In this document: positions 1 through 56,972 of the stretch, one piece after another | Position numbering within the stretch: position 1 is the stretch's first letter | Layout of the letters: each line of letters begins with the position of its first letter | Source of the DNA: a virus | IMG/VR virus record: IMGVR_UViG_3300048837_000350 | Coordinates: 1 to 56,972 of that record | DNA: 56,972 bases | Strand: one strand, 5' to 3' | Position numbers and translations under genes: made by a program | The notes under the pieces: model-generated | Told to the model about the DNA's origin: nothing | Databases searched by the model: none | The model's input: the letters and a program-made list of their open reading frames with translations, nothing else

Positions 1-1
1 T

Positions 2-100
2 GTGGAGTTTGATGCTGATAAGACTCCGATGCTTGGCAATCCAGATACGATTGATCCCGCCGTGGTGCGTTTGATTCGCTCGCGTCGTTGGAGGAACTAG
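2..100 (+). CDS. C-terminal end of distal tail protein (continues from window end)
   Basis: The frame is open from the first bases to a TAG at 98-100 and encodes 32 residues ending in IRSRRWRN. It has no start of its own. It is in phase with the truncated gene at 55695-56972 if the shared TGTG at the two window ends is counted once, which gives the junction MFMC-VEFDADKT. I therefore read it as the tail end of the Cys-rich distal tail protein. Its stop overlaps the GTG of the next gene (TAGTG), the usual translational coupling in this genome. If the window is not circular, it is the end of some other upstream tail gene. Confidence 0.7.
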   Translation: MEFDADKTPMLGNPDTIDPAVVRLIRSRRWRN

Positions 101-1161
101 TGAGCGAGTGCGATCCACGGTATGACGTTACGTACCAGATTGGTGGTTCGTCTACGGTCGCTGCTCCGCAAGGCTTGCGTTCGATTAGTTGGGAGCGCAG
201 GCTAGACGATATTGGTACTGCACGATTCGTGTACGTGAAGAGTGGCCAGACTGATCTGTGTTGTCAGAACATGGGGAAGATTACTCCGTGGCGTGACGCG
301 GTGAACATCGTTCGCGATGGCAGAGTCGTCTGGTTCGGAACAGTCATGGATGTTGAAGAGTCTCGTGACGAGATTGTGATCAATGCTCGCGATCCACTCG
401 TGTGGTTAACGCGTCGTATTGTGCGCTCTAGCTTGCAGTTCACGCAGACTGATCTCACTGATATTGCGCGTCGCATCATTGATGACGTCTTGTCGTACGC
501 GAATCCGTGGGCACCAATCGGATTCAATGTTCAATATCAGCCTAGTGGAGTGTTGAGCGATCTATTGGTTGAGGCTGATAGGTTCCCTCGATACGCGTGG
601 AACGTGTTGACGGAGAAGTTGGCGTCAGGCTTGGATGTCGTGACTGTTGGCAAGACTGCATACTTTGGATCTGCTCCGCCAGCGGCTACTGTTCGTTTGA
701 GCACGAGTGATTTTGAGGGTGATGTTTCTATTCGTAAGGATGGGAACATCTACGCGAATAAGGTGTTTGTTAACGCGAATGATGATGTGCGCGGGGAGTA
801 TCCTACCGCTCCTGCGTCTACTCCATTCTTGGTTGAGAAGATCATTAGCGATGCGCAGATTCAGACGCAGGAAGCTGCGGAGAATCATGCTAAGGCTATG
901 TGGGCGTATAGTGGGCAGCAGGGAGTGCCTGTGATTGTGCAGGCGTCTGACAGCTTGACGCTGAATCCGAATACGCAGATCACGTTGCCGCAGCTAGTTC
1001 CGGGCGCTCAAGTATTGTTGAACGCTGATAACTATTGTTTTGGTCGTTTTCAGGCGTTTAGGCTTGGTCGTGTTGAGGTTGACATCGAGGCGAATATCGA
1101 GAAGATCAGGATATCCCTGCAGCCTGTCGGGCCTCAAGCATTATCAGACGTCAGTGAGTAG
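100..1161 (+). CDS. Gp37-like minor tail protein (tail hub / Tal-like)
   Basis: This 353-residue protein resembles the 'Siphovirus ReqiPepy6 Gp37-like' family, which forms the tail-tip hub next to the distal tail protein. It opens with a beta-rich WERRLDDIGTARF segment and a VVWFGTVMDVEE segment, typical of hub domain 1, and has a long beta-rich C-terminal half (SLTLNPNTQITLPQLVPG, then VDIEANIEKIRISLQPV). I prefer the GTG at 100 because GGAGG lies five bases upstream and it overlaps the previous stop; an in-frame TTG at 88 is the alternative. The gene follows the distal tail gene as expected. Its last 18 bases overlap a converging minus-strand gene. Confidence 0.65.
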   Translation: MSECDPRYDVTYQIGGSSTVAAPQGLRSISWERRLDDIGTARFVYVKSGQTDLCCQNMGKITPWRDAVNIVRDGRVVWFGTVMDVEESRDEIVINARDPLVWLTRRIVRSSLQFTQTDLTDIARRIIDDVLSYANPWAPIGFNVQYQPSGVLSDLLVEADRFPRYAWNVLTEKLASGLDVVTVGKTAYFGSAPPAATVRLSTSDFEGDVSIRKDGNIYANKVFVNANDDVRGEYPTAPASTPFLVEKIISDAQIQTQEAAENHAKAMWAYSGQQGVPVIVQASDSLTLNPNTQITLPQLVPGAQVLLNADNYCFGRFQAFRLGRVEVDIEANIEKIRISLQPVGPQALSDVSE

Positions 1162-1833
1162 GTAATCGTACTCTCCATTCTTTAGGAAATACCCGGTGTA
1201 GAAGCTACTGCTGATTGCCACTCCAAACTCTGTCGTGCCCCTTCTTGCGAAGAGTGATTTTTTGCACGACTTAAAGTTTATTCCTCCACCACACTCGCCA
1301 AGTTTCTTTGATTGCTCAATCACATCCCTGCTTCTGCAGGCTGTTATTGATTTAGCGTAGTAGTCCCATAGTGACTTGTCTAGCGAGAACATTCCACACC
1401 AATATATCCTTCGAGGAGTGACGATATATCCATCATTGTCGATAGATATGCCCGCATCAAACCTTGTTGATGACACGACTTTTCTTCGTCCTTTTCTCAG
1501 TGAGCAAACGACAGTTGATTTCTTCGACATGCAGCCTTTCTGCTTTTTTCTGCGATGCTTTACCGATCTTGCGTTCAGCCACTTGCACTCGGAGTCGTCT
1601 CCAAGCCTCATCGTTGTGATTGCTGATCCCCTTTTGGATGAACACATATTTGGCTGGATGTATTTTTGTGATGGGAAGTTTTGAGAGAATGTTTCGGGCT
1701 GCATTTCAGGATCGGTTACCCGCATGTCGGAATCGACGTAAAAACCATTCACCAAGCTTTCCCCAGCATGAGCGCTTGACGCTATCACTAGCGTTAGAGT
1801 GATAACAATCAATACTTGCAATAGTAGTTTCAT
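1144..1833 (-). CDS. Secreted, basic, Cys-containing protein of unknown function
   Basis: I do not recognise the family. Starting at the ATG at 1833 the protein has 229 residues and a clear Sec signal peptide: MKLLLQ, a hydrophobic stretch VLIVITLTLVIAS, then SAHA-GE as a plausible cleavage site. The mature part carries about eight cysteines and a lysine/arginine-rich stretch (KHRRKKQKGCMSKKS), so it is probably exported and could form disulfides. An alternative ATG at 1845 adds four residues. It is the only minus-strand gene in the surrounding tail region and has its own promoter-like sequence, which suggests an independently expressed accessory gene (moron). A role in superinfection exclusion or surface modification is possible but unproven. 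Confidence 0.7.
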   Translation of the reverse strand: MKLLLQVLIVITLTLVIASSAHAGESLVNGFYVDSDMRVTDPEMQPETFSQNFPSQKYIQPNMCSSKRGSAITTMRLGDDSECKWLNARSVKHRRKKQKGCMSKKSTVVCSLRKGRRKVVSSTRFDAGISIDNDGYIVTPRRIYWCGMFSLDKSLWDYYAKSITACRSRDVIEQSKKLGECGGGINFKSCKKSLFARRGTTEFGVAISSSFYTGYFLKNGEYDYLLTDV

Positions 1834-1866
1834 GATATGCCCCATTTGTTCTAGCCCTTACATGTC

Positions 1867-1894
1867 ATGATAGCGCGTGATTACTCTCGCGCAA
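1867..1894 (-). promoter_or_regulatory. Promoter-like sequence for the secreted-protein gene
   Basis: On the minus strand TTGCGC (1889-1894) is followed after 16 bases by TATCAT (1867-1872), a reasonable -35/-10 pair. It lies about 20-35 bases upstream of the start codon of the secreted protein, which supports autonomous transcription of that gene. Confidence 0.5.
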
Positions 1895-1904
1895 GGGGTA
1901 TAAT

Positions 1905-2031
1905 CATGGTTACGAATGGCTCGTCCCGAGGGTTTCCATATTTACATCGGCGTTGCGAATAACCTTTCGTACATCTGACCTACCGAGTTGTAGGAACAGG
2001 ACATGCGCCCTCGGTTCACGCCGGGGGCGCT
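1905..2031 (+). ncRNA. Possible short structured transcript between a TATAAT box and a terminator
   Basis: No plausible reading frame covers this stretch on the plus strand. It starts just after a perfect TATAAT (1899-1904; no good -35 seen) and ends at a strong hairpin (2005-2030). Between them are two small hairpins: CTCG-TCC-CGAG near 1920 and CCTAC-CGAGTT-GTAGG near 1978-1993. This would give an RNA of roughly 125 bases. It may equally be only a leader or spacer. Confidence 0.25.
2005..2031 (+). terminator. Terminator hairpin ahead of tail-tip operon
   Basis: GCGCCCTCGG (2005-2014) pairs with CCGGGGGCGC (2021-2030) around a six-base loop, with one G-T pair. No long T run follows. The late promoter-like element begins 12 bases downstream. 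Confidence 0.6.
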
Positions 2032-2042
2032 ATGCGTTTCGC

Positions 2043-2051
2043 GGCATAATA
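2043..2051 (+). promoter_or_regulatory. Late promoter-like element GGCATAATA
   Basis: One of nine copies of GGCAYMATA found ahead of late plus-strand genes. The CATAAT core ends eight bases before the GTG at 2059 and there is no Shine-Dalgarno sequence, so the message would be essentially leaderless. Confidence 0.55.
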
Positions 2052-2058
2052 CGCGCCA

Positions 2059-2247
2059 GTGGAAAGATCACAACCAGATAGACGAATCGAAACCACGATT
2101 AACGACATACTGAAGCGTCTTCGTGTGCTTGAGGAAGTATCAACCAGTCGCGTACTGCCGCCCAACTACGGGTTCCGATTGAACTCGGGTGGGCAACTTG
2201 TGATCTTCAACCGAGCCACTGGCGCAGAGTCATCTGGCATCGTCTAG
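2059..2247 (+). CDS. Small protein with N-terminal coiled coil, tail-tip operon
   Basis: This 62-residue protein starts at a GTG that directly follows a late promoter-like element, with no ribosome binding site. Residues 8-28 (RIETTINDILKRLRVLEEVS) look like a short coiled coil. The C-terminal part (GFRLNSGGQLVIFNRATG) resembles short beta repeats at fibre or tail-tip junctions. It opens the tail-tip gene run, so a small structural or adaptor role is likely. I cannot name the family. Confidence 0.55.
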   Translation: MERSQPDRRIETTINDILKRLRVLEEVSTSRVLPPNYGFRLNSGGQLVIFNRATGAESSGIV

Positions 2248-2259
2248 GAGGACGACATA

Positions 2260-2484
2260 GTGAGTGAAGATACTGTAGAAGAGAATACTGAAGCATTGAA
2301 GACCGTGAAGCCTCGCAAGACGCCGATCACCCCAGAGCCTGTGAAGACTATTAAGGTTGAGGCTGTTCAGAGCTTTGGCTCTGCTGAGACTGGAGATATT
2401 CGCAGGGGAGAGCAGGCTGTATTGACTCGATCTAAGACCGTGACTTCTCTTGTTAATGCCGGGTATTTGCTAGAGGTTAAGTAA
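2260..2484 (+). CDS. Small Lys/Glu-rich protein, tail-tip operon
   Basis: The gene encodes 74 residues from a GTG, with AGGAGG eight bases upstream. The first 35 residues are charged, proline-containing and probably disordered (KTVKPRKTPITPEPVKTIK). The remainder, with GDIRRGEQAVLTRSKT and LVNAGYLLEV, resembles the short 'head fibre/Ig-adjacent' proteins often found beside phage decoration or tail-tip genes. No specific function can be assigned. Confidence 0.55.
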   Translation: MSEDTVEENTEALKTVKPRKTPITPEPVKTIKVEAVQSFGSAETGDIRRGEQAVLTRSKTVTSLVNAGYLLEVK

Positions 2485-2485
2485 C

Positions 2486-2833
2486 TTGGCTTGCTCGTCG
2501 TGTGGTCAGAGGGCAAGGATCGCAGGCTTGTCTGCCGCGAATCCTCTTACTATCGGCAATGCCGATGATTCTGCCGCGCTTCCATATCGCGTTGCGGAGC
2601 AGGGTGCTGCTGGCAGTTTGCCTGTTGGTACTAGGGTGTGGATCACTGGTGATGGTGTTGCGGAGGCAATCGAGAAGGGATTGTTCGCCGATAGTCCTCC
2701 TATGACGTATTCCCATGATGGCAATCAGCCGAATACGATCTACTGGGTAGGGACTAGGGGCTTCACGAATCTTGCTCGAGCGGAAGCTGTTAGCGCTAAG
2801 ACTGGCATTGAGATTAGGACGGAGTCTAGGTAA
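2486..2833 (+). CDS. Small CxxC protein, putative tail-tip component
   Basis: The 115-residue product begins with MACSSCGQRARI, a knuckle-like CSSC motif. The middle region (YRVAEQGAAGSLPVGTRVWITGDG) looks beta-rich. The start is a TTG with GAGG nine bases upstream. Its stop overlaps the next start (TAATG), so it is translated with the tail-tip proteins. Structural role inferred from context; family not recognised. Confidence 0.6.
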   Translation: MACSSCGQRARIAGLSAANPLTIGNADDSAALPYRVAEQGAAGSLPVGTRVWITGDGVAEAIEKGLFADSPPMTYSHDGNQPNTIYWVGTRGFTNLARAEAVSAKTGIEIRTESR

Positions 2834-3627
2834 TGGCTATACCAGCTTGCGTAGATCCTAATGCCTGTGGCACTAATGTCACGTTCAATACGAGCGGTAT
2901 TCGTGTTGACGTTGAGCTTGATAACTCTGGCTGTGGCATAGACCTTAGCTGTAGCGCTGCTGGCGTTCGCGCTGATGTGAGGGCTGCTACTCCAGCAATA
3001 CTTGCTAATCAGGGTGGCATAGGATGTGATGCTGGAACACGCTCAATGTATGTTCGGAGGTATGGAAGCTCTGCGGCATCGAGTCCGGGTAACTGCTACG
3101 ACCCAATAAATGTTGATCCGTCAGGCGAGCTTTGGACGCCCAAGACATTGGTGAGGAATGATGGGTTGGGTGATATGACACCCATCAATGTGCCCGCCAC
3201 CGGAGATCCCGTGCAGGTTGTTAACCTAGGATCAATAGATAATGATACGTCGTGCCCCGAGACTTGGCTTATCAAGGCTAAGTGTTCACTTAATGTTGAG
3301 CGTCAGTCTGTTGCTAACCCATGCGTTCCGCCAGAGGCAGACTTTGTTGGACTTGCATTTGCTTGTGTAGAAATGCGATTGCGCGAGACTGTTACCGTAA
3401 ACGACTTTACCACTAGGATAACAGCAGCTTGGGATGCTAGCGCTGGCAACCCATCAGTATCTCAGGATGTATGGATATCTACTGTTATCAACGTGCCAGC
3501 CGGTGGCGTTAGGACTTTTCAGGCGAGGTTCGACACCATAGCGAGATCAGGAATAAGAACTTGCCTTGATCCCATTACGAATAATGTTTCCATTCAGGGA
3601 CTGCAAGTAATCAGGATGTTCAACTAA
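2833..3627 (+). CDS. Cys-rich minor tail / receptor-binding candidate 1
   Basis: This 264-residue protein has an N-terminal region with paired cysteines (ACVDPNACG, SGCGIDLSC) and a beta-rich C-terminal half ending in VSIQGLQVIRMFN. The SGCGIDL motif recurs in the next protein, and the GELWTPKT/GNLWVPPT segments match, so the two share an N-terminal module. The C-terminal halves differ, as is common for proteins that bind the host surface. Start and stop codons overlap those of both neighbours. Receptor binding is inferred from position and modular divergence; a purely structural tail-tip role is also possible. Confidence 0.6.
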   Translation: MAIPACVDPNACGTNVTFNTSGIRVDVELDNSGCGIDLSCSAAGVRADVRAATPAILANQGGIGCDAGTRSMYVRRYGSSAASSPGNCYDPINVDPSGELWTPKTLVRNDGLGDMTPINVPATGDPVQVVNLGSIDNDTSCPETWLIKAKCSLNVERQSVANPCVPPEADFVGLAFACVEMRLRETVTVNDFTTRITAAWDASAGNPSVSQDVWISTVINVPAGGVRTFQARFDTIARSGIRTCLDPITNNVSIQGLQVIRMFN

Positions 3628-4355
3628 TGGCCGATCTCCTACTCTGTCTCGACTCTGGGTGTGGCATTGACCTCACTAATAACAGTGGTCGCCTTGGCGC
3701 TGCGATACGCGCAGACTCTTCACGCGCACTGAAGTGTGACGGCACTACGCGTAACCTCTATGTTGGTACGCGTAACTATGCTGGGCAAGTCAATCCCAAC
3801 GCGGAACAGGATTGTAGCAATCAGCTAAGGATTGATGGTAGTGGAAATCTTTGGGTTCCTCCTACCATCGGCGCTTGTGATATCACTCTTCCGGACACGA
3901 GCTTCCTTGACTTGCCGGGTCCGGGGTCAGATGATCGCGACGCTGATTATGACGTGTATACGAACACGTCTGGTTGTACCCTGATGCTTCTATGGAAGTA
4001 CGATGTTCAAGTCAACGTACAGGCCGCTGCCGGGTTCACGACTGGTGATGTATTGCATTGGTCTGGTCTTATCTCTGTAGAGAATATGGGTGGCGGCGTT
4101 GGTACGTACCCTGCGAGTATCCGCAGGACTGTCCAAGCTCCGTTTAGCAGTGGCGGTATTGGCGCTGGAGACTCGTATCGTGAGTGGTTCCAGATAAGCG
4201 GATTCCATATTTTGAACGCTGGCCAGACTATGCGGCATAGGCGTGTCGTGTATGGAGCGAGCAAGAACGCTCAGGTTGCCGCTGCTACGAGCGCTGATAA
4301 CGGTATCGCTTTCACGAATGGCGGCGTTATGGTTTCATACGGAATACAGGTATAG
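3627..4355 (+). CDS. Cys-rich minor tail / receptor-binding candidate 2
   Basis: This 242-residue protein starts with a short Cys segment (MADLLLCLDSGCGIDL), followed by a linker region with C36, C62 and C84. The C-terminal half is a probable beta-sandwich (SYREWFQISGFHILNAGQ, then GIAFTNGGVMVSYGIQV). Its N-terminal module is related to that of the preceding protein. ATG at 3627 overlaps the previous TAA. The likely position is the tail tip or fibre; the exact role is unknown. Confidence 0.6.
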   Translation: MADLLLCLDSGCGIDLTNNSGRLGAAIRADSSRALKCDGTTRNLYVGTRNYAGQVNPNAEQDCSNQLRIDGSGNLWVPPTIGACDITLPDTSFLDLPGPGSDDRDADYDVYTNTSGCTLMLLWKYDVQVNVQAAAGFTTGDVLHWSGLISVENMGGGVGTYPASIRRTVQAPFSSGGIGAGDSYREWFQISGFHILNAGQTMRHRRVVYGASKNAQVAAATSADNGIAFTNGGVMVSYGIQV

Positions 4356-4358
4356 CTT

Positions 4359-5726
4359 GTGGCTTGTGGATGCCCCTCAGAGCAGTGTACTTGCTTCCTA
4401 AACGGTGACGCGTTCACTGGAGGGAATGGTAGCGCTGGGACTCCATACACTGTAGAGAACCTTCCGTTCGCTCCGACGAGTCCCACGAATAGCGTAACGA
4501 TCACACCGGGTGGAGTTAAGAATCACACACCGGCTATTGACGTGGCACTCTCGAGTGATCCTACGAACGCTATTCAGTATGACGCTGATGGCTTGCTAGT
4601 TGATCCATGCGACATGGTTGACATTGTTGCTACGGAGAACGCACTAACGTGTGGTCCTGATGGACTCTTGGTTGATCGCTGCGATATCTTGACGCCTACG
4701 ACGCAGGCTGTGGGAGACTTGCTGATTGCTGGTCCTGATTGCACTGCACAGGTGATGGCTGATCCTGCTGCTGGTGATCAGATCATTGCTGCGCTTGGTG
4801 GTCAGTGGGGTCAGCGTCCGTTGCTGTCTGCTGATGGTGGTAACGCTTCGAGTATTGGTAGTGATGGTGGTATCTTTAGCCCATCGTTTGGCGCTGCTGC
4901 GCCTACGTTTGGTGTTCAGTACTTTAGCGCTACCGATACAATCGTTGCAGCCGATGGGCCGATTGTTGTCTACAATGGTGTTGGAGGCCACGACCTGACT
5001 CTCCCTCCTGCGGTTATCGGCCTATCGTTCGATGTGTACCACGAGGGTATTGCTGGGCCAGTAAACATACTGTCTGATGCTGGCGATTCCATACTGGTTG
5101 AGGGATATGTTTTTGGACAGACTGATTTTGGTATTCCGTCCGGAGTCAGCTATCGTCTTATAGCTATCTCTGCCACTGAGTGGCGTGCTGAATATATGGG
5201 CGAGAGGTATACGCTCGGCGTCAGCCAGCTTCCTACTAACGCTTTGCCGGGTTGCAAGGTCAGGCTTATCTGGGCTGCTGGCGGCAGTGGCGCTGTTATG
5301 GGTACTTTTGAAACTAAGGATTATGGAAACACGTGGATGCACACTGGAGGCCCGGCTGCGTGGGATGCTGATGGCTCTACGGAAGCTTCCCTGTCTAGTG
5401 TTTATGTCAACCTTGGAGCTAATAATCCAGAGATTGATGTGTTCGCTCCCGGATCTTTCCACTGCATAGTCCAAGCCCAGTCTTCAAATAACACTATTCA
5501 AGGATTCACATTTTCGGCCATTGATCCTCCTTCTGCTGCCGCCAATGATCTGTATGAGGCTTTGTTCTGTTCGACCATAGCTAATGTAGCTGGCCATTCT
5601 AGGTCTGGTCGTATCATTGTTGACGCTGCTGCGGGGATCTATCGCATGGCTAATCGCGTGAACTTCGGTACAGGATCTTGGACTGATCGTCGCATAGAGA
5701 TTATCCCAGAATACATAGAGAGCTAG
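4359..5726 (+). CDS. Minor tail / fibre protein with MACGCP N-terminus, paralogue A
   Basis: This 455-residue protein begins with MACGCPSEQCTC from a GTG. Roughly residues 1-175 align almost without gaps with the next gene: ENLPFAPTSPTNS against ENTPFAPTSPLNS, TPGGVKNH in both, VGDLLIAGPDCT against VGDLVIAGPDCT, and GQWGQRPL in both. Residues 60-110 contain a repeated 'ADGLLVDPCD' unit (three copies, including GPDGLLVDRCD). Beyond residue 180 the protein is unrelated to its paralogue and beta-rich. The shared anchor with private C-terminal domains fits tail fibres or receptor-binding proteins mounted on a common attachment module. Confidence 0.65.
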   Translation: MACGCPSEQCTCFLNGDAFTGGNGSAGTPYTVENLPFAPTSPTNSVTITPGGVKNHTPAIDVALSSDPTNAIQYDADGLLVDPCDMVDIVATENALTCGPDGLLVDRCDILTPTTQAVGDLLIAGPDCTAQVMADPAAGDQIIAALGGQWGQRPLLSADGGNASSIGSDGGIFSPSFGAAAPTFGVQYFSATDTIVAADGPIVVYNGVGGHDLTLPPAVIGLSFDVYHEGIAGPVNILSDAGDSILVEGYVFGQTDFGIPSGVSYRLIAISATEWRAEYMGERYTLGVSQLPTNALPGCKVRLIWAAGGSGAVMGTFETKDYGNTWMHTGGPAAWDADGSTEASLSSVYVNLGANNPEIDVFAPGSFHCIVQAQSSNNTIQGFTFSAIDPPSAAANDLYEALFCSTIANVAGHSRSGRIIVDAAAGIYRMANRVNFGTGSWTDRRIEIIPEYIES

Positions 5727-5732
5727 GTAGCT

Positions 5733-6914
5733 ATGGCTTGCGGATGCCCAGCAGATCAATGTACATGCGTCATGAGTGGCGATGCCTACACGGGCGGGTC
5801 TGGTAACGCGTCAGACCCATTCGTGGTCGAGAACACTCCGTTCGCTCCGACCAGTCCACTCAACTCGATACAGTTCACTCCGGGTGGCGTTAAGAACCAT
5901 AGTCCCGGTATTGATGTTCAGCTTTCTGCAGAGCCGAATAATGGTTTGAGCTATGAGGCTGATGGACTCATGGTTGATCCCTGCGATCTGATTAGTGCTG
6001 ATGTTGATAATAAGCTGACGTGTGTTGCTGATGGCTTGAAGGTTGATGCGTGTGACATTGTCACTGCTACGCAGCAGGCTGTTGGTGATCTTGTTATTGC
6101 CGGGCCTGATTGTACGACTCAGTTGATGGCTGATCCGACTGACATCAATCAGATCATTGGTGCAGAGTCTGGGCAGTGGGGTCAGCGCCCGCTGGTTAGT
6201 AGCGATGCTGGCAACGACTTGACTGTCGGTACTGATGGTGGAGTATTTGGCGACTTTGGCACTATTGTTCTTGATGAGATTCAGCGCTGCGATATTTTTG
6301 ATGTAGCCACGACGCAGAACTCCGGGAACATCTTTATTCAGGGTGGCTTAGATTGTCGCCCAGAGCTACTGCGCGATCCGGCAGTATGCGAGATCATTGG
6401 AAACGCTGCCGGTAATGCTGGGTGGATTACTCCAACTGGAGCAGCGGTTCTTCGTCAAAACGCGCAAACCTATGGGCCATTCAATGTTGCCGGTCCCGCG
6501 TCCACATCAGGTCCGATTGTAGCTTGGACCATCACCAATACGAGGGACTGCCCAGTATTAGTTGTTCACGATCACATTTACGAGGAATCAATAGCGATCA
6601 CGGCTGCTGGCACGCTAAGGGTTGATACTACTAACAACTACCAGCTTCAGGCAGATAGGAATCAGGCTGGCGGGGTTCAGGCCATGGCTACCGTTGACAC
6701 TCGAGGCTTAAGCACGTACTCGTATGATGCTGATACAGCCCTTAATAAAACGATATTTAACACAGGATTTCAGAAGTATGTTCATCGGCTTAATGCTGGC
6801 GACACAGTAACCATACAAATCGTTATTGGATTCTCGAACTTTGTCGGCAATACGGCGCAACTGATCACGTATGCAAAGCAGTTTGCCACCGTATACCCAC
6901 TCCTATCAGTGTAG
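5733..6914 (+). CDS. Minor tail / fibre protein with MACGCP N-terminus, paralogue B
   Basis: This 393-residue protein is a clear tandem paralogue of the preceding gene over its first 175 residues, including MACGCPADQCTC and repeated ADGLxVDxCD units. From about residue 180 it has an extra copy-like segment (ILDEIQRCDIFDVATTQNSGN, split by glycines) and then its own beta-rich C-terminal domain ending in QFATVYPLLSV. The ATG lies six bases after the previous stop. Duplication followed by replacement of the C-terminal domain would give two alternative or cooperating binding tips; this is inference. Confidence 0.65.
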   Translation: MACGCPADQCTCVMSGDAYTGGSGNASDPFVVENTPFAPTSPLNSIQFTPGGVKNHSPGIDVQLSAEPNNGLSYEADGLMVDPCDLISADVDNKLTCVADGLKVDACDIVTATQQAVGDLVIAGPDCTTQLMADPTDINQIIGAESGQWGQRPLVSSDAGNDLTVGTDGGVFGDFGTIVLDEIQRCDIFDVATTQNSGNIFIQGGLDCRPELLRDPAVCEIIGNAAGNAGWITPTGAAVLRQNAQTYGPFNVAGPASTSGPIVAWTITNTRDCPVLVVHDHIYEESIAITAAGTLRVDTTNNYQLQADRNQAGGVQAMATVDTRGLSTYSYDADTALNKTIFNTGFQKYVHRLNAGDTVTIQIVIGFSNFVGNTAQLITYAKQFATVYPLLSV

Positions 6915-6920
6915 GAAATC

Positions 6921-7166
6921 ATGACAGATCACTACTATGCAAACATCATGGGATTCCCAATATCTTCGAGCGTTGAGATTGATGATGACTTTAATACAGA
7001 GATCACAGAGTCAGAGTACAACAATCTCGTAGAGAATCCACCTCTTCTCGAGTCCACGCCACTCGACCCATCGCTCATTCCACCAGAGCTTACCCCACTC
7101 GAGAAGCTTGAATCTATTGGCCTGTCAGTCGAAGAGCTAAGGACGCTACTTAATGAAGATGCCTAA
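6921..7166 (+). CDS. Small acidic protein following the fibre genes
   Basis: The 81-residue product is acidic (IDDDFNTEITESEYNN) and ends with PLEKLESIGLSVEELRTLLNED. That short helical motif often ends phage tail-fibre accessory or assembly proteins. It has a good AGGAAA ribosome site and sits between the fibre genes and the holin. A chaperone or fibre accessory role is plausible but unproven. Confidence 0.6.
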   Translation: MTDHYYANIMGFPISSSVEIDDDFNTEITESEYNNLVENPPLLESTPLDPSLIPPELTPLEKLESIGLSVEELRTLLNEDA

Positions 7167-7374
7167 CATAACGCAATCACAAGCTGCTGCGCTATTACAA
7201 TCATTTACTGCTGTTGTAATAGCGTTCACCGCTGACATCACTGAGGAGCAGTCGATTGCTCTCCTAGGATTATCCGCAGTGATAGGCGGAATCCTGATGC
7301 ATAGTGACGCGAAGATTCGTAAGGCTCGGAATAAGCGATTGTCTGGGCAGAATACTACTCAGAACGACGAGTAG
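7153..7374 (+). CDS. Putative holin
   Basis: The 73-residue protein has two hydrophobic segments (around residues 10-27, LLQSFTAVVIAFTADI, and 33-48, IALLGLSAVIGGILM) and a strongly basic, polar tail (KIRKARNKRLSGQ). Its size, membrane topology and position immediately before an M15 endolysin fit a small holin that would permeabilise the inner membrane. It overlaps the preceding gene by 14 bases; a second ATG at 7159 is an alternative start. The family is not recognisable by motif alone. Confidence 0.6.
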   Translation: MKMPNITQSQAAALLQSFTAVVIAFTADITEEQSIALLGLSAVIGGILMHSDAKIRKARNKRLSGQNTTQNDE

Positions 7375-7383
7375 GATTCTCTC

Positions 7384-7845
7384 TTGGCGAAGTACGGTAA
7401 GAACGGTAAAGTCGGCCCTGTAGGACGTATAAGCTGGGCAGAGCTTGAGTGTACCGATGGTACCGATGTTCCACGCGCATACCGCGATGACGCTGTCGTA
7501 CTCGGCAAGGCACTCAATAAGGTGCGTAGCAAGATCGCGAAGCACTACAAGGTCAAGGATAGTGACGTAGTCGTCAAGATCAACTCTGGCTATCGCTCGC
7601 CACGATATAACCGTAAGATCGGTGGAGCTTCAAATAGTCAGCACTTGTATGCTCGAGCGGCTGATACGCAGTGGTATGTGAAGGGTAAGCGTCTAGGCAA
7701 TAACGCTGTCGCGAACTTCGCTGCTCAGGTGAAAGAGTTTAAGCGTGGAGGCATCGGCATCTACGATAAGAAGCATGGGAACTTTGTTCACCTAGACGTG
7801 CGTGGCGAGTACGGCAATCCCAGCGCACGATGGTATAACCAGTAG
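7384..7845 (+). CDS. Endolysin, peptidase M15A-like (peptidoglycan D,D/L,D-peptidase)
   Basis: The 153-residue protein is a single compact M15-type zinc peptidase domain. SGYRSPRYN is the typical entry motif. H87 and D94 (SQHLYARAADTQW) and H136 with D138 (NFVHLDVRG) supply the expected zinc ligands and catalytic region. Such enzymes cut the peptide cross-links of cell-wall peptidoglycan. No separate wall-binding domain is present. The start is a TTG with AGGAT seven bases upstream. It lies between two small membrane proteins, so 7.15-8.07 kb reads as a lysis cassette. A second lysin is encoded at 36967. Confidence 0.8.
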   Translation: MAKYGKNGKVGPVGRISWAELECTDGTDVPRAYRDDAVVLGKALNKVRSKIAKHYKVKDSDVVVKINSGYRSPRYNRKIGGASNSQHLYARAADTQWYVKGKRLGNNAVANFAAQVKEFKRGGIGIYDKKHGNFVHLDVRGEYGNPSARWYNQ

Positions 7846-7847
7846 CC

Positions 7848-8069
7848 ATGAATCCTCCCGCTCCCCACGAATCTGAGGATCTCGTCGCGTACCGTATTAA
7901 GGTTCTCGAGGATAATCATGCTGCTCTGGCGGAATCCTTGGATGGGTTGAATGATGGATTCCGCGAGTTTCGTGTCAAGGCTGAAACGTACGCTAAGGCC
8001 GCGTTGATAGTATTCGGCGTTGTACATCCAGTTCTAGTTGGAGTCGTCGTATATGGCCTTACACGATAA
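7848..8069 (+). CDS. Small coiled-coil membrane protein, lysis-associated (XhlA-like topology)
   Basis: The 73-residue protein has a helical, charged N-terminal part (residues 8-47, VLEDNHAALAESLDGLNDGF) and one C-terminal hydrophobic helix (ALIVFGVVHPVLVGVVVYGL). This arrangement resembles haemolysin XhlA-type accessory lysis proteins. It starts two bases after the endolysin stop, so a second holin or holin regulator is a reasonable inference. Confidence 0.55.
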   Translation: MNPPAPHESEDLVAYRIKVLEDNHAALAESLDGLNDGFREFRVKAETYAKAALIVFGVVHPVLVGVVVYGLTR

Positions 8070-8268
8070 TCAGAGGCGCAAGGATAACTGTCCTAAGTGT
8101 GCGCGATACTCGTGGGACGCGACAGACTCGTATTGCATGTACTGTGACTATCCGGAAGTACTCGAGCAGCGTCGCTTAGAGAATGTTGGTGGGAAGAATC
8201 GTCGGATTCGTATGAAGAAGCCTACCGAGAAGGACATGATCTACTTGAAAGAGAAGCATGGATCATGA
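8053..8268 (+). CDS. Small zinc-ribbon protein
   Basis: The 71-residue product has CPKC and CMYC pairs separated by about 15 residues, a probable single zinc ribbon, followed by a basic stretch (GGKNRRIRMKKP). The ATG at 8053 overlaps the end of the previous gene, with GGAG nine bases upstream. Nucleic-acid binding is possible; the function is unknown. Confidence 0.6.
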   Translation: MALHDNQRRKDNCPKCARYSWDATDSYCMYCDYPEVLEQRRLENVGGKNRRIRMKKPTEKDMIYLKEKHGS

Positions 8269-8477
8269 TGCCGGATCGCGCTCGCACCATGCTGGAGTAT
8301 CTACTCGTCAGATTCGACGGGGATGCGGTAGACGCGCAAAGGATAGCGAGCGCTGGTGCGGAACACAACGACTGGTACGCAGGTTATGCTGCCGGACTAA
8401 GGGCTGGCCAGAGTCTGGTTGCAGATTCCGTTAGGTACCTAGATAACGTCGCTTCTGGTTGGAGCGAACAGTCTTAG
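8265..8477 (+). CDS. Small hypothetical protein
   Basis: The 70-residue protein is predicted to be largely helical and lacks recognisable motifs (LEYLLVRFDGDAVDAQRIAS, then WYAGYAAGLRAGQSL). Coupled by an ATGA overlap to the zinc-ribbon gene. No function can be assigned. Confidence 0.55.
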   Translation: MMPDRARTMLEYLLVRFDGDAVDAQRIASAGAEHNDWYAGYAAGLRAGQSLVADSVRYLDNVASGWSEQS

Positions 8478-8501
8478 TGGCACGACGCCGTAAGAACTGG
8501 G

Positions 8502-9875
8502 ATGGATTCCCGAAAAGCGGGAGTAGCCTTGAGCGTACCCAACGAGCGAGACAGAGACACGTCCGTGGTTCTGGGAATCACGACGCAGGACGGTCGGAAG
8601 ATTCCGAGCGAAGCCATCGCGGAAGTACTCTCGACTCCGGACATGAGCCAGAGGAAAGCATCGGAGATTCTGGGTTGCTCGAGGAAGGCGATCAAGAACT
8701 GGATTAGGCGTGCTAATGGTGGGGTGCCCACGAATAGTGTGCCCACCGTGATAGCTCCGGAGCGTCCCGGATTCACTATTGATGGTGATAATGCAGTCCT
8801 TGTCAGTCCAAGCTCCGAGGAGCGTAAGCGCCTATTCACGAAGGAAGAGTTACGCGAAGAGTACGGATTCCCGGAAGAAGATTGGATCGAGACTCGCGCT
8901 GTTATCAGCCAGTATGGGAGTCCAGATAATCCTAGTGGCCAGATCAAAATGTGGCTTACGAAGCGCGTGGATATTGGGCAGATCGTTCCCGCACGCTTCC
9001 CCGAGTCGTATGTTGCGCCAAAGATCAATCGTGCGCTCACGAATAAGCCCATATTTGGGGTAGTCTGTGGCGACTCTCAGGTTCCACACAACGATCTCTG
9101 CATGGAGGACTGTCTCCTACAGTTAGTGGCGGAGCTACAGCCTGACATCCTTATTGATCTTGGTGATCAGGGTGACAATCCGACGATCTCGAGCTACTTG
9201 AAGAATCCTAAGTGGAACGCTGATTTTAACGAGTGTATACAGGCCACGACTAACCTGAACTATTATCGGCGTCGTGCTTGCGAGAGTATGGAAATGATTG
9301 TTCTCGCATCGAATCATGACACTGAGCGCGTGAAGAACTATGTCCTATCGAAAGCTCCAGACCTGTATGGCGTGCAGCGCGGCATGTTCCCCGGAGAGGA
9401 AGACCCAGAGAAGGTACTCACGTGGGGTTACCTCACGAAGATGGATCTACTGAATATCAAGCTCATTGGCGAGGATGGGGATTCGTATCAGCACGCGAAT
9501 CACATTATTTCGCAGGGCACTCCAGACTCTCCGGGCCTAGCCGTGGAGCATGGGAGTGTGACTGGTAAGAGTGCGATGTTGAAGAACATTGAGAACACGA
9601 ACTACTCCATGTTCTTCGGCCACACGCATCATGCTGGTATGGAAACGAAAACAGTGTATGACACTGATGGAAATCCACACTTCATCTACTCGTACAATAC
9701 TGGGACGATGGCGAAGCTGAAGGGTAGCCTTGGTTTCGCGAAGCGTGCGCAGTGGGTGAATACGTTTTGTACGTACCAGTTGTGGCCTGATGGACGGTTC
9801 ACTGTGGACTTTGCGAAGTATGAGAATGGTGAGTTGTTCTGGCGTGACAAGCGCTGGCGTAGCAACCTTTACTAA
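8502..9875 (+). CDS. HTH-metallophosphoesterase (calcineurin-like) fusion
   Basis: The 457-residue protein joins an N-terminal helix-turn-helix (about residues 35-70, MSQRKASEILGCSRKAIKNW) to a calcineurin-like metallophosphoesterase. The metal-site motifs appear in order as CGDSQVPH, LGDQGD, ASNHDTE and GHTHH. The usual GNHD is SNHD here. Family members hydrolyse phosphomonoesters or phosphodiesters, and an attached DNA-binding domain suggests a nucleic-acid substrate. A TTG at 8529 has a better ribosome site (GGGAG, five bases) than the ATG at 8502, so the protein may be nine residues shorter. It sits at the end of the rightward tail/lysis block, facing the minus-strand operon. Confidence 0.7.
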   Translation: MDSRKAGVALSVPNERDRDTSVVLGITTQDGRKIPSEAIAEVLSTPDMSQRKASEILGCSRKAIKNWIRRANGGVPTNSVPTVIAPERPGFTIDGDNAVLVSPSSEERKRLFTKEELREEYGFPEEDWIETRAVISQYGSPDNPSGQIKMWLTKRVDIGQIVPARFPESYVAPKINRALTNKPIFGVVCGDSQVPHNDLCMEDCLLQLVAELQPDILIDLGDQGDNPTISSYLKNPKWNADFNECIQATTNLNYYRRRACESMEMIVLASNHDTERVKNYVLSKAPDLYGVQRGMFPGEEDPEKVLTWGYLTKMDLLNIKLIGEDGDSYQHANHIISQGTPDSPGLAVEHGSVTGKSAMLKNIENTNYSMFFGHTHHAGMETKTVYDTDGNPHFIYSYNTGTMAKLKGSLGFAKRAQWVNTFCTYQLWPDGRFTVDFAKYENGELFWRDKRWRSNLY

Positions 9876-9894
9876 GTGATCTCTATGGTAAAGG

Positions 9895-10194
9895 TTATGG
9901 TTTTCCGCCACGGACGATTCGCTTCAGTTCATCGACCGCGCACTCATCGCAGATGTGCCAGCTATAGACGTCATGCTCGCATGGGATTGCTTTAGAATCA
10001 GTCTTGGGATCTGGTATGCGATAGTCAGTCAGGTAACTGATTATACGTTGACGCTCTATACATATAGGCGACCCATCGTGTAGCTCTCCAGAATATAAGT
10101 AGTTTTCGCAACCGTAGCGTATTAGATAGCGACTGCTGACGGACTCTATTGACACTCCGGGAGATCCGCAATGCGGGCATGGATCTACTTTCAT
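9895..10194 (-). CDS. Zinc-ribbon protein, Lar-like arrangement
   Basis: The 99-residue protein begins MKVDPCPHCGSPGVSIESV, very like the CPFCG start of restriction-alleviation (Lar-type) and related zinc-ribbon proteins, and has further cysteines (C37, C54, CEHD, CDEC). ATG at 10194 overlaps the upstream stop (TGATG). Last gene of the leftward 12.05-9.9 kb operon. Family assignment is tentative, and Lar activity has not been shown for such relatives. Confidence 0.55.
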   Translation of the reverse strand: MKVDPCPHCGSPGVSIESVSSRYLIRYGCENYLYSGELHDGSPICIERQRIISYLTDYRIPDPKTDSKAIPCEHDVYSWHICDECAVDELKRIVRGGKP

Positions 10195-10385
10195 CACTTG
10201 ATACTCCACTTCTCTATCGTGTTCCCGGCGTGACGCCATAGTTCTTCGTTCTCTGGCGCTGGGCGCTGCGCGTACCACATGAGCGCGATGAGTCTACGTG
10301 TTCCTTGTAGTTCACGCTTGCGTTTGAGTTGTGACGATTCCAGTTGATCGAGATAGTCTCGACTGATTGTCACTAGCTCAGTCAT
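10194..10385 (-). CDS. Small helical hypothetical protein
   Basis: The 63-residue protein is basic and helical (YLDQLESSQLKRKRELQGT, then PENEELWRHAGNTIEKW). Its start overlaps the HNH stop (ATGA) and its stop overlaps the next start, so it is real by context. No recognisable family. Confidence 0.55.
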   Translation of the reverse strand: MTELVTISRDYLDQLESSQLKRKRELQGTRRLIALMWYAQRPAPENEELWRHAGNTIEKWSIK

Positions 10386-10963
10386 GGAACGACTACTCCA
10401 GATGAACGCCATTCATACGCGGTCATCTTTATGGTATTTTTACCATTGTCGTCAGACGATCTCCAAGCAGAAATAACATCTGATATTACCGTAAACTCGT
10501 CAGAGTCCCAGTGTGATCCTTTTCTGTTATTACACTTAAAGCAGCAGACAAGTACATTGTCCAGCGAGTACCCCTTGGTATTATCTCTCCTGTCCATATT
10601 GTATGGACCGGGTCGATATTCGTTCCAAGATACTTCCTCGCGGCAGTAGGCGCACATCTTAATCTGTGACAAGAAGACAAAGTCATCGAACGTCATGTCG
10701 ATTGGGACATCGCGACTGAATCGCTCGTTCGTTCTGCTGACACTTGATAAAAATCCATTCCACACAGTTCTCAGAGGATGCCTAGTCCTCTTCACGCACT
10801 TTACGCAATACCCAGTATGATTGCGTATTCCCCAATCATCTTTGGGCATTTCTTTACCACACGTAATACACTCAAAAATGTATATGCGCTTCTTATATTC
10901 ACCATTCCTATGAGGAATCATGCGTATCTCAACCCGCTTGGCATCGCGTATATCAAGAGCCAT
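10382..10963 (-). CDS. HNH endonuclease
   Basis: The protein has about 193 residues. The N-terminal half has a zinc knuckle (CITC followed by CVKC). The C-terminal half is an HNH/ββα-metal domain: CAYC, then MDRRDNTKGYSLDNVLVCC and CFKCNNRKG, with the second cysteine pair completing the structural zinc site. In place of DH the motif reads MDRRDN, the variant seen in many free-standing phage HNH nucleases. The ATG at 10963 has AAAGGG eight bases upstream and overlaps the thyX stop. It could be a homing endonuclease inserted behind thyX or a host-DNA nicking enzyme. Confidence 0.75.
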   Translation of the reverse strand: MALDIRDAKRVEIRMIPHRNGEYKKRIYIFECITCGKEMPKDDWGIRNHTGYCVKCVKRTRHPLRTVWNGFLSSVSRTNERFSRDVPIDMTFDDFVFLSQIKMCAYCREEVSWNEYRPGPYNMDRRDNTKGYSLDNVLVCCFKCNNRKGSHWDSDEFTVISDVISAWRSSDDNGKNTIKMTAYEWRSSGVVVP

Positions 10964-11573
10964 ACCCAAAACCCTTTAGTGATAGGTCAAAGTCTCCAGT
11001 AGCAATAACGGCTTCTAGCATTGATTGAGCAATGTCTCGTATTTCCTTTTGCGCATCACTCTTATTGCGTAGTCCTTGAAAGTGCATGAATGATCGGAAG
11101 TTGAATCCAACATCCATTGTCACCTGAGAGTTGTATGGAAGGTAGAATCTCGCAGACTCTTTGGCCCTCTTGCGATCCATTCCTCCAGCCACTAGTCTCT
11201 CAAGTGTTTCGTGGTATAGGCGGAAGGCATTGCTGGTAAAGGAATCGAGTAGCGACGCTTCATCCTCGCTCCAGTCATCTGGAATCATCCATTTATCTTC
11301 CGTATGCTCCTTATAGCGAGCAGACTCAGCATTGACATTGACGCCAATACGATGCTTGATTATGTGTATGTGCGAAGCAGTGTCACATGTGACTAGAAAA
11401 TGCAGAAATGATTTCTCGAACGGAGTGTGGTGTCCAGCCTTGGCGAGGTTATCAAGTAGGTTTCCCATGCGGGCCTTCTTGCTATCGGTGAGATCGCGCG
11501 ATGTTGACGTCCACGCTGATAGCGCGTGAGATTCATCACCTCCATAATGACCAATAAGCTCAACGCTATTCAT
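10953..11573 (-). CDS. thyX: Flavin-dependent thymidylate synthase
   Basis: This 206-residue protein matches ThyX in length and layout. It would convert dUMP to dTMP with FAD, NADPH and methylene-tetrahydrofolate, supplying thymidine for phage DNA. The signature reads K73-H74-R75 followed by N81-x-x-S84-x-R86-Y87, instead of the usual RHR-x7-S; it has K for the first R and one extra residue in the loop. HHTPFEKS (residues 48-55) and a late RFYLPYNSQVTMDVGFNFRSF segment are also typical of ThyX. ATG overlaps the upstream stop, with GGAGGG as ribosome site. It groups with other early nucleotide or DNA genes. Confidence 0.85.
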   Translation of the reverse strand: MNSVELIGHYGGDESHALSAWTSTSRDLTDSKKARMGNLLDNLAKAGHHTPFEKSFLHFLVTCDTASHIHIIKHRIGVNVNAESARYKEHTEDKWMIPDDWSEDEASLLDSFTSNAFRLYHETLERLVAGGMDRKRAKESARFYLPYNSQVTMDVGFNFRSFMHFQGLRNKSDAQKEIRDIAQSMLEAVIATGDFDLSLKGFGYGS

Positions 11574-12054
11574 TAGACCCTCCGAGTAGCGAGTCTGGGC
11601 ATACCCATTCCACGATATCGCGCTCTTCCGTCACGTCGTGATACGCGTCTGATGGTAGTTCTTCCCTCAACTGTCTAGTCGTGACAGTTTCCTTACCGAC
11701 GACAATCTTCTGGCAGATCGACTCTCGAGCCAAGCACATTCTCACGTATAGAGATCCAACCCTACCGTTCAGGTAGAACGATCCGTGCGCGACGTCCTTC
11801 TCGACCTTGCCGGGGATTACCCTACTGAATCGTGCTGCTGATGCTTTCGCAGAGTCAGCGCCTTCATGATCCCAGAAGTAGATTGGACTCCAATCGTACT
11901 GTCCCAAGTCTGGTAGTTTCAGCTTGGGATTCTCTTCAAGTATGTCTGCGAGTTGTCGTAGCGAAGCGACATACTCGTTACGCAGCGTCTGCCCTGCCGC
12001 CGCGTACGTTACCTCGGCATCGTTTTGTTGTTCCAGTAGTTCGTCTGTACTCAT
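11566..12054 (-). CDS. Hypothetical protein with N-terminal helical 'SLRQLADILEENP' segment
   Basis: The 162-residue protein has a recurring actinophage-style segment (SLRQLADILEENPKLKLPDL) near residue 31, followed by an alpha/beta domain (SLYVRMCLARESICQKIVVG). I have seen this style in early phage genes but know no function. It is the first gene after a promoter-like pair (12073-12101) with ribosome site AGGAAGG, and leads directly into thyX. Confidence 0.6.
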   Translation of the reverse strand: MSTDELLEQQNDAEVTYAAAGQTLRNEYVASLRQLADILEENPKLKLPDLGQYDWSPIYFWDHEGADSAKASAARFSRVIPGKVEKDVAHGSFYLNGRVGSLYVRMCLARESICQKIVVGKETVTTRQLREELPSDAYHDVTEERDIVEWVCPDSLLGGSNE

Positions 12055-12072
12055 GATTGCCTTCCTGTTGTT

Positions 12073-12101
12073 GTTAAACCTTATCCGATGTGAACTGTCA
12101 G
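12073..12101 (-). promoter_or_regulatory. Promoter for the thyX operon
   Basis: On the minus strand CTGACA (12096-12101) and TTTAAC (12073-12078) are separated by 17 bases, just ahead of the start at 12054. The rest of the 12055-12180 gap holds no ORF or other clear feature. Confidence 0.45.
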
Positions 12102-12180
12102 AAGACGTGAGCCTCTTAATGAGTCGCCTTGTTCACGGGGAGGATATCGACTGCGCTCGGATTACACGCATCCCCAACCT

Positions 12181-12387
12181 TTAGATACCGTTGATAGCTT
12201 GTAGTAGTGGACTCCACTGCGCCATTAGCACAGTCGTAATAACCTCATCTGGTAGTCCCTGCTCCTTCAGCAGTCGATACTGTAATCCCATAGCGATAGC
12301 GATAGGCTTAAACGCCTCACCCATCTGGTCTGCGCTGGCGATTGCGGCGGCCACAACATCGTCCTGAAACTCTGGTGAATCATCCAT
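12181..12387 (-). CDS. Small acidic helical protein
   Basis: The 68-residue protein is helical and acidic at its start (MDDSPEFQDDVVAAAIASAD). It follows the DNA-binding gene at 12398 by ten bases and has no clear ribosome site. It could be a small regulator. No family recognised. Confidence 0.5.
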   Translation of the reverse strand: MDDSPEFQDDVVAAAIASADQMGEAFKPIAIAMGLQYRLLKEQGLPDEVITTVLMAQWSPLLQAINGI

Positions 12388-12397
12388 TCGAGGAATG

Positions 12398-12889
12398 TTA
12401 CTCGATCACATCAGGCGAGTCAACACTCCCACCCATGCCCTCCATCGCCCACAATACAGTCTCCGTAGATACGGGCACGACTTGACGCCGCACCTCCACC
12501 GTACCCTCTGGCCAGCCCCTGCTACTACCTGCGAGCATGAGGCTACGCACGGTGACTCCAGTCATTTCTGATAACTCTTCGAGCGTGAGGTATTGGCATC
12601 CGTTGATTGCGATCTTCCCACCTACTGGTGGTAGTCCAATAATGCGAGTGACATCCCCAGCATCGAGTGGAGTGACGTCTGCCTCGGCAACGGCTGCAGC
12701 GCCGTACGCATCAACTGCTTGAACCCTGTTGTACTGCGTGACCGGAGTCAACGATTGTGCGAGTCGCATGACCTTGTTTGTTTTGAACGCGACTAGTCGT
12801 TCTACTCCATGAATCTCGATTACTCCATACCGATGCGTGGCCGCGTATGGTGGGCGATCATGTAATACAAACTTCTTGCGTTTAGCCAT
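12398..12889 (-). CDS. Putative DNA-binding protein (MerR/Xis-type HTH)
   Basis: The 163-residue protein has a basic N-terminus (MAKRKKFVLHDRPPY) and a probable winged helix-turn-helix near residues 100-145 (YLTLEELSEMTGVTVRSLML, then PEGTVEVRRQVVPVS). It is the first leftward gene of the divergent control region at 12.9-13.7 kb and has AAGGAT as ribosome site. Position and fold suggest an early regulator acting on the palindromes upstream, which is inference. Confidence 0.6.
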   Translation of the reverse strand: MAKRKKFVLHDRPPYAATHRYGVIEIHGVERLVAFKTNKVMRLAQSLTPVTQYNRVQAVDAYGAAAVAEADVTPLDAGDVTRIIGLPPVGGKIAINGCQYLTLEELSEMTGVTVRSLMLAGSSRGWPEGTVEVRRQVVPVSTETVLWAMEGMGGSVDSPDVIE

Positions 12890-13260
12890 GGTGATCCTTT
12901 CGCGTCCACTACCATCGCTATGCTATCGCTTCCGATACGGTGACGTGGTCGGAGGGCAATCAGAAAAACTTTATATTCAAGCGTGGCGGAACTGATCACG
13001 AAAGTGTGAAAGCAAGTCAGCTTGGAGCGTCAGGTTATACCTGAGCAGGACATACTCTGGCCTAGATATCACGGTAGTGCAGTTAAGTGGTATTGATGGG
13101 TAGCGATGGTGACGGGATGTCAGTCGTCCGTACGGAGGAGGATGTCAGTACACACTGTACGTGTACGCAGAGGGGGCGCTCCCATGCAGTTTCAACGAAT
13201 GAATATGAACCACTTAGTGGTCTATCACAAGTGTAGAGGGGGGCGATCTCCCGGCGGAGC

Positions 13261-13488
13261 GTGCGGCAAACAACCACACTACTTCACGCTAATGAACCGC
13301 CCTCCGAACACAGAGCCAATCTGGACAGTGCCAGAGCGTACGAGCGTAGACAACAGGCTGCCCGCAAGGGTGTGGACAAAGTCCACATTGTCTACAAGCG
13401 AGACAGCGTCGGCGCAACCAAACCATCCATGTGTAAGTGTGCTAGGGCCAGCGGCCCGCACACTGAAATCATGAGTAACTTTCTATAG
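13261..13488 (+). CDS. Possible small basic protein in the control region
   Basis: A GTG-started frame of 75 codons with natural codon use in its second half (ARKGVDKVHIVYKRDS) and a CKCARASGPH ending that looks like a partial zinc motif. The ribosome site is poor and another frame also stays open across the same stretch. It may be a real short gene or the remnant of one. Unknown family. Confidence 0.3.
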   Translation: MRQTTTLLHANEPPSEHRANLDSARAYERRQQAARKGVDKVHIVYKRDSVGATKPSMCKCARASGPHTEIMSNFL

Positions 13489-13615
13489 ACGAACCATTGC
13501 CTAGAACAATGTGTATGACTGCACACGATTCCATGGAATGACGTGAGTCAGATTCTTTAGCTTCAAAATAATCCGTCAGTGTCCACACTGTCTGATACAC
13601 TATTCATACCCTGCT

Positions 13616-13664
13616 GGGCCAGTGATCTCGGAGTATCTGCCTTGATCGCTGGCCCTCTTTTTAT
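13616..13664 (+). terminator. Rho-independent terminator ahead of the helicase gene
   Basis: GGGCCAGTGATC (13616-13627) pairs with GATCGCTGGCCC (13644-13655) with one G-T pair and is followed by TCTTTTTAT. It would stop rightward transcripts from the control region just before the helicase. It could act as an attenuator if transcription of the helicase operon starts upstream. Confidence 0.75.
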
Positions 13665-13697
13665 GCTATGGTCTACGCCACAGTTCAGGGGGGCTAC

Positions 13698-15029
13698 GTG
13701 TCGATCATTCCAACAGAACGAGCATTGCTCGGAATCTGCATCGTGTCAGATAAAGCGCGAGAATACGCGCTCCAGAAAATAGCTCCAGACTATTTCCTCG
13801 CACCAAGCCATCAACATATTTATCAGGGGATCAAGGATCTCGCTGACACTAACCTTGACGAACTTACTCTAGTAGGACACCTACGCACGAAGGGCACGCT
13901 CGAGGAATCTGGTGGAGCATCCTTCATCATGAGCCTCGGCTCTGCTTTTCCGTCACTCAACTCCTACAAGCAGTACTGTGATCTAGTCTTCGCAGAGTAT
14001 GGTCGTCGTCAGGCTACTCTCGCAGCCGCTGAGATCACGAAAGCAGCAGAGCAAGCTAGTGAGATCGACTCGATACTTGAGAACGCAGACGCGCTCCTAT
14101 CAACGATCAGAAATAAAGTATCTCTCGCTAAGGGTGAAGTAGGTCAACACATATCTCTTGTCCAGAAAACGTATGAAGAGTATGAGCAGACTCAGGGAAT
14201 CCCATTCCCATTCTCTGACCTCAACAATATCGCTCGAGGCCAACACCCCGGAAACATCATCATGACCGGAGGATACTCGGCTGATGGTAAGACGTGGTGG
14301 GGATTGCAGTGTGCAGAGGAATCGGCTTCACTCGGTAATAGGACTGCGTGCATCACGCTCGAAATGCCGAAGATGGAACTCTATGAGCGACTACTCATCC
14401 AGTTCCCCAATGTCACTGACGCTGACATCTTGTCGCGCAGGGAAACAGAATCAGTTAAGCGTCGAAAGAAATACCTACTGGGACTACCCCTGTATATATA
14501 TGACTCCGATGATGGTATGGATAACATCGGTGCGATAGAGCGTGAAGTCATGCGTGCATACGCGGAGGGCAATCCGTACAAGTACATCGTCATCGACCAT
14601 ATGCACCTCATGAATCATGGGTCTGCTGACATGCGTATAGCTATCGGTGAAACCATGAAGCGTGCGAAGAGTCTCGCCGTGAAGTATGGAGTCGTCATAC
14701 ATTTCCTCGGCCAGCTACGTCGTGCTACCGATAAGGGTAAGAATAAGTTTCCGATGCCAACCATGGCTGACTTCCGAGAGTCGTCTGCTATCGAGAATAT
14801 CGCCGACTTCATCATGATGGTATGGCGCGAGCGTGACGAGGAGCAGCAGCCCATGAATACTGGGAAGCTCATCATTGCTAAAGTGCGTCGCGGGCAAGCA
14901 CCACACCCAATCAACATCACGTGGAAAGAAGACGTGTGCAAGTTCATAGTAACGCCTAGCCTCAGCACGTGGCGTCCAGTGAAAACAGCTTGGGGCGCAG
15001 ATCGCCCAGAGGAAACAGTCGTCTACTAG
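13698..15029 (+). CDS. dnaB: Replicative DNA helicase, DnaB family
   Basis: The 443-residue protein has the DnaB layout. The N-terminal helical domain begins SIIPTERALLGICIVSD. A linker follows, then a RecA-like motor with Walker A GYSADGKT (about residues 191-198), Walker B YIVIDHMHL (D300) and the late MADFRESSAIENIADFIM region. DnaB hexamers unwind the replication fork on the lagging strand. I choose the GTG at 13698 because GGGGGG lies four to five bases upstream and the N-terminus then matches the family; an ATG at 13668 would add ten residues. No primase gene accompanies it, so host DnaG is presumably used. It leads the rightward replication operon. Confidence 0.9.
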   Translation: MSIIPTERALLGICIVSDKAREYALQKIAPDYFLAPSHQHIYQGIKDLADTNLDELTLVGHLRTKGTLEESGGASFIMSLGSAFPSLNSYKQYCDLVFAEYGRRQATLAAAEITKAAEQASEIDSILENADALLSTIRNKVSLAKGEVGQHISLVQKTYEEYEQTQGIPFPFSDLNNIARGQHPGNIIMTGGYSADGKTWWGLQCAEESASLGNRTACITLEMPKMELYERLLIQFPNVTDADILSRRETESVKRRKKYLLGLPLYIYDSDDGMDNIGAIEREVMRAYAEGNPYKYIVIDHMHLMNHGSADMRIAIGETMKRAKSLAVKYGVVIHFLGQLRRATDKGKNKFPMPTMADFRESSAIENIADFIMMVWRERDEEQQPMNTGKLIIAKVRRGQAPHPINITWKEDVCKFIVTPSLSTWRPVKTAWGADRPEETVVY

Positions 15030-15038
15030 GAGTGGGTC

Positions 15039-15251
15039 GTGAGGATTATTGTTAAGGGTGAGAATGTTATTGAAGTGTCACTGTCTCGAAAGAACATTGA
15101 GTCACTACTACACATGCTCGATAATCGGGACAAAGCACGACCAGCGTTAGCTCGCGAAGACGATGATTGTGTACTACTGGTAGTGGCTGAAGAGAACGAC
15201 GAACACTACATGCAGCGTGAGCCGGGAACTATGAGTTGGGAACGCGAATAA
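15039..15251 (+). CDS. Small hypothetical protein
   Basis: The 70-residue product starts at a GTG with AGGAG seven bases upstream. It has a short beta/helix region (IIVKGENVIEVSLSRKNIES) and an acidic C-terminus. It is placed between helicase and SSB and probably cotranscribed with the helicase. No family recognised. Confidence 0.55.
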   Translation: MRIIVKGENVIEVSLSRKNIESLLHMLDNRDKARPALAREDDDCVLLVVAEENDEHYMQREPGTMSWERE

Positions 15252-15256
15252 CTTGC

Positions 15257-15285
15257 TTGACTACGACCACTAGCGTCTGTAATAT
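15257..15285 (+). promoter_or_regulatory. Sigma-70-type promoter for the SSB gene
   Basis: TTGACT (15257-15262) and TAATAT (15280-15285) are separated by exactly 17 bases. The predicted start near 15292 gives SSB its own promoter inside the replication operon. Confidence 0.65.
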
Positions 15286-15329
15286 CCCAACCACATTCAG
15301 GGAACAGTCGGCGGGACTGTTGGGGATAT
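15282..15329 (+). promoter_or_regulatory. Nested inverted repeat at the SSB promoter/leader
   Basis: An inner repeat AACAGTC (15303-15309) / GACTGTT (15315-15321) sits inside an outer one, ATATCCCAA / TTGGGGATAT (15282-15290 and 15320-15329), with one unpaired base. The inner stem would form in the mRNA just ahead of the ribosome site AGGGG. The outer arm overlaps the -10 box. It could be an operator or a translational control site. Confidence 0.45.
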
Positions 15330-15340
15330 AGGGGAATACT

Positions 15341-15700
15341 ATGACGCTAGTAACCTACGGTTTCGGTACCGTAAAGAATGTGCAATCACGCACGTTCGGA
15401 CAAGACAATGAGCGCGTATCGTATCGCGCTAACCTTGAAGCTTTCGACGGGTCGCTCATCGAGTTTGATGCAGGCCCAGACGATCCCTCACCATTCGAGG
15501 GTAAGCTCGTCTTCTTCTCTGGTCGCGTGGAAACGATCAAGTACAAGAAGAAGGACACGGGCGAGGATAAGACTTTCAATGTCACTCGCCTCGGCACGCT
15601 GAAAGAGTTGAAGGACCTCCACCCTTCGCAGCAGCCTAATACGCCTGATCAAGCGGCCACTACTGGCAGTTCATACGACGACCAAGATTTGCCCTTCTGA
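15341..15700 (+). CDS. ssb: Single-stranded DNA-binding protein
   Basis: The 119-residue protein has an OB-fold-like beta pattern (VTYGFGTVKNVQSRTF, VSYRANLEAFDGSLIEF, KLVFFSGRVETIKYKK). It ends in a flexible region and the acidic tip DDQDLPF, the hallmark by which bacterial SSB recruits partners such as polymerase, helicase and repair proteins. It would coat single strands during replication and annealing. Shorter than typical bacterial SSB but normal for phage versions. Ribosome site AGGGG, ATG at 15341. The nearby nested repeat may control its level. Confidence 0.75.
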   Translation: MTLVTYGFGTVKNVQSRTFGQDNERVSYRANLEAFDGSLIEFDAGPDDPSPFEGKLVFFSGRVETIKYKKKDTGEDKTFNVTRLGTLKELKDLHPSQQPNTPDQAATTGSSYDDQDLPF

Positions 15701-15981
15701 TGAACGTGGTCAGCATGGACGTGTTCAAGGCTGTCATTGGAGACACGACTCTCCTCGCCTTGACACACACAGTCACGATAGACGGCAAGGAAGACCGACG
15801 CACAGAGTATGTGCGGATGAGTCACGAGAACGCTCGCGCTATTAGCGCAGCACTCCTAGCCGCAAGCAGCGATTCGGATGGGGATGACGATGCGCCATAT
15901 GAGTGCGAAGAAGAAGAAGTTGAGGATGCCACAACTATGGTGCGCGGTGGTCTTATCGACCCGCATGGCGGTCTTCTCTAA
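15700..15981 (+). CDS. Hypothetical acidic protein
   Basis: The 93-residue protein begins with a beta-rich segment (FKAVIGDTTLLALTHTVTID) and carries a very acidic C-terminal region (DSDGDDDAPYECEEEEVEDA). It is coupled to SSB by a TGATG overlap. The acidic tail could bind basic partners or mimic DNA, but nothing in the sequence shows this. Confidence 0.55.
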   Translation: MNVVSMDVFKAVIGDTTLLALTHTVTIDGKEDRRTEYVRMSHENARAISAALLAASSDSDGDDDAPYECEEEEVEDATTMVRGGLIDPHGGLL

Positions 15982-16019
15982 CGCTACATTCGCATATTCG
16001 TTGGGGAGCGAAGCGAATC

Positions 16020-16553
16020 ATGAGTAGTACTCGAGAAGAAGCAGTACCAGCGGGAGCGTCTGGCCCGCTGGTACTGTTCACCCATCTAATAATCCCCGGA
16101 CAGATCCATCCTAAAGGTTCGATGAGATCATTCGGGCCGGGGCGTATGGTAGAGAACTCCAAGCTCGGAGTGGCATGGCGCAAGAACGCCATCCCGCACA
16201 TCCGTGAAGCAGCGAGTCGCATACCCAGCGGATGGATCGAGCAAGAGCGCGGGATAGTCATCGCTGCCAGCTATGTTGTTAACCAGTTCAAGACTGTGCA
16301 GCGAGAGTGGCCATGGTCACGCAAGCATGGTGACGTTGACAAGTATGACCGCAACCTGCATGACGCGCTCGAGCAGGGTGGATTACTAACAGACGACGCT
16401 CGAGTCGTAGCCCACTATTCGCATAAGCGATTCGCTCGTGACGACGAGGATGCTCACACGTATGTTGAGATCGCTCACGGAACAGAGTTCGACATACCCG
16501 AGTACGTGAGTACGTTCATCACTAGGCAACTATCTGGGGGAAGCAATGACTGA
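16020..16553 (+). CDS. rusA: RusA-type Holliday junction resolvase
   Basis: The 177-residue protein has the RusA opening IIPGQIHPKGSMRSF near residue 25 and the catalytic acid cluster GDVDKYDRNLHDAL (D105, D107, D110), followed by GGLLTDDARV. RusA dimers cut four-way junctions symmetrically; in phages this helps resolve recombination or branched intermediates before packaging. The N-terminus is extended by about 20 residues compared with short RusA forms. A 13-base perfect inverted repeat (16042-16054 / 16064-16076) lies within codons 8-19. It overlaps the following kinase gene by eight bases. Confidence 0.85.
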   Translation: MSSTREEAVPAGASGPLVLFTHLIIPGQIHPKGSMRSFGPGRMVENSKLGVAWRKNAIPHIREAASRIPSGWIEQERGIVIAASYVVNQFKTVQREWPWSRKHGDVDKYDRNLHDALEQGGLLTDDARVVAHYSHKRFARDDEDAHTYVEIAHGTEFDIPEYVSTFITRQLSGGSND

Positions 16554-17172
16554 GCTATACATCATCGGACTACATGCCGCTGCTGGCGCAGGGAAATCTA
16601 CTACAGCTAAACAGATAGCTAAGTACAGTGACGGTGAGACTCTGGTCCTAGCAACGAGCTTCGCAGGCCCACTATACGAGAGCGTGTCGGCACTACTTGG
16701 ACTGACTGTTGATCAGGTTCGCGACATCAAAGTCAATGGCGAAGTGGTTGCATACCTTCATGGCGATGTGCGGCAGGAGGAAGTGCTAGCCACATTAGAC
16801 GGGCGTACACTCCTCGAGCGTTATGGAACAGAAGCGCATCGCGACGTATTCGGGCAAACATTCTGGCTCGACGTGTGGGAGAAGCGAGTCTTCAAACTAC
16901 ACGATCACTACGAGGATCAGGTAGAGCGCATCATCGTTACTGTTGATGACGCACGATTCAAGAATGAGCTAGCGAAGATTCGTAGCATCGGAGGGTTCGT
17001 AGTTGGGATCAATGGCAGTAACGATTTTGGCCTAGACCAGACTGGTCATCCGTCACGTCAACAACATCCTGTCGATTACACGATGGATATTCGACATGGC
17101 GACGAGGAGCAGAATCGTATCGCTGTACGAGACATGCTTCGCGATCTCATCGGCGACGTGGTACTCGGATGA
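16546..17172 (+). CDS. Deoxynucleoside monophosphate kinase-like P-loop protein
   Basis: The 208-residue protein starts IIGLHAAAGAGKSTTAKQIA, with the P-loop GAGKS at residues 14-18. It continues with a dNMP-kinase-like order: FAGPLYESV, the ALLGLTVDQVRDIK insert, LLERYGTEAHRDVFGQTFWL and a late RIIVTVDDARFKNE segment. Family members phosphorylate dNMPs to dNDPs, complementing ThyX in supplying DNA precursors. GGGGGAAGC provides the ribosome site inside the end of rusA. Substrate choice cannot be read from sequence. Confidence 0.7.
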   Translation: MTELYIIGLHAAAGAGKSTTAKQIAKYSDGETLVLATSFAGPLYESVSALLGLTVDQVRDIKVNGEVVAYLHGDVRQEEVLATLDGRTLLERYGTEAHRDVFGQTFWLDVWEKRVFKLHDHYEDQVERIIVTVDDARFKNELAKIRSIGGFVVGINGSNDFGLDQTGHPSRQQHPVDYTMDIRHGDEEQNRIAVRDMLRDLIGDVVLG

Positions 17173-17438
17173 TACGTGTCGCACGCTTAGAGGATTGCAA
17201 GCAGTGCATGAGTAGGCTCGCGCACTCGAAGCATTGGTGGCAGATGAGCGATGATTCTTGGACTCTGCTCATGCGCTGCCCAGAGTGTAACTTTGAGTGG
17301 CTCGTGATTGAAGGAGTGGATACTCTTGATAGGTTCCAGCGCGTATGGAACACGGGAGTGGACAGGCTCATGGATGATCTCGAAGCAATCTCGAACGCTA
17401 ACACGCACGCGATAGGACTAGAGAGGGATAGCGCATGA
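17169..17438 (+). CDS. Zinc-ribbon protein with two CxxC pairs
   Basis: The 89-residue protein has CKQC (residues 10-13) and CPEC (38-41), a probable zinc ribbon of the kind often called Lar-like, followed by a helical C-terminus (DRFQRVWNTGVDRLMDDLEA). ATGA overlap with the kinase. Function unknown. Confidence 0.6.
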   Translation: MIRVARLEDCKQCMSRLAHSKHWWQMSDDSWTLLMRCPECNFEWLVIEGVDTLDRFQRVWNTGVDRLMDDLEAISNANTHAIGLERDSA

Positions 17439-17542
17439 TCATTGACAGGATCATTACTCCACCAATCAAGCCACCAAAGCAGGAGGTTCCTACACCTCCA
17501 TGGCTCGTCAAGGATGAGCCTAAGACTGGAGCATCAAAGTGA
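17435..17542 (+). CDS. 35-residue Pro-rich microprotein
   Basis: A very short frame (MIIDRIITPPIKPPKQEV, then PTPPWLVKDEPKTGASK). It is supported by an ATGA overlap with the gene before and a GTGA overlap with the gene after. It is probably unstructured and could be a binding peptide or merely keep translation coupled. Confidence 0.5.
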   Translation: MIIDRIITPPIKPPKQEVPTPPWLVKDEPKTGASK

Positions 17543-18213
17543 GTGAAGCAGAAGTACGCGGATACTATGAGCGCTCGAAGCTCTGGAATGAGGAGGCTCC
17601 AGTACCGCACACCATGATGATGAGGCTACTCGCGAATAACGCGATACGCCTAGCTCCGGAAGCAGACGCGCATCTACGTATCGCGGAAGTTGGGTCACTA
17701 CCCGGACGAGAAGCGGCGAGTGTTCTCGGTGGAGCAATCTACTATCACATAGAGGATGAGCATGCGCCAGACGATGTACTGTTCCATGACATCCTCTCCG
17801 GGCCACTACCAGAGCATTACGGTGTGGTCGTCGCGGGCCTACTACTACAAGAGTTTGACCAACCAGACGATTTACTGCTCGCGATCAAACACTTATCGCA
17901 GTCGTCTAGCTATCTTGTGGTTAGCTACTTCAGCGAGCTACTCCACGGTGTGTGGCAGGCAGACACGATACTACCGCCCGGTATGGTTCGTCCAACAACT
18001 ATTCGTGGGCACCTACAAGATGTGGCTTCGTGTGTAGAGCGCATTGATATGGAGTGGGCTGCACGCCACGAGTACGTGGAAGACGCGTACCTCAAGTATG
18101 CGCGTAATGGAAACAAGATGCGTGACCCTCGAGAGTGGAAGTACACGTATGGAACAACTGACGACGAGGGTTACAGAATCAAGCTCACGTTTGAAACTTG
18201 GAGGATTAAATGA
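17539..18213 (+). CDS. SAM-dependent methyltransferase-like protein
   Basis: The 224-residue protein has a class I methyltransferase-like core. Motif I is LRIAEVGSLPGREAASVLG (G-x-L-P-G instead of the common G-x-G-x-G). Further on are an acidic position near YYHIEDEH and a strand-helix VVVAGLLLQEFDQPDDLLLA that ends in YLVVSYFSEL. The atypical glycine motif makes catalysis uncertain. It sits between recombination genes, so it could modify DNA, RNA or protein. The start is a GTG overlapping the previous stop. Confidence 0.5.
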   Translation: MSEAEVRGYYERSKLWNEEAPVPHTMMMRLLANNAIRLAPEADAHLRIAEVGSLPGREAASVLGGAIYYHIEDEHAPDDVLFHDILSGPLPEHYGVVVAGLLLQEFDQPDDLLLAIKHLSQSSSYLVVSYFSELLHGVWQADTILPPGMVRPTTIRGHLQDVASCVERIDMEWAARHEYVEDAYLKYARNGNKMRDPREWKYTYGTTDDEGYRIKLTFETWRIK

Positions 18214-18752
18214 GCCACGACTTAAAGCATCTACTCCGCCCGTTCCCAGCATCCGCTGTGAACTTCAGGCCAGCAGACTCGAAGCCTAATAGGAATGGGT
18301 CTGTTAGAGTACTCACATACATTGATGCGACTGACGTAAGGCGCAGGCTCAACGAGTTCGATCCTGAGTGGAGCTTCAGTATTGACGGGCCAGCGCATTG
18401 GCGTCACGGCATTGTTGAGGTACGAGGAACACTCAGTATCGGAATGTCTAAGCGCTCAGACTATGGCGCTGCTGAAGTTAATCGGCCGCGCAACTTTGAT
18501 GGAGATCCACAAGAGAAGGATCTGCACGCAGTGAAGTCTGCTACGAGTGACGCGTTGAAGCGTTGCGCCACCATGTTCGGTATCGGAGATTACCTCCGAG
18601 AAATGGGGCAGATGTATACCGATAAGCCGAAGCTCTATAACGGATTCGTCCAAGGAATAGAGAAGGACGGAGTTGCGGAACTCAAGGCGCAGTACACGCG
18701 CATCATTAGCCACGAGCGATTCGTTGCACGATATGGAGAGGCGTCACTGTAA
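18210..18752 (+). CDS. Rad52/Rad22-like single-strand annealing protein
   Basis: The 180-residue protein matches the Rad52-like phage annealase pattern: VRVLTYIDATDVRRRLNEF, a DPEWSFSIDG strand, VEVRGTLSIG, and the conserved KSATSDALKRCATMFGIGDYL helix. Such proteins form rings that anneal complementary strands in recombination-dependent replication. It is close to the eukaryotic Rad52 N-domain in size and lacks an interaction tail. Next to an exonuclease (19711) and SSB, it suggests a complete annealing pathway of the Red/Rad52 kind. ATGA overlap with the upstream gene. Confidence 0.8.
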   Translation: MSHDLKHLLRPFPASAVNFRPADSKPNRNGSVRVLTYIDATDVRRRLNEFDPEWSFSIDGPAHWRHGIVEVRGTLSIGMSKRSDYGAAEVNRPRNFDGDPQEKDLHAVKSATSDALKRCATMFGIGDYLREMGQMYTDKPKLYNGFVQGIEKDGVAELKAQYTRIISHERFVARYGEASL

Positions 18753-19498
18753 TGGCAGTCACTGTTGTAATACCAGACCTACAGGGAATCCCTGACAGGG
18801 TAGACGCTGCGCTCGACGCTGCCCATGATCTCGGCGCGTCACGCATCATACAGCTAGGTGATGGTACCGATAACCGCACTGCTCAAGCAGAGGGTGATTG
18901 GTATGTGCTGAATCGCCTACTCGACGCTGGCGTAGAGCTTCACATTGGAAACCATGAGGCTTCAGTCGTGAGTCCACCTCCGTCATACCCATTCGGTGGT
19001 GTTGATTCTACGACTGAAGCATCACGCCTAGTCGCTGACTTGTATCAGGATGGCGCGTATCGAATCGCTACCGCTGTGGGTCCGACACTGATCACGCACG
19101 CGGGACTACTCGAGGGTCCATGGACTAGGGATGGTGAGATTGATCCATCGCTTGAAGCTCATGAGGTTGCGAAGATTCTGAACGAGCGGCTAGAGAACTT
19201 GGATGGGTTTGATCCAGTGATCTCGAGCGTGCCAATCATTCGCGGTGGGAGGCAAGCTGTTGGCGGCGTACTGTGGGCAGACTTTGGCGAGCATGTTCGA
19301 CAGATGCGTATGAACCAATCAGGCTTCCATGGCTTCCAGATCATCGGTCACACTCCTAACAGCGCTGCTGTCATCAGCCCGCGCATAGCTGCCATTGATA
19401 CGCGCAACGAGCATGGCGTGACGATTGCGTACACGGCAGACAATGGCGTGTCGTGGAAGTACAAGGTTGCTCAGATCGAGGGAGAGTCTAATGACTGA
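18752..19498 (+). CDS. Calcineurin-like metallophosphoesterase (Ser/Thr phosphatase type)
   Basis: The 248-residue protein has ordered metal-binding motifs: VVIPDLQGIPD (D9, with Q in place of the usual H), IIQLGDGTDN, LHIGNHEAS, LITHAGL and IIGHTPNS. This is the PPP/lambda-phosphatase-like order. Family members dephosphorylate proteins or nucleotides; lambda NinI is a familiar phage example in a similar recombination gene cluster. The D-x-Q substitution may alter metal preference. TAATG overlap with the annealase gene suggests coupled expression. Confidence 0.75.
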   Translation: MAVTVVIPDLQGIPDRVDAALDAAHDLGASRIIQLGDGTDNRTAQAEGDWYVLNRLLDAGVELHIGNHEASVVSPPPSYPFGGVDSTTEASRLVADLYQDGAYRIATAVGPTLITHAGLLEGPWTRDGEIDPSLEAHEVAKILNERLENLDGFDPVISSVPIIRGGRQAVGGVLWADFGEHVRQMRMNQSGFHGFQIIGHTPNSAAVISPRIAAIDTRNEHGVTIAYTADNGVSWKYKVAQIEGESND

Positions 19499-19709
19499 TG
19501 TATTCATCCTGACCGCGTATACAATCTCATGGATCATCGTGTTCCTAGGGACGCTATTCCTCGTGTGGGCATCGCTCGAGTTCAGGGCAGAGCGTGGAGA
19601 CAAGGACATGACTAGTGACGTGCGCCTACTGATCTTCATCTACACACTCAACGTGATCATTCTGTCAGTCACTGGTTACAGTCACATCATTGACTATGTG
19701 AGGGCATAG
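19491..19709 (+). CDS. Small membrane protein with two helices
   Basis: The 72-residue protein has two hydrophobic segments (residues 4-25, FILTAYTISWIIVFLGTLFL, and 46-65, LLIFIYTLNVIILSVTGYSH) with a charged loop between. The ATG at 19491 overlaps the phosphoesterase end. It could be a late-acting or exclusion membrane protein. No family identified. Confidence 0.6.
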   Translation: MTDVFILTAYTISWIIVFLGTLFLVWASLEFRAERGDKDMTSDVRLLIFIYTLNVIILSVTGYSHIIDYVRA

Positions 19710-19710
19710 C

Positions 19711-20598
19711 ATGCCTCCGATCTTTAACGCTCCACTCCATATGCCAACGAGTGGGTGGACTCCACCACCCGTAGAGCATGTTGAGAATGATCACCTCACA
19801 TACAACATGCGGCTCAGTGAACCATGCCCAGTCAAGCGTGTAGCGTATGACTTCATGGATGAGGAGGCACGCGCAGAGCGCTATGGGAGCTTCTCTCAGG
19901 GCACGGCAATGCTCGGCCACCTCCTAGCCTCCATATGGATTCACGAATCGTTTGGAGTCCACGGAGAAGAGCATTATCCCGAAGCTGAAATCATGTGGGA
20001 TTATGGTGTCAGCCACATAGACGTGTTCATACCACCGGGCAGCCCAGACTATGGACTGTACGAGATTAAGACGACGTCGAAAAAAAGACTGACTCCAGTA
20101 CCAGATAACTATGAGCAGGTTAAGCGTCAACTGTACGCGCTACGACTCATGGGCATGACTGATGTGCCAGCCACGATAGTCATCATCGGCAAGAGTGGGA
20201 TAGCCGGGGGCATAGTCGGCGATCCATACCCTGTTAGCCTCACGCCGGAAGACATCGACAGGCTCGATGATGAGTGGGCCTTCGTTAATAAGCTGGCCGC
20301 TTGCGCGATAGAACATGGAACACTCCGCCCATTAAAGGATGAGATCCCGTCATGGTGTAGGTGTAGCAAGTGTGTGCCAGCACCTAAGAAAGATGCGAGC
20401 GAAGAGCTTGAAGACCTGATCGAGAGTGACTATGCGCTCTACATAGACCAGTACCAAGAATCGGTTGACTGGTATGAGGGTATCCGCGAGAAGATCAAGA
20501 ACATCGCAGGGTCTGAACGCGTCGAATACGTGACGAGTAATCACATAGTGAAGATTGCAAAGAATGGCGCGTTGAGTATCAGTCGCAAACCTGTATAG
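19711..20598 (+). CDS. PD-(D/E)XK exonuclease, RecB/Cas4-like
   Basis: The 295-residue protein has the nuclease motif series: a helix with H near AMLGHLLASIW, D104 in GVSHIDVF, E118-x-K120 in LYEIKTTSKK, and a following YEQVKRQLYALRLMG helix with the motif-IV-like Q. Two late cysteine pairs (WCRCSKC near residue 214) could form a metal cluster as in Cas4/AddB-like enzymes. It would resect double-stranded ends to feed the Rad52-like annealase two genes upstream. A long C-terminal coiled-coil-like tail follows. Confidence 0.75.
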   Translation: MPPIFNAPLHMPTSGWTPPPVEHVENDHLTYNMRLSEPCPVKRVAYDFMDEEARAERYGSFSQGTAMLGHLLASIWIHESFGVHGEEHYPEAEIMWDYGVSHIDVFIPPGSPDYGLYEIKTTSKKRLTPVPDNYEQVKRQLYALRLMGMTDVPATIVIIGKSGIAGGIVGDPYPVSLTPEDIDRLDDEWAFVNKLAACAIEHGTLRPLKDEIPSWCRCSKCVPAPKKDASEELEDLIESDYALYIDQYQESVDWYEGIREKIKNIAGSERVEYVTSNHIVKIAKNGALSISRKPV

Positions 20599-20630
20599 AC
20601 TATCTACTTCAACAATCCGTGGGGGCACGG

Positions 20631-20891
20631 TTGAACGTAGCGGTAGACATACTGACTGATGACTTCAAGGAAGCGATCAACGCGATCAACGATCTTGAGG
20701 ATCTATTCGCAAGCACAGAGTGGAGCATCGACAGGATGCAAGACGATTCATTCAGTGTTAGTGGAGTAGTACTAGATGCTGATATCACATCAATGCACGC
20801 ACTGCTAGAAGAGGGCATTGCCTGCAACGCTAAGACCATACAACTACAAGCACCAAAAGTATCCATGAGGTGGAGTCCAACATGCCGGTAG
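20631..20891 (+). CDS. Small hypothetical protein
   Basis: The 86-residue protein is mostly helical and acidic (AVDILTDDFKEAINAINDLE). The TTG at 20631 has a GGGGG ribosome site; a GTG at 20619 is the alternative. It overlaps the next gene. No recognisable motif. Confidence 0.5.
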   Translation: MNVAVDILTDDFKEAINAINDLEDLFASTEWSIDRMQDDSFSVSGVVLDADITSMHALLEEGIACNAKTIQLQAPKVSMRWSPTCR

Positions 20892-21184
20892 CACCATTAC
20901 CAGAACACCCAAGAGCGAAGCAAGCACGCATCATTGGAGGGTACACAAGTGGCCCGAATATGAGCGAGGAAAACAATGTGTCTGGAGGAGAATACTACTT
21001 CGTAGGATACCGACAGAATGGCGATGTGTTCGTGCGTGGTCGCGAGCAATCAATCGACAGGATGCGTGCCCGCAGCGTACAGCTAGGTATGACTCCAGCA
21101 GTTCATCGGATAGAGATTCAAGGCCCGGACGTGAAGACGAATATGTACCGGGTAAACGGCAGCATGGAGGCAGCCACATGGTAG
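20882..21184 (+). CDS. Hypothetical protein, beta-rich
   Basis: About 100 residues with a beta-rich core (GEYYFVGYRQNGDVFVRG, then SVQLGMTPAVHRIEIQG). The ATG at 20882 has GGTGGAG upstream and overlaps the preceding stop. The family is unknown to me. Confidence 0.5.
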   Translation: MPVAPLPEHPRAKQARIIGGYTSGPNMSEENNVSGGEYYFVGYRQNGDVFVRGREQSIDRMRARSVQLGMTPAVHRIEIQGPDVKTNMYRVNGSMEAATW

Positions 21185-21561
21185 TCACGAAACTAACACT
21201 GATCGGTGTACTGGTAGCGTCAAGCTACGGACCCGGACTCATAGGCAACACAACAGCGTGCGGTCAGACACTGACTCCACGCACGATTGGGGTAGCGCAC
21301 AAGACGCTGAAGTGTGGGACGCTCGTGCGCCTATGCCATGGGCGTAAGTGTGCTGACGTGAAGGTCATAGACCGTGGTCCATTCAGTGGGGATAGGACTT
21401 GGGATATCACAGAGGGAACAACTAAGAGGGTATGGGGGATCAATGCTAACCAGTGGGGTGTCCGGAAAGTACGCGCTTTCCGAATCAGAAAAGTCAAGGC
21501 GACTAGCAATGCGCCAGCAAAACGACCTACGTATCCGAGCCATCTACGATCCACTCTTTGA
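21178..21561 (+). CDS. RlpA-like double-psi beta-barrel protein
   Basis: The 127-residue protein resembles the RlpA/expansin double-psi beta-barrel. It has an opening SSYGPGLIGNTTACGQ, VAHKTLKCGTLVRL, and VKVIDRGPF with D65 as the expected acid, then RTWDITEGTTKRVWG. A short hydrophobic start (MVVTKLTLIGVLVAS) may be an export signal. RlpA proteins act on glycan strands; in actinobacteria the fold also occurs in resuscitation factors. Here it is an unexpected wall-active candidate inside a replication operon. Ribosome site GGAGG, spacing seven. Confidence 0.65.
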   Translation: MVVTKLTLIGVLVASSYGPGLIGNTTACGQTLTPRTIGVAHKTLKCGTLVRLCHGRKCADVKVIDRGPFSGDRTWDITEGTTKRVWGINANQWGVRKVRAFRIRKVKATSNAPAKRPTYPSHLRSTL

Positions 21562-21880
21562 ACAACTCGGGTTTAAGCTCCCAGAAGGACGTATTCCTAC
21601 CAACAAGTGCGGCGTAAGGAAGCTCGTACCCACGGCACCATTCGGAATGTTGGTGTGTGAGATCATAGACTCGGGCGAGCATAGCGTCGATAATGTCTGC
21701 GACCTAACAGGGGTTCTGCACCGCAGGCTACACGCCATCAGGCACAACGAAGCAAAGTACTTAGAGTTAGACCTAGCAGACGCGTTGCTAGTAGGTCTGG
21801 GGCGCACGCATTTGTGGCACTTAGACTTCGCTCCAATCTACGACTTTGCTTTCCATGGGTGCGTAGAGACAGGCTCATAA
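21443..21880 (+). CDS. Helix-turn-helix DNA-binding protein
   Basis: From the ATG at 21443 (GGGGGAT ribosome site) the protein has about 145 residues. It overlaps the end of the RlpA-like gene by 119 bases; an ATG at 21509 reduces the overlap. The C-terminal region VDNVCDLTGVLHRRLHAIRH followed by YLELDLADALLVGLGRTHLW is a helical pattern typical of small actinophage helix-turn-helix regulators. Regulation of the middle or late switch is a guess. Confidence 0.55.
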   Translation: MLTSGVSGKYALSESEKSRRLAMRQQNDLRIRAIYDPLFEQLGFKLPEGRIPTNKCGVRKLVPTAPFGMLVCEIIDSGEHSVDNVCDLTGVLHRRLHAIRHNEAKYLELDLADALLVGLGRTHLWHLDFAPIYDFAFHGCVETGS

Positions 21881-21881
21881 A

Positions 21882-22157
21882 ATGAGCAAGAGCGGTAGGA
21901 GTAGGAGGAGAATCAATAGCCGCCGCAGGAGATCGCGAAACACATTCGTCTACGAGTATTGGGAATGGAAGTGCGCTTACTGTGGAGTGGAGATCACTGC
22001 TGGCGATGCGAATAAAGTCACAGACAAGACGGCAACGATAGATCACATAGTGCCGATCTCTATGGGCGGAGAGAACACGCTAGAGAATATCGTCGCATGT
22101 TGCCGCAAGTGCAACTTCGTTAAAGACAACGATCATCCAGACGATGCGTTCCTATAG
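21882..22157 (+). CDS. HNH endonuclease
   Basis: The 91-residue protein has a very basic N-terminus (RSRRRINSRRRRSRN) and a canonical HNH domain: CAYC (31-34), ATIDHIVP (D54-H55), GGENTLENIVACC with N69, and CRKC (74-77). The small stand-alone form is common in phages, either as a homing nuclease or as a packaging helper near terminase; here it is far from terminase. Ribosome site weak. Last gene of the rightward replication run; it ends against the sigma-like gene. Confidence 0.8.
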   Translation: MSKSGRSRRRINSRRRRSRNTFVYEYWEWKCAYCGVEITAGDANKVTDKTATIDHIVPISMGGENTLENIVACCRKCNFVKDNDHPDDAFL

Positions 22158-22874
22158 TGACATCACGCGCTGAAGCTCGAGCGTAGCCTTCTCGACTAGA
22201 TCCTTAGCAGCGTTCGCGCTCACACCCAGCACGCTACCAATCTTCGGATACGAGTGAGCTTCCCCGCCCCACAATCCGTAACGCATAGCGAGTACGCGGA
22301 TCATGTCATCGTTACCATCCTCAGTCATCTGCAGCATCGCGGCATCCATGCGATCCATGATGTCGAATAAGTATGTGGGATAGTGCGCGTCATTATCGTC
22401 ACGCATGTTCACGTCACTATCAACAAGCGGCAATGGAGTGACAGACTTCGCAAGCTCTTTCGCAAAGTCCTTGTCACCGGACTCCCACGCGCTTAGGAAG
22501 ACATGAGCCTTGGCTGCTCCGTTAGTTAAGTCTCGAGCAGCGCTCCTGCGGATCTCCGCATACACGAAGCTGAAGCAGTACGTCGTAGGATTACCGGGTA
22601 TCTTCTCGAGCTTGATACGTCCCATGCTGTGCAGTAGGCCAGTCATGCCAGCTTGGAAGAGATCCTCGAATGGTGTACTCACTGCTCCGCTTCGACACCA
22701 CTTCACTACGCACGCAACAACCATCTTCGAGTTGCGTATGCTGAACTCTTCCCACGCACGCTTGTCACCCTTGAGGTAGCGCTCTACTAGCGCTCGAGAC
22801 TCATCAAGAGTAGGCTTGCCGCCCATCCTGTCGGCCTCTTCCATGATCGCTATGACCGACTCCGGGATAATCAC
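22152..22874 (-). CDS. Sigma-70 family-like factor
   Basis: The 240-residue protein looks like a divergent sigma factor. The region-2-like part contains CVVKWCRSGAVSTPFEDLFQ and AGMTGLLHSMGRIKLEKIPG, then SFVYAEIRRSAARDL. The region-4-like end has LAMRYGLWGGEAHSYPKIGS followed by a helix-turn-helix VLGVSANAAKDLVEKATLELQ. If active, it would redirect host RNA polymerase to phage promoters, with the repeated GGCATMATA late element as an obvious candidate target. It converges on the HNH gene with a six-base overlap and is coupled to the gene upstream. The match is by pattern; activity is inferred. Confidence 0.65.
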   Translation of the reverse strand: MIIPESVIAIMEEADRMGGKPTLDESRALVERYLKGDKRAWEEFSIRNSKMVVACVVKWCRSGAVSTPFEDLFQAGMTGLLHSMGRIKLEKIPGNPTTYCFSFVYAEIRRSAARDLTNGAAKAHVFLSAWESGDKDFAKELAKSVTPLPLVDSDVNMRDDNDAHYPTYLFDIMDRMDAAMLQMTEDGNDDMIRVLAMRYGLWGGEAHSYPKIGSVLGVSANAAKDLVEKATLELQRVMSL

Positions 22875-23098
22875 TTAGGAGCCTTGGCCTTGGCTGCCTC
22901 GACCTTGTCCTTCACATACTCGAGATTACGAATGTGATTCAGGACCGTGCGATTAGCGAAGCGCATAGCGGCTACACCTTCATCGACTTTGTCGGTGTCT
23001 TCCTTGTCCTTGTACTCAGCCATGACATCAATCATGCTGCGTAGGATTTCGGAGTGTTCCCGCGCATTGGCTATGAGCCGGTCTATATCTTCAGTCAT
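22871..23098 (-). CDS. Small coiled-coil protein coupled to the sigma-like gene
   Basis: The 75-residue protein is almost wholly helical (DIDRLIANAREHSEILRSMI, then LNHIRNLEYVKDKVEAAKAK). The ATG at 23098 has GGGGGAT as ribosome site; its stop overlaps the sigma-like start. A partner or anti-sigma role is conceivable from the coupling only. Confidence 0.55.
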   Translation of the reverse strand: MTEDIDRLIANAREHSEILRSMIDVMAEYKDKEDTDKVDEGVAAMRFANRTVLNHIRNLEYVKDKVEAAKAKAPK

Positions 23099-23159
23099 CA
23101 GATCCCCCAAGATCGTTGCGTGTGCAACTACTGACTGACTGTGATGTTACCATTACGAC

Positions 23160-23381
23160 ATGATGCCAAACGACTCAGACATACTCAGGGCATGCCTCAC
23201 GCTATGCGGATTGGGTGTCGTACGCTTCGCTGAAATAGTGGGAGTGTCGAAGACTCAAGCAGAAATGATGACGCTTGGAGTATGCGAGATACCAGAAGAA
23301 GTGTGGGAGAAACTCGATGCCGGTCTTGGAGTTGTGGAACAAGTACGCAGTAGCGCACGCGCTGGGACTGAAGGACGCTAG
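23160..23381 (+). CDS. Small HTH-like protein
   Basis: The 73-residue protein has a helix-turn-helix-like pattern (VVRFAEIVGVSKTQAEMMTL) and then an IPEEVWEKLDAGL helix. It starts at ATG 23160 (or 23163) with no ribosome site, directly after a divergent spacer, so it may be leaderless. It overlaps the next gene by 65 bases. Probably a small regulator. Confidence 0.5.
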   Translation: MMPNDSDILRACLTLCGLGVVRFAEIVGVSKTQAEMMTLGVCEIPEEVWEKLDAGLGVVEQVRSSARAGTEGR

Positions 23382-23808
23382 CCGCGTCGTACACTCCAAG
23401 ACTTTCCCCGAACCAGCGTATAGGAGTGGGCGCTCGAGCCTGTGGCACTCGGCAGAAGTAACGCTATGGGCACGACAAAACAACCGAACGGTTGTGGATG
23501 AGAAAGATTGGCCCGGACCAGACGAGGAGCATCTAGCGCTGAAGTGGTGGCGCAGGATCTACTTCATGGATGTGAAGCGACGCGCAAAGATCAGGCTAGG
23601 CTTGGTAGAAGACTTGAAGCCAGCGCAGACGTTCGAGAAGAATCGTCAGAACCTATTAGCGCAGAGCGATGAGCGGGCAATCATCGCCCTGCGCAGACTC
23701 GTGATTGCTCGAGTCGGTATCAGTAATGGATCATTCGTAGCAGCGTACGAGCTACTCAGCGGTACTGTGTTTACGCTTCCGAGCTTGCCGCCTGATCTCG
23801 TAGAGTGA
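23317..23808 (+). CDS. Winged-helix protein, excisionase/AlpA-like N-terminus
   Basis: The 163-residue protein opens with LWNKYAVAHALGLKDASRVV followed by FPEPAYRSGRSSLWHSAEVT, the layout of a short winged helix in which the wing reads the DNA (AlpA/Xis/MerR style). The rest is helical and basic. ATG 23317 has GGGAG as ribosome site. Since no integrase is visible, a transcriptional or DNA-architecture role is more likely than excision. It converges with the minus gene at 23752. Confidence 0.55.
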   Translation: MPVLELWNKYAVAHALGLKDASRVVHSKTFPEPAYRSGRSSLWHSAEVTLWARQNNRTVVDEKDWPGPDEEHLALKWWRRIYFMDVKRRAKIRLGLVEDLKPAQTFEKNRQNLLAQSDERAIIALRRLVIARVGISNGSFVAAYELLSGTVFTLPSLPPDLVE

Positions 23809-24291
23809 CTCGAGCGCTTCCCATACTGGGCGGAATCCACGGAGTGGTTGATCTTCGCGCCTATCCCCACCAGTCCTATCATCACGCCCGAACATTACTA
23901 AGCGTAGTTCACCGGCCACACTCCTGCCTACTCCTAGGTATGTAGCGATCTCTCCGACGCGTGGTACGCGCCCAAGGCTAGTAGCTAGGGTTCGTATCTC
24001 GATCAAGCGATTGATGTTGATAGAATCGTTTACAGCCTGCCTACAGTGGAAGCAGTGCCCACTCTCATTGTCTCGCGGAATGGCCGTGCCGCATGCGCAG
24101 CGTGTAGCACTCATGTGATTGCGATTGATTGCACGCTTACGGGTAGGGCGGGGATTGCGTAGGTAGTAGCTGTTGACTACGTTGAGGCTAAGGCCAGTCT
24201 CGGTAGCGATCTCTTGTGGAGTGTAGTCGCAGTCGTGTAGTCGATGCACTTCATCCCACGCATCCATGCTTGTCTTGATTTCAGTCTTCAT
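23752..24291 (-). CDS. HTH-zinc ribbon-HTH protein
   Basis: The 179-residue protein has an N-terminal helix-turn-helix (DYTPQEIATETGLSLNVVNS), a zinc ribbon (CACG followed by CFHC) and a second helix-turn-helix (VGEIATYLGVGRSVAGELRL). Two DNA-binding units around a zinc ribbon indicate a DNA-binding regulator or primase-like accessory. ATGA coupling to the upstream microprotein. Last gene of the clamp operon; overlaps the converging plus gene by 57 bases. Confidence 0.6.
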   Translation of the reverse strand: MKTEIKTSMDAWDEVHRLHDCDYTPQEIATETGLSLNVVNSYYLRNPRPTRKRAINRNHMSATRCACGTAIPRDNESGHCFHCRQAVNDSININRLIEIRTLATSLGRVPRVGEIATYLGVGRSVAGELRLVMFGRDDRTGGDRREDQPLRGFRPVWEALESLYEIRRQARKRKHSTAE

Positions 24292-24431
24292 GACCTCATC
24301 CTCTCTACCTTTGCCTCGAACTCTTCAATCACTGCGCGGTACTCTTGGATGTACTGCGCTTGGCTTGGCTTAGGCTTCCCGCGTAGCCTGATTAGATTCA
24401 GGATTATACCACCGATGATGTAACCAATCAT
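24288..24431 (-). CDS. 47-residue membrane-anchored microprotein
   Basis: MIGYIIGGIILNLIRL forms a short hydrophobic N-terminal segment and the remainder is a charged helix (QYIQEYRAVIEEFEAKVERM). It is supported by TAATG overlap with the gene before and ATGA overlap with the gene after. Probably a small membrane-tethered protein. Function unknown. Confidence 0.6.
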   Translation of the reverse strand: MIGYIIGGIILNLIRLRGKPKPSQAQYIQEYRAVIEEFEAKVERMRS

Positions 24432-24604
24432 TACTCGCTCACCCTCTCGATGTCGGTCACGAACCTATCGTGATTAAGGTTGATTGATACGCCTCGCTCT
24501 ATCTTCTCTGCCTTGTGGTAAGAGTGCGGCCCCATCCTGCGTACCTCTGCGTACTCTCCGTCGATCTCCTCCGAGATCACTACGTAGTAGTTGTCATCGC
24601 TCAT
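24431..24604 (-). CDS. 57-residue microprotein downstream of the clamp
   Basis: The frame begins MSDDNYYVVISEEIDGEYAE and ends INLNHDRFVTDIERVSE. The start overlaps the clamp stop (ATGA), so its expression is tied to the clamp. Beta-then-helix pattern, acidic. It could bind the clamp, but no clamp-binding motif is obvious. Confidence 0.6.
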   Translation of the reverse strand: MSDDNYYVVISEEIDGEYAEVRRMGPHSYHKAEKIERGVSINLNHDRFVTDIERVSE

Positions 24605-25713
24605 GCTGGCAACCTTACTGGCATCAAGATAGCCTGTCGTCGTGGACTATCAATACTCGAGAAGAGCAGCGGCCTATTCGTAACCGCGTGATACCCAAGC
24701 TCGCAACCACCACCCATGAACTCGAGACAATCAATAGCGAACTCACAGTTCACGCCAGTAGTAACGTCTTCCTCGCCATGCGTTCGACTAACCAGATGAC
24801 CAGACGTATGCGACGGCCCGTCTTGTACGGTCACGCCTAACGATAGTCTGGTGCTATGCGTCGAATGATTGATTGACATCCTTACCGGACTGTTGCGCAT
24901 GTTCAGTTTATTCATGAGCTTCAAGCTCTCAAGCATGTCGCTGACCGTGCCGTCAAGGATCTCGAGCGTCTCGGTCACTGGAGGACGCAGCCTGTCATAG
25001 TCAGGATACTGTCCCTCGATGTTGCGTAGATGCAAGGTGAATCCCTCGCCGACAAGCGTCGTGTACTTGCAGTCCTTGTCGTAGTAGACGCACGATAACT
25101 CAGTCATGGTTGCGACTGATACCGCTGGCAGTATCACGCTGAAGTCCACGCTCTTGCCAAGCTCTGTAAAGTCGCACGCCATACGATACGAGTCTGTGGC
25201 CGTGACACGCAGCGCTCCGTCTTGTGATCGAAGATTAACTCCAGTCAGCACAGGGCGTGACATATCAACGCTAGCGAACTTGGATACAGCCTTGATCACT
25301 GGCATGGGATTGCCAAGCATGCTCGTCATCGTGTTCTTGTTACGCTTGGGCAAGTCCAAGGTTGGCCAGTCTGATAGCTCGAACGTGTTGATGCCAGTAT
25401 TGCCGATGCGACTCGCAACCAGTAGCTCGTCTTCAGCACCAAGCAACATGACGACGGAGTCCTTAGCCTTCAATGATGAGAGCAGCTTAGACAGTGTGCG
25501 TGAGTCTGCGATGACATCACAGTCAAGACCAGTGTCGATCTCGACTACAGCATAGGCTTCCATGTTAGTGGCCTCAATAGTCTTCGGTGTGATCTTCACG
25601 CCGTAGAGGACTTGGATACTGGACTTGTGCTTCGTTGCCTTGAGAACACGGGAGAGCGCGTCCTTTAGTTCTTTGACTGGTACTGATCTCTTTGTCTTTG
25701 TGGCAGTTGCCAT
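24601..25713 (-). CDS. dnaN: DNA polymerase sliding clamp, DnaN-like
   Basis: The 370-residue protein has the three-domain length of a bacterial beta clamp. Domain 1 includes DCDVIADSRTLSKLLSSL. Domain 2 has VTATDSYRMACDF, the counterpart of ATDGHRLA, and the EGQYPDYDRLRPP segment. The C-terminus RPLLFSSIDSPRRQAILMPV corresponds to the usual ...YVLMPM ending. A clamp tethers polymerase to DNA. No phage polymerase is visible, so it presumably serves, or competes for, the host enzyme. Ribosome site AGGAAGG; it lies in a long leftward operon. Confidence 0.85.
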   Translation of the reverse strand: MATATKTKRSVPVKELKDALSRVLKATKHKSSIQVLYGVKITPKTIEATNMEAYAVVEIDTGLDCDVIADSRTLSKLLSSLKAKDSVVMLLGAEDELLVASRIGNTGINTFELSDWPTLDLPKRNKNTMTSMLGNPMPVIKAVSKFASVDMSRPVLTGVNLRSQDGALRVTATDSYRMACDFTELGKSVDFSVILPAVSVATMTELSCVYYDKDCKYTTLVGEGFTLHLRNIEGQYPDYDRLRPPVTETLEILDGTVSDMLESLKLMNKLNMRNSPVRMSINHSTHSTRLSLGVTVQDGPSHTSGHLVSRTHGEEDVTTGVNCEFAIDCLEFMGGGCELGYHAVTNRPLLFSSIDSPRRQAILMPVRLPA

Positions 25714-25739
25714 GATGTAGCCTTCCTGTTTGTTAATGG

Positions 25740-26168
25740 TTACTCGTTACGTGCAAGCACAGCGGTCAAGTCTTCCCATACAGGAGGAGTGACCGTCGTG
25801 TTCAACACCTTCACTGAAGTCTCTTCCACTAGGTAGATATAATCCTCACCCCACCTAGCGAACTTCCAGTCTGCGCGATCTCTCGGAATCTCCAGCGGTG
25901 GAAGTTCGTACCCCGGATTGATTCCACAACTAATGAAGTCGCACGGGTTATCGCTTCCGGGCTGACGAAACTTGTCAGCCAAGTATGCAACGTACCGTGC
26001 CGCAAGATACGGAGGATCTGCTCGACGTGAACCGTTCGACGCCTCTTGATCAAGGCCAAGGAAACTCATGAGGTCTGCGCCTGCAACGTCAGGATTTCCA
26101 TCGCGGTGCCGATAGACTGCAATGACATCATCGCCGTCCTTGAATAGTGTTACTGCTGAAGTACTCAT
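25740..26168 (-). CDS. Hypothetical protein
   Basis: The 142-residue protein starts with beta strands (SAVTLFKDGDDVIAVYRHRD) and contains FISCGINPGYELPPLEIP and WARWGEDYIYLVE-like segments. Layout resembles small phage proteins that report a digit/ratio-like DUF, but I cannot name it. Located between two similar unknown genes in the clamp operon. Confidence 0.55.
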   Translation of the reverse strand: MSTSAVTLFKDGDDVIAVYRHRDGNPDVAGADLMSFLGLDQEASNGSRRADPPYLAARYVAYLADKFRQPGSDNPCDFISCGINPGYELPPLEIPRDRADWKFARWGEDYIYLVEETSVKVLNTTVTPPVWEDLTAVLARNE

Positions 26169-26566
26169 TATGATCCCGTCTTCTCTGTGATGACGTCAGC
26201 GTTAGCCGACAACTTTGCGACCAGTCCAACAAGATGGTCAGTGTCCTCGTCGTCTGCGTCTAGGTAGCTCATGATGTGCTTGACCGTGAGTGAGCGGTAC
26301 CTGATCTCTGCCGCAGGGTAGACTGTCACGTCACCCTCGCAGTAGTCGATGAGGCTTCCGTCTGGCATGACTGCAGCCCAGCGATAGGATGCTTCACGAT
26401 AGAACCAGACGATGCCGCCCCGCTCTTGCCAGTCATACAACTGATCGTCGCCGTCGTATCCCTCCGCAGACTTGGGAGAGAATCCTACGTAGTAGCCCAT
26501 GCCACTAGACTCGTTGCGCTTACACACTGCGCCTGTCTCATTGATTATGTCCTGAGCGGTGATCAC
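26168..26566 (-). CDS. Hypothetical protein
   Basis: The 132-residue protein has an aromatic beta-rich middle (GIVWFYREASYRWAAVMPDG) and an acidic end (YLDADDEDTDHLVGL). Start and stop overlap or abut both neighbours. No recognisable family. Confidence 0.55.
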   Translation of the reverse strand: MITAQDIINETGAVCKRNESSGMGYYVGFSPKSAEGYDGDDQLYDWQERGGIVWFYREASYRWAAVMPDGSLIDYCEGDVTVYPAAEIRYRSLTVKHIMSYLDADDEDTDHLVGLVAKLSANADVITEKTGS

Positions 26567-26748
26567 GTTAATACCTCGTTTGCTACGCCATGCGCCACGG
26601 CCGGATACTTTCGGGCAAGCATGGCTAGGAACAACTTTTCAAGATGATCGTCGTGTATCAAGATTCTCATTGACTTGAATCCGTCGTCCACTATGATGGT
26701 CTGGTCAACCCAGTTGATTCCAGTTGACTCGTGTGTGTGATTGCTCAT
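26563..26748 (-). CDS. 61-residue hypothetical protein
   Basis: The ATG at 26748 overlaps the upstream stop (ATGA). The sequence has two beta strands (QTIIVDDGFKSMRILIHDDH) and a helix (LEKLFLAMLARKYP). Histidine-rich start (MSNHTHES). Function unknown. Confidence 0.55.
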   Translation of the reverse strand: MSNHTHESTGINWVDQTIIVDDGFKSMRILIHDDHLEKLFLAMLARKYPAVAHGVANEVLT

Positions 26749-27083
26749 CCGTACACCAACTCTCCGAACGCAGCGAACTGCACGACACAATCAGCAGCGT
26801 CAGCATCGATATAGCCAGCGTCACGATACTTCAACGCTTCCTTTATTTGATCAGTCAAGTCGCTACGGATACGCCCACCCTTGGCAAGCTCACGCGCAAC
26901 CTTCTCAAGCTGCGTAGCCTTGACTATCATGGGATCGAAGTCGTCTTCAGTCTCGGGCGTTCCCTTGATCTTCACCTCGACCCATGTCAGGTCTTCCAGA
27001 CGCTTCGCTGAAGTGATGATGCTCCAGTATCCGATGCCGCCCTCGACTGCTGTTGTCAGGATGTCCTCGCCGAATGTACTCAT
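26745..27083 (-). CDS. Hypothetical protein
   Basis: The 112-residue protein contains GIGYWSIITSAKRLED, a strand WVEVKIKGTPETED, and a helical C-terminal half with QIKEALKYRDAGYIDADAAD. It resembles small early proteins widespread in actinophages, by impression only. Coupled to both neighbours. Confidence 0.55.
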   Translation of the reverse strand: MSTFGEDILTTAVEGGIGYWSIITSAKRLEDLTWVEVKIKGTPETEDDFDPMIVKATQLEKVARELAKGGRIRSDLTDQIKEALKYRDAGYIDADAADCVVQFAAFGELVYG

Positions 27084-27262
27084 GACGTCACCTTCCTGAT
27101 CTGGTAAGAGTCGATATCGTTACGCACTAGGTTGATCTCGGCCAGCGCGTCTAGTAGTTGCCTTCGCAGTTGCGCTGGCAGATTGTTGTACTCGTCGTTG
27201 TAGTGGACGCAGATCGCGTCAAGCATGCTGCCGTACGCGTCACTGATTGAATCGCCAAGCAT
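27080..27262 (-). CDS. 60-residue helical protein
   Basis: Helical and acidic (LPAQLRRQLLDALAEINLVR), coupled to the downstream gene by an ATGA overlap, two bases after the previous gene's stop. No family recognised. Confidence 0.5.
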   Translation of the reverse strand: MLGDSISDAYGSMLDAICVHYNDEYNNLPAQLRRQLLDALAEINLVRNDIDSYQIRKVTS

Positions 27263-27264
27263 GA

Positions 27265-27663
27265 CTATCCTTCCTTTGTGATTGTTGGATTGTCTACAAA
27301 TCGTGCTACTAGTTCAACGACGTTGTCGGACACGAACATGGTCTGGAAGTATTCCATCAACGCCTTCTTGGAGTAGCGGTCAACACCCTGCCCACGGTCT
27401 GGTCGAATCCACTCCATCGGATGACACTGACGTACTAGGAAACCACGATCACTAGAGTGGATCTCGTCGCCGACGACAGTGCTGAAGCGCTTCCAGTCCT
27501 TGTCGTGGCTACAGGATACGACGACGTAGCGCCCATCTTCGCCTTGCTCTTGCCCGTCCACTGGTAGTTCCCAGCGGATGCTTCGCTGCTGCTTGCCGTA
27601 CATGTCAACCTTAAATGCGGTGACGTTGCCATTGCTTAGTGCGTATGTTTCTCGGTAGTTCAT
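27265..27663 (-). CDS. Hypothetical protein, first gene of the clamp operon
   Basis: The 132-residue protein is beta-rich at first (VTAFKVDMYGKQQRSIRWEL) with CSHDKDWKRFSTVVGDEIH, then helical (SKKALMEYFQTMFVSDNVVE). It is preceded by AGGGAGG and by the strong promoter at 27697-27725, so it is the promoter-proximal gene of the leftward operon containing dnaN. Function not recognised. Confidence 0.6.
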   Translation of the reverse strand: MNYRETYALSNGNVTAFKVDMYGKQQRSIRWELPVDGQEQGEDGRYVVVSCSHDKDWKRFSTVVGDEIHSSDRGFLVRQCHPMEWIRPDRGQGVDRYSKKALMEYFQTMFVSDNVVELVARFVDNPTITKEG

Positions 27664-27696
27664 GATGTAGCCTCCCTGTTTGTCTCTGTACTAGTC

Positions 27697-27725
27697 ATCT
27701 TAGCGTGCTTGTCGGACGCTGTCAA
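27697..27725 (-). promoter_or_regulatory. Strong sigma-70-type early promoter
   Basis: On the minus strand a perfect TTGACA (27720-27725) is separated by 17 bases from TAAGAT (27697-27702). The -35 box overlaps the stop codon of the clamp-like gene at 27722. The core GGGTTGAYAGCGTCCGACA is shared with the promoter at 29740-29768. Confidence 0.8.
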
Positions 27726-28642
27726 CCCTTGTGTCGAATCGGCATGCACAATCCCATGATCACGTCGCCAGTAGGTGAGTGGAATGTAATCGGCTTGAGC
27801 GGGCCAGTCGTGCCAACGATAGCCCACGGCATAGCCTTCTCCATGTTGCGCATGTACTCGCCGTTCGCGTAAACAGCGTAGCCGGACACCGACAACCTGA
27901 TCATATGCTTCGTAGTCTTGGTGGCCTCAAGGTCGATAGCCGTGTCCATGACGCAGCCGATATGCTCAAGCTCAAACGTGGCCCGTGTGCGCTCGCCCTC
28001 CATCAGCATGTGCAGGTTAGGGATAGGACGCCCAGTCTGGCACGCGTACATGACTAGCACGCCAGCCTTCTGCGACACTGCAACGAGGATGTCCTGCCGT
28101 AGCATCGGCAAGTCTCCGTCACGCAGATGCGCAACCTGCAAGTCTCCCAGCATAGTCTTCGGCAAGTCCACTAGCATGCGCCCGATGTTGTCGTAGTCCT
28201 TCGGCGCTCCGTAGCGAATCATGCTATAGCTATCGGTCACGTATATGAACCCGTCAGTGACGTGCCCGGTTGCAAGCACGTCATCATGACCGCGCACCTT
28301 CCGCTCATTCTTCACGATCTCCTTCGCGCCGGGTAGCTCCAGCTTGCGCGGAGACGTAAGTCCGATACGGTCTAGGTTATCCATGATGTGATCGAACGCG
28401 GCCAATGTGACAGCGTCACAATCGAACATGACCATGCCGCTAGTCTCGCCGTTACACTCGGACAGCGGCACGATAGCGCACGTGGCAGGATGTGAAGAGT
28501 AGCTGTACTTACTCGCCTTCACTGCAACATACCCGCCGGGTACCATGATGCTCTCACCGCTGACGCTCTGCCGCCCGCCCGTGATTCGCCGTGCGTATGC
28601 TTGCATGGACTTGGTTACTGGTGTTTTCGTTTGCGTTGTCAT
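27722..28642 (-). CDS. Second sliding-clamp-like protein (divergent DnaN fold)
   Basis: The 306-residue protein aligns by motif with the dnaN product 2 kb away. FDCDAVTLAAFDHIMDNL corresponds to DCDVIADSRTLSKLLSSL. GFIYVTDSYSMIRYG corresponds to LRVTATDSYRMACDF, and TGRPIPNLHMLMEGE to EGQYPDYDRLRPP. PITFHSPTGDVIMGLCMPIR corresponds to LLFSSIDSPRRQAILMPVR. It is about 60 residues shorter, so loops or part of domain 1 are reduced. It could be an alternative or decoy clamp, a clamp-binding inhibitor, or a subunit of a mixed ring. Ribosome site GGAG, spacing eight. The relationship is inferred by eye. Confidence 0.6.
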   Translation of the reverse strand: MTTQTKTPVTKSMQAYARRITGGRQSVSGESIMVPGGYVAVKASKYSYSSHPATCAIVPLSECNGETSGMVMFDCDAVTLAAFDHIMDNLDRIGLTSPRKLELPGAKEIVKNERKVRGHDDVLATGHVTDGFIYVTDSYSMIRYGAPKDYDNIGRMLVDLPKTMLGDLQVAHLRDGDLPMLRQDILVAVSQKAGVLVMYACQTGRPIPNLHMLMEGERTRATFELEHIGCVMDTAIDLEATKTTKHMIRLSVSGYAVYANGEYMRNMEKAMPWAIVGTTGPLKPITFHSPTGDVIMGLCMPIRHKG

Positions 28643-28643
28643 G

Positions 28644-28793
28644 TTATTGCTCCTCGTCTGTGTCTAGGATGTCTCGGCCAGACATGCGAACGATGTCGGC
28701 AATCTCTTCCAGTGTGTCTGCGCTCCAGTCGTTAGCCGACATGATGTCGGTTATTAGGTTCAGCGCATGCTCGTCTGATATCTCGCGCATCAT
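28644..28793 (-). CDS. 49-residue acidic helical microprotein
   Basis: MMREISDEHALNLITDIM, then DWSADTLEEIADIVRMSG; acidic and helical throughout. The start overlaps the previous stop (ATGA) and the stop lies two bases before the clamp-like start. Coupled genes suggest a related function, which is unknown. Confidence 0.6.
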   Translation of the reverse strand: MMREISDEHALNLITDIMSANDWSADTLEEIADIVRMSGRDILDTDEEQ

Positions 28794-29275
28794 GCACCGC
28801 CCTTGTTAACCTTGACCGAACGCGTACCCGTAGACTCGGCAACGTACCGAAGCACCCACTTCTCGCCCGCCGCCATAGCGTCAAGCGCCTTCAGGTCTGC
28901 CTTATGGAATACAATCGGCAGCATGTCGGGACGCTTACGCTTCAGCGCCCGATACAGTAGCGTGTTGTTAACCTCGCGCACCCGTGGCGCTTTGGTTACT
29001 GTAACGCCACCGTACACGCCCGGATCTGCCGCCTGTAGCTTCGCCTTAATCGGTGCTTGCAAGTCCTTACACGCGCTCACGATAGCCTCAAGCGCTGCGT
29101 ACTCGGTACCCATAGCGTCAAGGCTACGCGCCTTAGAATCTGGCACACTCGCCACGATATCTAGTGCCGCCTGTATTGCCTTCCCGCGTCCGTCCCTAGA
29201 CTCCAGCGCGGTAGCGATAGAATCCATCAGTGCTTGCATGTCGGCAGTTGCCTGCCCGGTAGTTTCTGTTTTCAT
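28790..29275 (-). CDS. Hypothetical protein with long N-terminal helices
   Basis: The 161-residue protein begins with probable coiled-coil helices (ADMQALMDSIATALESRD, then YAALEAIVSACKDLQAPIKA) and ends with a compact basic region (LLYRALKRKRPDMLP, then GTRSVKVNKGGA). It superficially recalls DNA-end or host-nuclease binding proteins, but no firm match. Ribosome site GGAAGG. GC-rich and C-heavy codon use compared with late genes. Confidence 0.55.
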   Translation of the reverse strand: MKTETTGQATADMQALMDSIATALESRDGRGKAIQAALDIVASVPDSKARSLDAMGTEYAALEAIVSACKDLQAPIKAKLQAADPGVYGGVTVTKAPRVREVNNTLLYRALKRKRPDMLPIVFHKADLKALDAMAAGEKWVLRYVAESTGTRSVKVNKGGA

Positions 29276-29301
29276 GGTATAGCCTTCCGTTCGTGTATGG
29301 A

Positions 29302-29574
29302 CTAAATATCGTAGTAACTGCGTTCTTCGCTGTTGCGGTCGTATAGGTGTTCTCGCATGGCGTCAATGTCTTCCCACGTGTCGCGGATCTCCTCGCATGC
29401 CACCGATCCATCGGGGAATGTCCACCCCGGTGTATGCCGGTCGATATCGATGAACGTAGCCACGATGCCGTGCCGCTCCTTCAGCCACACGGTAATCTGT
29501 GGGAATGATCCGTACCATCCGCTATTGTCGTCGCTATTGTCTAGTATCTGTACCGCGCGTTCTGCAAGGTTCAT
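29302..29574 (-). CDS. Hypothetical protein
   Basis: The 90-residue protein contains an aromatic stretch (GWYGSFPQITVWLKERHGIV) and HTPGWTFPDGSVACEEIRD. ATGA overlap with the upstream microprotein. No family recognised. Confidence 0.55.
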   Translation of the reverse strand: MNLAERAVQILDNSDDNSGWYGSFPQITVWLKERHGIVATFIDIDRHTPGWTFPDGSVACEEIRDTWEDIDAMREHLYDRNSEERSYYDI

Positions 29575-29711
29575 GATGTCTCGCCTCCAAATCTCCTGCC
29601 CGCACACTTAACGCGCACCGGGCAATCTCCGCATGCCAGCATCCATAGGTCTGCCAGTGTTCCATCCCACGTCCGCCAACCGGACGAACCTATCTGTACC
29701 CTGTAGTTCAT
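29571..29711 (-). CDS. 46-residue Cys-containing microprotein
   Basis: The short protein ends ACGDCPVRVKCAGRRFGGE, with a C-x2-C-x5-C group that resembles part of an iron-sulfur or zinc site (WhiB-like spacing is partly echoed). It is the first gene after the promoter at 29740-29768, with GGAAGG six bases upstream. Function unknown. Confidence 0.6.
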   Translation of the reverse strand: MNYRVQIGSSGWRTWDGTLADLWMLACGDCPVRVKCAGRRFGGETS

Positions 29712-29739
29712 ATCGCACCTTCCGTTGTAGTTACATTCC

Positions 29740-29768
29740 ATCATAGCGCCAATGTCGGACGCTATCAA
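29740..29768 (-). promoter_or_regulatory. Sigma-70-type early promoter, twin of 27697-27725
   Basis: TTGATA (29763-29768) and TATGAT (29740-29745) on the minus strand, 17 bases apart. The upstream core is nearly identical to that at 27.7 kb, and the -35 box again overlaps the stop codon of the preceding gene. Confidence 0.75.
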
Positions 29769-30787
29769 CCCTTTAGCGCACGCTTAAGCCGGTTCTCGCG
29801 TCGCTCAGTCTTCCCAAAGCGTCCCGCCAGTTTATGCCCGGCCACCCATATCTGCGCCTGTACATCACGGGGAGGCAATCCAACCTCCGCCGCTATAGTG
29901 CGCACCGCATCAGACATCGCTGCATACTGCCAGCCGTTTGGGGATGTCTTAGACTCTATCCCTGCCAGTAGTAGCATATGAACGTCAACGGTAACGGCAC
30001 TAGACGTTGCGCTGTATAGGTTGCGTGCGTATGCCCAGCGCTTCTGCGCATCATACCCGAAGCGTACCATCGCACCCCGCGCACATTCCCGAGCAGATTC
30101 GCGAAAAACTGTCATACCGTGTTCGGCCTTAGACGTATCCCCGAGCGCACCGGGCAGCAGGACGTCCCGAGCGCGTTCCCACTTCGCACGTGGACTGACA
30201 GCGCTTGCAACCTCGCACGATGTACGCGCATCCGCACCATAACGCGCACCGATAGACTTAACCGCTAGACCCTCCAGACGGTACCATTCCGCCGCATCGG
30301 CCAGCGTATCCGCATCGGCCAGCGATAGGATCTGCCGATACCGCTTAAGCGCATCACGTTGTAGTTTCCGGTACGCCTTCGCGGTACGATTCTGCCATTC
30401 CCGCGAATCATCCAACGGTTGCATGATTGCATAGCACCCAAAACCGGTCAACGCGTTGCGCAGCGAATCGTGTAGGCGCTCAAGGTTAGCCTCCGCAATG
30501 TCTGCGACAACTACCTTAGAACGCTTCCCGGCATACACGCCGATAGCCTGCCTGCAATCCGTCGCACCATTACGCTCAAGCACGCCAGTCACGTAGTCTA
30601 CCGTCGCACCATTACAATCCACCGATACAATCGCGCGGTCTAGTCGCACCTGCCCATAGTCTCCAGCAGCATAACGTGCGCTGCAGAACACTTCGCACTG
30701 TACTACACGCTTACCCTTGCTCAGCCAATATCCGGCATCGTCGCCAGCGTAATAGGTACCGTCAATAATCGTTGCAGCCCGTGTCAT
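29765..30787 (-). CDS. Hypothetical protein with actinophage-type C-terminal helical domain
   Basis: The 340-residue protein has an unknown N-terminal alpha/beta region (IIDGTYYAGDDAGYWLSKGK; SARYAAGDYGQVRLDRAIVS), a helical middle, and a C-terminal region from about residue 255. That region contains VTVDVHMLLLAGIES, WQYAAMSDAVRTIAAEVGLP and RDVQAQIWVAGHKLAG. The last block recalls a frequent phage domain ('...P.xxQAIxWV...') that resembles HhH/glycosylase-like folds but has no proven role. It is coupled to its upstream neighbour and is the largest gene of the GC-rich 27.7-32.4 kb block. Confidence 0.55.
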   Translation of the reverse strand: MTRAATIIDGTYYAGDDAGYWLSKGKRVVQCEVFCSARYAAGDYGQVRLDRAIVSVDCNGATVDYVTGVLERNGATDCRQAIGVYAGKRSKVVVADIAEANLERLHDSLRNALTGFGCYAIMQPLDDSREWQNRTAKAYRKLQRDALKRYRQILSLADADTLADAAEWYRLEGLAVKSIGARYGADARTSCEVASAVSPRAKWERARDVLLPGALGDTSKAEHGMTVFRESARECARGAMVRFGYDAQKRWAYARNLYSATSSAVTVDVHMLLLAGIESKTSPNGWQYAAMSDAVRTIAAEVGLPPRDVQAQIWVAGHKLAGRFGKTERRENRLKRALKG

Positions 30788-31113
30788 GATGTAGCCTCCT
30801 TATAGTCTGCGATAATCCACTCAAGCAGTTCGGATGAATCCTCGGCATCATCCCCGCGAAGTGTTGCGATGTCATCCATAACACGTTCAAACCGCAGGTC
30901 GTGTTGATTGTGGTGCGCGTGATTATCCGCCGTGTTCCACCGATGAAGGGCCACGCTATCCCATGCCCAAACCCCGGCCTCTTCCAGAATCACCTCAAGA
31001 AGTGAGATTGCCAGAAGCTTCTCCGCCTCCTGCGCAGACTTCTCCGCCGCGTTCGCCGTAACACGCAGAATCCGCGCATCCTCCAATAGTCTAGTTTCAG
31101 TAGATAGAAACAT
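30784..31113 (-). CDS. Small helical hypothetical protein
   Basis: About 109 residues from the ATG at 31113 (GGAAGG, spacing nine), with coiled-coil-prone helices (LRVTANAAEKSAQEAEKLLA) and a His-rich patch (NTADNHAHHNQHDLRF). It overlaps the secreted microprotein gene upstream. No known family. Confidence 0.5.
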   Translation of the reverse strand: MFLSTETRLLEDARILRVTANAAEKSAQEAEKLLAISLLEVILEEAGVWAWDSVALHRWNTADNHAHHNQHDLRFERVMDDIATLRGDDAEDSSELLEWIIADYKEATS

Positions 31114-31279
31114 GAGCTTCATCCTTCCAGTTGTCATTCAGTTCCCCGTACACTTGACCCGTACCGTCGAAGCAATACCCTGCCCACGTGTCGGGATGTA
31201 CGCGCACGGACAGTTCATAGCAGTTCGCATCAGCAGGGCCACTAAACGTCACTAGTGTCGCTAGTAGAATCGTTAGCAT
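31097..31279 (-). CDS. Small secreted or membrane-anchored protein
   Basis: The 60-residue protein begins MLTILLATLVTFSGPADANC, a short signal peptide with a possible cleavage before the cysteine-containing mature part, which carries a second cysteine (WAGYCFDGTG). TGATG overlap with the gene upstream. It is the second exported product in the genome; its role is unknown. Confidence 0.6.
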   Translation of the reverse strand: MLTILLATLVTFSGPADANCYELSVRVHPDTWAGYCFDGTGQVYGELNDNWKDEAHVSIY

Positions 31280-31512
31280 CACGCACCCCACTCAAGCCGC
31301 GCCTGTAGTTGCGCAATCTCCCACGCCTCACCAGCGGTCATGAACACGGCATATGATCCGCCGACATCGGGTAGTTCTGCCTTCACGCGTACAATCGGCA
31401 CACCGCGCTTAACCTCCTGCACGTCGCATCGGCACGAGCTAGGTTCATCACGTGCGCATCCGTCCTCGTGCCGTAGGTACGTGTCTTGAATATATGTTTG
31501 GACTATGTTCAT
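31279..31512 (-). CDS. Small hypothetical protein with CRC motif
   Basis: The 77-residue protein has clustered cysteines (DGCARDEPSSCRCDV) and a C-terminal alpha/beta stretch (YAVFMTAGEAWEIAQLQARL). AGGAGG ribosome site nine bases upstream. Unknown family; the cysteines may bind metal. Confidence 0.55.
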   Translation of the reverse strand: MNIVQTYIQDTYLRHEDGCARDEPSSCRCDVQEVKRGVPIVRVKAELPDVGGSYAVFMTAGEAWEIAQLQARLEWGA

Positions 31513-31540
31513 CGGTTCATTCCTCCTGTATCGTGTTGAC

Positions 31541-31879
31541 CTAGGCTAGTGCAGCAGCGCCACACTCAAGCATCACGCGCATATCCGTGATTAGCTCCAA
31601 CGCGGCATCCACCGAATCGGCCGCGCACACAATCGCCTCCGGGGTACCCGTAGCGAATCCCGTACCCTGCCTAAGACCTGCAGCGAATAGGCGTTCAATC
31701 GTACTAGCCGATACATTCCCGCGTGCCGTATATCCGCGCACCCCGAACATATCTTCTGCAATAGCGTCACTAGTTAAGCGTGCGAGAGTCTCGCGTGCAG
31801 CACGCACAACCGCCGCAGGTGACCCGCTAGCAATCTGCGCCACGTTACCATTAGCACTGTAAACGTAGAGATTAGACAT
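31541..31879 (-). CDS. Hypothetical Ala-rich protein
   Basis: About 112 residues from the ATG at 31879 (GGAAGG, spacing seven). Pattern is helix-rich with LYVYSANGNVAQIASGSPAA and VDAALELITDMRVMLECG. The 160 bases upstream hold several hairpins. No recognisable motif. Confidence 0.5.
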   Translation of the reverse strand: MSNLYVYSANGNVAQIASGSPAAVVRAARETLARLTSDAIAEDMFGVRGYTARGNVSASTIERLFAAGLRQGTGFATGTPEAIVCAADSVDAALELITDMRVMLECGAAALA

Positions 31880-32048
31880 TATTAGCCTTCCGTTGGATTG
31901 ATTGATACCCGGCATGCGCCGGATCATACGCACGTCAACGTGCGCACGATTCGAAGCACTGTAAGCACAATCTTCCCGAACCTGCCAGCGGTATCCACCT
32001 GCCAGCCCAACCTATACGCGGGAACCTTCCCGCTATGTACTCAAACCG
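31880..32048 (-). promoter_or_regulatory. Hairpin-rich leader region
   Basis: The gap contains at least three strong stems: CCGGC-ATGC-GCCGG near 31910, GCACG-TCAA-CGTGC near 31932, and GCGGGAA-CC-TTCCCGC near 32017-32034. On the minus strand GCTGGCAGGT also occurs twice, 19 bases apart. It could be a structured 5' leader, attenuator or terminator for the upstream gene. No tRNA shape could be drawn. Confidence 0.35.
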
Positions 32049-32288
32049 TTACGGTAGTGCCCGCTTAAACGCACCCGGCGCAGGCGCTGGCCTATCTTCC
32101 CGCACGCCTTCAAACGATAGCGATAGATCGACCGCGCCGCTATGCACGCGAATCGTGCGGGCTACAGTATCGCGCCGATTCTTCCCCGCATTGCGCGCGG
32201 TGGCAGGCTGCTCAGGATAGCGCGCGCCGATAGCATCCGCCAATCGCGCACGTTCGCGTTCACGCTTGCCTAGCCTACGCGTAGCCAC
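32049..32288 (-). CDS. Small basic Arg-rich protein
   Basis: The 79-residue protein is strongly basic at its N-terminus (MATRRLGKRERERARLADAI). The GTG start has GGAGGT upstream and overlaps the previous stop (TAGTG). A nucleic-acid-binding role fits the charge but is unproven. Confidence 0.5.
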   Translation of the reverse strand: MATRRLGKRERERARLADAIGARYPEQPATARNAGKNRRDTVARTIRVHSGAVDLSLSFEGVREDRPAPAPGAFKRALP

Positions 32289-32437
32289 TAGAGCACCTCC
32301 AGAGTCAACACGCCACCATACGCAGCAGCATCCGCAGAGCGTGCCCAAATAGCGCGCAAATCTTCAGAGCCAAGAACCGCCAAGAGAGTCAAGCGCGCCC
32401 TAATGATTCCATTACAGTCAGTAAGAGTCAGTATCAC
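32288..32437 (-). CDS. 49-residue hypothetical protein
   Basis: Starts at a GTG with AGAAGG eight bases upstream: MILTLTDCNGIIRARLTLLA, then helices. It is the first leftward gene after the divergent gap at 32.4-32.9 kb and is coupled to the next gene. Family unknown. Confidence 0.5.
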   Translation of the reverse strand: MILTLTDCNGIIRARLTLLAVLGSEDLRAIWARSADAAAYGGVLTLEVL

Positions 32438-32891
32438 GTGTAAGCCTTCTAAGTAAGTGGCCAGTAGGCCGTTCAACCTTATGTCTTCAGTATCGTCCTA
32501 ACCTAGCCGTTTGATTAGTCCAACGTCCAAGCAGGCCGACTATCTCTCTCTTTTTTCCTGCTTCTTAGCCAAATAACTCCTGATCCACGTGTGCGTACTA
32601 TGGTTCGTTACGTGGTGTTTATTTACTGTGGTCGTGTGCGCGTGCGCGTGTGGGGGATTGTGATTCTCACCGGAAGATTTGCAAGTGGTATCCACTGCGA
32701 TGTGGAAGTATTGTTTTTTCCTGCTATTGATCGTTCTGTGTGTACAGGATTTTCTGCAAATGTTGGTATAGAATCATCGGTAAAGTCCCTGCAAAATATC
32801 TGTGATATTTACCGGGGTGGTGAATATGCTTGATTTGGTGAATGTGTCGTGACACAATGGTGGGACTTGTTCACTACTAGGAAGGCTACGC
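32438..32891. promoter_or_regulatory. Divergent non-coding region with Z-DNA-like and polypyrimidine tracts
   Basis: About 450 bases separate the leftward early genes from the rightward 33-36 kb genes. It contains a pyrimidine tract (CTCTCTCTTTTTTCCTGC, near 32543), an alternating purine-pyrimidine run (GTGTGCGCGTGCGCGTGTG, near 32634) and an AT-rich zone near 32700-32830. Strand composition flips here: the plus strand is C-rich to the left and G/T-rich to the right. This fits a bidirectional promoter region and possibly a replication origin. A plus-strand ORF inside (32591-32833) looks non-coding. Confidence 0.4.
32830..32858 (+). promoter_or_regulatory. Promoter for the 33-36 kb gene run
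   Basis: TTGATT (32830-32835), 17 bases, CACAAT (32853-32858). It is followed by a leader with AGGAAGG six bases before the ATG at 32892. Confidence 0.55.
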
Positions 32892-33341
32892 ATGTCTACT
32901 GATATTGCTTGTGGTAGGAGCGCGTATGTTGCGTGTTCTCAGGATGTTGATGATCGTGTTGAGGTGAGTACGAATCCCGATCTTGTTGATCCGGGGTTTG
33001 TGCATGTGAGTGTGACTCAGGTCGATGACTCGAATGAGGTTGTGCTTACGAAGGCTAGTGCGTTGTTTCTTGCTGATCAGTTGAGGTCGATTGCTTCTAG
33101 TGTTCAGAGTCCTGCGCGTGCTGGCTGTGATGGTGAGGATCAGATTGCGCGTGTGAGGTTTGCTCCGAATGGTAAGCAGTATTGCTACTACGCTCCTGCT
33201 CGCGCGGAGGTTGGTGATTTGTTGAAGGTGACCACGTATGGTAGCAAGGAGAATCTTGTGGAGATCGTGGCGCTTGGTCGCGGGTTTTATGAGGGGCCTA
33301 TCAGTGAGTGTGATGCGTGGTATCGGAAGGGTAGTTCATGA
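32892..33341 (+). CDS. Hypothetical protein with PriA-like beta segment
   Basis: The 149-residue protein has an N-terminal beta region (RVEVSTNPDLVDPGFVHVSV) and a central helix (ASALFLADQLRSIASS). The C-terminal stretch KQYCYYAPARAEVGDLLKVT followed by VEIVALGRG resembles the small '3-prime DNA-binding' beta domain found at the start of PriA and in some phage proteins. It is the first gene after the promoter at 32830. A DNA-related role is only suggested. Confidence 0.5.
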   Translation: MSTDIACGRSAYVACSQDVDDRVEVSTNPDLVDPGFVHVSVTQVDDSNEVVLTKASALFLADQLRSIASSVQSPARAGCDGEDQIARVRFAPNGKQYCYYAPARAEVGDLLKVTTYGSKENLVEIVALGRGFYEGPISECDAWYRKGSS

Positions 33342-33649
33342 GTATTCAGGAGAGTAGTCGTCGCGTGTATCGTTATCGCCTCCCGCTACAGGTCGTGTCT
33401 GTGGAGACTGATTGGCCCGTAGGTTCGGTTCCTATCAGTGTCGCCTTACGAGGTGACGAGTTTGATGTGTGGGCTGATGTCCCGTATCCGGATCTTAGGA
33501 AAGTCTCTAAGCGATTCTTTGTTGTTGGTACTGGCCAGAGTGTTCCTCGTTGCGATGTGTTCTTAGGAACGCTTGTACAGTTTGCGGAGGATGCTCCTGA
33601 TGGCCGTTGGGTGTGGCATGTGTTTCATGATCCGGATGAGGGTGTCTGA
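33338..33649 (+). CDS. DUF7352-like protein
   Basis: The 103-residue protein follows a pattern common in actinophages: VYRYRLPLQVVSVETDWPVG, then a variable strand region, KRFFVVGTGQSVPRC and a final WVWHVFHDPDEG. The function of this family is unknown to me. ATGA overlap with the gene before and TGATG with the gene after. Confidence 0.6.
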   Translation: MSIQESSRRVYRYRLPLQVVSVETDWPVGSVPISVALRGDEFDVWADVPYPDLRKVSKRFFVVGTGQSVPRCDVFLGTLVQFAEDAPDGRWVWHVFHDPDEGV

Positions 33650-34098
33650 TGAGTAAGTCTGGTGCTTATGCTAGTGCAGAGTCTCAAGTGATTCTTCAGG
33701 CACGCTTATTGAAGAATCTGATTGACGAGGATGAGGATCGTGTGAGGCTTAGTATTGGCTCGTCTTTGTGGACGCGTTTGGATGACTTGTTTGCTGCGCT
33801 CGATGAGTTGGATGTTGTGGTTGCTGATGAGTGTGAGCCGATTCGTCCGGTGACTACGTGTCCGGGTGCTGCGTTGAAGCGTGTGGTTGATGGGACTCAC
33901 GAGTATGGTGATCAGCATTTGGTAACTATCGCTGGTGATCATCCGTTGATTGGGGAGAGTATCTCTGTGTTCCGTATTCTGGGTGCGTATTTTCAGGGTG
34001 TTGCTGATCATAGTGATAGTGAGGCTATTGTTGATAGTGCTGTTGCGTATGGTGAGTGGTGTAGTCGTATGGCTACTCAGTGGGAGGATTTAGCGTGA
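33649..34098 (+). CDS. Hypothetical protein
   Basis: The 149-residue protein is helical at first (VILQARLLKNLIDEDEDRVR; LWTRLDDLFAALDELDVVVA) with a later beta/loop region. Very G/T-rich coding strand. Function unknown. Confidence 0.55.
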   Translation: MSKSGAYASAESQVILQARLLKNLIDEDEDRVRLSIGSSLWTRLDDLFAALDELDVVVADECEPIRPVTTCPGAALKRVVDGTHEYGDQHLVTIAGDHPLIGESISVFRILGAYFQGVADHSDSEAIVDSAVAYGEWCSRMATQWEDLA

Positions 34099-34355
34099 GT
34101 GAGTTGGAGCAGGCGGTAATCAAAGCCGCACGAGAAGTAGTTGAGACTTGGCAAATCAATATGGAGCCAATGAACGAGCGGGAACTATTACTAGCTCAAC
34201 ACATTCAGGCTCTAGACGAGTCACTTCGTCCCGATCCATGGCAGTTACTAGAGCGCATGTACGCCTATCACAATCATAAGGGTGGAATGGCCATGGAAGA
34301 CCCGAGGGGCAAGGTTCATGCGGCGTTGGAGTGGAGGCGAACCCATGAAGAATGA
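34095..34355 (+). CDS. Small helical protein ending in the EWRRTHEE repeat
   Basis: The 86-residue protein (GTG start, GAGG spacing seven, GTGA overlap) is helical. It ends with KVHAALEWRRTHEE, a peptide encoded by a DNA segment repeated at the end of the gene at 34569. The repeat also supplies the ribosome site and start codon of the next gene. Function unknown. Confidence 0.55.
   Translation: MSELEQAVIKAAREVVETWQINMEPMNERELLLAQHIQALDESLRPDPWQLLERMYAYHNHKGGMAMEDPRGKVHAALEWRRTHEE
34308..34347 (+). repeat. Duplicated gene-junction segment (copy 1; copy 2 at 34532-34571, partial at 34728-34752)
   Basis: A 40-base segment, GGCAAGGTTCATGC followed by ...GTGGAGGCGAACCCATG, occurs twice with one mismatch. 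A third, 25-base partial copy (GAGTGGAGGCGAACCCATGA followed by AGAAT) is shared with copy 1. Each copy contains a GGAGG ribosome site and the ATG of the following small gene, so the repeat is a moving translation-start cassette. Confidence 0.85.
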
Positions 34356-34530
34356 ACCATTCAAAGAACTTGAGCAATCTTGGCGATGCGAGTGCGGGTT
34401 CATAGACGTACATTCAGATGGGTGCAAGAACTGTGACGGTGGATGGGATCGCGGCGGCTACATAGAAATACCACTTGAGCGGCGCATCGAGCATATTGAG
34501 GATTATTTGAGAGGACTACCCCATGACTGA
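34345..34530 (+). CDS. Small zinc-ribbon protein
   Basis: The 61-residue protein has CECG followed by CKNC, a compact zinc ribbon, then IEIPLERRIEHIEDYLRGLP. Start within the repeated junction cassette (GGAGG, spacing seven). Downstream, a rest of the duplication encodes an 18-codon frame (34524-34580) that is probably a remnant. Unknown function. Confidence 0.6.
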   Translation: MKNEPFKELEQSWRCECGFIDVHSDGCKNCDGGWDRGGYIEIPLERRIEHIEDYLRGLPHD

Positions 34531-34568
34531 TGGCAAGGTTCATGCAGCGTTGGAGTGGAGGCGAACCC

Positions 34569-34754
34569 ATGCCGTATAGCGGGCCGTCATGCACAGCGGA
34601 AGTGAGGGATTGGACAGACCGTGTGGTTGGGTGGACCTTTAGGTGGCCAGAGGCATCGCATAAGTGTGGAAAAAGGAAGAACCTTGAGTGGGTTATGTAT
34701 GGCTACAGATGCCCCGCCCATTATGAAGAGTGGAGGCGAACCCATGAAGAATAG
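34569..34754 (+). CDS. Small Cys/Trp-containing protein
   Basis: The 61-residue protein begins MPYSGPSCTAEVRDWTDRVV and has C7, a central HKCGKR and YRCPAHYEEWRRTHEE. The cysteines and histidines could bind zinc. Start lies in repeat copy 2; the tail again ends EEWRRTHEE. Function unknown. Confidence 0.55.
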   Translation: MPYSGPSCTAEVRDWTDRVVGWTFRWPEASHKCGKRKNLEWVMYGYRCPAHYEEWRRTHEE

Positions 34755-34944
34755 AACAGACAAGCATGGGTGGCCACTGTCTTGCGTCGTTTGTGGGGCA
34801 GCCATTATTCACGAATCCTACGAGGATCTAGTCTTCTACAAGTGCGGGGGCGAAGGCAATAAGTGGGGATGGATTGGTGGCGATTGGCGGTGCGATGAAC
34901 TCAATGCAATCAACCCAGTGAATAGGAGGGGCAACCATGACTGA
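34744..34944 (+). CDS. Small zinc-ribbon protein
   Basis: The 66-residue protein has CVVC near residue 14, a later YKCGGEG and WRCDELN. It begins in the partial third copy of the junction cassette. Probably a zinc-binding microprotein. Function unknown. Confidence 0.55.
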   Translation: MKNRTDKHGWPLSCVVCGAAIIHESYEDLVFYKCGGEGNKWGWIGGDWRCDELNAINPVNRRGNHD

Positions 34945-35398
34945 TGGTTTCATCCCAGCAAGCGACCGCGAATATCGCTTCGAGATTGTTGAACGAGACG
35001 GAGACTATTGGCTTACTCACAAGACTGCGTATTCGGTGACTGAGTGGCCTATCATTTCGATGGCTGATGGAGAGTCTGCCGCTCTTGTAGTGGCTGCGGA
35101 TCGGCGTATCGCGGAACTCGAAGCAGACCAACGAGACTGGCGTAAAGGAGTTGAGCTTATTGCATCCTCGCTTGGCGAGTTCGCCCCTGCCAATCTTTCC
35201 TGTGTCCGTATCGCTGAGGTTGCTCTTGGAGTGCGGGCAGAGGCCGAACAACTTGCCGAGGCGCGGAGTCTCATAGACGAACTCGCGGAACAGCTAATCG
35301 AACATAGCTCAACGAATGGAAGCGCAAAGATCCCGTCACACCATAAAGCCAACACAGTGCTTGCCAAGGTTGAGGCGTATCGAAAGGAACAAGCATGA
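34937..35398 (+). CDS. Hypothetical protein with coiled coil
   Basis: The 153-residue protein begins with a beta segment (YRFEIVERDGDYWLTHKTAY) and continues as a long coiled-coil-like region (AADRRIAELEADQRDWRKGV; EAEQLAEARSLIDELAEQLI). Small phage proteins of this kind are common in early operons; no function known. Confidence 0.55.
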   Translation: MTDGFIPASDREYRFEIVERDGDYWLTHKTAYSVTEWPIISMADGESAALVVAADRRIAELEADQRDWRKGVELIASSLGEFAPANLSCVRIAEVALGVRAEAEQLAEARSLIDELAEQLIEHSSTNGSAKIPSHHKANTVLAKVEAYRKEQA

Positions 35399-35658
35399 GT
35401 AAGTGCATAAGGCAGTCTTGTGATAACCCTCCGGCGTTCGGAGCCTTTTGCATTGACCACGTAGACGATGAATACAAGGACGTGGGCATCGTAGAGGCTG
35501 CTTTCAGGCTACGGGACGCGCGAAAACGGATGGACGATGCTCGGGGCAGTAACGACCACTATGGACGTGCTCAGTTACGAGAGCAGGAGGGTCGTGCTGG
35601 TCGGGCATTAGATAAGGCCGTGGACATGCTCCGCGAGATTCAGGACGGTAAAGCATGA
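35395..35658 (+). CDS. Small Cys-containing helical protein
   Basis: The 87-residue protein begins MSKCIRQSCDNPPAFGAFCI, three cysteines within 20 residues (possible zinc knuckle with a following H), followed by helices rich in R, E and D. ATGA overlaps on both sides. Function unknown. Confidence 0.55.
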   Translation: MSKCIRQSCDNPPAFGAFCIDHVDDEYKDVGIVEAAFRLRDARKRMDDARGSNDHYGRAQLREQEGRAGRALDKAVDMLREIQDGKA

Positions 35659-35984
35659 GCGTGTGCACGGATTGCAATGACGACTCCCACCAATGCACGG
35701 AATGCGGGAACGCATACTTCTCTATTCCCTGCGAACAGTGGCACGACAAGGAGCAGGTGACATTCAATGGCGGGGTCAAATACGGAGAGTGGAAGGGTTA
35801 TGCCGCTTGTCTTGCAGACGTAGTGGCATGGCTACGAAAGACTGGCGATTGGTTTAGCGACATTACCGACAACGGGCAATGCGAACACGGGAACTACAGT
35901 TGGGAAGGATGCGAGACGTGTGGCATCAAGGGTGTGGCTGATGCGATTGAGCGGGGCGAAGCGAAAGGCGCAAGCAATGAGTAG
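35655..35984 (+). CDS. Zinc-binding protein with several CxxC pairs
   Basis: The 109-residue protein opens CTDCNDDSHQCTECGNAYFS and has a second group CEHGNYSWEGCETCG near the end, suggesting two zinc sites around a helical middle. ATGA coupling with both neighbours. Family unknown. Confidence 0.6.
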   Translation: MSVCTDCNDDSHQCTECGNAYFSIPCEQWHDKEQVTFNGGVKYGEWKGYAACLADVVAWLRKTGDWFSDITDNGQCEHGNYSWEGCETCGIKGVADAIERGEAKGASNE

Positions 35985-36330
35985 AGGCGAGCTACTATTC
36001 TCGGTCAGTATTAAAGATTGCAAAGTAGAGTCCCTGCGTAACAGTAAAGGCGCTGGTGGACAGCATCGCGATAAGACCAGTAGCGCCCAGAGAGTTACTC
36101 ACGAGCCAAGTGGAGCTAGCGCGTATTGTCAGGATCATCGCGAGCAGTATCGCAATAAGCGTGATGCGTTCCTGAAGATGATTAGAACTCCACAGTTCAA
36201 GTCGTGGCATCGTCGGATGATTAATGAGTTGAGTGGGATGCCTACTGTTGAGCAGGTTGTCGAAGAGCAGATGACTGAGTGTAACATCATGATTGAGGTT
36301 CGTGGCGATAAGGGTTGGGAGAAGATATGA
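35977..36330 (+). CDS. Peptide-chain-release-factor-like (ArfB/RF-1 domain) protein
   Basis: The 117-residue protein carries the catalytic release-factor domain. It reads SLRNSKGAGGQHRDKTSSAQ, with the GGQ motif at residues 27-29, followed by RVTHEPSGASAYCQDHREQY and RNKRDAFLKM. This is the same order as in RF1/RF2 domain 3 and ArfB, which hydrolyse peptidyl-tRNA on the ribosome. It lacks the codon-recognition domains, so it probably acts on stalled ribosomes rather than at stop codons. The ATG at 35977 overlaps the upstream gene. Phages carrying such a gene may use it for ribosome rescue late in infection, which is inference. Confidence 0.85.
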   Translation: MSRGELLFSVSIKDCKVESLRNSKGAGGQHRDKTSSAQRVTHEPSGASAYCQDHREQYRNKRDAFLKMIRTPQFKSWHRRMINELSGMPTVEQVVEEQMTECNIMIEVRGDKGWEKI

Positions 36331-36848
36331 GCGTTTCTATTAACTGCATCCCTAGCCGCACTAGATACAGGATGACTCTCGAGTTACATTGCACTAAGTG
36401 CGATTGCTACTTCGGTTGGTACCCTGATGATGAGGCTGGCTACGACGCCGCGAAGGAACATCAGAGTAAGCATGAGTCTAGCTGTACTGGCAATGAGAGG
36501 CTCACTAGTGACGCGCTGGCAGCCAAGATGAAAGCCCACATTAAAGAACGTAAGGCGATATACGATGCACTCACTGACAATCCAGATCGAGTGATTGCAA
36601 ACAGCGGAACCGAGTCATTGCAAACAGCGGATCAAGATAAGATCCATGACTGGTCTACGTTTATTCGTCTTAGGGGTTCAATGGAGTTGCCCGGTCGCAT
36701 GGCCGAAGCATTGATTGCTCTTGACGAGTGTAACTATGATCATGATTGTGGAGGCGAGGGTGATTATCCTCGCTGTAAGGAGTGTCGTGCTGTGCGTCTG
36801 CTGCGTACAATGATATTGGAGCTTGGCGCTCATGGGATTGGTCGTTAA
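36327..36848 (+). CDS. Zinc-binding hypothetical protein
   Basis: The 173-residue protein has an N-terminal zinc ribbon (LHCTKCDCYFGW, later HQSKHESSC) and a second set near the end (CNYDHDCGGEGDYPRCKECR). The N-terminal layout resembles a C2H2 finger. It is coupled to the release-factor-like gene by an ATGA overlap, with GGGAGAAG as ribosome site. Last gene of the 33-36.8 kb run. Function unknown. Confidence 0.6.
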   Translation: MSVSINCIPSRTRYRMTLELHCTKCDCYFGWYPDDEAGYDAAKEHQSKHESSCTGNERLTSDALAAKMKAHIKERKAIYDALTDNPDRVIANSGTESLQTADQDKIHDWSTFIRLRGSMELPGRMAEALIALDECNYDHDCGGEGDYPRCKECRAVRLLRTMILELGAHGIGR

Positions 36849-36896
36849 GCCGTTCGGCTAATAATCGTTCCATATCTCCTAGTCTCGCCCTGAATA

Positions 36897-36912
36897 ACGC
36901 CGAGCGGCGTTA
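36897..36912 (+). terminator. Hairpin after the small-gene run
   Basis: AACGCCG-AG-CGGCGTT is a perfect stem-loop after the last small gene. It lacks a T run, so termination strength is uncertain. Confidence 0.4.
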
Positions 36913-36914
36913 AC

Positions 36915-36960
36915 GGTCACACGGACTTCGATTAGTGGTCACACGAGTGTCGGCACAATA
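36915..36960 (+). promoter_or_regulatory. Late promoter-like element GGCACAATA with upstream direct repeat
   Basis: GGTCACACG occurs at 36915-36923 and again at 36937-36945, 22 bases apart (two helical turns). GGCACAATA follows at 36952-36960 and the ATG at 36967 comes seven bases after the core. There is no Shine-Dalgarno site. The direct repeat could bind an activator or repressor at the head of the late operon. Confidence 0.55.
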
Positions 36961-36966
36961 GTGTGC

Positions 36967-37470
36967 ATGACTCAACTAGCTAGACCACGTAGTAACTGGG
37001 GCGCAGCGAAGCCGAAAAAGAATCCTACTCGAGTAGACTGGGATGAGAATACGGTGGAGCGAGCGCACCACACGGCTACGCGTAAGCCGAAGGGTAAGAC
37101 TCGCAAGCTTCTCATTGAGGACGAGCAGCGTTGTATGCGCGAGATCCAGTCTGCGGCGATGAAGGGTAAGGACGCTAAGTACAGCGATATTCCCTACAAC
37201 TTCCTGATCATGCCTAGTGGTCGTCGCTATACTGGGCGTGGCGCAGAGATCCTTGGTGGCCACACGCTTGGCCATAACACTGATGTGGGCATTGCATTCG
37301 TCGGGAACTATGAGATTGATAAGCCTACAGTCGCTTCGCTTGTCTCATTCTGGCAGCTACGGCGTGAGCTTCGTAAGCGTTACGGCATCAGCGTTAAGGT
37401 GTATCCGCACAGTGACACGTTCCCGACTGCTTGCCCCGGTAAGTATTTGAAGAAGGCTCTAAAGATTTAG
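36967..37470 (+). CDS. Endolysin, N-acetylmuramoyl-L-alanine amidase (PGRP type)
   Basis: From the ATG at 36967 the protein has 167 residues. The N-terminal part is basic (SNWGAAKPKKNPTRVDWDEN). The catalytic domain resembles the peptidoglycan-recognition/amidase fold: YNFLIMPSGRRYTGRGAEIL, GGHTLGHNTDVGIAFVGNYE, and a late VYPHSDTFPTACPGKYL carrying the last zinc ligands. The first histidine of the usual H-H-[C/H] set is hard to place, so activity is likely but not certain. It is transcribed from a leaderless late promoter and stands just ahead of terminase, far from the M15 endolysin. Confidence 0.7.
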   Translation: MTQLARPRSNWGAAKPKKNPTRVDWDENTVERAHHTATRKPKGKTRKLLIEDEQRCMREIQSAAMKGKDAKYSDIPYNFLIMPSGRRYTGRGAEILGGHTLGHNTDVGIAFVGNYEIDKPTVASLVSFWQLRRELRKRYGISVKVYPHSDTFPTACPGKYLKKALKI

Positions 37471-37477
37471 GAGCCTG

Positions 37478-37981
37478 ATGGGTGATGTTGTTCACATAGG
37501 AGCGGGCGGCTCATCGTGGGGTCGCATGGATGGTGAGTCCTCTGGAGAGTACGCGCTGTTTGAGGAGTATGTGCGGCTTGGAGACTTGAAGCGAGTAGCT
37601 TCTGGATCTGGAGTATCCCTTGCGCGTGTTAAGCGTGCAGCGCAAGTCTGGGATTGGAAGGGTCGGAAGGAAGCACTCGTGTCTGAGGGGCAGAGTGTTC
37701 TCACGTCTAGCGCGTTCCTTGAGGGTGTTGTCTATGAGAAGGCGGTGCAGTTGGTGGCTGAGAAGCTGCTTGAGCTTGGACTCGACACGCTCACACTGCG
37801 AGATCCTAGTCTTATTCCTGTTGAGACTGCACAGTCTATGGTTCGTGACGCTGTGGGCATCCTGAAGGGTAGGGATGCTGCTGATATTAACGTGAAGATT
37901 AGCCGCGAGGAGAGCGTCGCGTTCATTGATGGTCTGGTCGGGGAGATTCTCGACGCAGAGGTTATTGATGAGACTGAGTGA
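37478..37981 (+). CDS. Terminase small subunit
   Basis: The 167-residue protein has an N-terminal helix-turn-helix (LGDLKRVASGSGVSLARVKR followed by AAQVWDWKGRKEAL), the usual DNA-recognition unit of small terminases. A helical oligomerisation region (LVAEKLLELGLDTLTLRDPS) and an acidic C-terminus follow. It lies directly before the large subunit and overlaps it by 14 bases. It would select phage DNA for packaging. The sequence is divergent, so the call leans on position plus fold pattern. Confidence 0.75.
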   Translation: MGDVVHIGAGGSSWGRMDGESSGEYALFEEYVRLGDLKRVASGSGVSLARVKRAAQVWDWKGRKEALVSEGQSVLTSSAFLEGVVYEKAVQLVAEKLLELGLDTLTLRDPSLIPVETAQSMVRDAVGILKGRDAADINVKISREESVAFIDGLVGEILDAEVIDETE

Positions 37982-39317
37982 GGAGTCTCGGACTAAGCTC
38001 GCAAAGCTTCCTGATGATCAGAGGCTTATGGCTATTTGCGCTATCCGCGCTAGGCTCTGGCAGAAGCTTGCTCGTCCAAGTCAGGTGCCTCCAGATGTTT
38101 CGTTACCGTGGTTTCTTTGGTATTTCCAATCCGGGCGCGGATGTGGGAAATCAAGATCCGCGTCTGAGTGGATCGTAGAGCAGCTTGGCAGGCGTCCCGG
38201 TACTCGAGGGTTCCTTATGGGTCCAACGATGCGTCACGTCCATCAGGTGATGCTTCAGGGCGAGTCTGGCGTCCTGAGTCTCGTGGGAGACAATACGACG
38301 TACAAGTTCCGCGAGTTGAAGAACGAAGTCGTATTCTCTAACGGTAGTGTCCTCATCTTGTACACGTCGGAGCGGCAAGACTTGTTCCGTGGTAACGAGT
38401 TTCATTATGGGTGGATTGATGAGCCTGCGGAACTAGAGCGTGGGCTTGACGCTTGGGAGACTATTACCCCGGCGATTCGTTTAACTGACGGCTTGCCTAC
38501 GCACACGCTTGTGACTGGGACTCCTAAGCAGAAGCCGCTGACAAAGTACTTGAAGAAGCTGTGCGAGTCTGATACCGAGCGGCACGTGTTCCGTCAAGGA
38601 TCTACGCTCGACAATATGTCGAACCTCGACGCGGGAATGATCGCACAGATTGAAGCTCGCAAGGGTACACGCTGGTATCGTCAGGAGATACTAGGCGAGC
38701 TACTAGAGGACGCGGAGGACGCTCTGTGGGATAGCGTGCTGATCGAGAATATCCAGATCGCTAAAGCAGAGCTTCCCAAGTTTGATCGTAAAGTACTCGC
38801 GATTGACCCAGCGTTGTCTACGGATAAGAAAGCTGACGAGACTGGTATCGTTCTTGGCGCTCGAGGAGTCGATAAGAAAGCCTATATCCTAGCTGACTAC
38901 AGCTTGCAGGCTTCAGCACTAGAGTGGGCTAGGCTTGTTGCGAAGATTGCAGTAGAGCAGAAGGTTCGCGAAGTGATTTACGAGCGTAACCTAGCCGGGC
39001 CACTGCTTGAGGAGATCCTGAAGAAAGTCCTAGGCGAGCATGCTCCGGGCGTGAAGCTCACTCCAGTACATGCGAATAAGAGCAAGATGCACAGAGCAGA
39101 GCCTGTATCGGCTGCGTACTATGGTGGTAAGGTCATGCACTGCTTCGACTATATCGCTGGCCGAGACTTGTCAGACCTCGAGTCGCAGCAGACTACATGG
39201 TCACCGTCTGATACGAAGAGTCCGGATAGGATTGACGCGCTCGTTCACTTGGTTGATCGGCTCGTGATTCGCACTGGTGGTATGACTGCTATCGCTCCGG
39301 ATCGTATTCGTATCTGA
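37968..39317 (+). CDS. terL: Terminase large subunit
   Basis: From the ATG at 37968 the protein has 449 residues. The ATPase has Walker A FQSGRGCGKS (residues 53-62) and Walker B FHYGWIDEPAE (I150-D151-E152), plus THTLVTGTPKQKP as a motif III-like site. The C-terminal nuclease domain begins VLAIDPALSTDKKADETGIV, with the conserved first acidic residue, continues with EVIYERNLAGP, and ends with KSPDRIDALVHLVD. It drives ATP-powered DNA packaging into the prohead and cuts the concatemer. The ATG at 37968 avoids a longer overlap with the small subunit. Confidence 0.9.
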   Translation: MRLSEESRTKLAKLPDDQRLMAICAIRARLWQKLARPSQVPPDVSLPWFLWYFQSGRGCGKSRSASEWIVEQLGRRPGTRGFLMGPTMRHVHQVMLQGESGVLSLVGDNTTYKFRELKNEVVFSNGSVLILYTSERQDLFRGNEFHYGWIDEPAELERGLDAWETITPAIRLTDGLPTHTLVTGTPKQKPLTKYLKKLCESDTERHVFRQGSTLDNMSNLDAGMIAQIEARKGTRWYRQEILGELLEDAEDALWDSVLIENIQIAKAELPKFDRKVLAIDPALSTDKKADETGIVLGARGVDKKAYILADYSLQASALEWARLVAKIAVEQKVREVIYERNLAGPLLEEILKKVLGEHAPGVKLTPVHANKSKMHRAEPVSAAYYGGKVMHCFDYIAGRDLSDLESQQTTWSPSDTKSPDRIDALVHLVDRLVIRTGGMTAIAPDRIRI

Positions 39318-39328
39318 ACGAAATAAAC

Positions 39329-39403
39329 GAAACCCCCGCCAGAGCGAGGGTCGCGTCATGATTCTGATTGTTATGTAGATCAGATCGAGGGTTTCTTGTT
39401 TTT
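39329..39403. terminator. Bidirectional terminator region between terL and the HD gene
   Basis: For minus-strand transcripts, ACCCTCGC and GCGGGGGT (39344-39351 and 39332-39339) form an eight-pair stem followed by TTCGTTTATTT. For plus-strand transcripts, GAAACCC (39329-39335) can pair with GGGTTTC (39389-39395), followed by TTGTTTTT. A further perfect hairpin, GCGGGAG/CTCCCGC, lies at about 39407-39432. Confidence 0.65.
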
Positions 39404-39454
39404 ATGCGGGAGACTTATACGGCGCTCCCGCGACTGTTACCGCTTTCCTCCGTG

Positions 39455-40087
39455 TTACCACGTTACGAGGGAAGGCTTAGTCTCTGCAGGCTCTGGGTCG
39501 AAGACTCCATCGAGCCTTGCTGCTCGCTCGATCATTGCTGTTGCCAATGCGTGTGCGTGGCTAATGAAATGTCCGGGCCTACCGAACGCTTCAAGCACGT
39601 GATCCAAGCATCGACCATATGCTCCGCATTGCTCTGGGAAGTATTGTGGTGCTGCGTGTCCACATATCTGAGCTTCTGTGGCTACCGCTGCTTTGTCTGC
39701 AACCTCAACGTCTTCCCACGCATCGTCAGACATGAAGTAGTAGTCGAAGCGTGCATCGTCCAGTTCGAGTTCTTTTCGTAGGCTGTCGATGATCTTCAAG
39801 CATAGTTGATGTTCTAGTTGTGACTGCTCGTCGGTCTTCCATGTTCCGACACAGTCACCAACGATTGCTTCCGCTGCATCGTGTAGTAGTCCGAGGAGTG
39901 CGAATCGTGGATTACATAGATACGATACGAAGATGCTGTGTTCCGCGACGCTGATCTGGTCTTCCGTCTGCCCAGCGAAGCGGATGATCGCGGAGAGTCC
40001 TCGAGCGACGTCTTCTAGTGTAGGCATTTCTCCTGTGTGACGAGCGTCTACTTCTGGGAATACTGCTTTACCTGAGTATGTAATCAT
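39455..40087 (-). CDS. HD-domain phosphohydrolase (YfbR-like nucleotidase)
   Basis: The 210-residue protein matches HD-superfamily nucleotidases: H50 in VAEHSIF, H69-D70 in LLGLLHDAAEAIVGD, and a later D in VADKAAVATEAQ. YfbR-type members remove phosphate from deoxynucleoside monophosphates and can tune dNTP pools. In the late module it is the only minus-strand gene, and its start (AGGAAGG ribosome site) is only 31 bases from the divergent start at 40119. This divergence suggests an inserted accessory gene with separate timing. Confidence 0.75.
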   Translation of the reverse strand: MITYSGKAVFPEVDARHTGEMPTLEDVARGLSAIIRFAGQTEDQISVAEHSIFVSYLCNPRFALLGLLHDAAEAIVGDCVGTWKTDEQSQLEHQLCLKIIDSLRKELELDDARFDYYFMSDDAWEDVEVADKAAVATEAQICGHAAPQYFPEQCGAYGRCLDHVLEAFGRPGHFISHAHALATAMIERAARLDGVFDPEPAETKPSLVTW

Positions 40088-40103
40088 CTGTGCCTTCCTG
40101 CGC

Positions 40104-40112
40104 GGCATAATA
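40104..40112 (+). promoter_or_regulatory. Late promoter-like element GGCATAATA
   Basis: Embedded in a GCGGC-ATAATAG-GCCGC inverted repeat. The core ends seven bases before the ATG at 40119, no Shine-Dalgarno is present, and the divergent HD gene starts at 40087. Confidence 0.55.
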
Positions 40113-40118
40113 GGCCGC

Positions 40119-40538
40119 ATGACGATTGTGGTTTTGTATCTGTTAGCTGTTGCTCGGATAACTAGATTATTGGGACGGGATGTTATCACACAACGATTGC
40201 GTGACGCAATCTTCGTCTTCAGTCCACCGCCGATTGATACTCCCGGAGCTTCCGACGCTACGTGGGCGCACGTACATGTTTCCGGTTTCCGGAAAAAGCT
40301 GAAGCTCTTATGGAGATCACAGCGGGGAGACTGGGATTATGTTCAGCAGCACGTCGGTGAAACGACTCCCGGTTTTTTTGGGAAACTTTTTTCTTGCGCT
40401 GATTGTCTCTCGGTCTGGGTAGCTGCTGGTCTTGGATTGTTCTATTGGGCATATCCTGATATCGCGTACTGGGTACTGCTTGTTTCCGCAGGAGCATGGG
40501 CTGCTAGCGCTAGTCAACGACTCGTCTTCAAGGATTAG
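40119..40538 (+). CDS. DUF1360-like membrane protein
   Basis: The 139-residue protein has a hydrophobic start (MTIVVLYLLAVARITRLLGR) and a C-terminal pair of hydrophobic helices (VAAGLGLFYWAYPDIAYWVL; LVSAGAWAASASQRLVF), separated by a CADCLSVW motif. That motif and length are typical of DUF1360 phage membrane proteins, often located near the terminase or portal genes. Function unknown. Leaderless start. Confidence 0.65.
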   Translation: MTIVVLYLLAVARITRLLGRDVITQRLRDAIFVFSPPPIDTPGASDATWAHVHVSGFRKKLKLLWRSQRGDWDYVQQHVGETTPGFFGKLFSCADCLSVWVAAGLGLFYWAYPDIAYWVLLVSAGAWAASASQRLVFKD

Positions 40539-40540
40539 GT

Positions 40541-40819
40541 GTGAGCGAACAGGAGCAAACCATCGTGCAGCTACTCCTCCTCTCTGATGGGGATCATGGG
40601 GTTGTGTGCGAGAAGCTTGGCGTGGACGAGAGTGATGTGGAGCAGGCGTGGCTCAGGTTGTATGGCGACGCTCCGCCAGTCTTGCGTCGTAACCGTAGCT
40701 TAGTGTGTCAGTGGCATCGCGCTCAAATGATTCGTAATCGCGCTACAGCGAGTGGAGACTTGCGGGCGGAAATGAAAGCCGAGGAGCTACTGCGTAGACT
40801 CTTGGCCGGGCGCGTGTAG
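40541..40819 (+). CDS. Small HTH-like protein between DUF1360 and portal
   Basis: The 92-residue protein has a helix-turn-helix-like N-terminus (TIVQLLLLSDGDHGVVCEKL; GVDESDVEQAWLRLYG) and a basic helical C-terminus. GTG start with an AAGGATTAGG-type region upstream. A DNA-binding accessory in packaging is possible; not recognised. Confidence 0.5.
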   Translation: MSEQEQTIVQLLLLSDGDHGVVCEKLGVDESDVEQAWLRLYGDAPPVLRRNRSLVCQWHRAQMIRNRATASGDLRAEMKAEELLRRLLAGRV

Positions 40820-40834
40820 GCAGGATATTAGAGC

Positions 40835-42097
40835 ATGACTTCACGATTTGATATTGGTAAAAAGGAAGAGGCGCACCTTACTGGTGCGTCAGAGTTTATC
40901 TCCGCAGATAATCCTGCTTCCCCGAAGATGATTCGCGGCAGGCAGCAGAACTGGCAGCGCCGAGTATTCGCTTTCAGCGATGCCATACCAGAGGTCGGAG
41001 CGGCTGCTCGCTGGATCTACAATGCTGTTAACAAGGTTGAGTTTAAGAGCGCGAACGGAAATGCTGCCATCGACGCAGAACTGCTGCTACTCGACGCTGG
41101 TCGTATAGCGCAGCACCTCATGCTGGTAGGAGAATCCTACTTATTGTCTGGAGAGAAGATCCCGAGTCGCTGGGAAGAGCTTGCTCCCGGTGAGTATGAG
41201 TATGAGAAGGGGAAGTCTAAGTACCGTGTTAATAGCGGGTCGATGGCTCCAGTTCCTGCTGGCACGGATATTCTCCGAGTATTCATTCCACAGCCGAAGG
41301 ATCGGTTCGCTGCGGATAGTGTTCATCGTGGGATGCTCGATTTGCTGGAGGCGCTCTACCTCCACCAACTGGCCGATGTTACGCTTGGCGGGTCGCGAGC
41401 GGCATGGGCTGGGTTCCAGTACATTCCCGCGAATGAGCTAACCGAGAATCCTCCCGGTCATAAGGGTGAGCCTGATCCGGGAACACGCGAGTGGCTAGCA
41501 CAGGACATCAGCAGGTTCCTACGCGAGAGTATCACTAAGGGCGGGGATCGCGATAAGGTCTTAATGCCATACTTGCTATTCGGCGATGCCGAGTATGCGG
41601 ATGGTTTGAAGCACATGCTTCCAGAGCGCAGTGATGATGGCGAGGGATTCACTAAGCGCATTGAGGGATATGTGAAGCGCTACGCTCGCACGACTGGAGT
41701 TCCAGCCGAGGTGATCCTTGGTTATGAGGATGCTTCACATTGGTCTGCGTACAAGATGTCAGAGGACGGGTACCGCTACTATGTAGCTCCACTCGTGAAG
41801 ATCATCACAGACGTATTGACGCGCCTATATTCTGAGCGTGCAGGTACACTGACCTTGATCACTGCTGATCCGCAAGCACTGATTTCCAAGCCAGACTTGA
41901 CTGATGCTGCTATCAGACTATTCCAGCTTGGAGCGCTCAGTGCGGAGGCTGCGATTGTCGCTGCCGGATTCAAGCCTGAAGACATCGGCTCCGGATCTGC
42001 CGTGGCTACTACTCCGAATACGACGGGGGAGAATCAGCACTCTGGCGTTGATCGTACAGGGCAATCTCCTCGCGCCGGGACTGGTAGCGTGGTATAG
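40835..42097 (+). CDS. Portal protein
   Basis: The 420-residue protein lies two genes after terL and before the capsid protease, as expected for the portal. The body has the portal pattern: AARWIYNAVNKVEFKSANG, AQHLMLVGESYLLSG and FRRYARTTGVPAEVILGYED-like stem/wing sequences (TTGVPAEVILGYEDASHWSA is conserved in such portals). It forms the dodecameric channel through which DNA enters and leaves the head and to which the connectors bind. A slightly polar C-terminus (NTTGENQHSGVDRTGQSP) extends into a flexible tail. Confidence 0.85.
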   Translation: MTSRFDIGKKEEAHLTGASEFISADNPASPKMIRGRQQNWQRRVFAFSDAIPEVGAAARWIYNAVNKVEFKSANGNAAIDAELLLLDAGRIAQHLMLVGESYLLSGEKIPSRWEELAPGEYEYEKGKSKYRVNSGSMAPVPAGTDILRVFIPQPKDRFAADSVHRGMLDLLEALYLHQLADVTLGGSRAAWAGFQYIPANELTENPPGHKGEPDPGTREWLAQDISRFLRESITKGGDRDKVLMPYLLFGDAEYADGLKHMLPERSDDGEGFTKRIEGYVKRYARTTGVPAEVILGYEDASHWSAYKMSEDGYRYYVAPLVKIITDVLTRLYSERAGTLTLITADPQALISKPDLTDAAIRLFQLGALSAEAAIVAAGFKPEDIGSGSAVATTPNTTGENQHSGVDRTGQSPRAGTGSVV

Positions 42098-42127
42098 TGT
42101 GAGTAGCGATTGCTTGCTTGTCGCTTT

Positions 42128-42164
42128 GGCCCGCCTCCGGTTCTAGCCTTCCGGGGGGCGGGCC
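42128..42164 (+). terminator. Terminator hairpin after the portal gene
   Basis: GGCCCGCCTCCGG (42128-42140) pairs with CCGGGGGGCGGGCC (42151-42164) with one bulge, followed by TTCTTATT. The next late promoter-like element begins nine bases downstream. Confidence 0.75.
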
Positions 42165-42172
42165 TTCTTATT

Positions 42173-42181
42173 GGCATCATA
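42173..42181 (+). promoter_or_regulatory. Late promoter-like element GGCATCATA
   Basis: CATCAT ends seven bases before the ATG at 42188 and no ribosome site is present, giving a leaderless protease mRNA. Directly follows the post-portal terminator. Confidence 0.6.
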
Positions 42182-42187
42182 AGTTCC

Positions 42188-43153
42188 ATGCCAGCACCAC
42201 TTAATCCGCCCACCGAATGGTTCGCTCCGCCACAAGAGGGAATCCCTACAGATAAGCGCATCACGATTGATGCTGACGGTAGGGTCTATGGCTATATCGC
42301 TCTCCGTGGTTCGTGTCATGTTGGGATGGAGGGATGCGTTACTGCTCCGCTTGGACAGTCGAAGAGTGGGTACGAGTTCGCTCATCAGGGCGAGACTCTG
42401 ACTGCTTCCGGTGATATGGTTCGTACCGCTGTGATTCCGGGGGGGATTGCGCATGCTGGTACTGGAATGAGCGCAGATGAGGCGGGCGATGTTTACGCTA
42501 ATACTGGACGTCAACTCATGCGAGTGCGCTACGGTGAGGATGCGAATGGTTTGTGGTTCGCGGGGAGCCTCTTCCCAGACGTGTCTGAGTTGGATATTGC
42601 GCGAATACGCGCTTCCAGTATCAGTGGCGATTGGCGCTGGCAGTCTGGGTGGCGCAAATCTGGTAGCGGAGCAGAGTTCGTAGGAGCTTGCCTAGTAAAC
42701 ATTCCGGGCCTACCAATCCCGGCTAAGGGTAGCGAGCGTATCGCAATGGGCAACGGTAAGCCTTTCGCGCTCGTTGCTTCACTCTTCCCTAACGCAGACG
42801 TATTCTTGACTGCTGACGGGTCAACCACTACAGAAGGAGCGACAGTGACTGAAGAGGCTACTACCGAAACAGGGGCGAGTGTAGAATCTACACCATGCTC
42901 ATGTACGGGACATACTGGAGAATCTGATGCTGCTGGGAATGATAGCGACGCTGGCGATGCTGGAAGCGATACTACTCCTGCTGGAGTTGATGGCGAAGCT
43001 AGTGGAACAGAGTCTGTTGAGGATCGGCTTGCCCGGATTGAGCAGACTGTTCTTAGCATGACCGAGCCTGTGAAGGCTTTGTATAACGCTCATGCCGCTG
43101 ATGCTCGTAAGCGCGAAGCTGAAGTACTATTCGCAGCGTTTGTAGAGGAATAG
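42188..43153 (+). CDS. Capsid maturation protease with C-terminal scaffold-like region
   Basis: From the ATG at 42188 the protein has 321 residues. The N-terminal 205 residues form the actinophage-type head protease: VIPGGIAHAGTGMSADEAGD (with the catalytic-type histidine) and ASSISGDWRWQ (serine context). An acidic low-complexity linker follows (DAAGNDSDAGDAGSDTTPAG) and then a coiled-coil tail (VEDRLARIEQTVLSMTEPVK). This is typical of a protease fused to a scaffold. It would process the capsid N-terminal arm during maturation. A short Cys motif (CSCTGH) in the linker is unusual. Confidence 0.75.
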   Translation: MPAPLNPPTEWFAPPQEGIPTDKRITIDADGRVYGYIALRGSCHVGMEGCVTAPLGQSKSGYEFAHQGETLTASGDMVRTAVIPGGIAHAGTGMSADEAGDVYANTGRQLMRVRYGEDANGLWFAGSLFPDVSELDIARIRASSISGDWRWQSGWRKSGSGAEFVGACLVNIPGLPIPAKGSERIAMGNGKPFALVASLFPNADVFLTADGSTTTEGATVTEEATTETGASVESTPCSCTGHTGESDAAGNDSDAGDAGSDTTPAGVDGEASGTESVEDRLARIEQTVLSMTEPVKALYNAHAADARKREAEVLFAAFVEE

Positions 43154-43177
43154 CTTGCGGAGAGATCCGTAATACCG

Positions 43178-43202
43178 ACGCCCCCGGCTTGTCTGGGGGC
43201 GT
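43178..43202 (+). terminator. Terminator hairpin after the protease gene
   Basis: ACGCCCCC (43178-43185) pairs with GGGGGCGT (43195-43202), followed by TCTTATGT. The late promoter-like element starts 11 bases downstream. Confidence 0.75.
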
Positions 43203-43213
43203 TCTTATGTGGC

Positions 43214-43222
43214 GGCATAATA
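43214..43222 (+). promoter_or_regulatory. Late promoter-like element GGCATAATA
   Basis: The context GTGGCGGCATAATAC is identical to that before the tail protein gene at 47123. Unlike other copies it leaves a leader of about 40 bases, with AAGGA upstream of the capsid start. Confidence 0.6.
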
Positions 43223-43262
43223 CGCAGCGAAGTAACCCGAGTACAAGGATTTGCACAAAACA

Positions 43263-44828
43263 ATGGACGAGCTTCTCAAGCGACTAGCCGAGATCCGCAC
43301 ACGAGCGCAAGAGCTTCGTGGTGTTGAACTAACCGACGAGGTTCTGGCTGAAATCAAGGCACTCGCTGCCGAGCAGGACACTATCAACGAGAAGGTTGCA
43401 GCGCTCCAGAGCGTTGAAGCTCTCGCTGCAGAGCCTGAAGAGGCTCCTGCCGAGGAGACTCCCGCCGAGGAAGCTCCAAAGGAAGATGCTCCTGCAGAGG
43501 AGGCTCCGAAGGAAGAGCCTGCCGAGGAGCTAGCGCTTGCTGCTTCCGCTGGTATCGTTGACGAGGCTCCAGCCGAGCCTGCCGCTCCACGATCTGTCTT
43601 CATGGCTTCTGCTTCGTCTGGTCTTCCCAGCGCTGGTAGCGAGCTTGACTACGCTGGTGTCGTTGACATCGCTGGCCGAGCTTTCAAGGCAGACGCTGGA
43701 TCAGAGGTTCGCTACGCACAAATCAAGAATACTGCCACTGGCGGTGTTGTTGGTTCGCGACATGGCGCTCTCGAGAATACTCGCACGATGCTCGCTGCTC
43801 GCCCAGATGGCTCGCTGCAGGCGATGACTGCTGCAGCTTGTTTCTGCTCGCAGGAGGATTTCATCCGCGAGATCATGAGTCCTCTGCAGGCTGGTCGGCC
43901 ATTCGCTGACTTGTTCGGCAAGGTTGATGTGACTGGACGATTCAAGTATGTACGCGGCCTCGCACTCAGCGTTGTTGATCCCGGCGTTGGCCAGTGGACT
44001 TGTGTTGAGCAAGAGGATGTAGAGTTTGACAATGCGGCTACTTGGAAGCCTTGTGTTGATCTTCCTTGTCAGGACGATGTCAGCGTTGAGCCTTACGCGA
44101 TCTACGCTTGTGGCAACGTCACTACGTTCCAGCAGGTTAGCTCTCCCGAGCTTATCGAGAACTTCCTCTACACCATGGGCGTACTGTACGACCGTGTTGC
44201 TGAGACTCTCCTGCTTGACGCGTTCGTTGCTTCCAGCAATGTGTTCACGTACACGCTTGCCGCTAAGGGTATCCTGCATACTCTGACTCGCATCCTGTCT
44301 GCACTGCCTGCAGTGTCTAGCTATGGTAACCGCGCTCCTTGGGGCGGGTACACTCTGGCTCTTCCTCCGGGCTTGATCGAGACTCTGATTGGCGATGAGC
44401 ATCTTCGTGGCTTCACTCGCAACGCGACTCGCGAGGATGTCCTCTCCGCGCTTCGCTCACTGGGTGTCGGTAACGTAGTTGAGTTGCTTGACGTTGATAC
44501 TGCTGCGATTGGCAACTACACTGCTGCTATTGCCGCTCTTGGCGCTCTTGGAAATCCGGGGCAAGCGTTTGTTTTCGGAACGAATGATGTTGTCGAGTTC
44601 CCTGTATACCTCGTTCCTACCGAGGCTTACCGAATGGGTCAGCGAGACATTGTTGACGCTGGCTGGTACCGCGATGGTACTCTCGTTCAGCAGAACGCTG
44701 TTCGCTGGTTCATGGAGTCCATGGAGTTCCTTGAGAAGATGACGGACATTCCGTCCTACACTCTGCGAATCACTGGCTGCGCGAATGGTGGACAGGCTGC
44801 TCTTACTGAGCCAGAAGCTTGCTCATAG
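43263..44828 (+). CDS. Major capsid protein with acidic N-terminal delta-like domain
   Basis: From the ATG at 43263 the protein has 521 residues. The first 110 are a helical region (ELLKRLAEIRTRAQELRG) and an Ala/Pro/Glu repeat (APAEEAPKEDAPAEEAPKEE), like a delta domain removed by the protease after assembly. The remainder shows an HK97-like order. Typical parts are RPFADLFGKVDVTGRFKYVR, a probable E-loop/spine region, IENFLYTMGVLYDRVAETLL, and the late VEFPVYLVPTEAYRMGQRDI. A TTG at 43251 is a less likely start. Position after portal and protease and the own promoter support the identity. Nine cysteines in the mature part are unusual for a capsid protein. Confidence 0.85.
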   Translation: MDELLKRLAEIRTRAQELRGVELTDEVLAEIKALAAEQDTINEKVAALQSVEALAAEPEEAPAEETPAEEAPKEDAPAEEAPKEEPAEELALAASAGIVDEAPAEPAAPRSVFMASASSGLPSAGSELDYAGVVDIAGRAFKADAGSEVRYAQIKNTATGGVVGSRHGALENTRTMLAARPDGSLQAMTAAACFCSQEDFIREIMSPLQAGRPFADLFGKVDVTGRFKYVRGLALSVVDPGVGQWTCVEQEDVEFDNAATWKPCVDLPCQDDVSVEPYAIYACGNVTTFQQVSSPELIENFLYTMGVLYDRVAETLLLDAFVASSNVFTYTLAAKGILHTLTRILSALPAVSSYGNRAPWGGYTLALPPGLIETLIGDEHLRGFTRNATREDVLSALRSLGVGNVVELLDVDTAAIGNYTAAIAALGALGNPGQAFVFGTNDVVEFPVYLVPTEAYRMGQRDIVDAGWYRDGTLVQQNAVRWFMESMEFLEKMTDIPSYTLRITGCANGGQAALTEPEACS

Positions 44829-44868
44829 CACGTACTGGCTCTCGTCTAATACTTTGAGAGGCTTTTGA

Positions 44869-45657
44869 GTGCTAACTCTTCCACTACCACAGCGACCTAG
44901 TACCTATCAGCCGGGCGGCATTATCGCAGCCGCCCGGCCTTTGGGTGTTTCTGTTGACGAGTGGCGTCAGGGCATTAGTCTTCGCAAGAGTTGCGTGACC
45001 GGCTCTACTGCCGGAGGATGTAGCCGTCCTTCATTCTTGCCTGTTCAGGATCTTGATGGTGACGCGGTTTTCGAGCCGTTCAATATCAATACTGGAGCGA
45101 GGGTTTGCGATCCCTTGTCTGGCGATGATATTCGTCTTGCTGCTGAGAATGATGCGATTAAGGCTGCTGGATCTAATATCGCTTCGGCGCTTACCCAGTC
45201 TCCTATGGGTAGCCCTGATATTGAGAATGATTCGATTGACATCACTCCTCTTGCTCCTAGCGGGTTTGCCGCGACGATGCAGGGATTGATTGAGCAGATG
45301 GTTTCGTGCGGTCAGCATGAGATTGTTTTCCATGTTCCTGCTGGCTATGAAATGTACCTACTTAGCAATGACCTTATTGAGTGGGACGCGGTTAGTGGTA
45401 CGTATCACGCTGGCCCTCATCTTGTGATTGTTGATGAGTATCTGAATGTTGGCCCAGCGCTTGCTCCTCCTCCAGTGGTTGATGGTAGTCAGGTCTGGAT
45501 TCATGCTACTGGACCTATCTATCTTGAAATGGATGAGGTGAAGATCGTTGAGCATACTGTTCAGCCCGCGAATACGACTGCGATTGGTTCGGAGCGCTTG
45601 GTGCTTCTAGCTTTTGATCCTTGCTGCATGTTCTCGGCCGTTGCGCAGGTGTGCTAA
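44869..45657 (+). CDS. Head-associated protein (minor capsid/decoration candidate)
   Basis: The 262-residue protein directly follows the major capsid gene. N-terminal segments (GGIIAAARPLGVSVDEWRQG; ISLRKSCVTGSTAGGCSRPS) and a beta-rich C-terminus (HLVIVDEYLNVGPALAPPPV; DGSQVWIHATGPIYLEMDEV) resemble capsid-cluster proteins of actinophages with unassigned roles. Probable partner of the shell. GTG start with AGAGG upstream. Cys-rich start and end (SCVTGSTAGGC, CCMFSAVAQVC). Confidence 0.55.
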   Translation: MLTLPLPQRPSTYQPGGIIAAARPLGVSVDEWRQGISLRKSCVTGSTAGGCSRPSFLPVQDLDGDAVFEPFNINTGARVCDPLSGDDIRLAAENDAIKAAGSNIASALTQSPMGSPDIENDSIDITPLAPSGFAATMQGLIEQMVSCGQHEIVFHVPAGYEMYLLSNDLIEWDAVSGTYHAGPHLVIVDEYLNVGPALAPPPVVDGSQVWIHATGPIYLEMDEVKIVEHTVQPANTTAIGSERLVLLAFDPCCMFSAVAQVC

Positions 45658-46551
45658 ATGAGTCCGATTCCTCCAGATTGTAGTGACTGCTCTTGCAGTG
45701 GCGGTGGCGGCGGATGCTGTCCTGAAGTTGATGGCACTCCGGGCCAGTTCCTCGGCATTGATTCTTTGGGTGACAGTGCTTGGCTGACTGCTCCGTATAC
45801 GAGTTACGTGTACGACTCTTCAGAGCCTGCTACTGTCGGTAACGTCTTTAATGACTGGGCCGACTTGATGGTGGCTACGGCTGCTGTTGCTGGCCCTAAG
45901 ACGATTACGTTTAGGCAGGATGAGACTCTGCCTGTTGGTGCTTGGGATTTGACTGACATTTTCCTTGTTGGTAATGGTAACCCGTTTGCTATTAACGTGG
46001 AGTTCCCTACTGGTGTTACGGTCACTAGCTGGCTTAATGGTGGTATTGATAAGGGTATCCTTGCTTGGTCTTCTAGCACTGCTCCGATTATGACTATTGG
46101 TCCGGGCGGCGCTCTTGTGATTGCTGCTAATCAGGCGTCTGGCTTTTCTGCTACTACCGAGGTCTTCTTCGATGTTGATGGCGCGGCAAACATTTTTGTT
46201 GCTGGGCTTGTTAACGGCGGCACGCTGTGGAATGTGAACGCTGGTGTTCGCGGCGGGTATGAGGTTGTTCAGGTTGGGGCAGGGACTGTGTTTGCAGGGG
46301 TGTCCTTGAGTAATAACTCTCCGTCGATTGATGATGATACTTTGCGTGGCGCTGGTATGTTCGTGCGCCTAATACAAACTGTTGTGACAGACTTGACGCT
46401 AGGCGCTACTCAGACGAACTTAGCTGGTGGATTGTTTGACCAGTTCTTCACCAGCGCTGCCGCTCTTGCCTATGATCCTTCGACGTCTGGTGGCGTGTTG
46501 TCTTCTACAACTGTTCAGGCGGCTATTGATGAGTTGGCGGGTCTAGTGTAA
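45658..46551 (+). CDS. Head-fibre or decoration-like protein with Cys-rich N-terminus
   Basis: The 297-residue protein starts SPIPPDCSDCSCSGGGGGCC, a Gly-linked cysteine anchor. Then a repetitive beta-rich body (PIMTIGPGGALVIAANQASG) follows, compatible with a beta-helix. It ends in YDPSTSGGVLSSTTVQAAID, the '(a)YDP..GLxATTVQAAIDEL' segment that frequently attaches head or tail fibres. The start overlaps the previous stop region. Head or tail surface fibre is inferred. Confidence 0.55.
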   Translation: MSPIPPDCSDCSCSGGGGGCCPEVDGTPGQFLGIDSLGDSAWLTAPYTSYVYDSSEPATVGNVFNDWADLMVATAAVAGPKTITFRQDETLPVGAWDLTDIFLVGNGNPFAINVEFPTGVTVTSWLNGGIDKGILAWSSSTAPIMTIGPGGALVIAANQASGFSATTEVFFDVDGAANIFVAGLVNGGTLWNVNAGVRGGYEVVQVGAGTVFAGVSLSNNSPSIDDDTLRGAGMFVRLIQTVVTDLTLGATQTNLAGGLFDQFFTSAAALAYDPSTSGGVLSSTTVQAAIDELAGLV

Positions 46552-46745
46552 TGAGTCTTGGCGCTTATGATCAGTATGAGATTCTTGGGTATGACGTAGT
46601 GTCAGAATCTGGGGCTATCATCGCTGGACTGGTAGATCGTACTGCTGCGGAGCAGATTCAAGCCGCACAGGGTGGGACGATTATTGCTGTTCCTCGAGCT
46701 TTCGTTCATCGTGCCGCGTATGTGGCTCGTCAATCAAGTAACTAG
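46551..46745 (+). CDS. 64-residue structural-region protein
   Basis: TAATG overlap with the fibre-like gene. The sequence is beta then helix (YDQYEILGYDVVSESGAIIA; LVDRTAAEQIQAAQGGTIIA). Common small protein near head genes; function unknown. Confidence 0.5.
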   Translation: MSLGAYDQYEILGYDVVSESGAIIAGLVDRTAAEQIQAAQGGTIIAVPRAFVHRAAYVARQSSN

Positions 46746-46756
46746 TTGGAGTACTT

Positions 46757-47083
46757 ATGGGTGTTTGGATTGCGCATTGGACTAAGAATGGTCCTCTTGT
46801 TAAAGACCGCGAGATTGTTCGCCTTGATGGTAGTGGATTGTCTACGCGTATTGTCGAGGATGTCGTCGTTGGCGATAAGCGCTTGAAGCCTACTAGCGCT
46901 AAGGGCGCTGATCATGCTGTGTTCAAGCACGATTCTGGCCTACTTGTCGCTCTCAAGGCTGGTCACGCGTATACGGTTCGTAGTGGTGATGCTGTGCTTG
47001 AGACTGATGTTCTAACAAAGCACACGCTCGTGCCAGCGCCCGGCCCTGATCCAGAGGTCACCGCTGTAGTAGTGGCGGCATAA
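46757..47083 (+). CDS. 108-residue head-region protein
   Basis: The protein is beta-rich and small (MGVWIAHWTKNGPLVKDREI; HAVFKHDSGLLVALKAGHAY), ATG with GGAG upstream. Its last codons (GCG GCA TAA) lie within the late promoter-like element of the tail protein gene. Possibly a small decoration or connector-type protein; not identified. Confidence 0.5.
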   Translation: MGVWIAHWTKNGPLVKDREIVRLDGSGLSTRIVEDVVVGDKRLKPTSAKGADHAVFKHDSGLLVALKAGHAYTVRSGDAVLETDVLTKHTLVPAPGPDPEVTAVVVAA

Positions 47084-47085
47084 TA
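47077..47085 (+). promoter_or_regulatory. Late promoter-like element GGCATAATA
   Basis: Overlaps the stop codon of the previous gene. Same 15-base context as before the capsid gene, and a similar leader length with AAGGAC near the ribosome site. Confidence 0.6.
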
Positions 47086-47122
47086 CTAAGCGATCAAACA
47101 CTAATAAGGACGATCTTATACC

Positions 47123-47821
47123 ATGCCTGAGATTTGTATTCCCGCTGGCTGCGTAGACATTGTACGATTCTTCGCTATCGACCAATGTACTGACGCGCCT
47201 ATCGCTGGTGCCAACGCTATCGTGCAGGGAGGCGTTGTTGCTTTCACTGCTACCCCACAGATCGAAGAGGGCGAGTCTAACGTCGTCCGTACTGCTTGTG
47301 GCGCTATCTGCGCTCGAGATAAGCAGTGTGACGATCTGAATGGCTACGAGCTTGAGATCCAGATTTGCAACCCACACTACGAGCTTCAGACTCTATTGAC
47401 TGGACAGTCTGGGATTGTTGACACTGAGAGCTTGAACACTATTGGTGTTCTTCAGGACACTGGTGTTGTCTGCTCTCCTTATGTTGGTGTTGAAGTCTTC
47501 GAGCGAATCCCACGCGAAGAGTGTGTTTCGATTGGTGATATCAGCCCATACTACCGTCGCCGAATCTGGGGCAAGGTTCGCTTCGGCCCCGCTCCGACTG
47601 AAGAGCGCGAGGGTACTATCCGCACGCTGACTTGGAGTGGCATGAGTGTTCCTGCTCGAGTCGCTGGTTATGCTGATGGCCCGTTCAACGATCTCGCTCC
47701 AGACCTTGCTGTTGCGTTCCCCGGAGTGTCTCGCTTCGATCACGCAGAGCTACTCGACTTGAGTGTTCTCACTCCAATCACTGGACTGTGTGGTCGCCAG
47801 ACTGTTCCCGCACAAGCCTAG
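47123..47821 (+). CDS. Probable major tail protein
   Basis: The 232-residue protein resembles tube proteins of actinobacterial siphophages: MPEICIPAGCVDIVRFFAID, then LEIQICNPHYELQTLLTGQS, GVVCSPYVGVEVFERIPREE and IWGKVRFGPAPTEEREGTIR. Its promoter matches that of the capsid gene, fitting a highly expressed virion protein. Unusually it precedes the connector genes instead of following them. A terminator lies right after it. The remaining uncertainty is whether this is the tube protein or a related capsid-surface protein. Confidence 0.6.
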   Translation: MPEICIPAGCVDIVRFFAIDQCTDAPIAGANAIVQGGVVAFTATPQIEEGESNVVRTACGAICARDKQCDDLNGYELEIQICNPHYELQTLLTGQSGIVDTESLNTIGVLQDTGVVCSPYVGVEVFERIPREECVSIGDISPYYRRRIWGKVRFGPAPTEEREGTIRTLTWSGMSVPARVAGYADGPFNDLAPDLAVAFPGVSRFDHAELLDLSVLTPITGLCGRQTVPAQA

Positions 47822-47842
47822 TACCACTCGCGCATAAAGTTC

Positions 47843-47875
47843 AAAGGCCGCTCCTACGCTCCGGGGGCGGCCTTT
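47843..47875 (+). terminator. Terminator hairpin after the tail protein gene
   Basis: AAAGGCCGCTCC (47843-47854) pairs with GGGGCGGCCTTT (47864-47875) with one G-T pair; the late promoter-like element starts six bases later. Confidence 0.8.
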
Positions 47876-47880
47876 GTGTT

Positions 47881-47889
47881 GGCATCATA
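47881..47889 (+). promoter_or_regulatory. Late promoter-like element GGCATCATA
   Basis: Follows the tail-protein terminator. The core ends 25 bases before the GTG at 47914, so a short leader is expected. Confidence 0.55.
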
Positions 47890-47913
47890 TAGGGAGACTA
47901 ACGGTGGTGTTTT

Positions 47914-48654
47914 GTGGCTTATGAAGACCCTTTTGTAGTATGCGCTCCGTGGATTGATGTCGCTGATTTGTGCGAGATCCCCACGGATGAGACTGACTGC
48001 AATGGCGTCGTAGTCCCACTCGTGTATCCAGACTCGATTACTGACATGATTGAGGCTGTCAGCAATATCCTGTTCGGACTCACGTGCTATCGCTATCCGG
48101 GTATCTGTACGACTCTGATCTACCCGTGCGTTGATTGTGCGTGTGGTTGCCATCCGTGTTCTTGTGGACGCTTTGATGCTATCGACCTTGCAGAGCTTCC
48201 ATATCCTGTGCAGAGTGTCGTAGAGGTACTCATTGATGGTGTCGCTGTGAATCCTGCTGAGTACACGATTAAGCATAATCGTTACCTCGTGAAGCTTAGT
48301 GGAGATAGGTGGCCTACTTGTAATGCGATGGACTTGCCAGACTCAAGCTCGAGTACTCTCACGGTTGAGGTTGAGTATGGGCGCACTCCTCCGATAGAGC
48401 TACGCATGGGTGCGGCTCGTCTTGTTGAAGAGTTGTACAAGGCTTGTAATCAGAGTCCGTGTGATTTGCCGAGTAATGTGACGAAGGTCACTAGGCGTGG
48501 AATCGACTTTGACATGACGCCGCTCACACAGCTTATGGAGTCTGGGAAGACTGGTATCGACATCCTTGACTATGCTCTCAAGAAGTATGGGAAGTGTAAC
48601 AAGATGTGGGGCTATGATCCTTCTGTGAAGCAGTCGTACTATAGGGCACCGTAA
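47914..48654 (+). CDS. Head-to-tail adaptor (connector Ad1-like)
   Basis: The 246-residue protein shows the pattern of actinophage connector proteins: VVCAPWIDVADLCEIP, IEAVSNILFGLTCYRYPGIC, a metal-like cluster CVDCACGCHPCSC, LPYPVQSVVEVLIDG, YLVKLSGDRWPTC, VEVEYGRTPPIE and a helical KVTRRGIDFDMTPL. Fifteen cysteines are present. It would bind the portal and begin the connector that closes the filled head. GTG start at 47914. Confidence 0.75.
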   Translation: MAYEDPFVVCAPWIDVADLCEIPTDETDCNGVVVPLVYPDSITDMIEAVSNILFGLTCYRYPGICTTLIYPCVDCACGCHPCSCGRFDAIDLAELPYPVQSVVEVLIDGVAVNPAEYTIKHNRYLVKLSGDRWPTCNAMDLPDSSSSTLTVEVEYGRTPPIELRMGAARLVEELYKACNQSPCDLPSNVTKVTRRGIDFDMTPLTQLMESGKTGIDILDYALKKYGKCNKMWGYDPSVKQSYYRAP

Positions 48655-49121
48655 TGACTCTTGTTGATGTTCTTGACGCGACGCTTGATGAGGCGATTCG
48701 CTGTATTGGTAACACGTCGTGCGAGTATGTCGCGAGTGTAGTTCTTGGCCCTCCTCCAGAGGGCTGCAATATGTTGACTGCGTACTACGCGAATAGCAAT
48801 GTGCGCGAGTCTCTGCCGGGGTGTAACCATACGATTGATTCGACTATCGTCGTGCAGTTGACTCGCTGCTGCGCTCATGATGCTCAGGAAGATTTTGATT
48901 GGGTGGCTGAAGCTCGAGAAGCTGCGTGTTGGCACCGAGATTTCTGGCAGCTACTAGCGTGCTTGAGTTGTACGATTCAGGGCGTACTCGAGCCGTGGGT
49001 CACGTCGTGTGACAGTATCACGATTGATGCTAACGCTCCGCACGAGCGCGAGGGTGGATGCTACTCTGGATATATCTATATCTCATATAAGACTGCTCCG
49101 TGCTGCCCTGACTTTGCGTAG
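48654..49121 (+). CDS. Head-tail connector (head completion/tail terminator-like)
   Basis: The 155-residue protein has the actinophage connector pattern: CEYVASVVLGPPPEGCNMLT, IVVQLTRCC, REAACWHRDFWQLLACLSC and HEREGGCYSGYIYISYK. Thirteen cysteines, most near the motif positions, hint at structural disulfides or metal. It overlaps the adaptor stop (TAATG) and precedes the gp10-like gene. Likely part of the neck; exact ring position unknown. Confidence 0.6.
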   Translation: MTLVDVLDATLDEAIRCIGNTSCEYVASVVLGPPPEGCNMLTAYYANSNVRESLPGCNHTIDSTIVVQLTRCCAHDAQEDFDWVAEAREAACWHRDFWQLLACLSCTIQGVLEPWVTSCDSITIDANAPHEREGGCYSGYIYISYKTAPCCPDFA

Positions 49122-49131
49122 GTGATTGGCT

Positions 49132-49857
49132 ATGGCTAGGTCTAAGGTTCGCATTGATACTGAGAAGCAGATACTGACGAAGAACTATCGTCCGGGGCAA
49201 GTGCTTGCCGTCATGTCTAAGGACATTGAGAAGCGTGCGGTGAGGCTCGCGCGTACGAATAATGGTAGAGGCTGGGCTTACGATGATCCAGAGAATAATG
49301 TGCGTGGATTCAGTCGCGGTATCACCACTCCTAATGGGCGCTACGCTGCTGGCATTAAGTACAAGCCGGGTAGTGGCGCTCGACCACGAATGGAGTTGAT
49401 AGCTACCGCGAAGCACTCCCAGTATGTTGAGTTTGGTAATGGCCAGAAGGATATTAGGCCCAATCAGAGCTTCAGAAATAAAGCGCTGGCTCCACTGCTG
49501 AAGAAGGCGAGAGAGAACAAGAAGATATACGAAGCTCGCAAGGCTCGTGAAGAGTACATTATTGACAATGGAAAAGGTGAGGCTGTTAAGAACGCGGAGG
49601 ATCGGCTAAGAAAGCTTGAGGATCATTACAAAAAGTGGCTCAAGGATCTTGCGATTAAGAAGAACGCCATCCGCAAGGCTAGGTTCGTACTCAATACTCC
49701 CAACGGGATTGTTGCCCCAGACCGTGTTCGCCCCATGGGTAAGGGTAAGGTTCCCAGTGAAGCGGAGGTTGGCGGGTATGGCACGATTAACCGTGCGATG
49801 CGTACTGCCGTGAAGGAAGCTCGCAGGGATATCAATAGGCGTCGTAGATCGGCATAA
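49132..49857 (+). CDS. Neck/tail-completion protein, HK97 gp10-like
   Basis: From the ATG at 49132 the protein has 241 residues. YVEFGNGQKDIRPNQSFRNK followed by ALAPLLKKARENK matches the gp10-like family signature ('VExGxxxxxPxPfxxPA'). A basic coiled-coil insertion (AVKNAEDRLRKLEDHYKKWL) and a basic C-terminus (KEARRDINRRRRSA) are unusual. A TTG at 49126 is the alternative start. It would help join the tail to the head, located between connectors and tail chaperones. Confidence 0.6.
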   Translation: MARSKVRIDTEKQILTKNYRPGQVLAVMSKDIEKRAVRLARTNNGRGWAYDDPENNVRGFSRGITTPNGRYAAGIKYKPGSGARPRMELIATAKHSQYVEFGNGQKDIRPNQSFRNKALAPLLKKARENKKIYEARKAREEYIIDNGKGEAVKNAEDRLRKLEDHYKKWLKDLAIKKNAIRKARFVLNTPNGIVAPDRVRPMGKGKVPSEAEVGGYGTINRAMRTAVKEARRDINRRRRSA

Positions 49858-49859
49858 TA
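49851..49859 (+). promoter_or_regulatory. Late promoter-like element GGCATAATA
   Basis: Overlaps the stop codon of the gp10-like gene (GCA TAA). A leader of about 36 bases follows, with AGGAG before the TTG at 49895. Confidence 0.6.
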
Positions 49860-49894
49860 GCCCGCGTTACGAATCCGAGTCTAGGAGCAATACG

Positions 49895-50248
49895 TTGGCT
49901 ACAGCCACTAAGAAGCGCATCATTGGCGGAGAGGCTTTCGCGGCCCTGCAGGAGCGCAAGAAGAAGACTGGTCAAGAGCAAGTCGTACTCGAGATTGGTG
50001 GACACGACTTCACTGTCAAGAGCTTCGTTCCAGCCGCTGTAATGATCGACATGATCCACTACGCTAACGAGGCTGATCTTCGCGGCGCTCTCGACGCGCT
50101 CGCTAAGGCGTTTGTTGATGAGGATCAGGAGAAGCTGCTAGCGATTCTCGGATCAGACTCAGACGTTCCGGTCGATATGGAGTACGTCGCAGACCTCATC
50201 GGTGTACTCGCCGAAGAGTTGACTGATCGCCCTTTAGAGAAAGAGTAG
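49895..50248 (+). CDS. Tail assembly chaperone, upstream product
   Basis: The 117-residue protein, starting at a TTG with AGGAG eight bases upstream, fits the lambda gpG class: short, acidic, helical C-terminus (VADLIGVLAEELTDRPLEKE) and position immediately before the tape measure gene. It coats the tape measure during tail assembly and is absent from the finished virion. The end carries the slippery heptamer CCCTTTA at 50230-50236. Confidence 0.8.
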   Translation: MATATKKRIIGGEAFAALQERKKKTGQEQVVLEIGGHDFTVKSFVPAAVMIDMIHYANEADLRGALDALAKAFVDEDQEKLLAILGSDSDVPVDMEYVADLIGVLAEELTDRPLEKE

Positions 50249-50586
50249 TACTCTACTCAGTCCTCGTTGATAACTATGCGAGGATCGAGGGGCACTACCC
50301 TACTATCGAGGATCTACTCGACTTATCTAGTCGCCGTGTTTTCAATCTAGTGTTCAACTGGATTTGGGAGAACGTGGACTCTGAGACTTTCGATAAGAAC
50401 TTTGCTGCGCATTTTGATGCGTATCGTCAAGAGCATCATGAGTATCTCGAGGATCGCGATGAGCGTATCAAGACTCAGGTGACTGGTGAGGCCGACATTA
50501 ACATTGTCGTGACGAAGCCTAGTCAGGAGGATGTTGACGAGCTTCTGAGGATGATGGGAGTGAAGCCTGCGGAGGAGTCTGAGTAG
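49895..50586 (+). CDS. Tail assembly chaperone, frameshifted fusion product (G-T type)
   Basis: A -1 shift at CCCTTTA (50230-50236) would join 49895-50236 to the overlapping frame that runs from 50236 to the TAG-containing end at 50586. That yields about 230 residues. The downstream frame continues RERVVLYSVLVDNYARIEGH, then NLVFNWIWENVDSETFDKNF, and has no good start codon of its own near its beginning, so a fusion is the natural reading. A frame-internal GTG at 50350 is less convincing. The interval coordinates ignore the shift. Confidence 0.75.
50230..50236 (+). other. -1 programmed ribosomal frameshift site CCCTTTA
   Basis: In the upstream frame the codons are C-CCT-TTA, a canonical X-XXY-YYZ heptamer. 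After the shift the tRNAs re-pair with CCC-TTT and reading continues AGA-GAA-AGA. It lies 10 bases before the TAG of the short product, as in other siphophage tail chaperone pairs. Confidence 0.75.
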
Positions 50587-50594
50587 GCATCATA
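50586..50594 (+). promoter_or_regulatory. Late promoter-like element GGCATCATA
   Basis: Directly after the fusion-product stop (TAG-GCATCATA). Core ends eight bases before the tape measure ATG, with no Shine-Dalgarno site nearby, giving a leaderless transcript. Confidence 0.6.
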
Positions 50595-50601
50595 TAGTGT
50601 C

Positions 50602-53600
50602 ATGGCTGAGAAGATCGGAAACGTCAGCGTTGCCCTTATTCCTGAAGCGAATACCGCTCAGTGGAAGAAGGAAGTTCAGGCTGCCGTAAACAAGGTTGGG
50701 CCAGTCACCGTAGAGGTTCTTCCTGACGTTTCTCGTCCGGCGATGGTTAAGTTCAGAACCGTGCTTCAGGCGAAGCTCGACAAGATGAACTTCTATGTGA
50801 ACGTGACGCCGAAGATTAGCAAGGCTGCGCTTCGTAAGACTACGCGTGAACTGAACAAGTATTACAAGGAGAAGGATAACGCTCCCGGCGTTTACTTGAA
50901 TCCGCAGTTCCGCATGACTGATGTTCGTAAGAGCATCGTTGATCTCAATAAGAAGCTTGCTGCCGCTGGCAAGCCTACGATCTACATTGATGTCTCTACG
51001 AAGGAGGGGCTGGCTGCTCGTCAGGCAGAGGTTGCTGCGTTTCAGGCTCGTACGAGCGCGATGCAAGCCGCGACTATTGAGCGTACGAAGAATCGTGAAC
51101 TCAACGCAAATAGAATCGTTGCCGCCAATAAGATCGCGCTCCTAAAGCTTGAGCAACGCGAGCGTGAGCGTATCTCTGCGATAGTCAACAGGGGTCTTGA
51201 TGCTACTGGAATATCTAGGTATGAGGGTGCCGTTCTTCGTAGCCTGAAGGTTTTGACGAAGGCGTGGGCGGTTTACTCCGTATCGGCTACTGCTGCCGTA
51301 GCTGGTCTTTCGGCGTATGCGATCTACTCGTTCGCGCAACTTGAGGATTCAGCGAACATGGCTTCGCAGGTTTTTGCCAACAATATCGCTGGAGTATCTC
51401 GCCTCACTGCTGACGAGTTCGTCAAGGTTAATAGGGATATTCGAGCGCGTGTTCTTGTTGGCGCTGGTCAGATTGCTCGCGCCACTGCTTTCGATCTTGA
51501 GCAGGCTGCAGGTTCGATGAGGGCGCTGGCAGCTTCTGGTGTTGATCTTGAGGTTGCGCTTGGTAACTCTACGGACAAGATCAAGGGTCTTGGTCTTGTT
51601 GTCGCGCAGTTCGCTCAGGCCGCTGGGATTGAGGATCTTGAGCTTGCCACAGATAAGCTGATTGCCATACAGCAGCAGGCTGCTGCTGCCCCAGCGTTTA
51701 CTAGCGTGTATAAGACTCAGGCTGATCAGGTTCAGCGTGTCGCCGATCTTGTTATCCTCGCCTCGAACAAGGCGCTGGGTAATGCACAGCAACTATCTGA
51801 AGCTCTTGCTAATCGTGTTACCGGCCAGCTAGCTTCGATGAATAGGCCACTCGAGGAAGCGGTCACGTTGACTGCCGTCTTGTCGCAGTCAGGCTTGCTC
51901 GGTAAGCCCGGTGGTGAGCAAGCATCCATCATCATGCGCGACTTGGCTATTAAGGCCGAGAAGTTTAGGGAAGAGTTTAAGGCGCTTGGCGTTGAAGTTT
52001 TTGATCAGAATGGGAACATTCGTTCTGCTACTAGCCTGATTGACGAGTTGTCTAATAGTCTTGGCGGCATGAGTGATCAGGAGCGTGTTGCTGCTCTTGC
52101 AAGTGCTGGTATCACGCTTCGCTCTCAGGGTGTTTTCTCTCGCTTGATTGCTACGTCTACGGCGATTAGACGCGAGCAGGGGATGAGCCTTAAGGATATT
52201 GAGAACTCTTTGAAGCGTGATGCTGCTGGCGCTGTTGCTCGTCAGGCAGAAGCTCGCTTGGATACTCTGTCGATGCAGTGGCAGGCGTTCACCGAGTCTG
52301 TGAAGGTTACGTTCGCATTGTTTGGCGGCCGTGCCGGGGAGACTATCAAGGATTTCTTGAAGGAGATCAATGGCGATCTTGAGAGTGGCGGGGATAGCCC
52401 TCTATTTACCGCGCTCGAGTCTCAGATCACTAGACTGTCTAAGCGTCTTGACGCTTTTGTTAAGCGTGCGATTACTGTTCTTAAGAGTGATCAGTTTAGA
52501 GAGTTTGCAACAGACTTGGCAGAGTCTTTGATTCTTGCATCTAAGAGCTTGTTGACATTCTTCCAAGGCTTCGCAACAGGATTTACTGGGGTTGAGGTGG
52601 AGGGTAGCGATGCACTGAAAAGCATCGGCGATATTATCCGCTCTATTTCCGAGCGATTGCCTTCCCTATCACGTAGTGTCGGTGAGGCTTTTGGGAAGAT
52701 TGCTCGATTCATTAGCGAGAATCGTTCACTGTTGGCCAGCTTGGCTAAGGCTTGGCTAGCTATTGGCGCTGCCTCTTTCGTTGTGCGTAGAGCTATTGCT
52801 CCATTCGTATTCATATTCAATGCCGTACGATCTATTCTCGCAAAGTTTGGTGGAGCTAGCGGCCTACTGACCAAGCTTGGCATTGGCCTGAAGTTTGTTG
52901 CGCAGAACTTTAAGTTCGTATCTCAGTGGGCAGCGATCATTGTCGCTGCCATATCTGTTGTTGCCGGAGTTATCAAGGGTGTCTTTTCGGAGATAAGCAA
53001 GCAGAAAAGCGAGGCCGGTGGTTTCGTAAGATTCTGGCGGATGCTCAAGATTGTTCTTGATCCGATCAATGAAGCTATAACGTGGATTCTTAAGAAGCTG
53101 TTTAACCTTGGCGAGTTCCTAGGATCTGGCTTTGTCAAGGTTGTCAGTGGGGCGCTTGGTCTGCTCGCTGATTTGTTTGACGTCGCACTTCAGGGTCTTG
53201 GTGGAGTCTTTGACGCGATAGGCAAGTTGCCCAAGATGGAGTGGGCAGAGAAGGCAGCGAAGAGTATTGATGGCTTGCGCCGAGAACTGAATCGCGCCGG
53301 AGATCAATCTGTTGTTACTGCGGATAAGGTTGAGAGAAGCAGTAAGCGTATTCGCAAGGCTCTCGATGTTCAGCCTGTTGATATTAGGAAGGAGAATAGT
53401 AATCTCGATAAGCAGATTAGTGTTATCGAGAAGCGCTTAGAGGCTGGCAATCTCAGCAAGCAGGACATCTTTGCTTTGCAGCAGCGCCTGCAAGAGGTGG
53501 CGCTGAATGAGATTAAGATTTATGAGAAGCGCGATAAGCGCTTAGAGGGTCTTGCGAAGCGTCGTAAGGATTTGCTGGCAACTGTTTTTGCTGATGAGAA

Positions 53601-55695
53601 GATGAGCGTTGGACAGCGCGACGCTTTGTATGCTACTCGCGATGCCGTGCTGAAGAAGCAGGAGGATACTCTTGCTAGGAGGGCTTCTACTCAGGTTGCT
53701 TCTATTCAGAAGCTATTTCAGGCCGGTGCTATCGGCCCGACCGAGGCTCGCCTGCGCTTGATTGAGTTGCAGAAGCTTTTGGATAAGGCTGGGCTTGGGG
53801 TTAAGATCCCGACGAAGCTTGATGAAGCTACGTTTATAGATACTAAGCGTAAGCTTGATGAGGTATCTAAGCCGCGTACGGCTACTCTTACCATCGTAGA
53901 GCGCATCCAGAGCGCCGGCAAGAGCATCCTAGACATATTCAAGGCTGGTGCTGCTGCGAAGCAGAAGAGCCAGCTAGAGGCCGCCATAGCTCTTGCGCAG
54001 GCTGAGACTACGAAACTACAGACAGCGCTTGGAGCTTTGAAGACTGCGATGCGTCGCCCTGCTGTTGAGGCTGTTAAGGGTCTAGTCGCTGTGCTGATGG
54101 ACGTTCCGCGCCAGTTGCGCATGGCGTTCAGCGTTATCTCCCCGCAGGTTGTCCAGCTTGGCGCTGGCGTCGGAAAGACTCTCGCCGCTGGCATGCGCTC
54201 TGAGATTCAAAAAGTATCCATGGCTGGCACCGAACTTGGCAAGGCTGCGATGGCTGGTCTTGGCGCTGGCCTATCGTCTGGATTCAATACGATTGTCAAG
54301 CCGATGCTCAAGGGATTCACCGAGGAGATCCCGAAGCTGAAGGGGCCAATAGCGTACGACGCCACACTCCTCCAGCCTGCTGGTACCGCAATCATGGGCG
54401 GCTTCGCCCGAGGACTCGAGTCTGGATTCGATAATGTTCGTAGCTGGCTAAAGGCTGTCGCTCCGGCTATTGAAGAGTCGGTGCCAGACAACCTCATGGT
54501 TGAGCGTACAGGAAAGTTCCTCGTTGATTGGCTCAGGAGCGGGAAGACGCTGAAGCCAGAGGATGCGTTTGGCGATCTCGTGCCGAAGGTTCCAGACTTC
54601 ATGGGTGGGGATATTGGGCCGATAGATGCGAGCCTAGGATTCCTACATCCAACAGCATCGCTGCGCGATACAACTGTGATGGCTCAAGCGCTCGCCAAGA
54701 TGTTCGGGCTAACAGTCACGGACATTAAGCGTCCGAGTGGCACAAAGACTGCTAGCGGAAATATCTCAGACCACAGTATGGGCTGGGCTGCTGACATTAG
54801 TGGTTCTATGTCGAACACTGATCGCATGGTTGCTGCGATCAAGGGACTCTTCCCGAGTGTCATCAAGCAGTTGATCTGGCGCAACAAGGATGTCAACCGT
54901 GGATTCTTCGTCGGCGACCATATGGATCACGCCCACCTAGCGTTCCGTCCAGCCGCTGGCTTTAGCTTGAATAGCGGAAAGCTCGGAGTTACTCCAGTCA
55001 TGCCCGGATCTGGCGGCAAGGCTGGTAGCTCATCGGTCATGCAGGCGATTGCCCGAGCGGCTGCCGCTACTGGTATGCCTGTCGCACTGATCAAGGCTAT
55101 CGCGAAGCAAGAGTCTGGCTTTAATCCTCGCGCTGGTTCTCCTGCTGGAGCGAAGGGCTTGATGCAGTTGATGCCGGGTACAGCTCGCGGTCTTGGCGTG
55201 CGCGATATCTATGATCCTTTCCAGAACGCTCTTGGTGGCGCTCGATACATCCGTAGCATGCTTAGTATGTTCAAGCGACTCGATTATGCACTCGCTGGAT
55301 ATAACGCTGGGCCGGGTGCTGTTCGCAAGTTTGGTGGCATCCCTCCGTATCGCGAGACTCAGAACTATGTTCGAGCAGTCATGCGTTACTTCCAGCAGTT
55401 CGGTGGAGCGTTCGGAGGATTCCGCGCACAGGGAGGCATGGTTTCGCCGGGTAGCGCGTATGTGGTTGGCGAGCGTGGTCGTGAGCTATTCGTTCCGGGT
55501 CAGCGCGGTAATGTGATCACGAACGCGAACCTTGAGCGCCTCATTAAGTTGATGGAGGAGCAGGAGCGTAAGGGCAAGAAGGGTGTGACGTACCAGAACA
55601 ATATGACGGTGCAGTCCAACTCGAGTGACCCACGTGTGGTTGCTAGCCTGATTGATTCGCATAATAGGTATTCGATGAGCAGGCTTAACCTCTAA
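50602..55695 (+). CDS. Tape measure protein with M15-like and lytic transglycosylase domains
   Basis: The 1697-residue protein sets tail length. After a coiled-coil N-terminus it has a tape-measure core (GSMRALAASGVDLEVALGNS), hydrophobic segments at about residues 715-735 and 775-795, and long coiled coils (850-1180). The C-terminal third carries two wall-degrading domains. One is M15-like, with SDHSMGWAADIS (H1391, D1398) and DHMDHAHLAF (H1443, H1445). The other is a lytic transglycosylase with KQESGFNPRAGSPAGAKGLM (E1504) and LAGYNAGPGAVRKFGG. It ends in VVGERGRELFVPGQRG, a typical tape-measure tail. It would help DNA entry by opening the cell wall. Confidence 0.9.
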   Translation: MAEKIGNVSVALIPEANTAQWKKEVQAAVNKVGPVTVEVLPDVSRPAMVKFRTVLQAKLDKMNFYVNVTPKISKAALRKTTRELNKYYKEKDNAPGVYLNPQFRMTDVRKSIVDLNKKLAAAGKPTIYIDVSTKEGLAARQAEVAAFQARTSAMQAATIERTKNRELNANRIVAANKIALLKLEQRERERISAIVNRGLDATGISRYEGAVLRSLKVLTKAWAVYSVSATAAVAGLSAYAIYSFAQLEDSANMASQVFANNIAGVSRLTADEFVKVNRDIRARVLVGAGQIARATAFDLEQAAGSMRALAASGVDLEVALGNSTDKIKGLGLVVAQFAQAAGIEDLELATDKLIAIQQQAAAAPAFTSVYKTQADQVQRVADLVILASNKALGNAQQLSEALANRVTGQLASMNRPLEEAVTLTAVLSQSGLLGKPGGEQASIIMRDLAIKAEKFREEFKALGVEVFDQNGNIRSATSLIDELSNSLGGMSDQERVAALASAGITLRSQGVFSRLIATSTAIRREQGMSLKDIENSLKRDAAGAVARQAEARLDTLSMQWQAFTESVKVTFALFGGRAGETIKDFLKEINGDLESGGDSPLFTALESQITRLSKRLDAFVKRAITVLKSDQFREFATDLAESLILASKSLLTFFQGFATGFTGVEVEGSDALKSIGDIIRSISERLPSLSRSVGEAFGKIARFISENRSLLASLAKAWLAIGAASFVVRRAIAPFVFIFNAVRSILAKFGGASGLLTKLGIGLKFVAQNFKFVSQWAAIIVAAISVVAGVIKGVFSEISKQKSEAGGFVRFWRMLKIVLDPINEAITWILKKLFNLGEFLGSGFVKVVSGALGLLADLFDVALQGLGGVFDAIGKLPKMEWAEKAAKSIDGLRRELNRAGDQSVVTADKVERSSKRIRKALDVQPVDIRKENSNLDKQISVIEKRLEAGNLSKQDIFALQQRLQEVALNEIKIYEKRDKRLEGLAKRRKDLLATVFADEKMSVGQRDALYATRDAVLKKQEDTLARRASTQVASIQKLFQAGAIGPTEARLRLIELQKLLDKAGLGVKIPTKLDEATFIDTKRKLDEVSKPRTATLTIVERIQSAGKSILDIFKAGAAAKQKSQLEAAIALAQAETTKLQTALGALKTAMRRPAVEAVKGLVAVLMDVPRQLRMAFSVISPQVVQLGAGVGKTLAAGMRSEIQKVSMAGTELGKAAMAGLGAGLSSGFNTIVKPMLKGFTEEIPKLKGPIAYDATLLQPAGTAIMGGFARGLESGFDNVRSWLKAVAPAIEESVPDNLMVERTGKFLVDWLRSGKTLKPEDAFGDLVPKVPDFMGGDIGPIDASLGFLHPTASLRDTTVMAQALAKMFGLTVTDIKRPSGTKTASGNISDHSMGWAADISGSMSNTDRMVAAIKGLFPSVIKQLIWRNKDVNRGFFVGDHMDHAHLAFRPAAGFSLNSGKLGVTPVMPGSGGKAGSSSVMQAIARAAAATGMPVALIKAIAKQESGFNPRAGSPAGAKGLMQLMPGTARGLGVRDIYDPFQNALGGARYIRSMLSMFKRLDYALAGYNAGPGAVRKFGGIPPYRETQNYVRAVMRYFQQFGGAFGGFRAQGGMVSPGSAYVVGERGRELFVPGQRGNVITNANLERLIKLMEEQERKGKKGVTYQNNMTVQSNSSDPRVVASLIDSHNRYSMSRLNL

Positions 55696-56972
55696 TGACT
55701 TTCACTCCCTCATACATGCAGTACGGATGCGTTAGCGTCGCGAACAATGCGAAGACGTACGCGTACTACAACTGGGCGTGTGAGAATGGGATGTTCAGTG
55801 ACCCCGGATGCTTCTTCCAGCTAGAGGACTGCTCGTGTCCTGATGATTTGATTTGCGAACCCGGCCCGTTCATTAGTCCTGTTGATGATAACGCGTGCTG
55901 GTACGATCCACTCGTCCCAGAGTCTGCTGATTTCCTTGGCGTGTACATCACTAAGGTGACTGGGATTCGTGACTCTACGTTCTCTCGCGAGGTTGTAGAC
56001 AGCGTGGGCGTCGGCAGCATCCTGCAGCAACCACGGTTGCGCGGGCGTGCGTTCGCGTATGAAGTGATGTTGATAGCGACGTCTTGCGCTGGTATGCAGT
56101 ATGGCTCTGAGTGGCTTAGGCGCACGCTGGAGGACACTCAGCAGTGTGGTGGCGATGGGTGTACGTCGTGTCAGGGTCGGGAAATGACTCTCCGCGTGTT
56201 CTGTCCGGAAGAGGGACAGCTTGATCGTGGGCTGCGTCAGTGGAATAGCGTCGGCCTAGTCGATGGCTTGGTAGAGATCGTTGACGAAGAGAATCGCAAC
56301 TGTTGCTGTACGGTGACGCGTTGGACGTTCACGATGCAGTCAGAGTCTCCATACTCGTATAGTGATACGGAGACTGAGTGCGAGGTGGAGGCCAGTGTCG
56401 CGCTCGACGGGTACTGCAACTTTGATTTCAGCGAGGGGATTTGTGATAACTGCATCACGATTCCATGCTCTGGGTCTTGCGAGAACTGTGGTGATGATCC
56501 GCTCTGTCAATGCTCGTTCATCTTCGAGTGTCCACCAGTACTGAATGATGATTGTGAAACGTGTGAGCCGTGGCGTATCATGCGCTCGTGCTGTTGTATC
56601 GAGGACTTGCCGAATGGTCACGATACTACGTTTACGATTGAGATTGATGGTGGGCGTGCAGCGCCGTATACAGACTTGTATGACTTGAAGGGATTACGCA
56701 ATGTGCGTATACGCTTCTGGGATAAGGTTGCCGCGTTCCCATGCCCTGAGACTCAGGAGGAAGTGGATACGTTCACGAGTACTCGAGAGCCTTGCTGGGA
56801 CTTGACGATTCCATACATCCCGTATGAAGGTACTGTTCGGTTGAATGGCAAGAGTGATCGCGTTGAGGTGATCTGCAATAAGACGTGTCAGTCATATGAT
56901 CGTCTTGTCGGCGCGGCTAATGGTAGCGTCTTCCCGCTCGTGACGAACTGTAGCGGCATGTTCATGTGTGTG
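55695..56972 (+). CDS. Distal tail protein, Cys-rich (truncated at window end)
   Basis: The frame is open for 426 codons and runs off the window; it is completed by the frame at 2-100, giving about 457 residues. It lies after the tape measure and before the Gp37-like hub, as a distal tail protein (Dit-like) does. Thirty-six cysteines occur in 426 residues, many paired (CSCPDD, NCCCTVT, CENCGDDPLCQC, SCCCIED), which is far above normal for a tail protein. TAATG overlap with the tape measure. It may use disulfides or metal ions for stability. Confidence 0.65.
   Translation, partial: MTFTPSYMQYGCVSVANNAKTYAYYNWACENGMFSDPGCFFQLEDCSCPDDLICEPGPFISPVDDNACWYDPLVPESADFLGVYITKVTGIRDSTFSREVVDSVGVGSILQQPRLRGRAFAYEVMLIATSCAGMQYGSEWLRRTLEDTQQCGGDGCTSCQGREMTLRVFCPEEGQLDRGLRQWNSVGLVDGLVEIVDEENRNCCCTVTRWTFTMQSESPYSYSDTETECEVEASVALDGYCNFDFSEGICDNCITIPCSGSCENCGDDPLCQCSFIFECPPVLNDDCETCEPWRIMRSCCCIEDLPNGHDTTFTIEIDGGRAAPYTDLYDLKGLRNVRIRFWDKVAAFPCPETQEEVDTFTSTREPCWDLTIPYIPYEGTVRLNGKSDRVEVICNKTCQSYDRLVGAANGSVFPLVTNCSGMFMCV

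Follow-up and report, generated by a model that had tools for sequence, protein, structure and literature searches.

Four adjacent genes of the virus record IMGVR_UViG_3300048837_000350 (IMG/VR), here called A to D, encode Cys-rich proteins with 11, 6, 11 and 12 cysteines, respectively (Table 1). C and D probably sit at the distal tail tip of an actinobacterial siphophage, as fibre or spike proteins that combine a common anchor with exchangeable heads, and all four proteins would be displayed together. Positions refer to the window, the whole stretch of 56,972 nucleotides that was analysed.

Table 1. Tail-tip block of the window and its upstream neighbours
Feature	Position	Strand	Description
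A	2833..3627	+	264 aa, Cys-rich putative tail-tip protein; position in tail block
A, Cys module common with B	about 2923-3300	+	pairwise alignment
A, private C-terminal part	from about 3160	+	
B	3627..4355	+	242 aa, Cys-rich putative tail-tip protein
B, Cys module common with A	about 3651-4022	+	pairwise alignment
B, private C-terminal part	from about 3867	+	
C	4359..5726	+	455 aa, GTG start; Cys4-anchored tail-tip family member
C, Cys4 motif	4365..4394	+	residues 3-12, CGCPSEQCTC
C, anchor common with D, with bead repeats	4359..4892	+	residues 1-178
C, private head	4893..5723	+	residues 179-455; matches nothing searched
D	5733..6914	+	393 aa; Cys4-anchored tail-tip family member
D, Cys4 motif	5739..5768	+	residues 3-12, CGCPADQCTC
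D, anchor common with C	5733..6263	+	residues 1-177
D, bead	5865..5975	+	residues 45-81; ungapped against Milano tailspike gp124 residues 130-166
D, extra copy of shared unit, not in C	6276..6425	+	about residues 182-231
D, private head	6426..6911	+	about residues 232-393; matches nothing searched
phrog_837 minor tail protein	88..1161	+	upstream neighbour conserved in Cys4-anchored family
phrog_838 protein	55695..56972	+	next upstream; runs off record end

A common anchor with unlike heads

An earlier note on this DNA described C and D as alike at their N-termini and different thereafter, and pairwise alignment agrees. About 178 residues are shared at 63% identity (179 columns; local score 632, highest of 200 shuffles 68); the identities per 20 aligned columns drop from 12 in the stretch starting at column 151 to 9, 5 and 3 in those starting at columns 161, 171 and 181. 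At the nucleotide level the two anchors are 66% identical, with an NG86 dN of 0.31 and a dS of 1.2, which points to an old pair under purifying selection. The duplication proposed in the note is backed by this anchor identity, which is also higher than that between tandem copies at 19 other tandem loci (65% versus 29-60%). Judged from these sequences, the C/D anchor was probably duplicated, or converted, in this lineage, leaving copies with unrelated heads.

D does not become private straight after the anchor. The following 50 or so residues repeat a shared unit (score 68; maximum of 500 shuffles 47), of which C has no extra copy (score 33, shuffled maximum 49). The likeness between beads 1 and 2 of C lies inside the shuffled range and was not retained as a repeat. 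No sequence relation was detected between the heads of C and D (hhalign probability 0.1).

The Cys4-anchored family

C and D belong to a widespread family of actinophage tail-tip proteins, defined here by a Cys4 start (CGCxxxxCxC), a G-x-G...P..V stretch, bead repeats and an exchangeable head, whose genes mostly carry a hypothetical-protein label in the records examined. An anchor profile built from 59 starts outside the window, with the window sequences left out, recovers C (E 1.8e-6) and D (E 5.2e-6), both with the Cys4 start and the G-x-G...P..V stretch and both narrowly outside the cut-off of 1e-6 used for the family count. At E<1e-6 the family comprises 96 members at 81 other loci, with tandem copies in 14, in a set that includes the IMG/VR loci among the matches listed. 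Near-duplicate contigs were dropped only on exact string repeat, L192, L209 and L216 being one case.

The gene order is conserved. A phrog_837-like protein is encoded at most 6 kb upstream on the same strand in 56 of the 58 loci, out of 88, that have at least 2.5 kb of upstream sequence; the exceptions are L169 and L219, and L219 has such a protein at 6.1 kb; the 58 include BabyGotBac and Mischief19, which were obtained via a phrog_837 hit. The block in the window likewise lies downstream of phrog_837 and phrog_838 homologues, a gene order that backs the tail-tip location proposed earlier for A to D.

Two scans by Cys pattern supplied the IMG/VR loci (L013-L224); among the matches listed by the first, most were unrelated proteins. 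Because these loci were picked by Cys pattern, the invariant cysteines of the alignments are partly there by construction. Among 32 members not chosen by pattern, including C and D and collected with a profile that was itself seeded from pattern hits, CxC..CxC is present in 24 and at least one CxC in all 32; CC..CxC was read by eye in 6 of the remaining 8. The first 90 residues of the predicted L158 model are poor (block means 33-54).

Head diversity

That different heads are carried on a common anchor holds among the relatives as well. The complete tails with 170 aa or more, 76 in number and including the four of the window, form 24 sequence groups by single-linkage BLAST (E at most 1e-4 over at least 60 residues; open-ended ORFs and proteins below 170 aa excluded), a grouping that puts L017 together with proteins consisting of beads only and may divide the Gly-rich heads. 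In a Pfam search with 15 diverse members, Collar, Polysacc_deac_1, CBM_4_9 and Gly_rich_2 were found once each, and the commonest head of the relatives is predicted to be a TNF/C1q-like jelly roll. Some tandem pairs of relatives carry the same head and others unrelated ones; since similar heads occur on tandem members in seven loci (C-terminal scores, with no shuffled control of their own), head exchange is not a universal rule.

Searches with the window proteins gave only chance-level matches in PHROG and Pfam (A to D) and in PDB (C and D), and tblastn against phages gave no match for either C or B. No close relative was confirmed when viral contigs were scanned with D, with B, with the paired C/D anchors or with A and B as a pair; a scan with the downstream phosphoesterase gave no match, and one with the phrog_837 protein gave only L003, whose sequence stops before the block. 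A C/D anchor model found nothing in 396 Actinomycetota genomes, a result of little weight, since this two-row model also missed G001, the genome of L230 with its two family members. The predicted model of D, from a 13-row alignment, is poor (mean pLDDT 41, pTM 0.23), and the PDB search with it was not significant (best row 8fqc_P1, E 4.3). Two candidate counterparts of the C head, the fibre domains of L017 and L188, were rejected, 89 and 576 of 1000 shuffles being as good.

Among the heads of A to D, or between them and the heads of relatives, hhalign and profile searches detected no significant homology. It is possible, if somewhat improbable, that A, B and D carry strongly diverged copies of the relatives' TNF-like jelly roll as heads and that only the head of C is truly different. 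By eye, the motif N..C(P), followed further on by one resembling xAGxT, is common to A, B, D and the NPDPC head; the profile of that head ranks B 191st, D 298th and A 313th of 10,736 ORFs, with C at 1817th, and the B-D hhalign covers 113 columns. However, the profile E-values of 100 to 180 are not significant, hhalign probabilities against the NPDPC head do not exceed 2.1% (A, B) and 0.5% (D), values within the shuffled range, and the model of the D head is unusable.

A second anchor class in A and B

The shorter Cys modules noted earlier in A and B are real, SGCGIDL and LWxP occurring in both (31% identity over 134 columns; local score 133, shuffled maximum 55). Comparison of A/B with C/D gave scores of 48, 49, 38 and 63 against shuffled maxima of 70, 62, 71 and 65. 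Shared anchors are therefore detectable within A/B and within C/D but not between the pairs, which form two anchor classes. A and B are matched by neither the anchor profile, the bead profile nor the Milano bead described below, and resemble the C/D-type family in position and Cys richness only, with no Cys4 start or beads recognised by these searches.

An internal repeat in A fell inside the shuffled range. Comparisons with the N-termini of gp24-type proteins from five Woodruffvirus phages were set aside: for A, 47 to 243 of 1000 shuffles scored as high, and for B, 3, 6 and 9 of 1000 in three phages and 134 and 475 in two. A and B may be regarded as another pair, built along similar lines and encoded at the same site, which would have the same role as C and D.

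Assembly and display

In the preferred reading, the N-terminal Cys4 motif and the bead repeats would dock a probably trimeric fibre onto the baseplate hub, while the C-terminal heads would contact the cell surface and presumably bind a receptor. A different and unlikely reading is that the tandem paralogues assemble together into a single hetero-oligomeric part of the baseplate, with the anchors as assembly interface and the heads as structural elements. A precedent is the heterotrimer described for gp35, gp36 and gp37 of mycobacteriophage Mysterious (PMC13252515), and the A/B and C/D pairs are adjacent and tightly spaced. Yet a single recognised member is found in 66 of the 88 relative loci (many of them incomplete), deacetylase and collar heads would be odd for purely structural parts, and the family profile matches a homotrimeric tailspike.

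The earlier note saw in duplication plus domain exchange a route to alternative receptor-binding tips. The duplicated C/D anchor and the different heads stand; the word "alternative" is not supported. A switch of the kind seen in tail-fibre cassettes, by which a single paralogue is incorporated or expressed at any one time, would fit tandem paralogues with common anchors and unrelated heads, but is very improbable given that the genes form a single same-strand block (A/B overlap of 1 nt, B-C gap of 3 nt, C-D gap of 6 nt), that reverse transcriptase (RVT_1, PF00078), Resolvase (PF00239) and Phage_integrase (PF00589) have no match in the record, and that the inverted repeats around the genes are short or poor (longest arms 27 nt at 74%). 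The reverse transcriptase result likewise gives no sign of a diversity-generating retroelement; a host enzyme could still serve an invertible or switching cassette, and these arguments leave aside post-translational competition for one docking site. Because of the single block and the missing enzyme matches, display together is the simpler reading, and A to D would most likely be made and displayed at once. No Rfam family was matched within 1100-8000, and promoter- and terminator-like sites were not more numerous than in shuffles.

Comparison with known systems

In Streptomyces phages of the genus Woodruffvirus, BabyGotBac gp25, Xkcd426 gp31 and gp32, Mischief19 gp34 and phiSAJS1 gp32 also follow phrog_838/837 homologues. 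They have the same Cys4 start and G-x-G...P stretch as C and D, and their heads vary among phages; however, the likeness is limited to the first ~40 residues, and each head is either Gly-rich or an NPDPC jelly roll. Xkcd426 gp31/gp32 is a tandem pair as in the window, but with two similar, Gly-rich heads. Rhodococcus phage Tonitrus gp49 has a Cys4 start, and its surroundings keep the gene order as far as the lysis genes. Outside the window it is the protein whose anchor matches that of C best, at 40%, a low value that may reflect close relatives outside the compared set, and it differs in being the one recognised copy and in its unrelated head.

The beads resemble the tail-binding module of the tailspikes of Agrobacterium phages Milano (gp124, 8fqc) and 7-7-1 (9rkv). 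The Milano bead scores 60 with D (0 of 2000 shuffles as high) and 52 with C (6 of 2000), and the 7-7-1 bead fits less well (28 of 2000 for C, 29 of 2000 for D). The Milano tailspike is described as having N-terminal cysteines in an arm with Cys15, Cys24 and Cys26 (PMC10811340). Cysteines are thus found in both that arm and the Cys4 of C and D, but arranged differently: the arm scores below noise against the anchor profile and does not align to the Cys4 motif. Milano further differs from the window phage in its contractile tail and Gram-negative host; its tailspike has a beta-helix body, with which the D model is too poor to be compared.

Klebsiella phage receptor-binding proteins are reported to combine a conserved N-terminus with swapped C-terminal parts, with several proteins per phage (PMC6872550). 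C and D have the same modular layout, a conserved N-terminus followed by unrelated C-terminal parts, comparable to the conserved anchor or conserved peptide of the Klebsiella proteins. The anchors themselves differ, and branching in the Klebsiella system proceeds via a T4 gp10-like domain, for which A to D gave no Pfam match, although a sequence search can miss such domains.

Significance

Whereas the modular design of receptor-binding proteins is already known, the Cys4 and bead anchor is a new, actinophage variant of it. More speculatively, and with low confidence, the Cys4 (CxC...CxC or CC...CxC) could be a metal-bound or disulfide-locked plug, kept across actinophages as the parts behind it change, for which the phrog_837/838 hub offers a shared socket that accepts swappable enzymes, lectins and adhesins, several of them simultaneously. 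If so, cysteine chemistry would hold or release the tips at adsorption, by analogy with the disulfides that hold the Milano tail. C/D and Xkcd426 gp31/gp32 are examples of naturally occurring pairs that would make the functions of head and anchor separable by experiment. Encoded at a constant genomic position, the Cys4 and bead anchor provides a sequence handle for likely receptor-binding proteins of actinobacteriophages, and, as far as sequence comparison can tell, actinobacterial viruses appear to mix and match their host-contacting parts.

The shared anchor of C and D

C and D, two of the four tandem putative tail-tip genes of the window, have about 178 N-terminal residues in common at 63% identity (alignment score 632; shuffled maximum 68), with eight cysteines in register and a second copy of one shared unit in D. 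The similarity fades around residue 175. The earlier note's description of a shared N-terminal part followed by divergence is real, and it proves more general than stated there. This anchor consists of a Cys4 start (CGCxxxxCxC) and bead repeats; the C-terminal part is termed the head. With dN 0.31 and dS 1.2 over the anchor, the pair is, as judged from codon changes, old and constrained.

Direct sequence searches (viral-contig scans and phage tblastn) returned no close relatives of the window proteins; where they failed, relatives were reached via gene order. Proteins with a Cys4 start (e.g. MARCGC..C.C) occupy the same genomic place in Woodruffvirus phages of Streptomyces and in Rhodococcus phage Tonitrus. 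The family was gathered by IMG/VR pattern scans on the Cys4 start, among the matches listed, and an anchor profile was built from 59 starts, window excluded. The profile detects both C (E 1.8e-6) and D (E 5.2e-6), which narrowly miss its 1e-6 cut; at that cut at least 96 members are recognised in at least 81 loci besides the window (two or three members in 14 of the 81). Seven Streptomyces genome loci hold further members, five of them two or three. Of the 88 loci, 58 extend upstream by 2.5 kb or more, and 56 of these encode a phrog_837-like protein on the same strand, no more than 6 kb upstream. CxC..CxC is kept in 24 of 32 members not picked by the Cys pattern, and all 32 have at least one CxC; six of the remaining eight read CC..CxC by eye. 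L152 and L206 have 133-aa beads-only members followed directly by a separate ORF starting MA[QH]CGVPTAAWP; here, anchor and head are perhaps split between two genes.

An ungapped alignment pairs the D bead (residues 45-81) with Milano tailspike residues 130-166 (score 60, 0/2000 shuffles), and the C bead scores 52 (6/2000); scores against the homologous 7-7-1 protein are weaker (28/2000 for C, 29/2000 for D). Independently, the family profile also picks up both proteins in the PDB, 9rkv at E 0.01 and 8fqc at E 1.5, and a bead profile from relatives finds D at E 1e-6 and C at 7.7e-6 (best of 1000 shuffled sequences, 0.014). In Milano, the bead-aligned segment is part of a tail-binding module that is trimeric, and the spike is bonded to sheath and baseplate through Cys15 of its arm (PMC10811340); this arm does not align with the family's Cys4 motif.

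A and B, which are Cys-rich and lie in the same block, have a common module weaker than the C/D anchor. Comparison with the Milano and 7-7-1 beads found nothing in either, and both go unrecognised by the anchor and bead profiles. The proposal of four tips with shared anchors is therefore borne out by half: there are two pairs, with two anchor classes.

Tandem loci and head diversity

At least two members occur in 20 of the 88 loci with usable starts, window included. In the 19 other loci, tandem anchors share 29 to 60% identity across some 80 residues and resemble anchors elsewhere more closely than one another, one L010 member and one L227 pair being the exceptions. The C and D anchors are 65% identical, with best matches elsewhere of 40% (C) and 39% (D), and therefore look like a lineage-specific anchor duplication or gene conversion with unrelated heads, in a comparison set devoid of close relatives of this phage. 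Tandem C-terminal scores below 50 also occur in L017, L134, L159, L168, L169, L182, L192/L209/L216 and L217/L230 (the sets of L168, L169 and L217 include open-ended ORFs); tandem heads are similar (scores of at least 187) in L010, L153, L156, L193, L227, L228 and L231, and intermediate in L225 (C-terminal score 74).

When 76 complete, nonredundant proteins no shorter than 170 aa (72 of relatives, 4 of the window) are grouped by the sequence of their tails, 24 groups result, and A, B, C and D are each singletons. Among 15 diverse members, Pfam recognised a tail collar, a polysaccharide deacetylase, a CBM_4_9 and a Gly-rich domain in one each; no Pfam or NCBIfam match, judged by description, fell on the anchor, and any single PHROG matched at most two. 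phrog_863 covers BabyGotBac gp25 from residue 7. The deacetylase-bearing member was identified by its sequence as L159; in L159 and L166 polysaccharide-deacetylase-like sequence follows the same Cys4 start, which suggests a cell-surface enzyme as tail-tip head.

The commonest head is represented by a model of L158 (24 alignment rows; pLDDT block means 79-97 from residue 141 onward). This head is predicted to fold as a jelly roll, and its top structural matches are proteins of the TNF/C1q-like type, including several lectins: BxpB (Z 10.8, rmsd 2.6 over 112 residues), PLTL lectin (Z 10.1, 2.8 over 117) and BC2L-C (Z 9.7, 3.3 over 117). Since viral capsid jelly rolls appear in the same list at Z 7.4 to 8.0, the model clearly supports a fold assignment, but not a function.

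Genome context

The window is a virus record of IMG/VR, and its phrog_837 protein has matches in 83 phage records, all actinobacterial phages. IMG/VR contig L003 joins the window end to the window start with a 4-base overlap; this makes it probable that the record represents a genome of some 56,968 bases, closed or circularly permuted, with a tail block that spans the record ends. A 233-aa ORF lies within this block on the strand opposite to its genes, with a signal-peptide-like hydrophobic stretch at its start, by eye, and no PHROG match; Woodruffvirus phages have minus-strand genes near the same place. The Erf-like annealing protein of the window could promote mosaic exchange.

Features of the window and its relatives, with the tail block in gene order
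Record	Feature	Position	Strand
Window	Tape measure (Pfam match)	50602-55695	
Window	phrog_838 protein	from 55695	
Window	phrog_837 protein	88-1161	
Window	233-aa ORF	1144-1845	minus
Window	Small ORFs		
Window	A	2833-3627	plus
Window	B	3627-4355	plus
Window	C	4359-5726	plus
Window	D	5733-6914	plus
Window	Two small ORFs		
Window	Endolysin-like peptidase	7384-7845	
Window	Endonuclease VII-like protein, thymidylate synthase, DnaB-like helicase, Erf-like annealing protein, sliding clamp	10382-12054 (minus), 13668-15029, 18210-18752, 24601-25713 (minus)	
L003	Window end then start	~8858-8917	
L159	Deacetylase-like member	6829-8148	minus
L166	Deacetylase-like member	1256-2641	
L152	Beads-only member and ORF	1463-2856	
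L206	Beads-only member and ORF	640-2015	

Display and standing of the family

C/D-type proteins are most likely tail-tip fibres, docked to the hub by the Cys4 motif and beads, with the head touching the cell. What is directly observed is how their sequences are built, the order of the genes and the diversity of the heads; we infer that these proteins trimerise, dock, make use of cysteine chemistry and bind receptors. The tips had been proposed to be alternative, arising by duplication and domain exchange. We favour display of all tips at once over alternation, since the genes sit close together on a single strand and the window record gave no match to a recombinase or reverse transcriptase family. 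A serious rival is that the tandem proteins form one hetero-oligomeric baseplate part, given that a heterotrimer is described for mycobacteriophage Mysterious (PMC13252515).

No description of a Cys4 actinophage anchor was found in the literature by title and abstract start, a scope mostly outside subscription papers. The available sections of the Woodruffvirus paper handle tail genes in general terms (PMC11536984), and those on mycobacteriophage Douge (PMC13033339) yielded no parallel anchor. Receptor-binding proteins with conserved anchors and swapped heads are well known (PMC6872550). The putative Cys4-anchored tips are a variation on this known design, and the variant itself is new.

Follow-up and report, generated by a model that had tools for sequence, protein, structure and literature searches.

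Does a phage that carries a -10-like element without a -35 partner before its late genes also encode the sigma factor that reads it? The question is raised by a minus-strand open reading frame within the window, a single virus record of 56,972 nucleotides. A sequence-only reading had described the product of this frame as a diverged protein of 240 residues resembling sigma regions 2 and 4, and had proposed that it reads a private late element as a late switch. A second, identical contig (L002/L022) spans the end and the start of the window with a 4-nt overlap; it joins positions 1 and 56972, which makes this a complete genome of 56,968 bp, circular or circularly permuted. By its gene set this is a siphovirus-like tailed phage: terminase, portal, head protease, capsid, tape measure and minor tail genes run rightward, and the other half of the genome encodes a DnaB helicase, ThyX, an Erf-like annealing protein and a beta clamp. 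Relatives of TerL and portal are mainly found in actinobacteriophages, at about 23-35% identity, while the 24 kb between 20000 and 44000 gave no DNA-level match in the phage collection. The features discussed below are collected in Table 1.

Table 1. Positions of the sigma gene, its neighbours and the copies of the late element in the window
Feature	Position	Strand	Remark
Sigma-70-family protein, 240 aa	22152..22874	-	open frame, GTG start; profile, PDB-relative and model evidence
75-aa protein, upstream of sigma gene	22871..23098	-	4-nt overlap GTGA, translationally coupled
Beta sliding clamp (DnaN-like)	24601..25713	-	relevant solely to the speculative T4-like case
Late element GGCATAATA	2043..2051	+	16 nt before GTG 2059
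Weaker variant GGCAGAATA	7346..7354	+	38 nt before TTG 7384
Late element GGCACAATA	36952..36960	+	15 nt before ATG 36967 (amidase, then terminase genes)
Late element GGCATAATA	40104..40112	+	15 nt before ATG 40119
Variant GGCAGGATA	40819..40827	+	16 nt before portal ATG 40835
Late element GGCATCATA	42173..42181	+	15 nt before ATG 42188 (head protease); terminator hairpin directly 5'
Late element GGCATAATA	43214..43222	+	before major capsid gene; terminator hairpin directly 5'
Late element GGCATAATA	47077..47085	+	46 nt before ATG 47123
Late element GGCATCATA	47881..47889	+	33 nt before GTG 47914
Late element GGCATAATA	49851..49859	+	44 nt before TTG 49895
Late element GGCATCATA	50586..50594	+	16 nt before tape measure ATG 50602

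The 240-aa protein and its gene neighbourhood

The PHROG 351 profile, annotated as RNA polymerase sigma factor, matches residues 17-238 of the protein with E=1.6e-9, which excludes the outcome, no sigma profile hit, that the sequence-only reading had named as its first refutation. The best solved relative is SigF (1l0o_C, E=6e-5, residues 18-123). Pfam Sigma70_r2 (E=0.029) and Sigma70_r4 (E=0.013) match in the correct order and below the Pfam cut-offs, consistent with the "diverged" sigma that had been claimed. Domain 2 displays regions 2.1-2.4, while the helix-turn-helix of domain 4 is recognised by alignment and model, its Pfam evidence being sub-threshold. The nearest sequences are SigF/SigG-like and have the region 2 motifs EDLFQ and EIRR in common with the phage protein. 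An ECF (group 4) layout, with domains 2 and 4 joined by a flexible linker, would fit, but the profile match is to Sigma70_r4 and not of the Sigma70_r4_2 type; ECF chains match only at E ~0.8 and the nearest sequences are SigF/SigA. On these sequence relationships, the 240-aa protein is a sigma-70-family sigma factor.

The structure was modelled with AlphaFold2 from an alignment of 11 sequences, the phage sigma and ten distant sigmas from fetched contigs; the single-sequence prediction was poor (pLDDT 50). The model reaches a pLDDT of ~88 over residues 1-115 and ~85 over residues 176-240, with residues 116-171 mostly at low confidence. It delimits domain 2 (~1-115), a disordered linker (~116-171) and domain 4 (~176-240), and suggests a region 3 that does not fold as a domain. 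The best Foldseek matches of the model are sigma factors, in the PDB without exception and in BFVD for all the named ones; because the alignment consisted of sigmas, the modelled fold is little independent proof of homology. Close relatives were sought in viral_contigs and genome_contigs, and only distant ordinary sigmas were retrieved (L024, SigF-like; L030 and L032, sigma-70-like). No sigma was found in the TerL-related contigs, most of which are fragments. Upstream of the sigma gene there is no clear promoter, and canonical host promoters sought before the early operons were not distinguishable from chance.

The small ORF that had been described as coupled to the sigma gene is present, and its TGA end and the GTG start of the sigma gene lie within a 4-nt overlap. 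Profile and sequence searches found no homologue or known family of the 75-aa protein, nor was any family detectable when likeness to a small host-sigma inhibitor (gp79-like) was sought. It may be a cofactor, like phiEco32 gp79 or T4 gp33, or an anti-sigma. On the plus strand, two small divergent genes (23160-23808) are separated from the sigma operon by 61 bp, in what looks like a regulatory switch region; the second of them matches the DNA-binding family phrog_597. The minus-strand ORF at 23752-24291 encodes 179 aa with two helix-turn-helix-like segments, a zinc-ribbon-like cysteine pattern and weak Sigma70_r3 and r4_2 matches, and is a possible second regulator. At 23167 on the minus strand, ~70 nt upstream of the start of the 75-aa protein, lies GGCATCATG, which could be autoregulatory; near-matches of this kind occur at chance level. 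Besides, the minus-strand genes 25713, 27663 and 30787 have a near-identical start context, GG(A)AGGCTACATCATG.

A one-part element upstream of the late genes

The complete genome contains nine copies of the pattern GGCA[TC][AC]ATA, always on the plus strand and always just upstream of late genes. The expected count is 1.6 genome-wide on both strands and ~0.02 in the late upstream regions, observed/expected figures that flatter the pattern since it was tuned on the same sites. In an untuned 7-mer count CATAATA ranks first, with five of its six copies in the genome preceding late genes and none preceding the 55 other genes. Compared with all degenerate 9-mers of like form, GGCA[TC][AC]ATA again has the top count, tied with its own near-variant. 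Under the looser GGCANNATA the portal site (40819) and possibly 7346 are included as well, and just two copies lie elsewhere. Read as a -10 hexamer, the element is CAT(A/C)AT preceded by GG, with C at -12, A at -11 and T at -7. No -35 partner was found upstream of the late elements. A GGGGGC block common to four sites was rejected as a -35 candidate, being the end of a terminator stem; anchoring the motif on CATA gave ragged start-codon spacing, and the GGC anchor was kept, with a spacing of 15-16 nt. The private element that had been proposed at 42173 and 43214 thus lies exactly there and at seven more sites, and its description as -10-like without a -35 stands, the element being strongly non-random and late-specific with no -35 block.

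In six genes (36967, 40119, 40835, 42188, 50602 and GTG 2059) the first G of the element precedes the start codon by 15-16 nt and no Shine-Dalgarno sequence is visible, 40835 being preceded by a variant copy. The remaining sites have a longer leader, several of them with a Shine-Dalgarno. The short spacing without a ribosome-binding site fits a transcription start 7-8 nt after the hexamer and leaderless transcripts, and the late messages of the six close-spaced genes are, from this arrangement, probably leaderless.

We also followed the element in a related phage, L003, which is 77-99% identical by segment. The five element sites in range are unchanged, including the 40819 variant. At 36952 the element is kept and the flanks have diverged; at 42173 it is kept while the terminator stem is altered by compensating substitutions, and at 43214 it is kept while the terminator tail is altered. 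Both terminator hairpins (42128-42168 and 43180-43205) adjoin late elements. The L003 sequence ends before the sigma region, and no relative was found to combine the sigma with the element. A non-coding-looking stretch 3' of the terminase gene (39325-39480) is better conserved in L003 than its surroundings.

Promoter-recognition residues and the proposed late switch

The residues that set promoter recognition were mapped by hand from alignments, using E. coli sigma-70 numbering. The sigma-70 recognition helix VTRERIRQIE aligns with VSANAAKDLV in the phage sigma, with the replacements R584->A220, E585->N221, R586->A222, R588->K224 and Q589->D225. In sigma-70, R584 and E585 contact specific bases of the -35 (PMC2613000). 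At position 589 the aspartate is found only in the phage sigma, R, K or Q being present in 10 of 10 comparison sigmas (primary-like or SigF/G-like). Region 4 thus appears to have kept its fold and to be blind to the -35, and the loss of the -35-contacting residues agrees with an element that lacks a -35. In region 2.4, Q437 is replaced by A106, T440 by R109 and W433/W434 by S102/F103. C at -12 becomes acceptable to sigma-70 through the substitutions Q437H and T440I (PMC2613000); the change at both positions agrees with an element that has C at -12.

One recognisable sigma, altered at its -35 and -12 residues, and a -35-less element with C at -12 are most simply accounted for by a late holoenzyme. 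We consider it likely that the phage sigma redirects the host RNA polymerase to -10-only late promoters and so acts as the late-gene switch. The 240-aa sigma would be made from its own small operon with the 75-aa partner and is predicted to bind the host core RNA polymerase via domain 2. It would direct the polymerase to late promoters of an extended -10-like form, GG-CAT(A/C)AT-A, with C at -12 and no -35. Domain 4, its fold kept, would probably hold the beta flap of the polymerase while its recognition helix reads no -35, and starts ~7-8 nt past the -10 hexamer would leave several late messages leaderless. In this best explanation we infer the expression timing, the leaderless transcripts, the role of domain 4 and that of the 75-aa protein. 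The proposal that the sigma reads the late element thus gains support from the residue changes and from the late-specific element, and the two probably form a pair as judged from their sequences. The causal link is one that we infer, since the element may instead be recognised by a host sigma.

The chief competing account assigns the element to such a host sigma, either one of the group 3 type that recognises a CATA-like -10 or the housekeeping factor using an extended -10, perhaps aided by a phage activator; the phage sigma would then have some other function. Some alternative sigmas of the host could accommodate CATAATA, a -10 of the CATA type being the preference of the sporulation sigmas G, E and K; other DNA-binding candidates are encoded by the phage at 23752-24291 and 23275-23808. 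However, C at -12 without a -35 makes a poor housekeeping promoter, and the element is strictly late-specific in a phage whose sigma carries the matching residue changes, and we regard this account as unlikely. It is distinctly improbable that the sigma manipulates the host by redirecting host genes instead of switching on late ones, as phage sporulation-like sigmas do in Bacillota. The nearest sequences are indeed SigF/SigG-like, and dormancy-altering sigmas of the sporulation-like kind have been described in phages (PMC9429907). Those factors stay close to host sigmas, whereas the 240-aa sigma has lost the standard -35 contacts and belongs to a phage that has a private late element lacking a -35 and whose TerL and portal relatives are mostly from actinobacteriophages, not Bacillota phages.

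A T4-like, replication-coupled late transcription, with the sigma, the 75-aa protein as coactivator and the phage sliding clamp as activator, is possible, if poorly supported, and we hold it to be very improbable. As in the T4 gp55/gp33/gp45 system, a sliding clamp is encoded by the phage; the DnaN-like gene lies 1.5 kb from the sigma gene on the same strand, and the late promoters of T4 are likewise -10-only (PMC2988020). Every ORF above 450 aa either has an assignment or belongs to the tail segment, so that no DNA polymerase is evident beside the beta clamp in this 57-kb genome. The C terminus of the sigma, QRVMSL, loosely matches the bacterial clamp-binding hexapeptide; but this loose motif is not distinctive, with 14 occurrences in the predicted proteins, and in the sigma these residues just close the region-4 helix. 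A comparable motif is absent from the 75-aa protein. Moreover, T4 gp55 has no domain 4 and gp33 takes its place, whereas the phage sigma has a domain 4 in the model. A second clamp at 27722-28642 (minus strand, 306 aa), suspected from its beta-clamp-like end MPIRHKG, had no profile support and was rejected. That a T4-like switch evolved independently outside the T4 group, with a -35-blind sigma, a small coactivator, a clamp without its own polymerase and leaderless structural messages, is equally very hard to believe.

Comparison with known sigma systems

If the phage sigma does direct late transcription from these promoters, it would represent a further late-sigma architecture, in which a region 4 fold persists without -35-reading residues and one-part promoters also set leaderless starts. 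Since the protein and the element are short and self-contained, their pairing is directly testable; it could give a compact orthogonal sigma/promoter pair and could help to recognise late promoters in uncultured phages.

The logic of a phage sigma acting on a single element is proven in phiEco32, where gp36 serves the middle/late promoters tAATGTAtA (PMC8948821). Both systems have a phage sigma on the host core RNA polymerase (here predicted) and a private one-part promoter without a -35 in multiple copies before late genes, with a start 6-8 bp downstream in phiEco32 (PMC8948821), much as proposed here. In contrast, gp36 has no region-4 homology, while here region 4 is present with its contact residues altered; the element and the type of phage are also different and the starts probably leaderless. 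With region 4 present and its -35 contacts replaced, the phage sigma would work like gp36 without being a member of its family. Phage 7-11 gp47 is likewise a late phage sigma with region 4, but its promoters are bipartite (GTAAtg-16-aCTA; PMC8948821), whereas no upstream element is found here. T4 gp55 is also a diverged sigma of -10-only late promoters (PMC2988020), in a phage that encodes its own clamp (gp45), and differs by the missing domain 4; no homology of the 75-aa protein to gp33 was detected. Closest in sequence are the SigF/SigG-type (group 3) factors, including Bacillus phage homologues, from which the phage sigma departs by having no folded region 3 in the model, by its recognition helix (SANAAKD, not SQVQVSR-like) and by the lack of a SpoIIAB-type anti-sigma adjoining its gene. 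Altogether, the type of strategy, a phage sigma with one-part late promoters, is known, while its form is probably new: region 4 is kept yet seemingly blind, the phage lineage is unrelated, the element is new and the late messages are probably leaderless.
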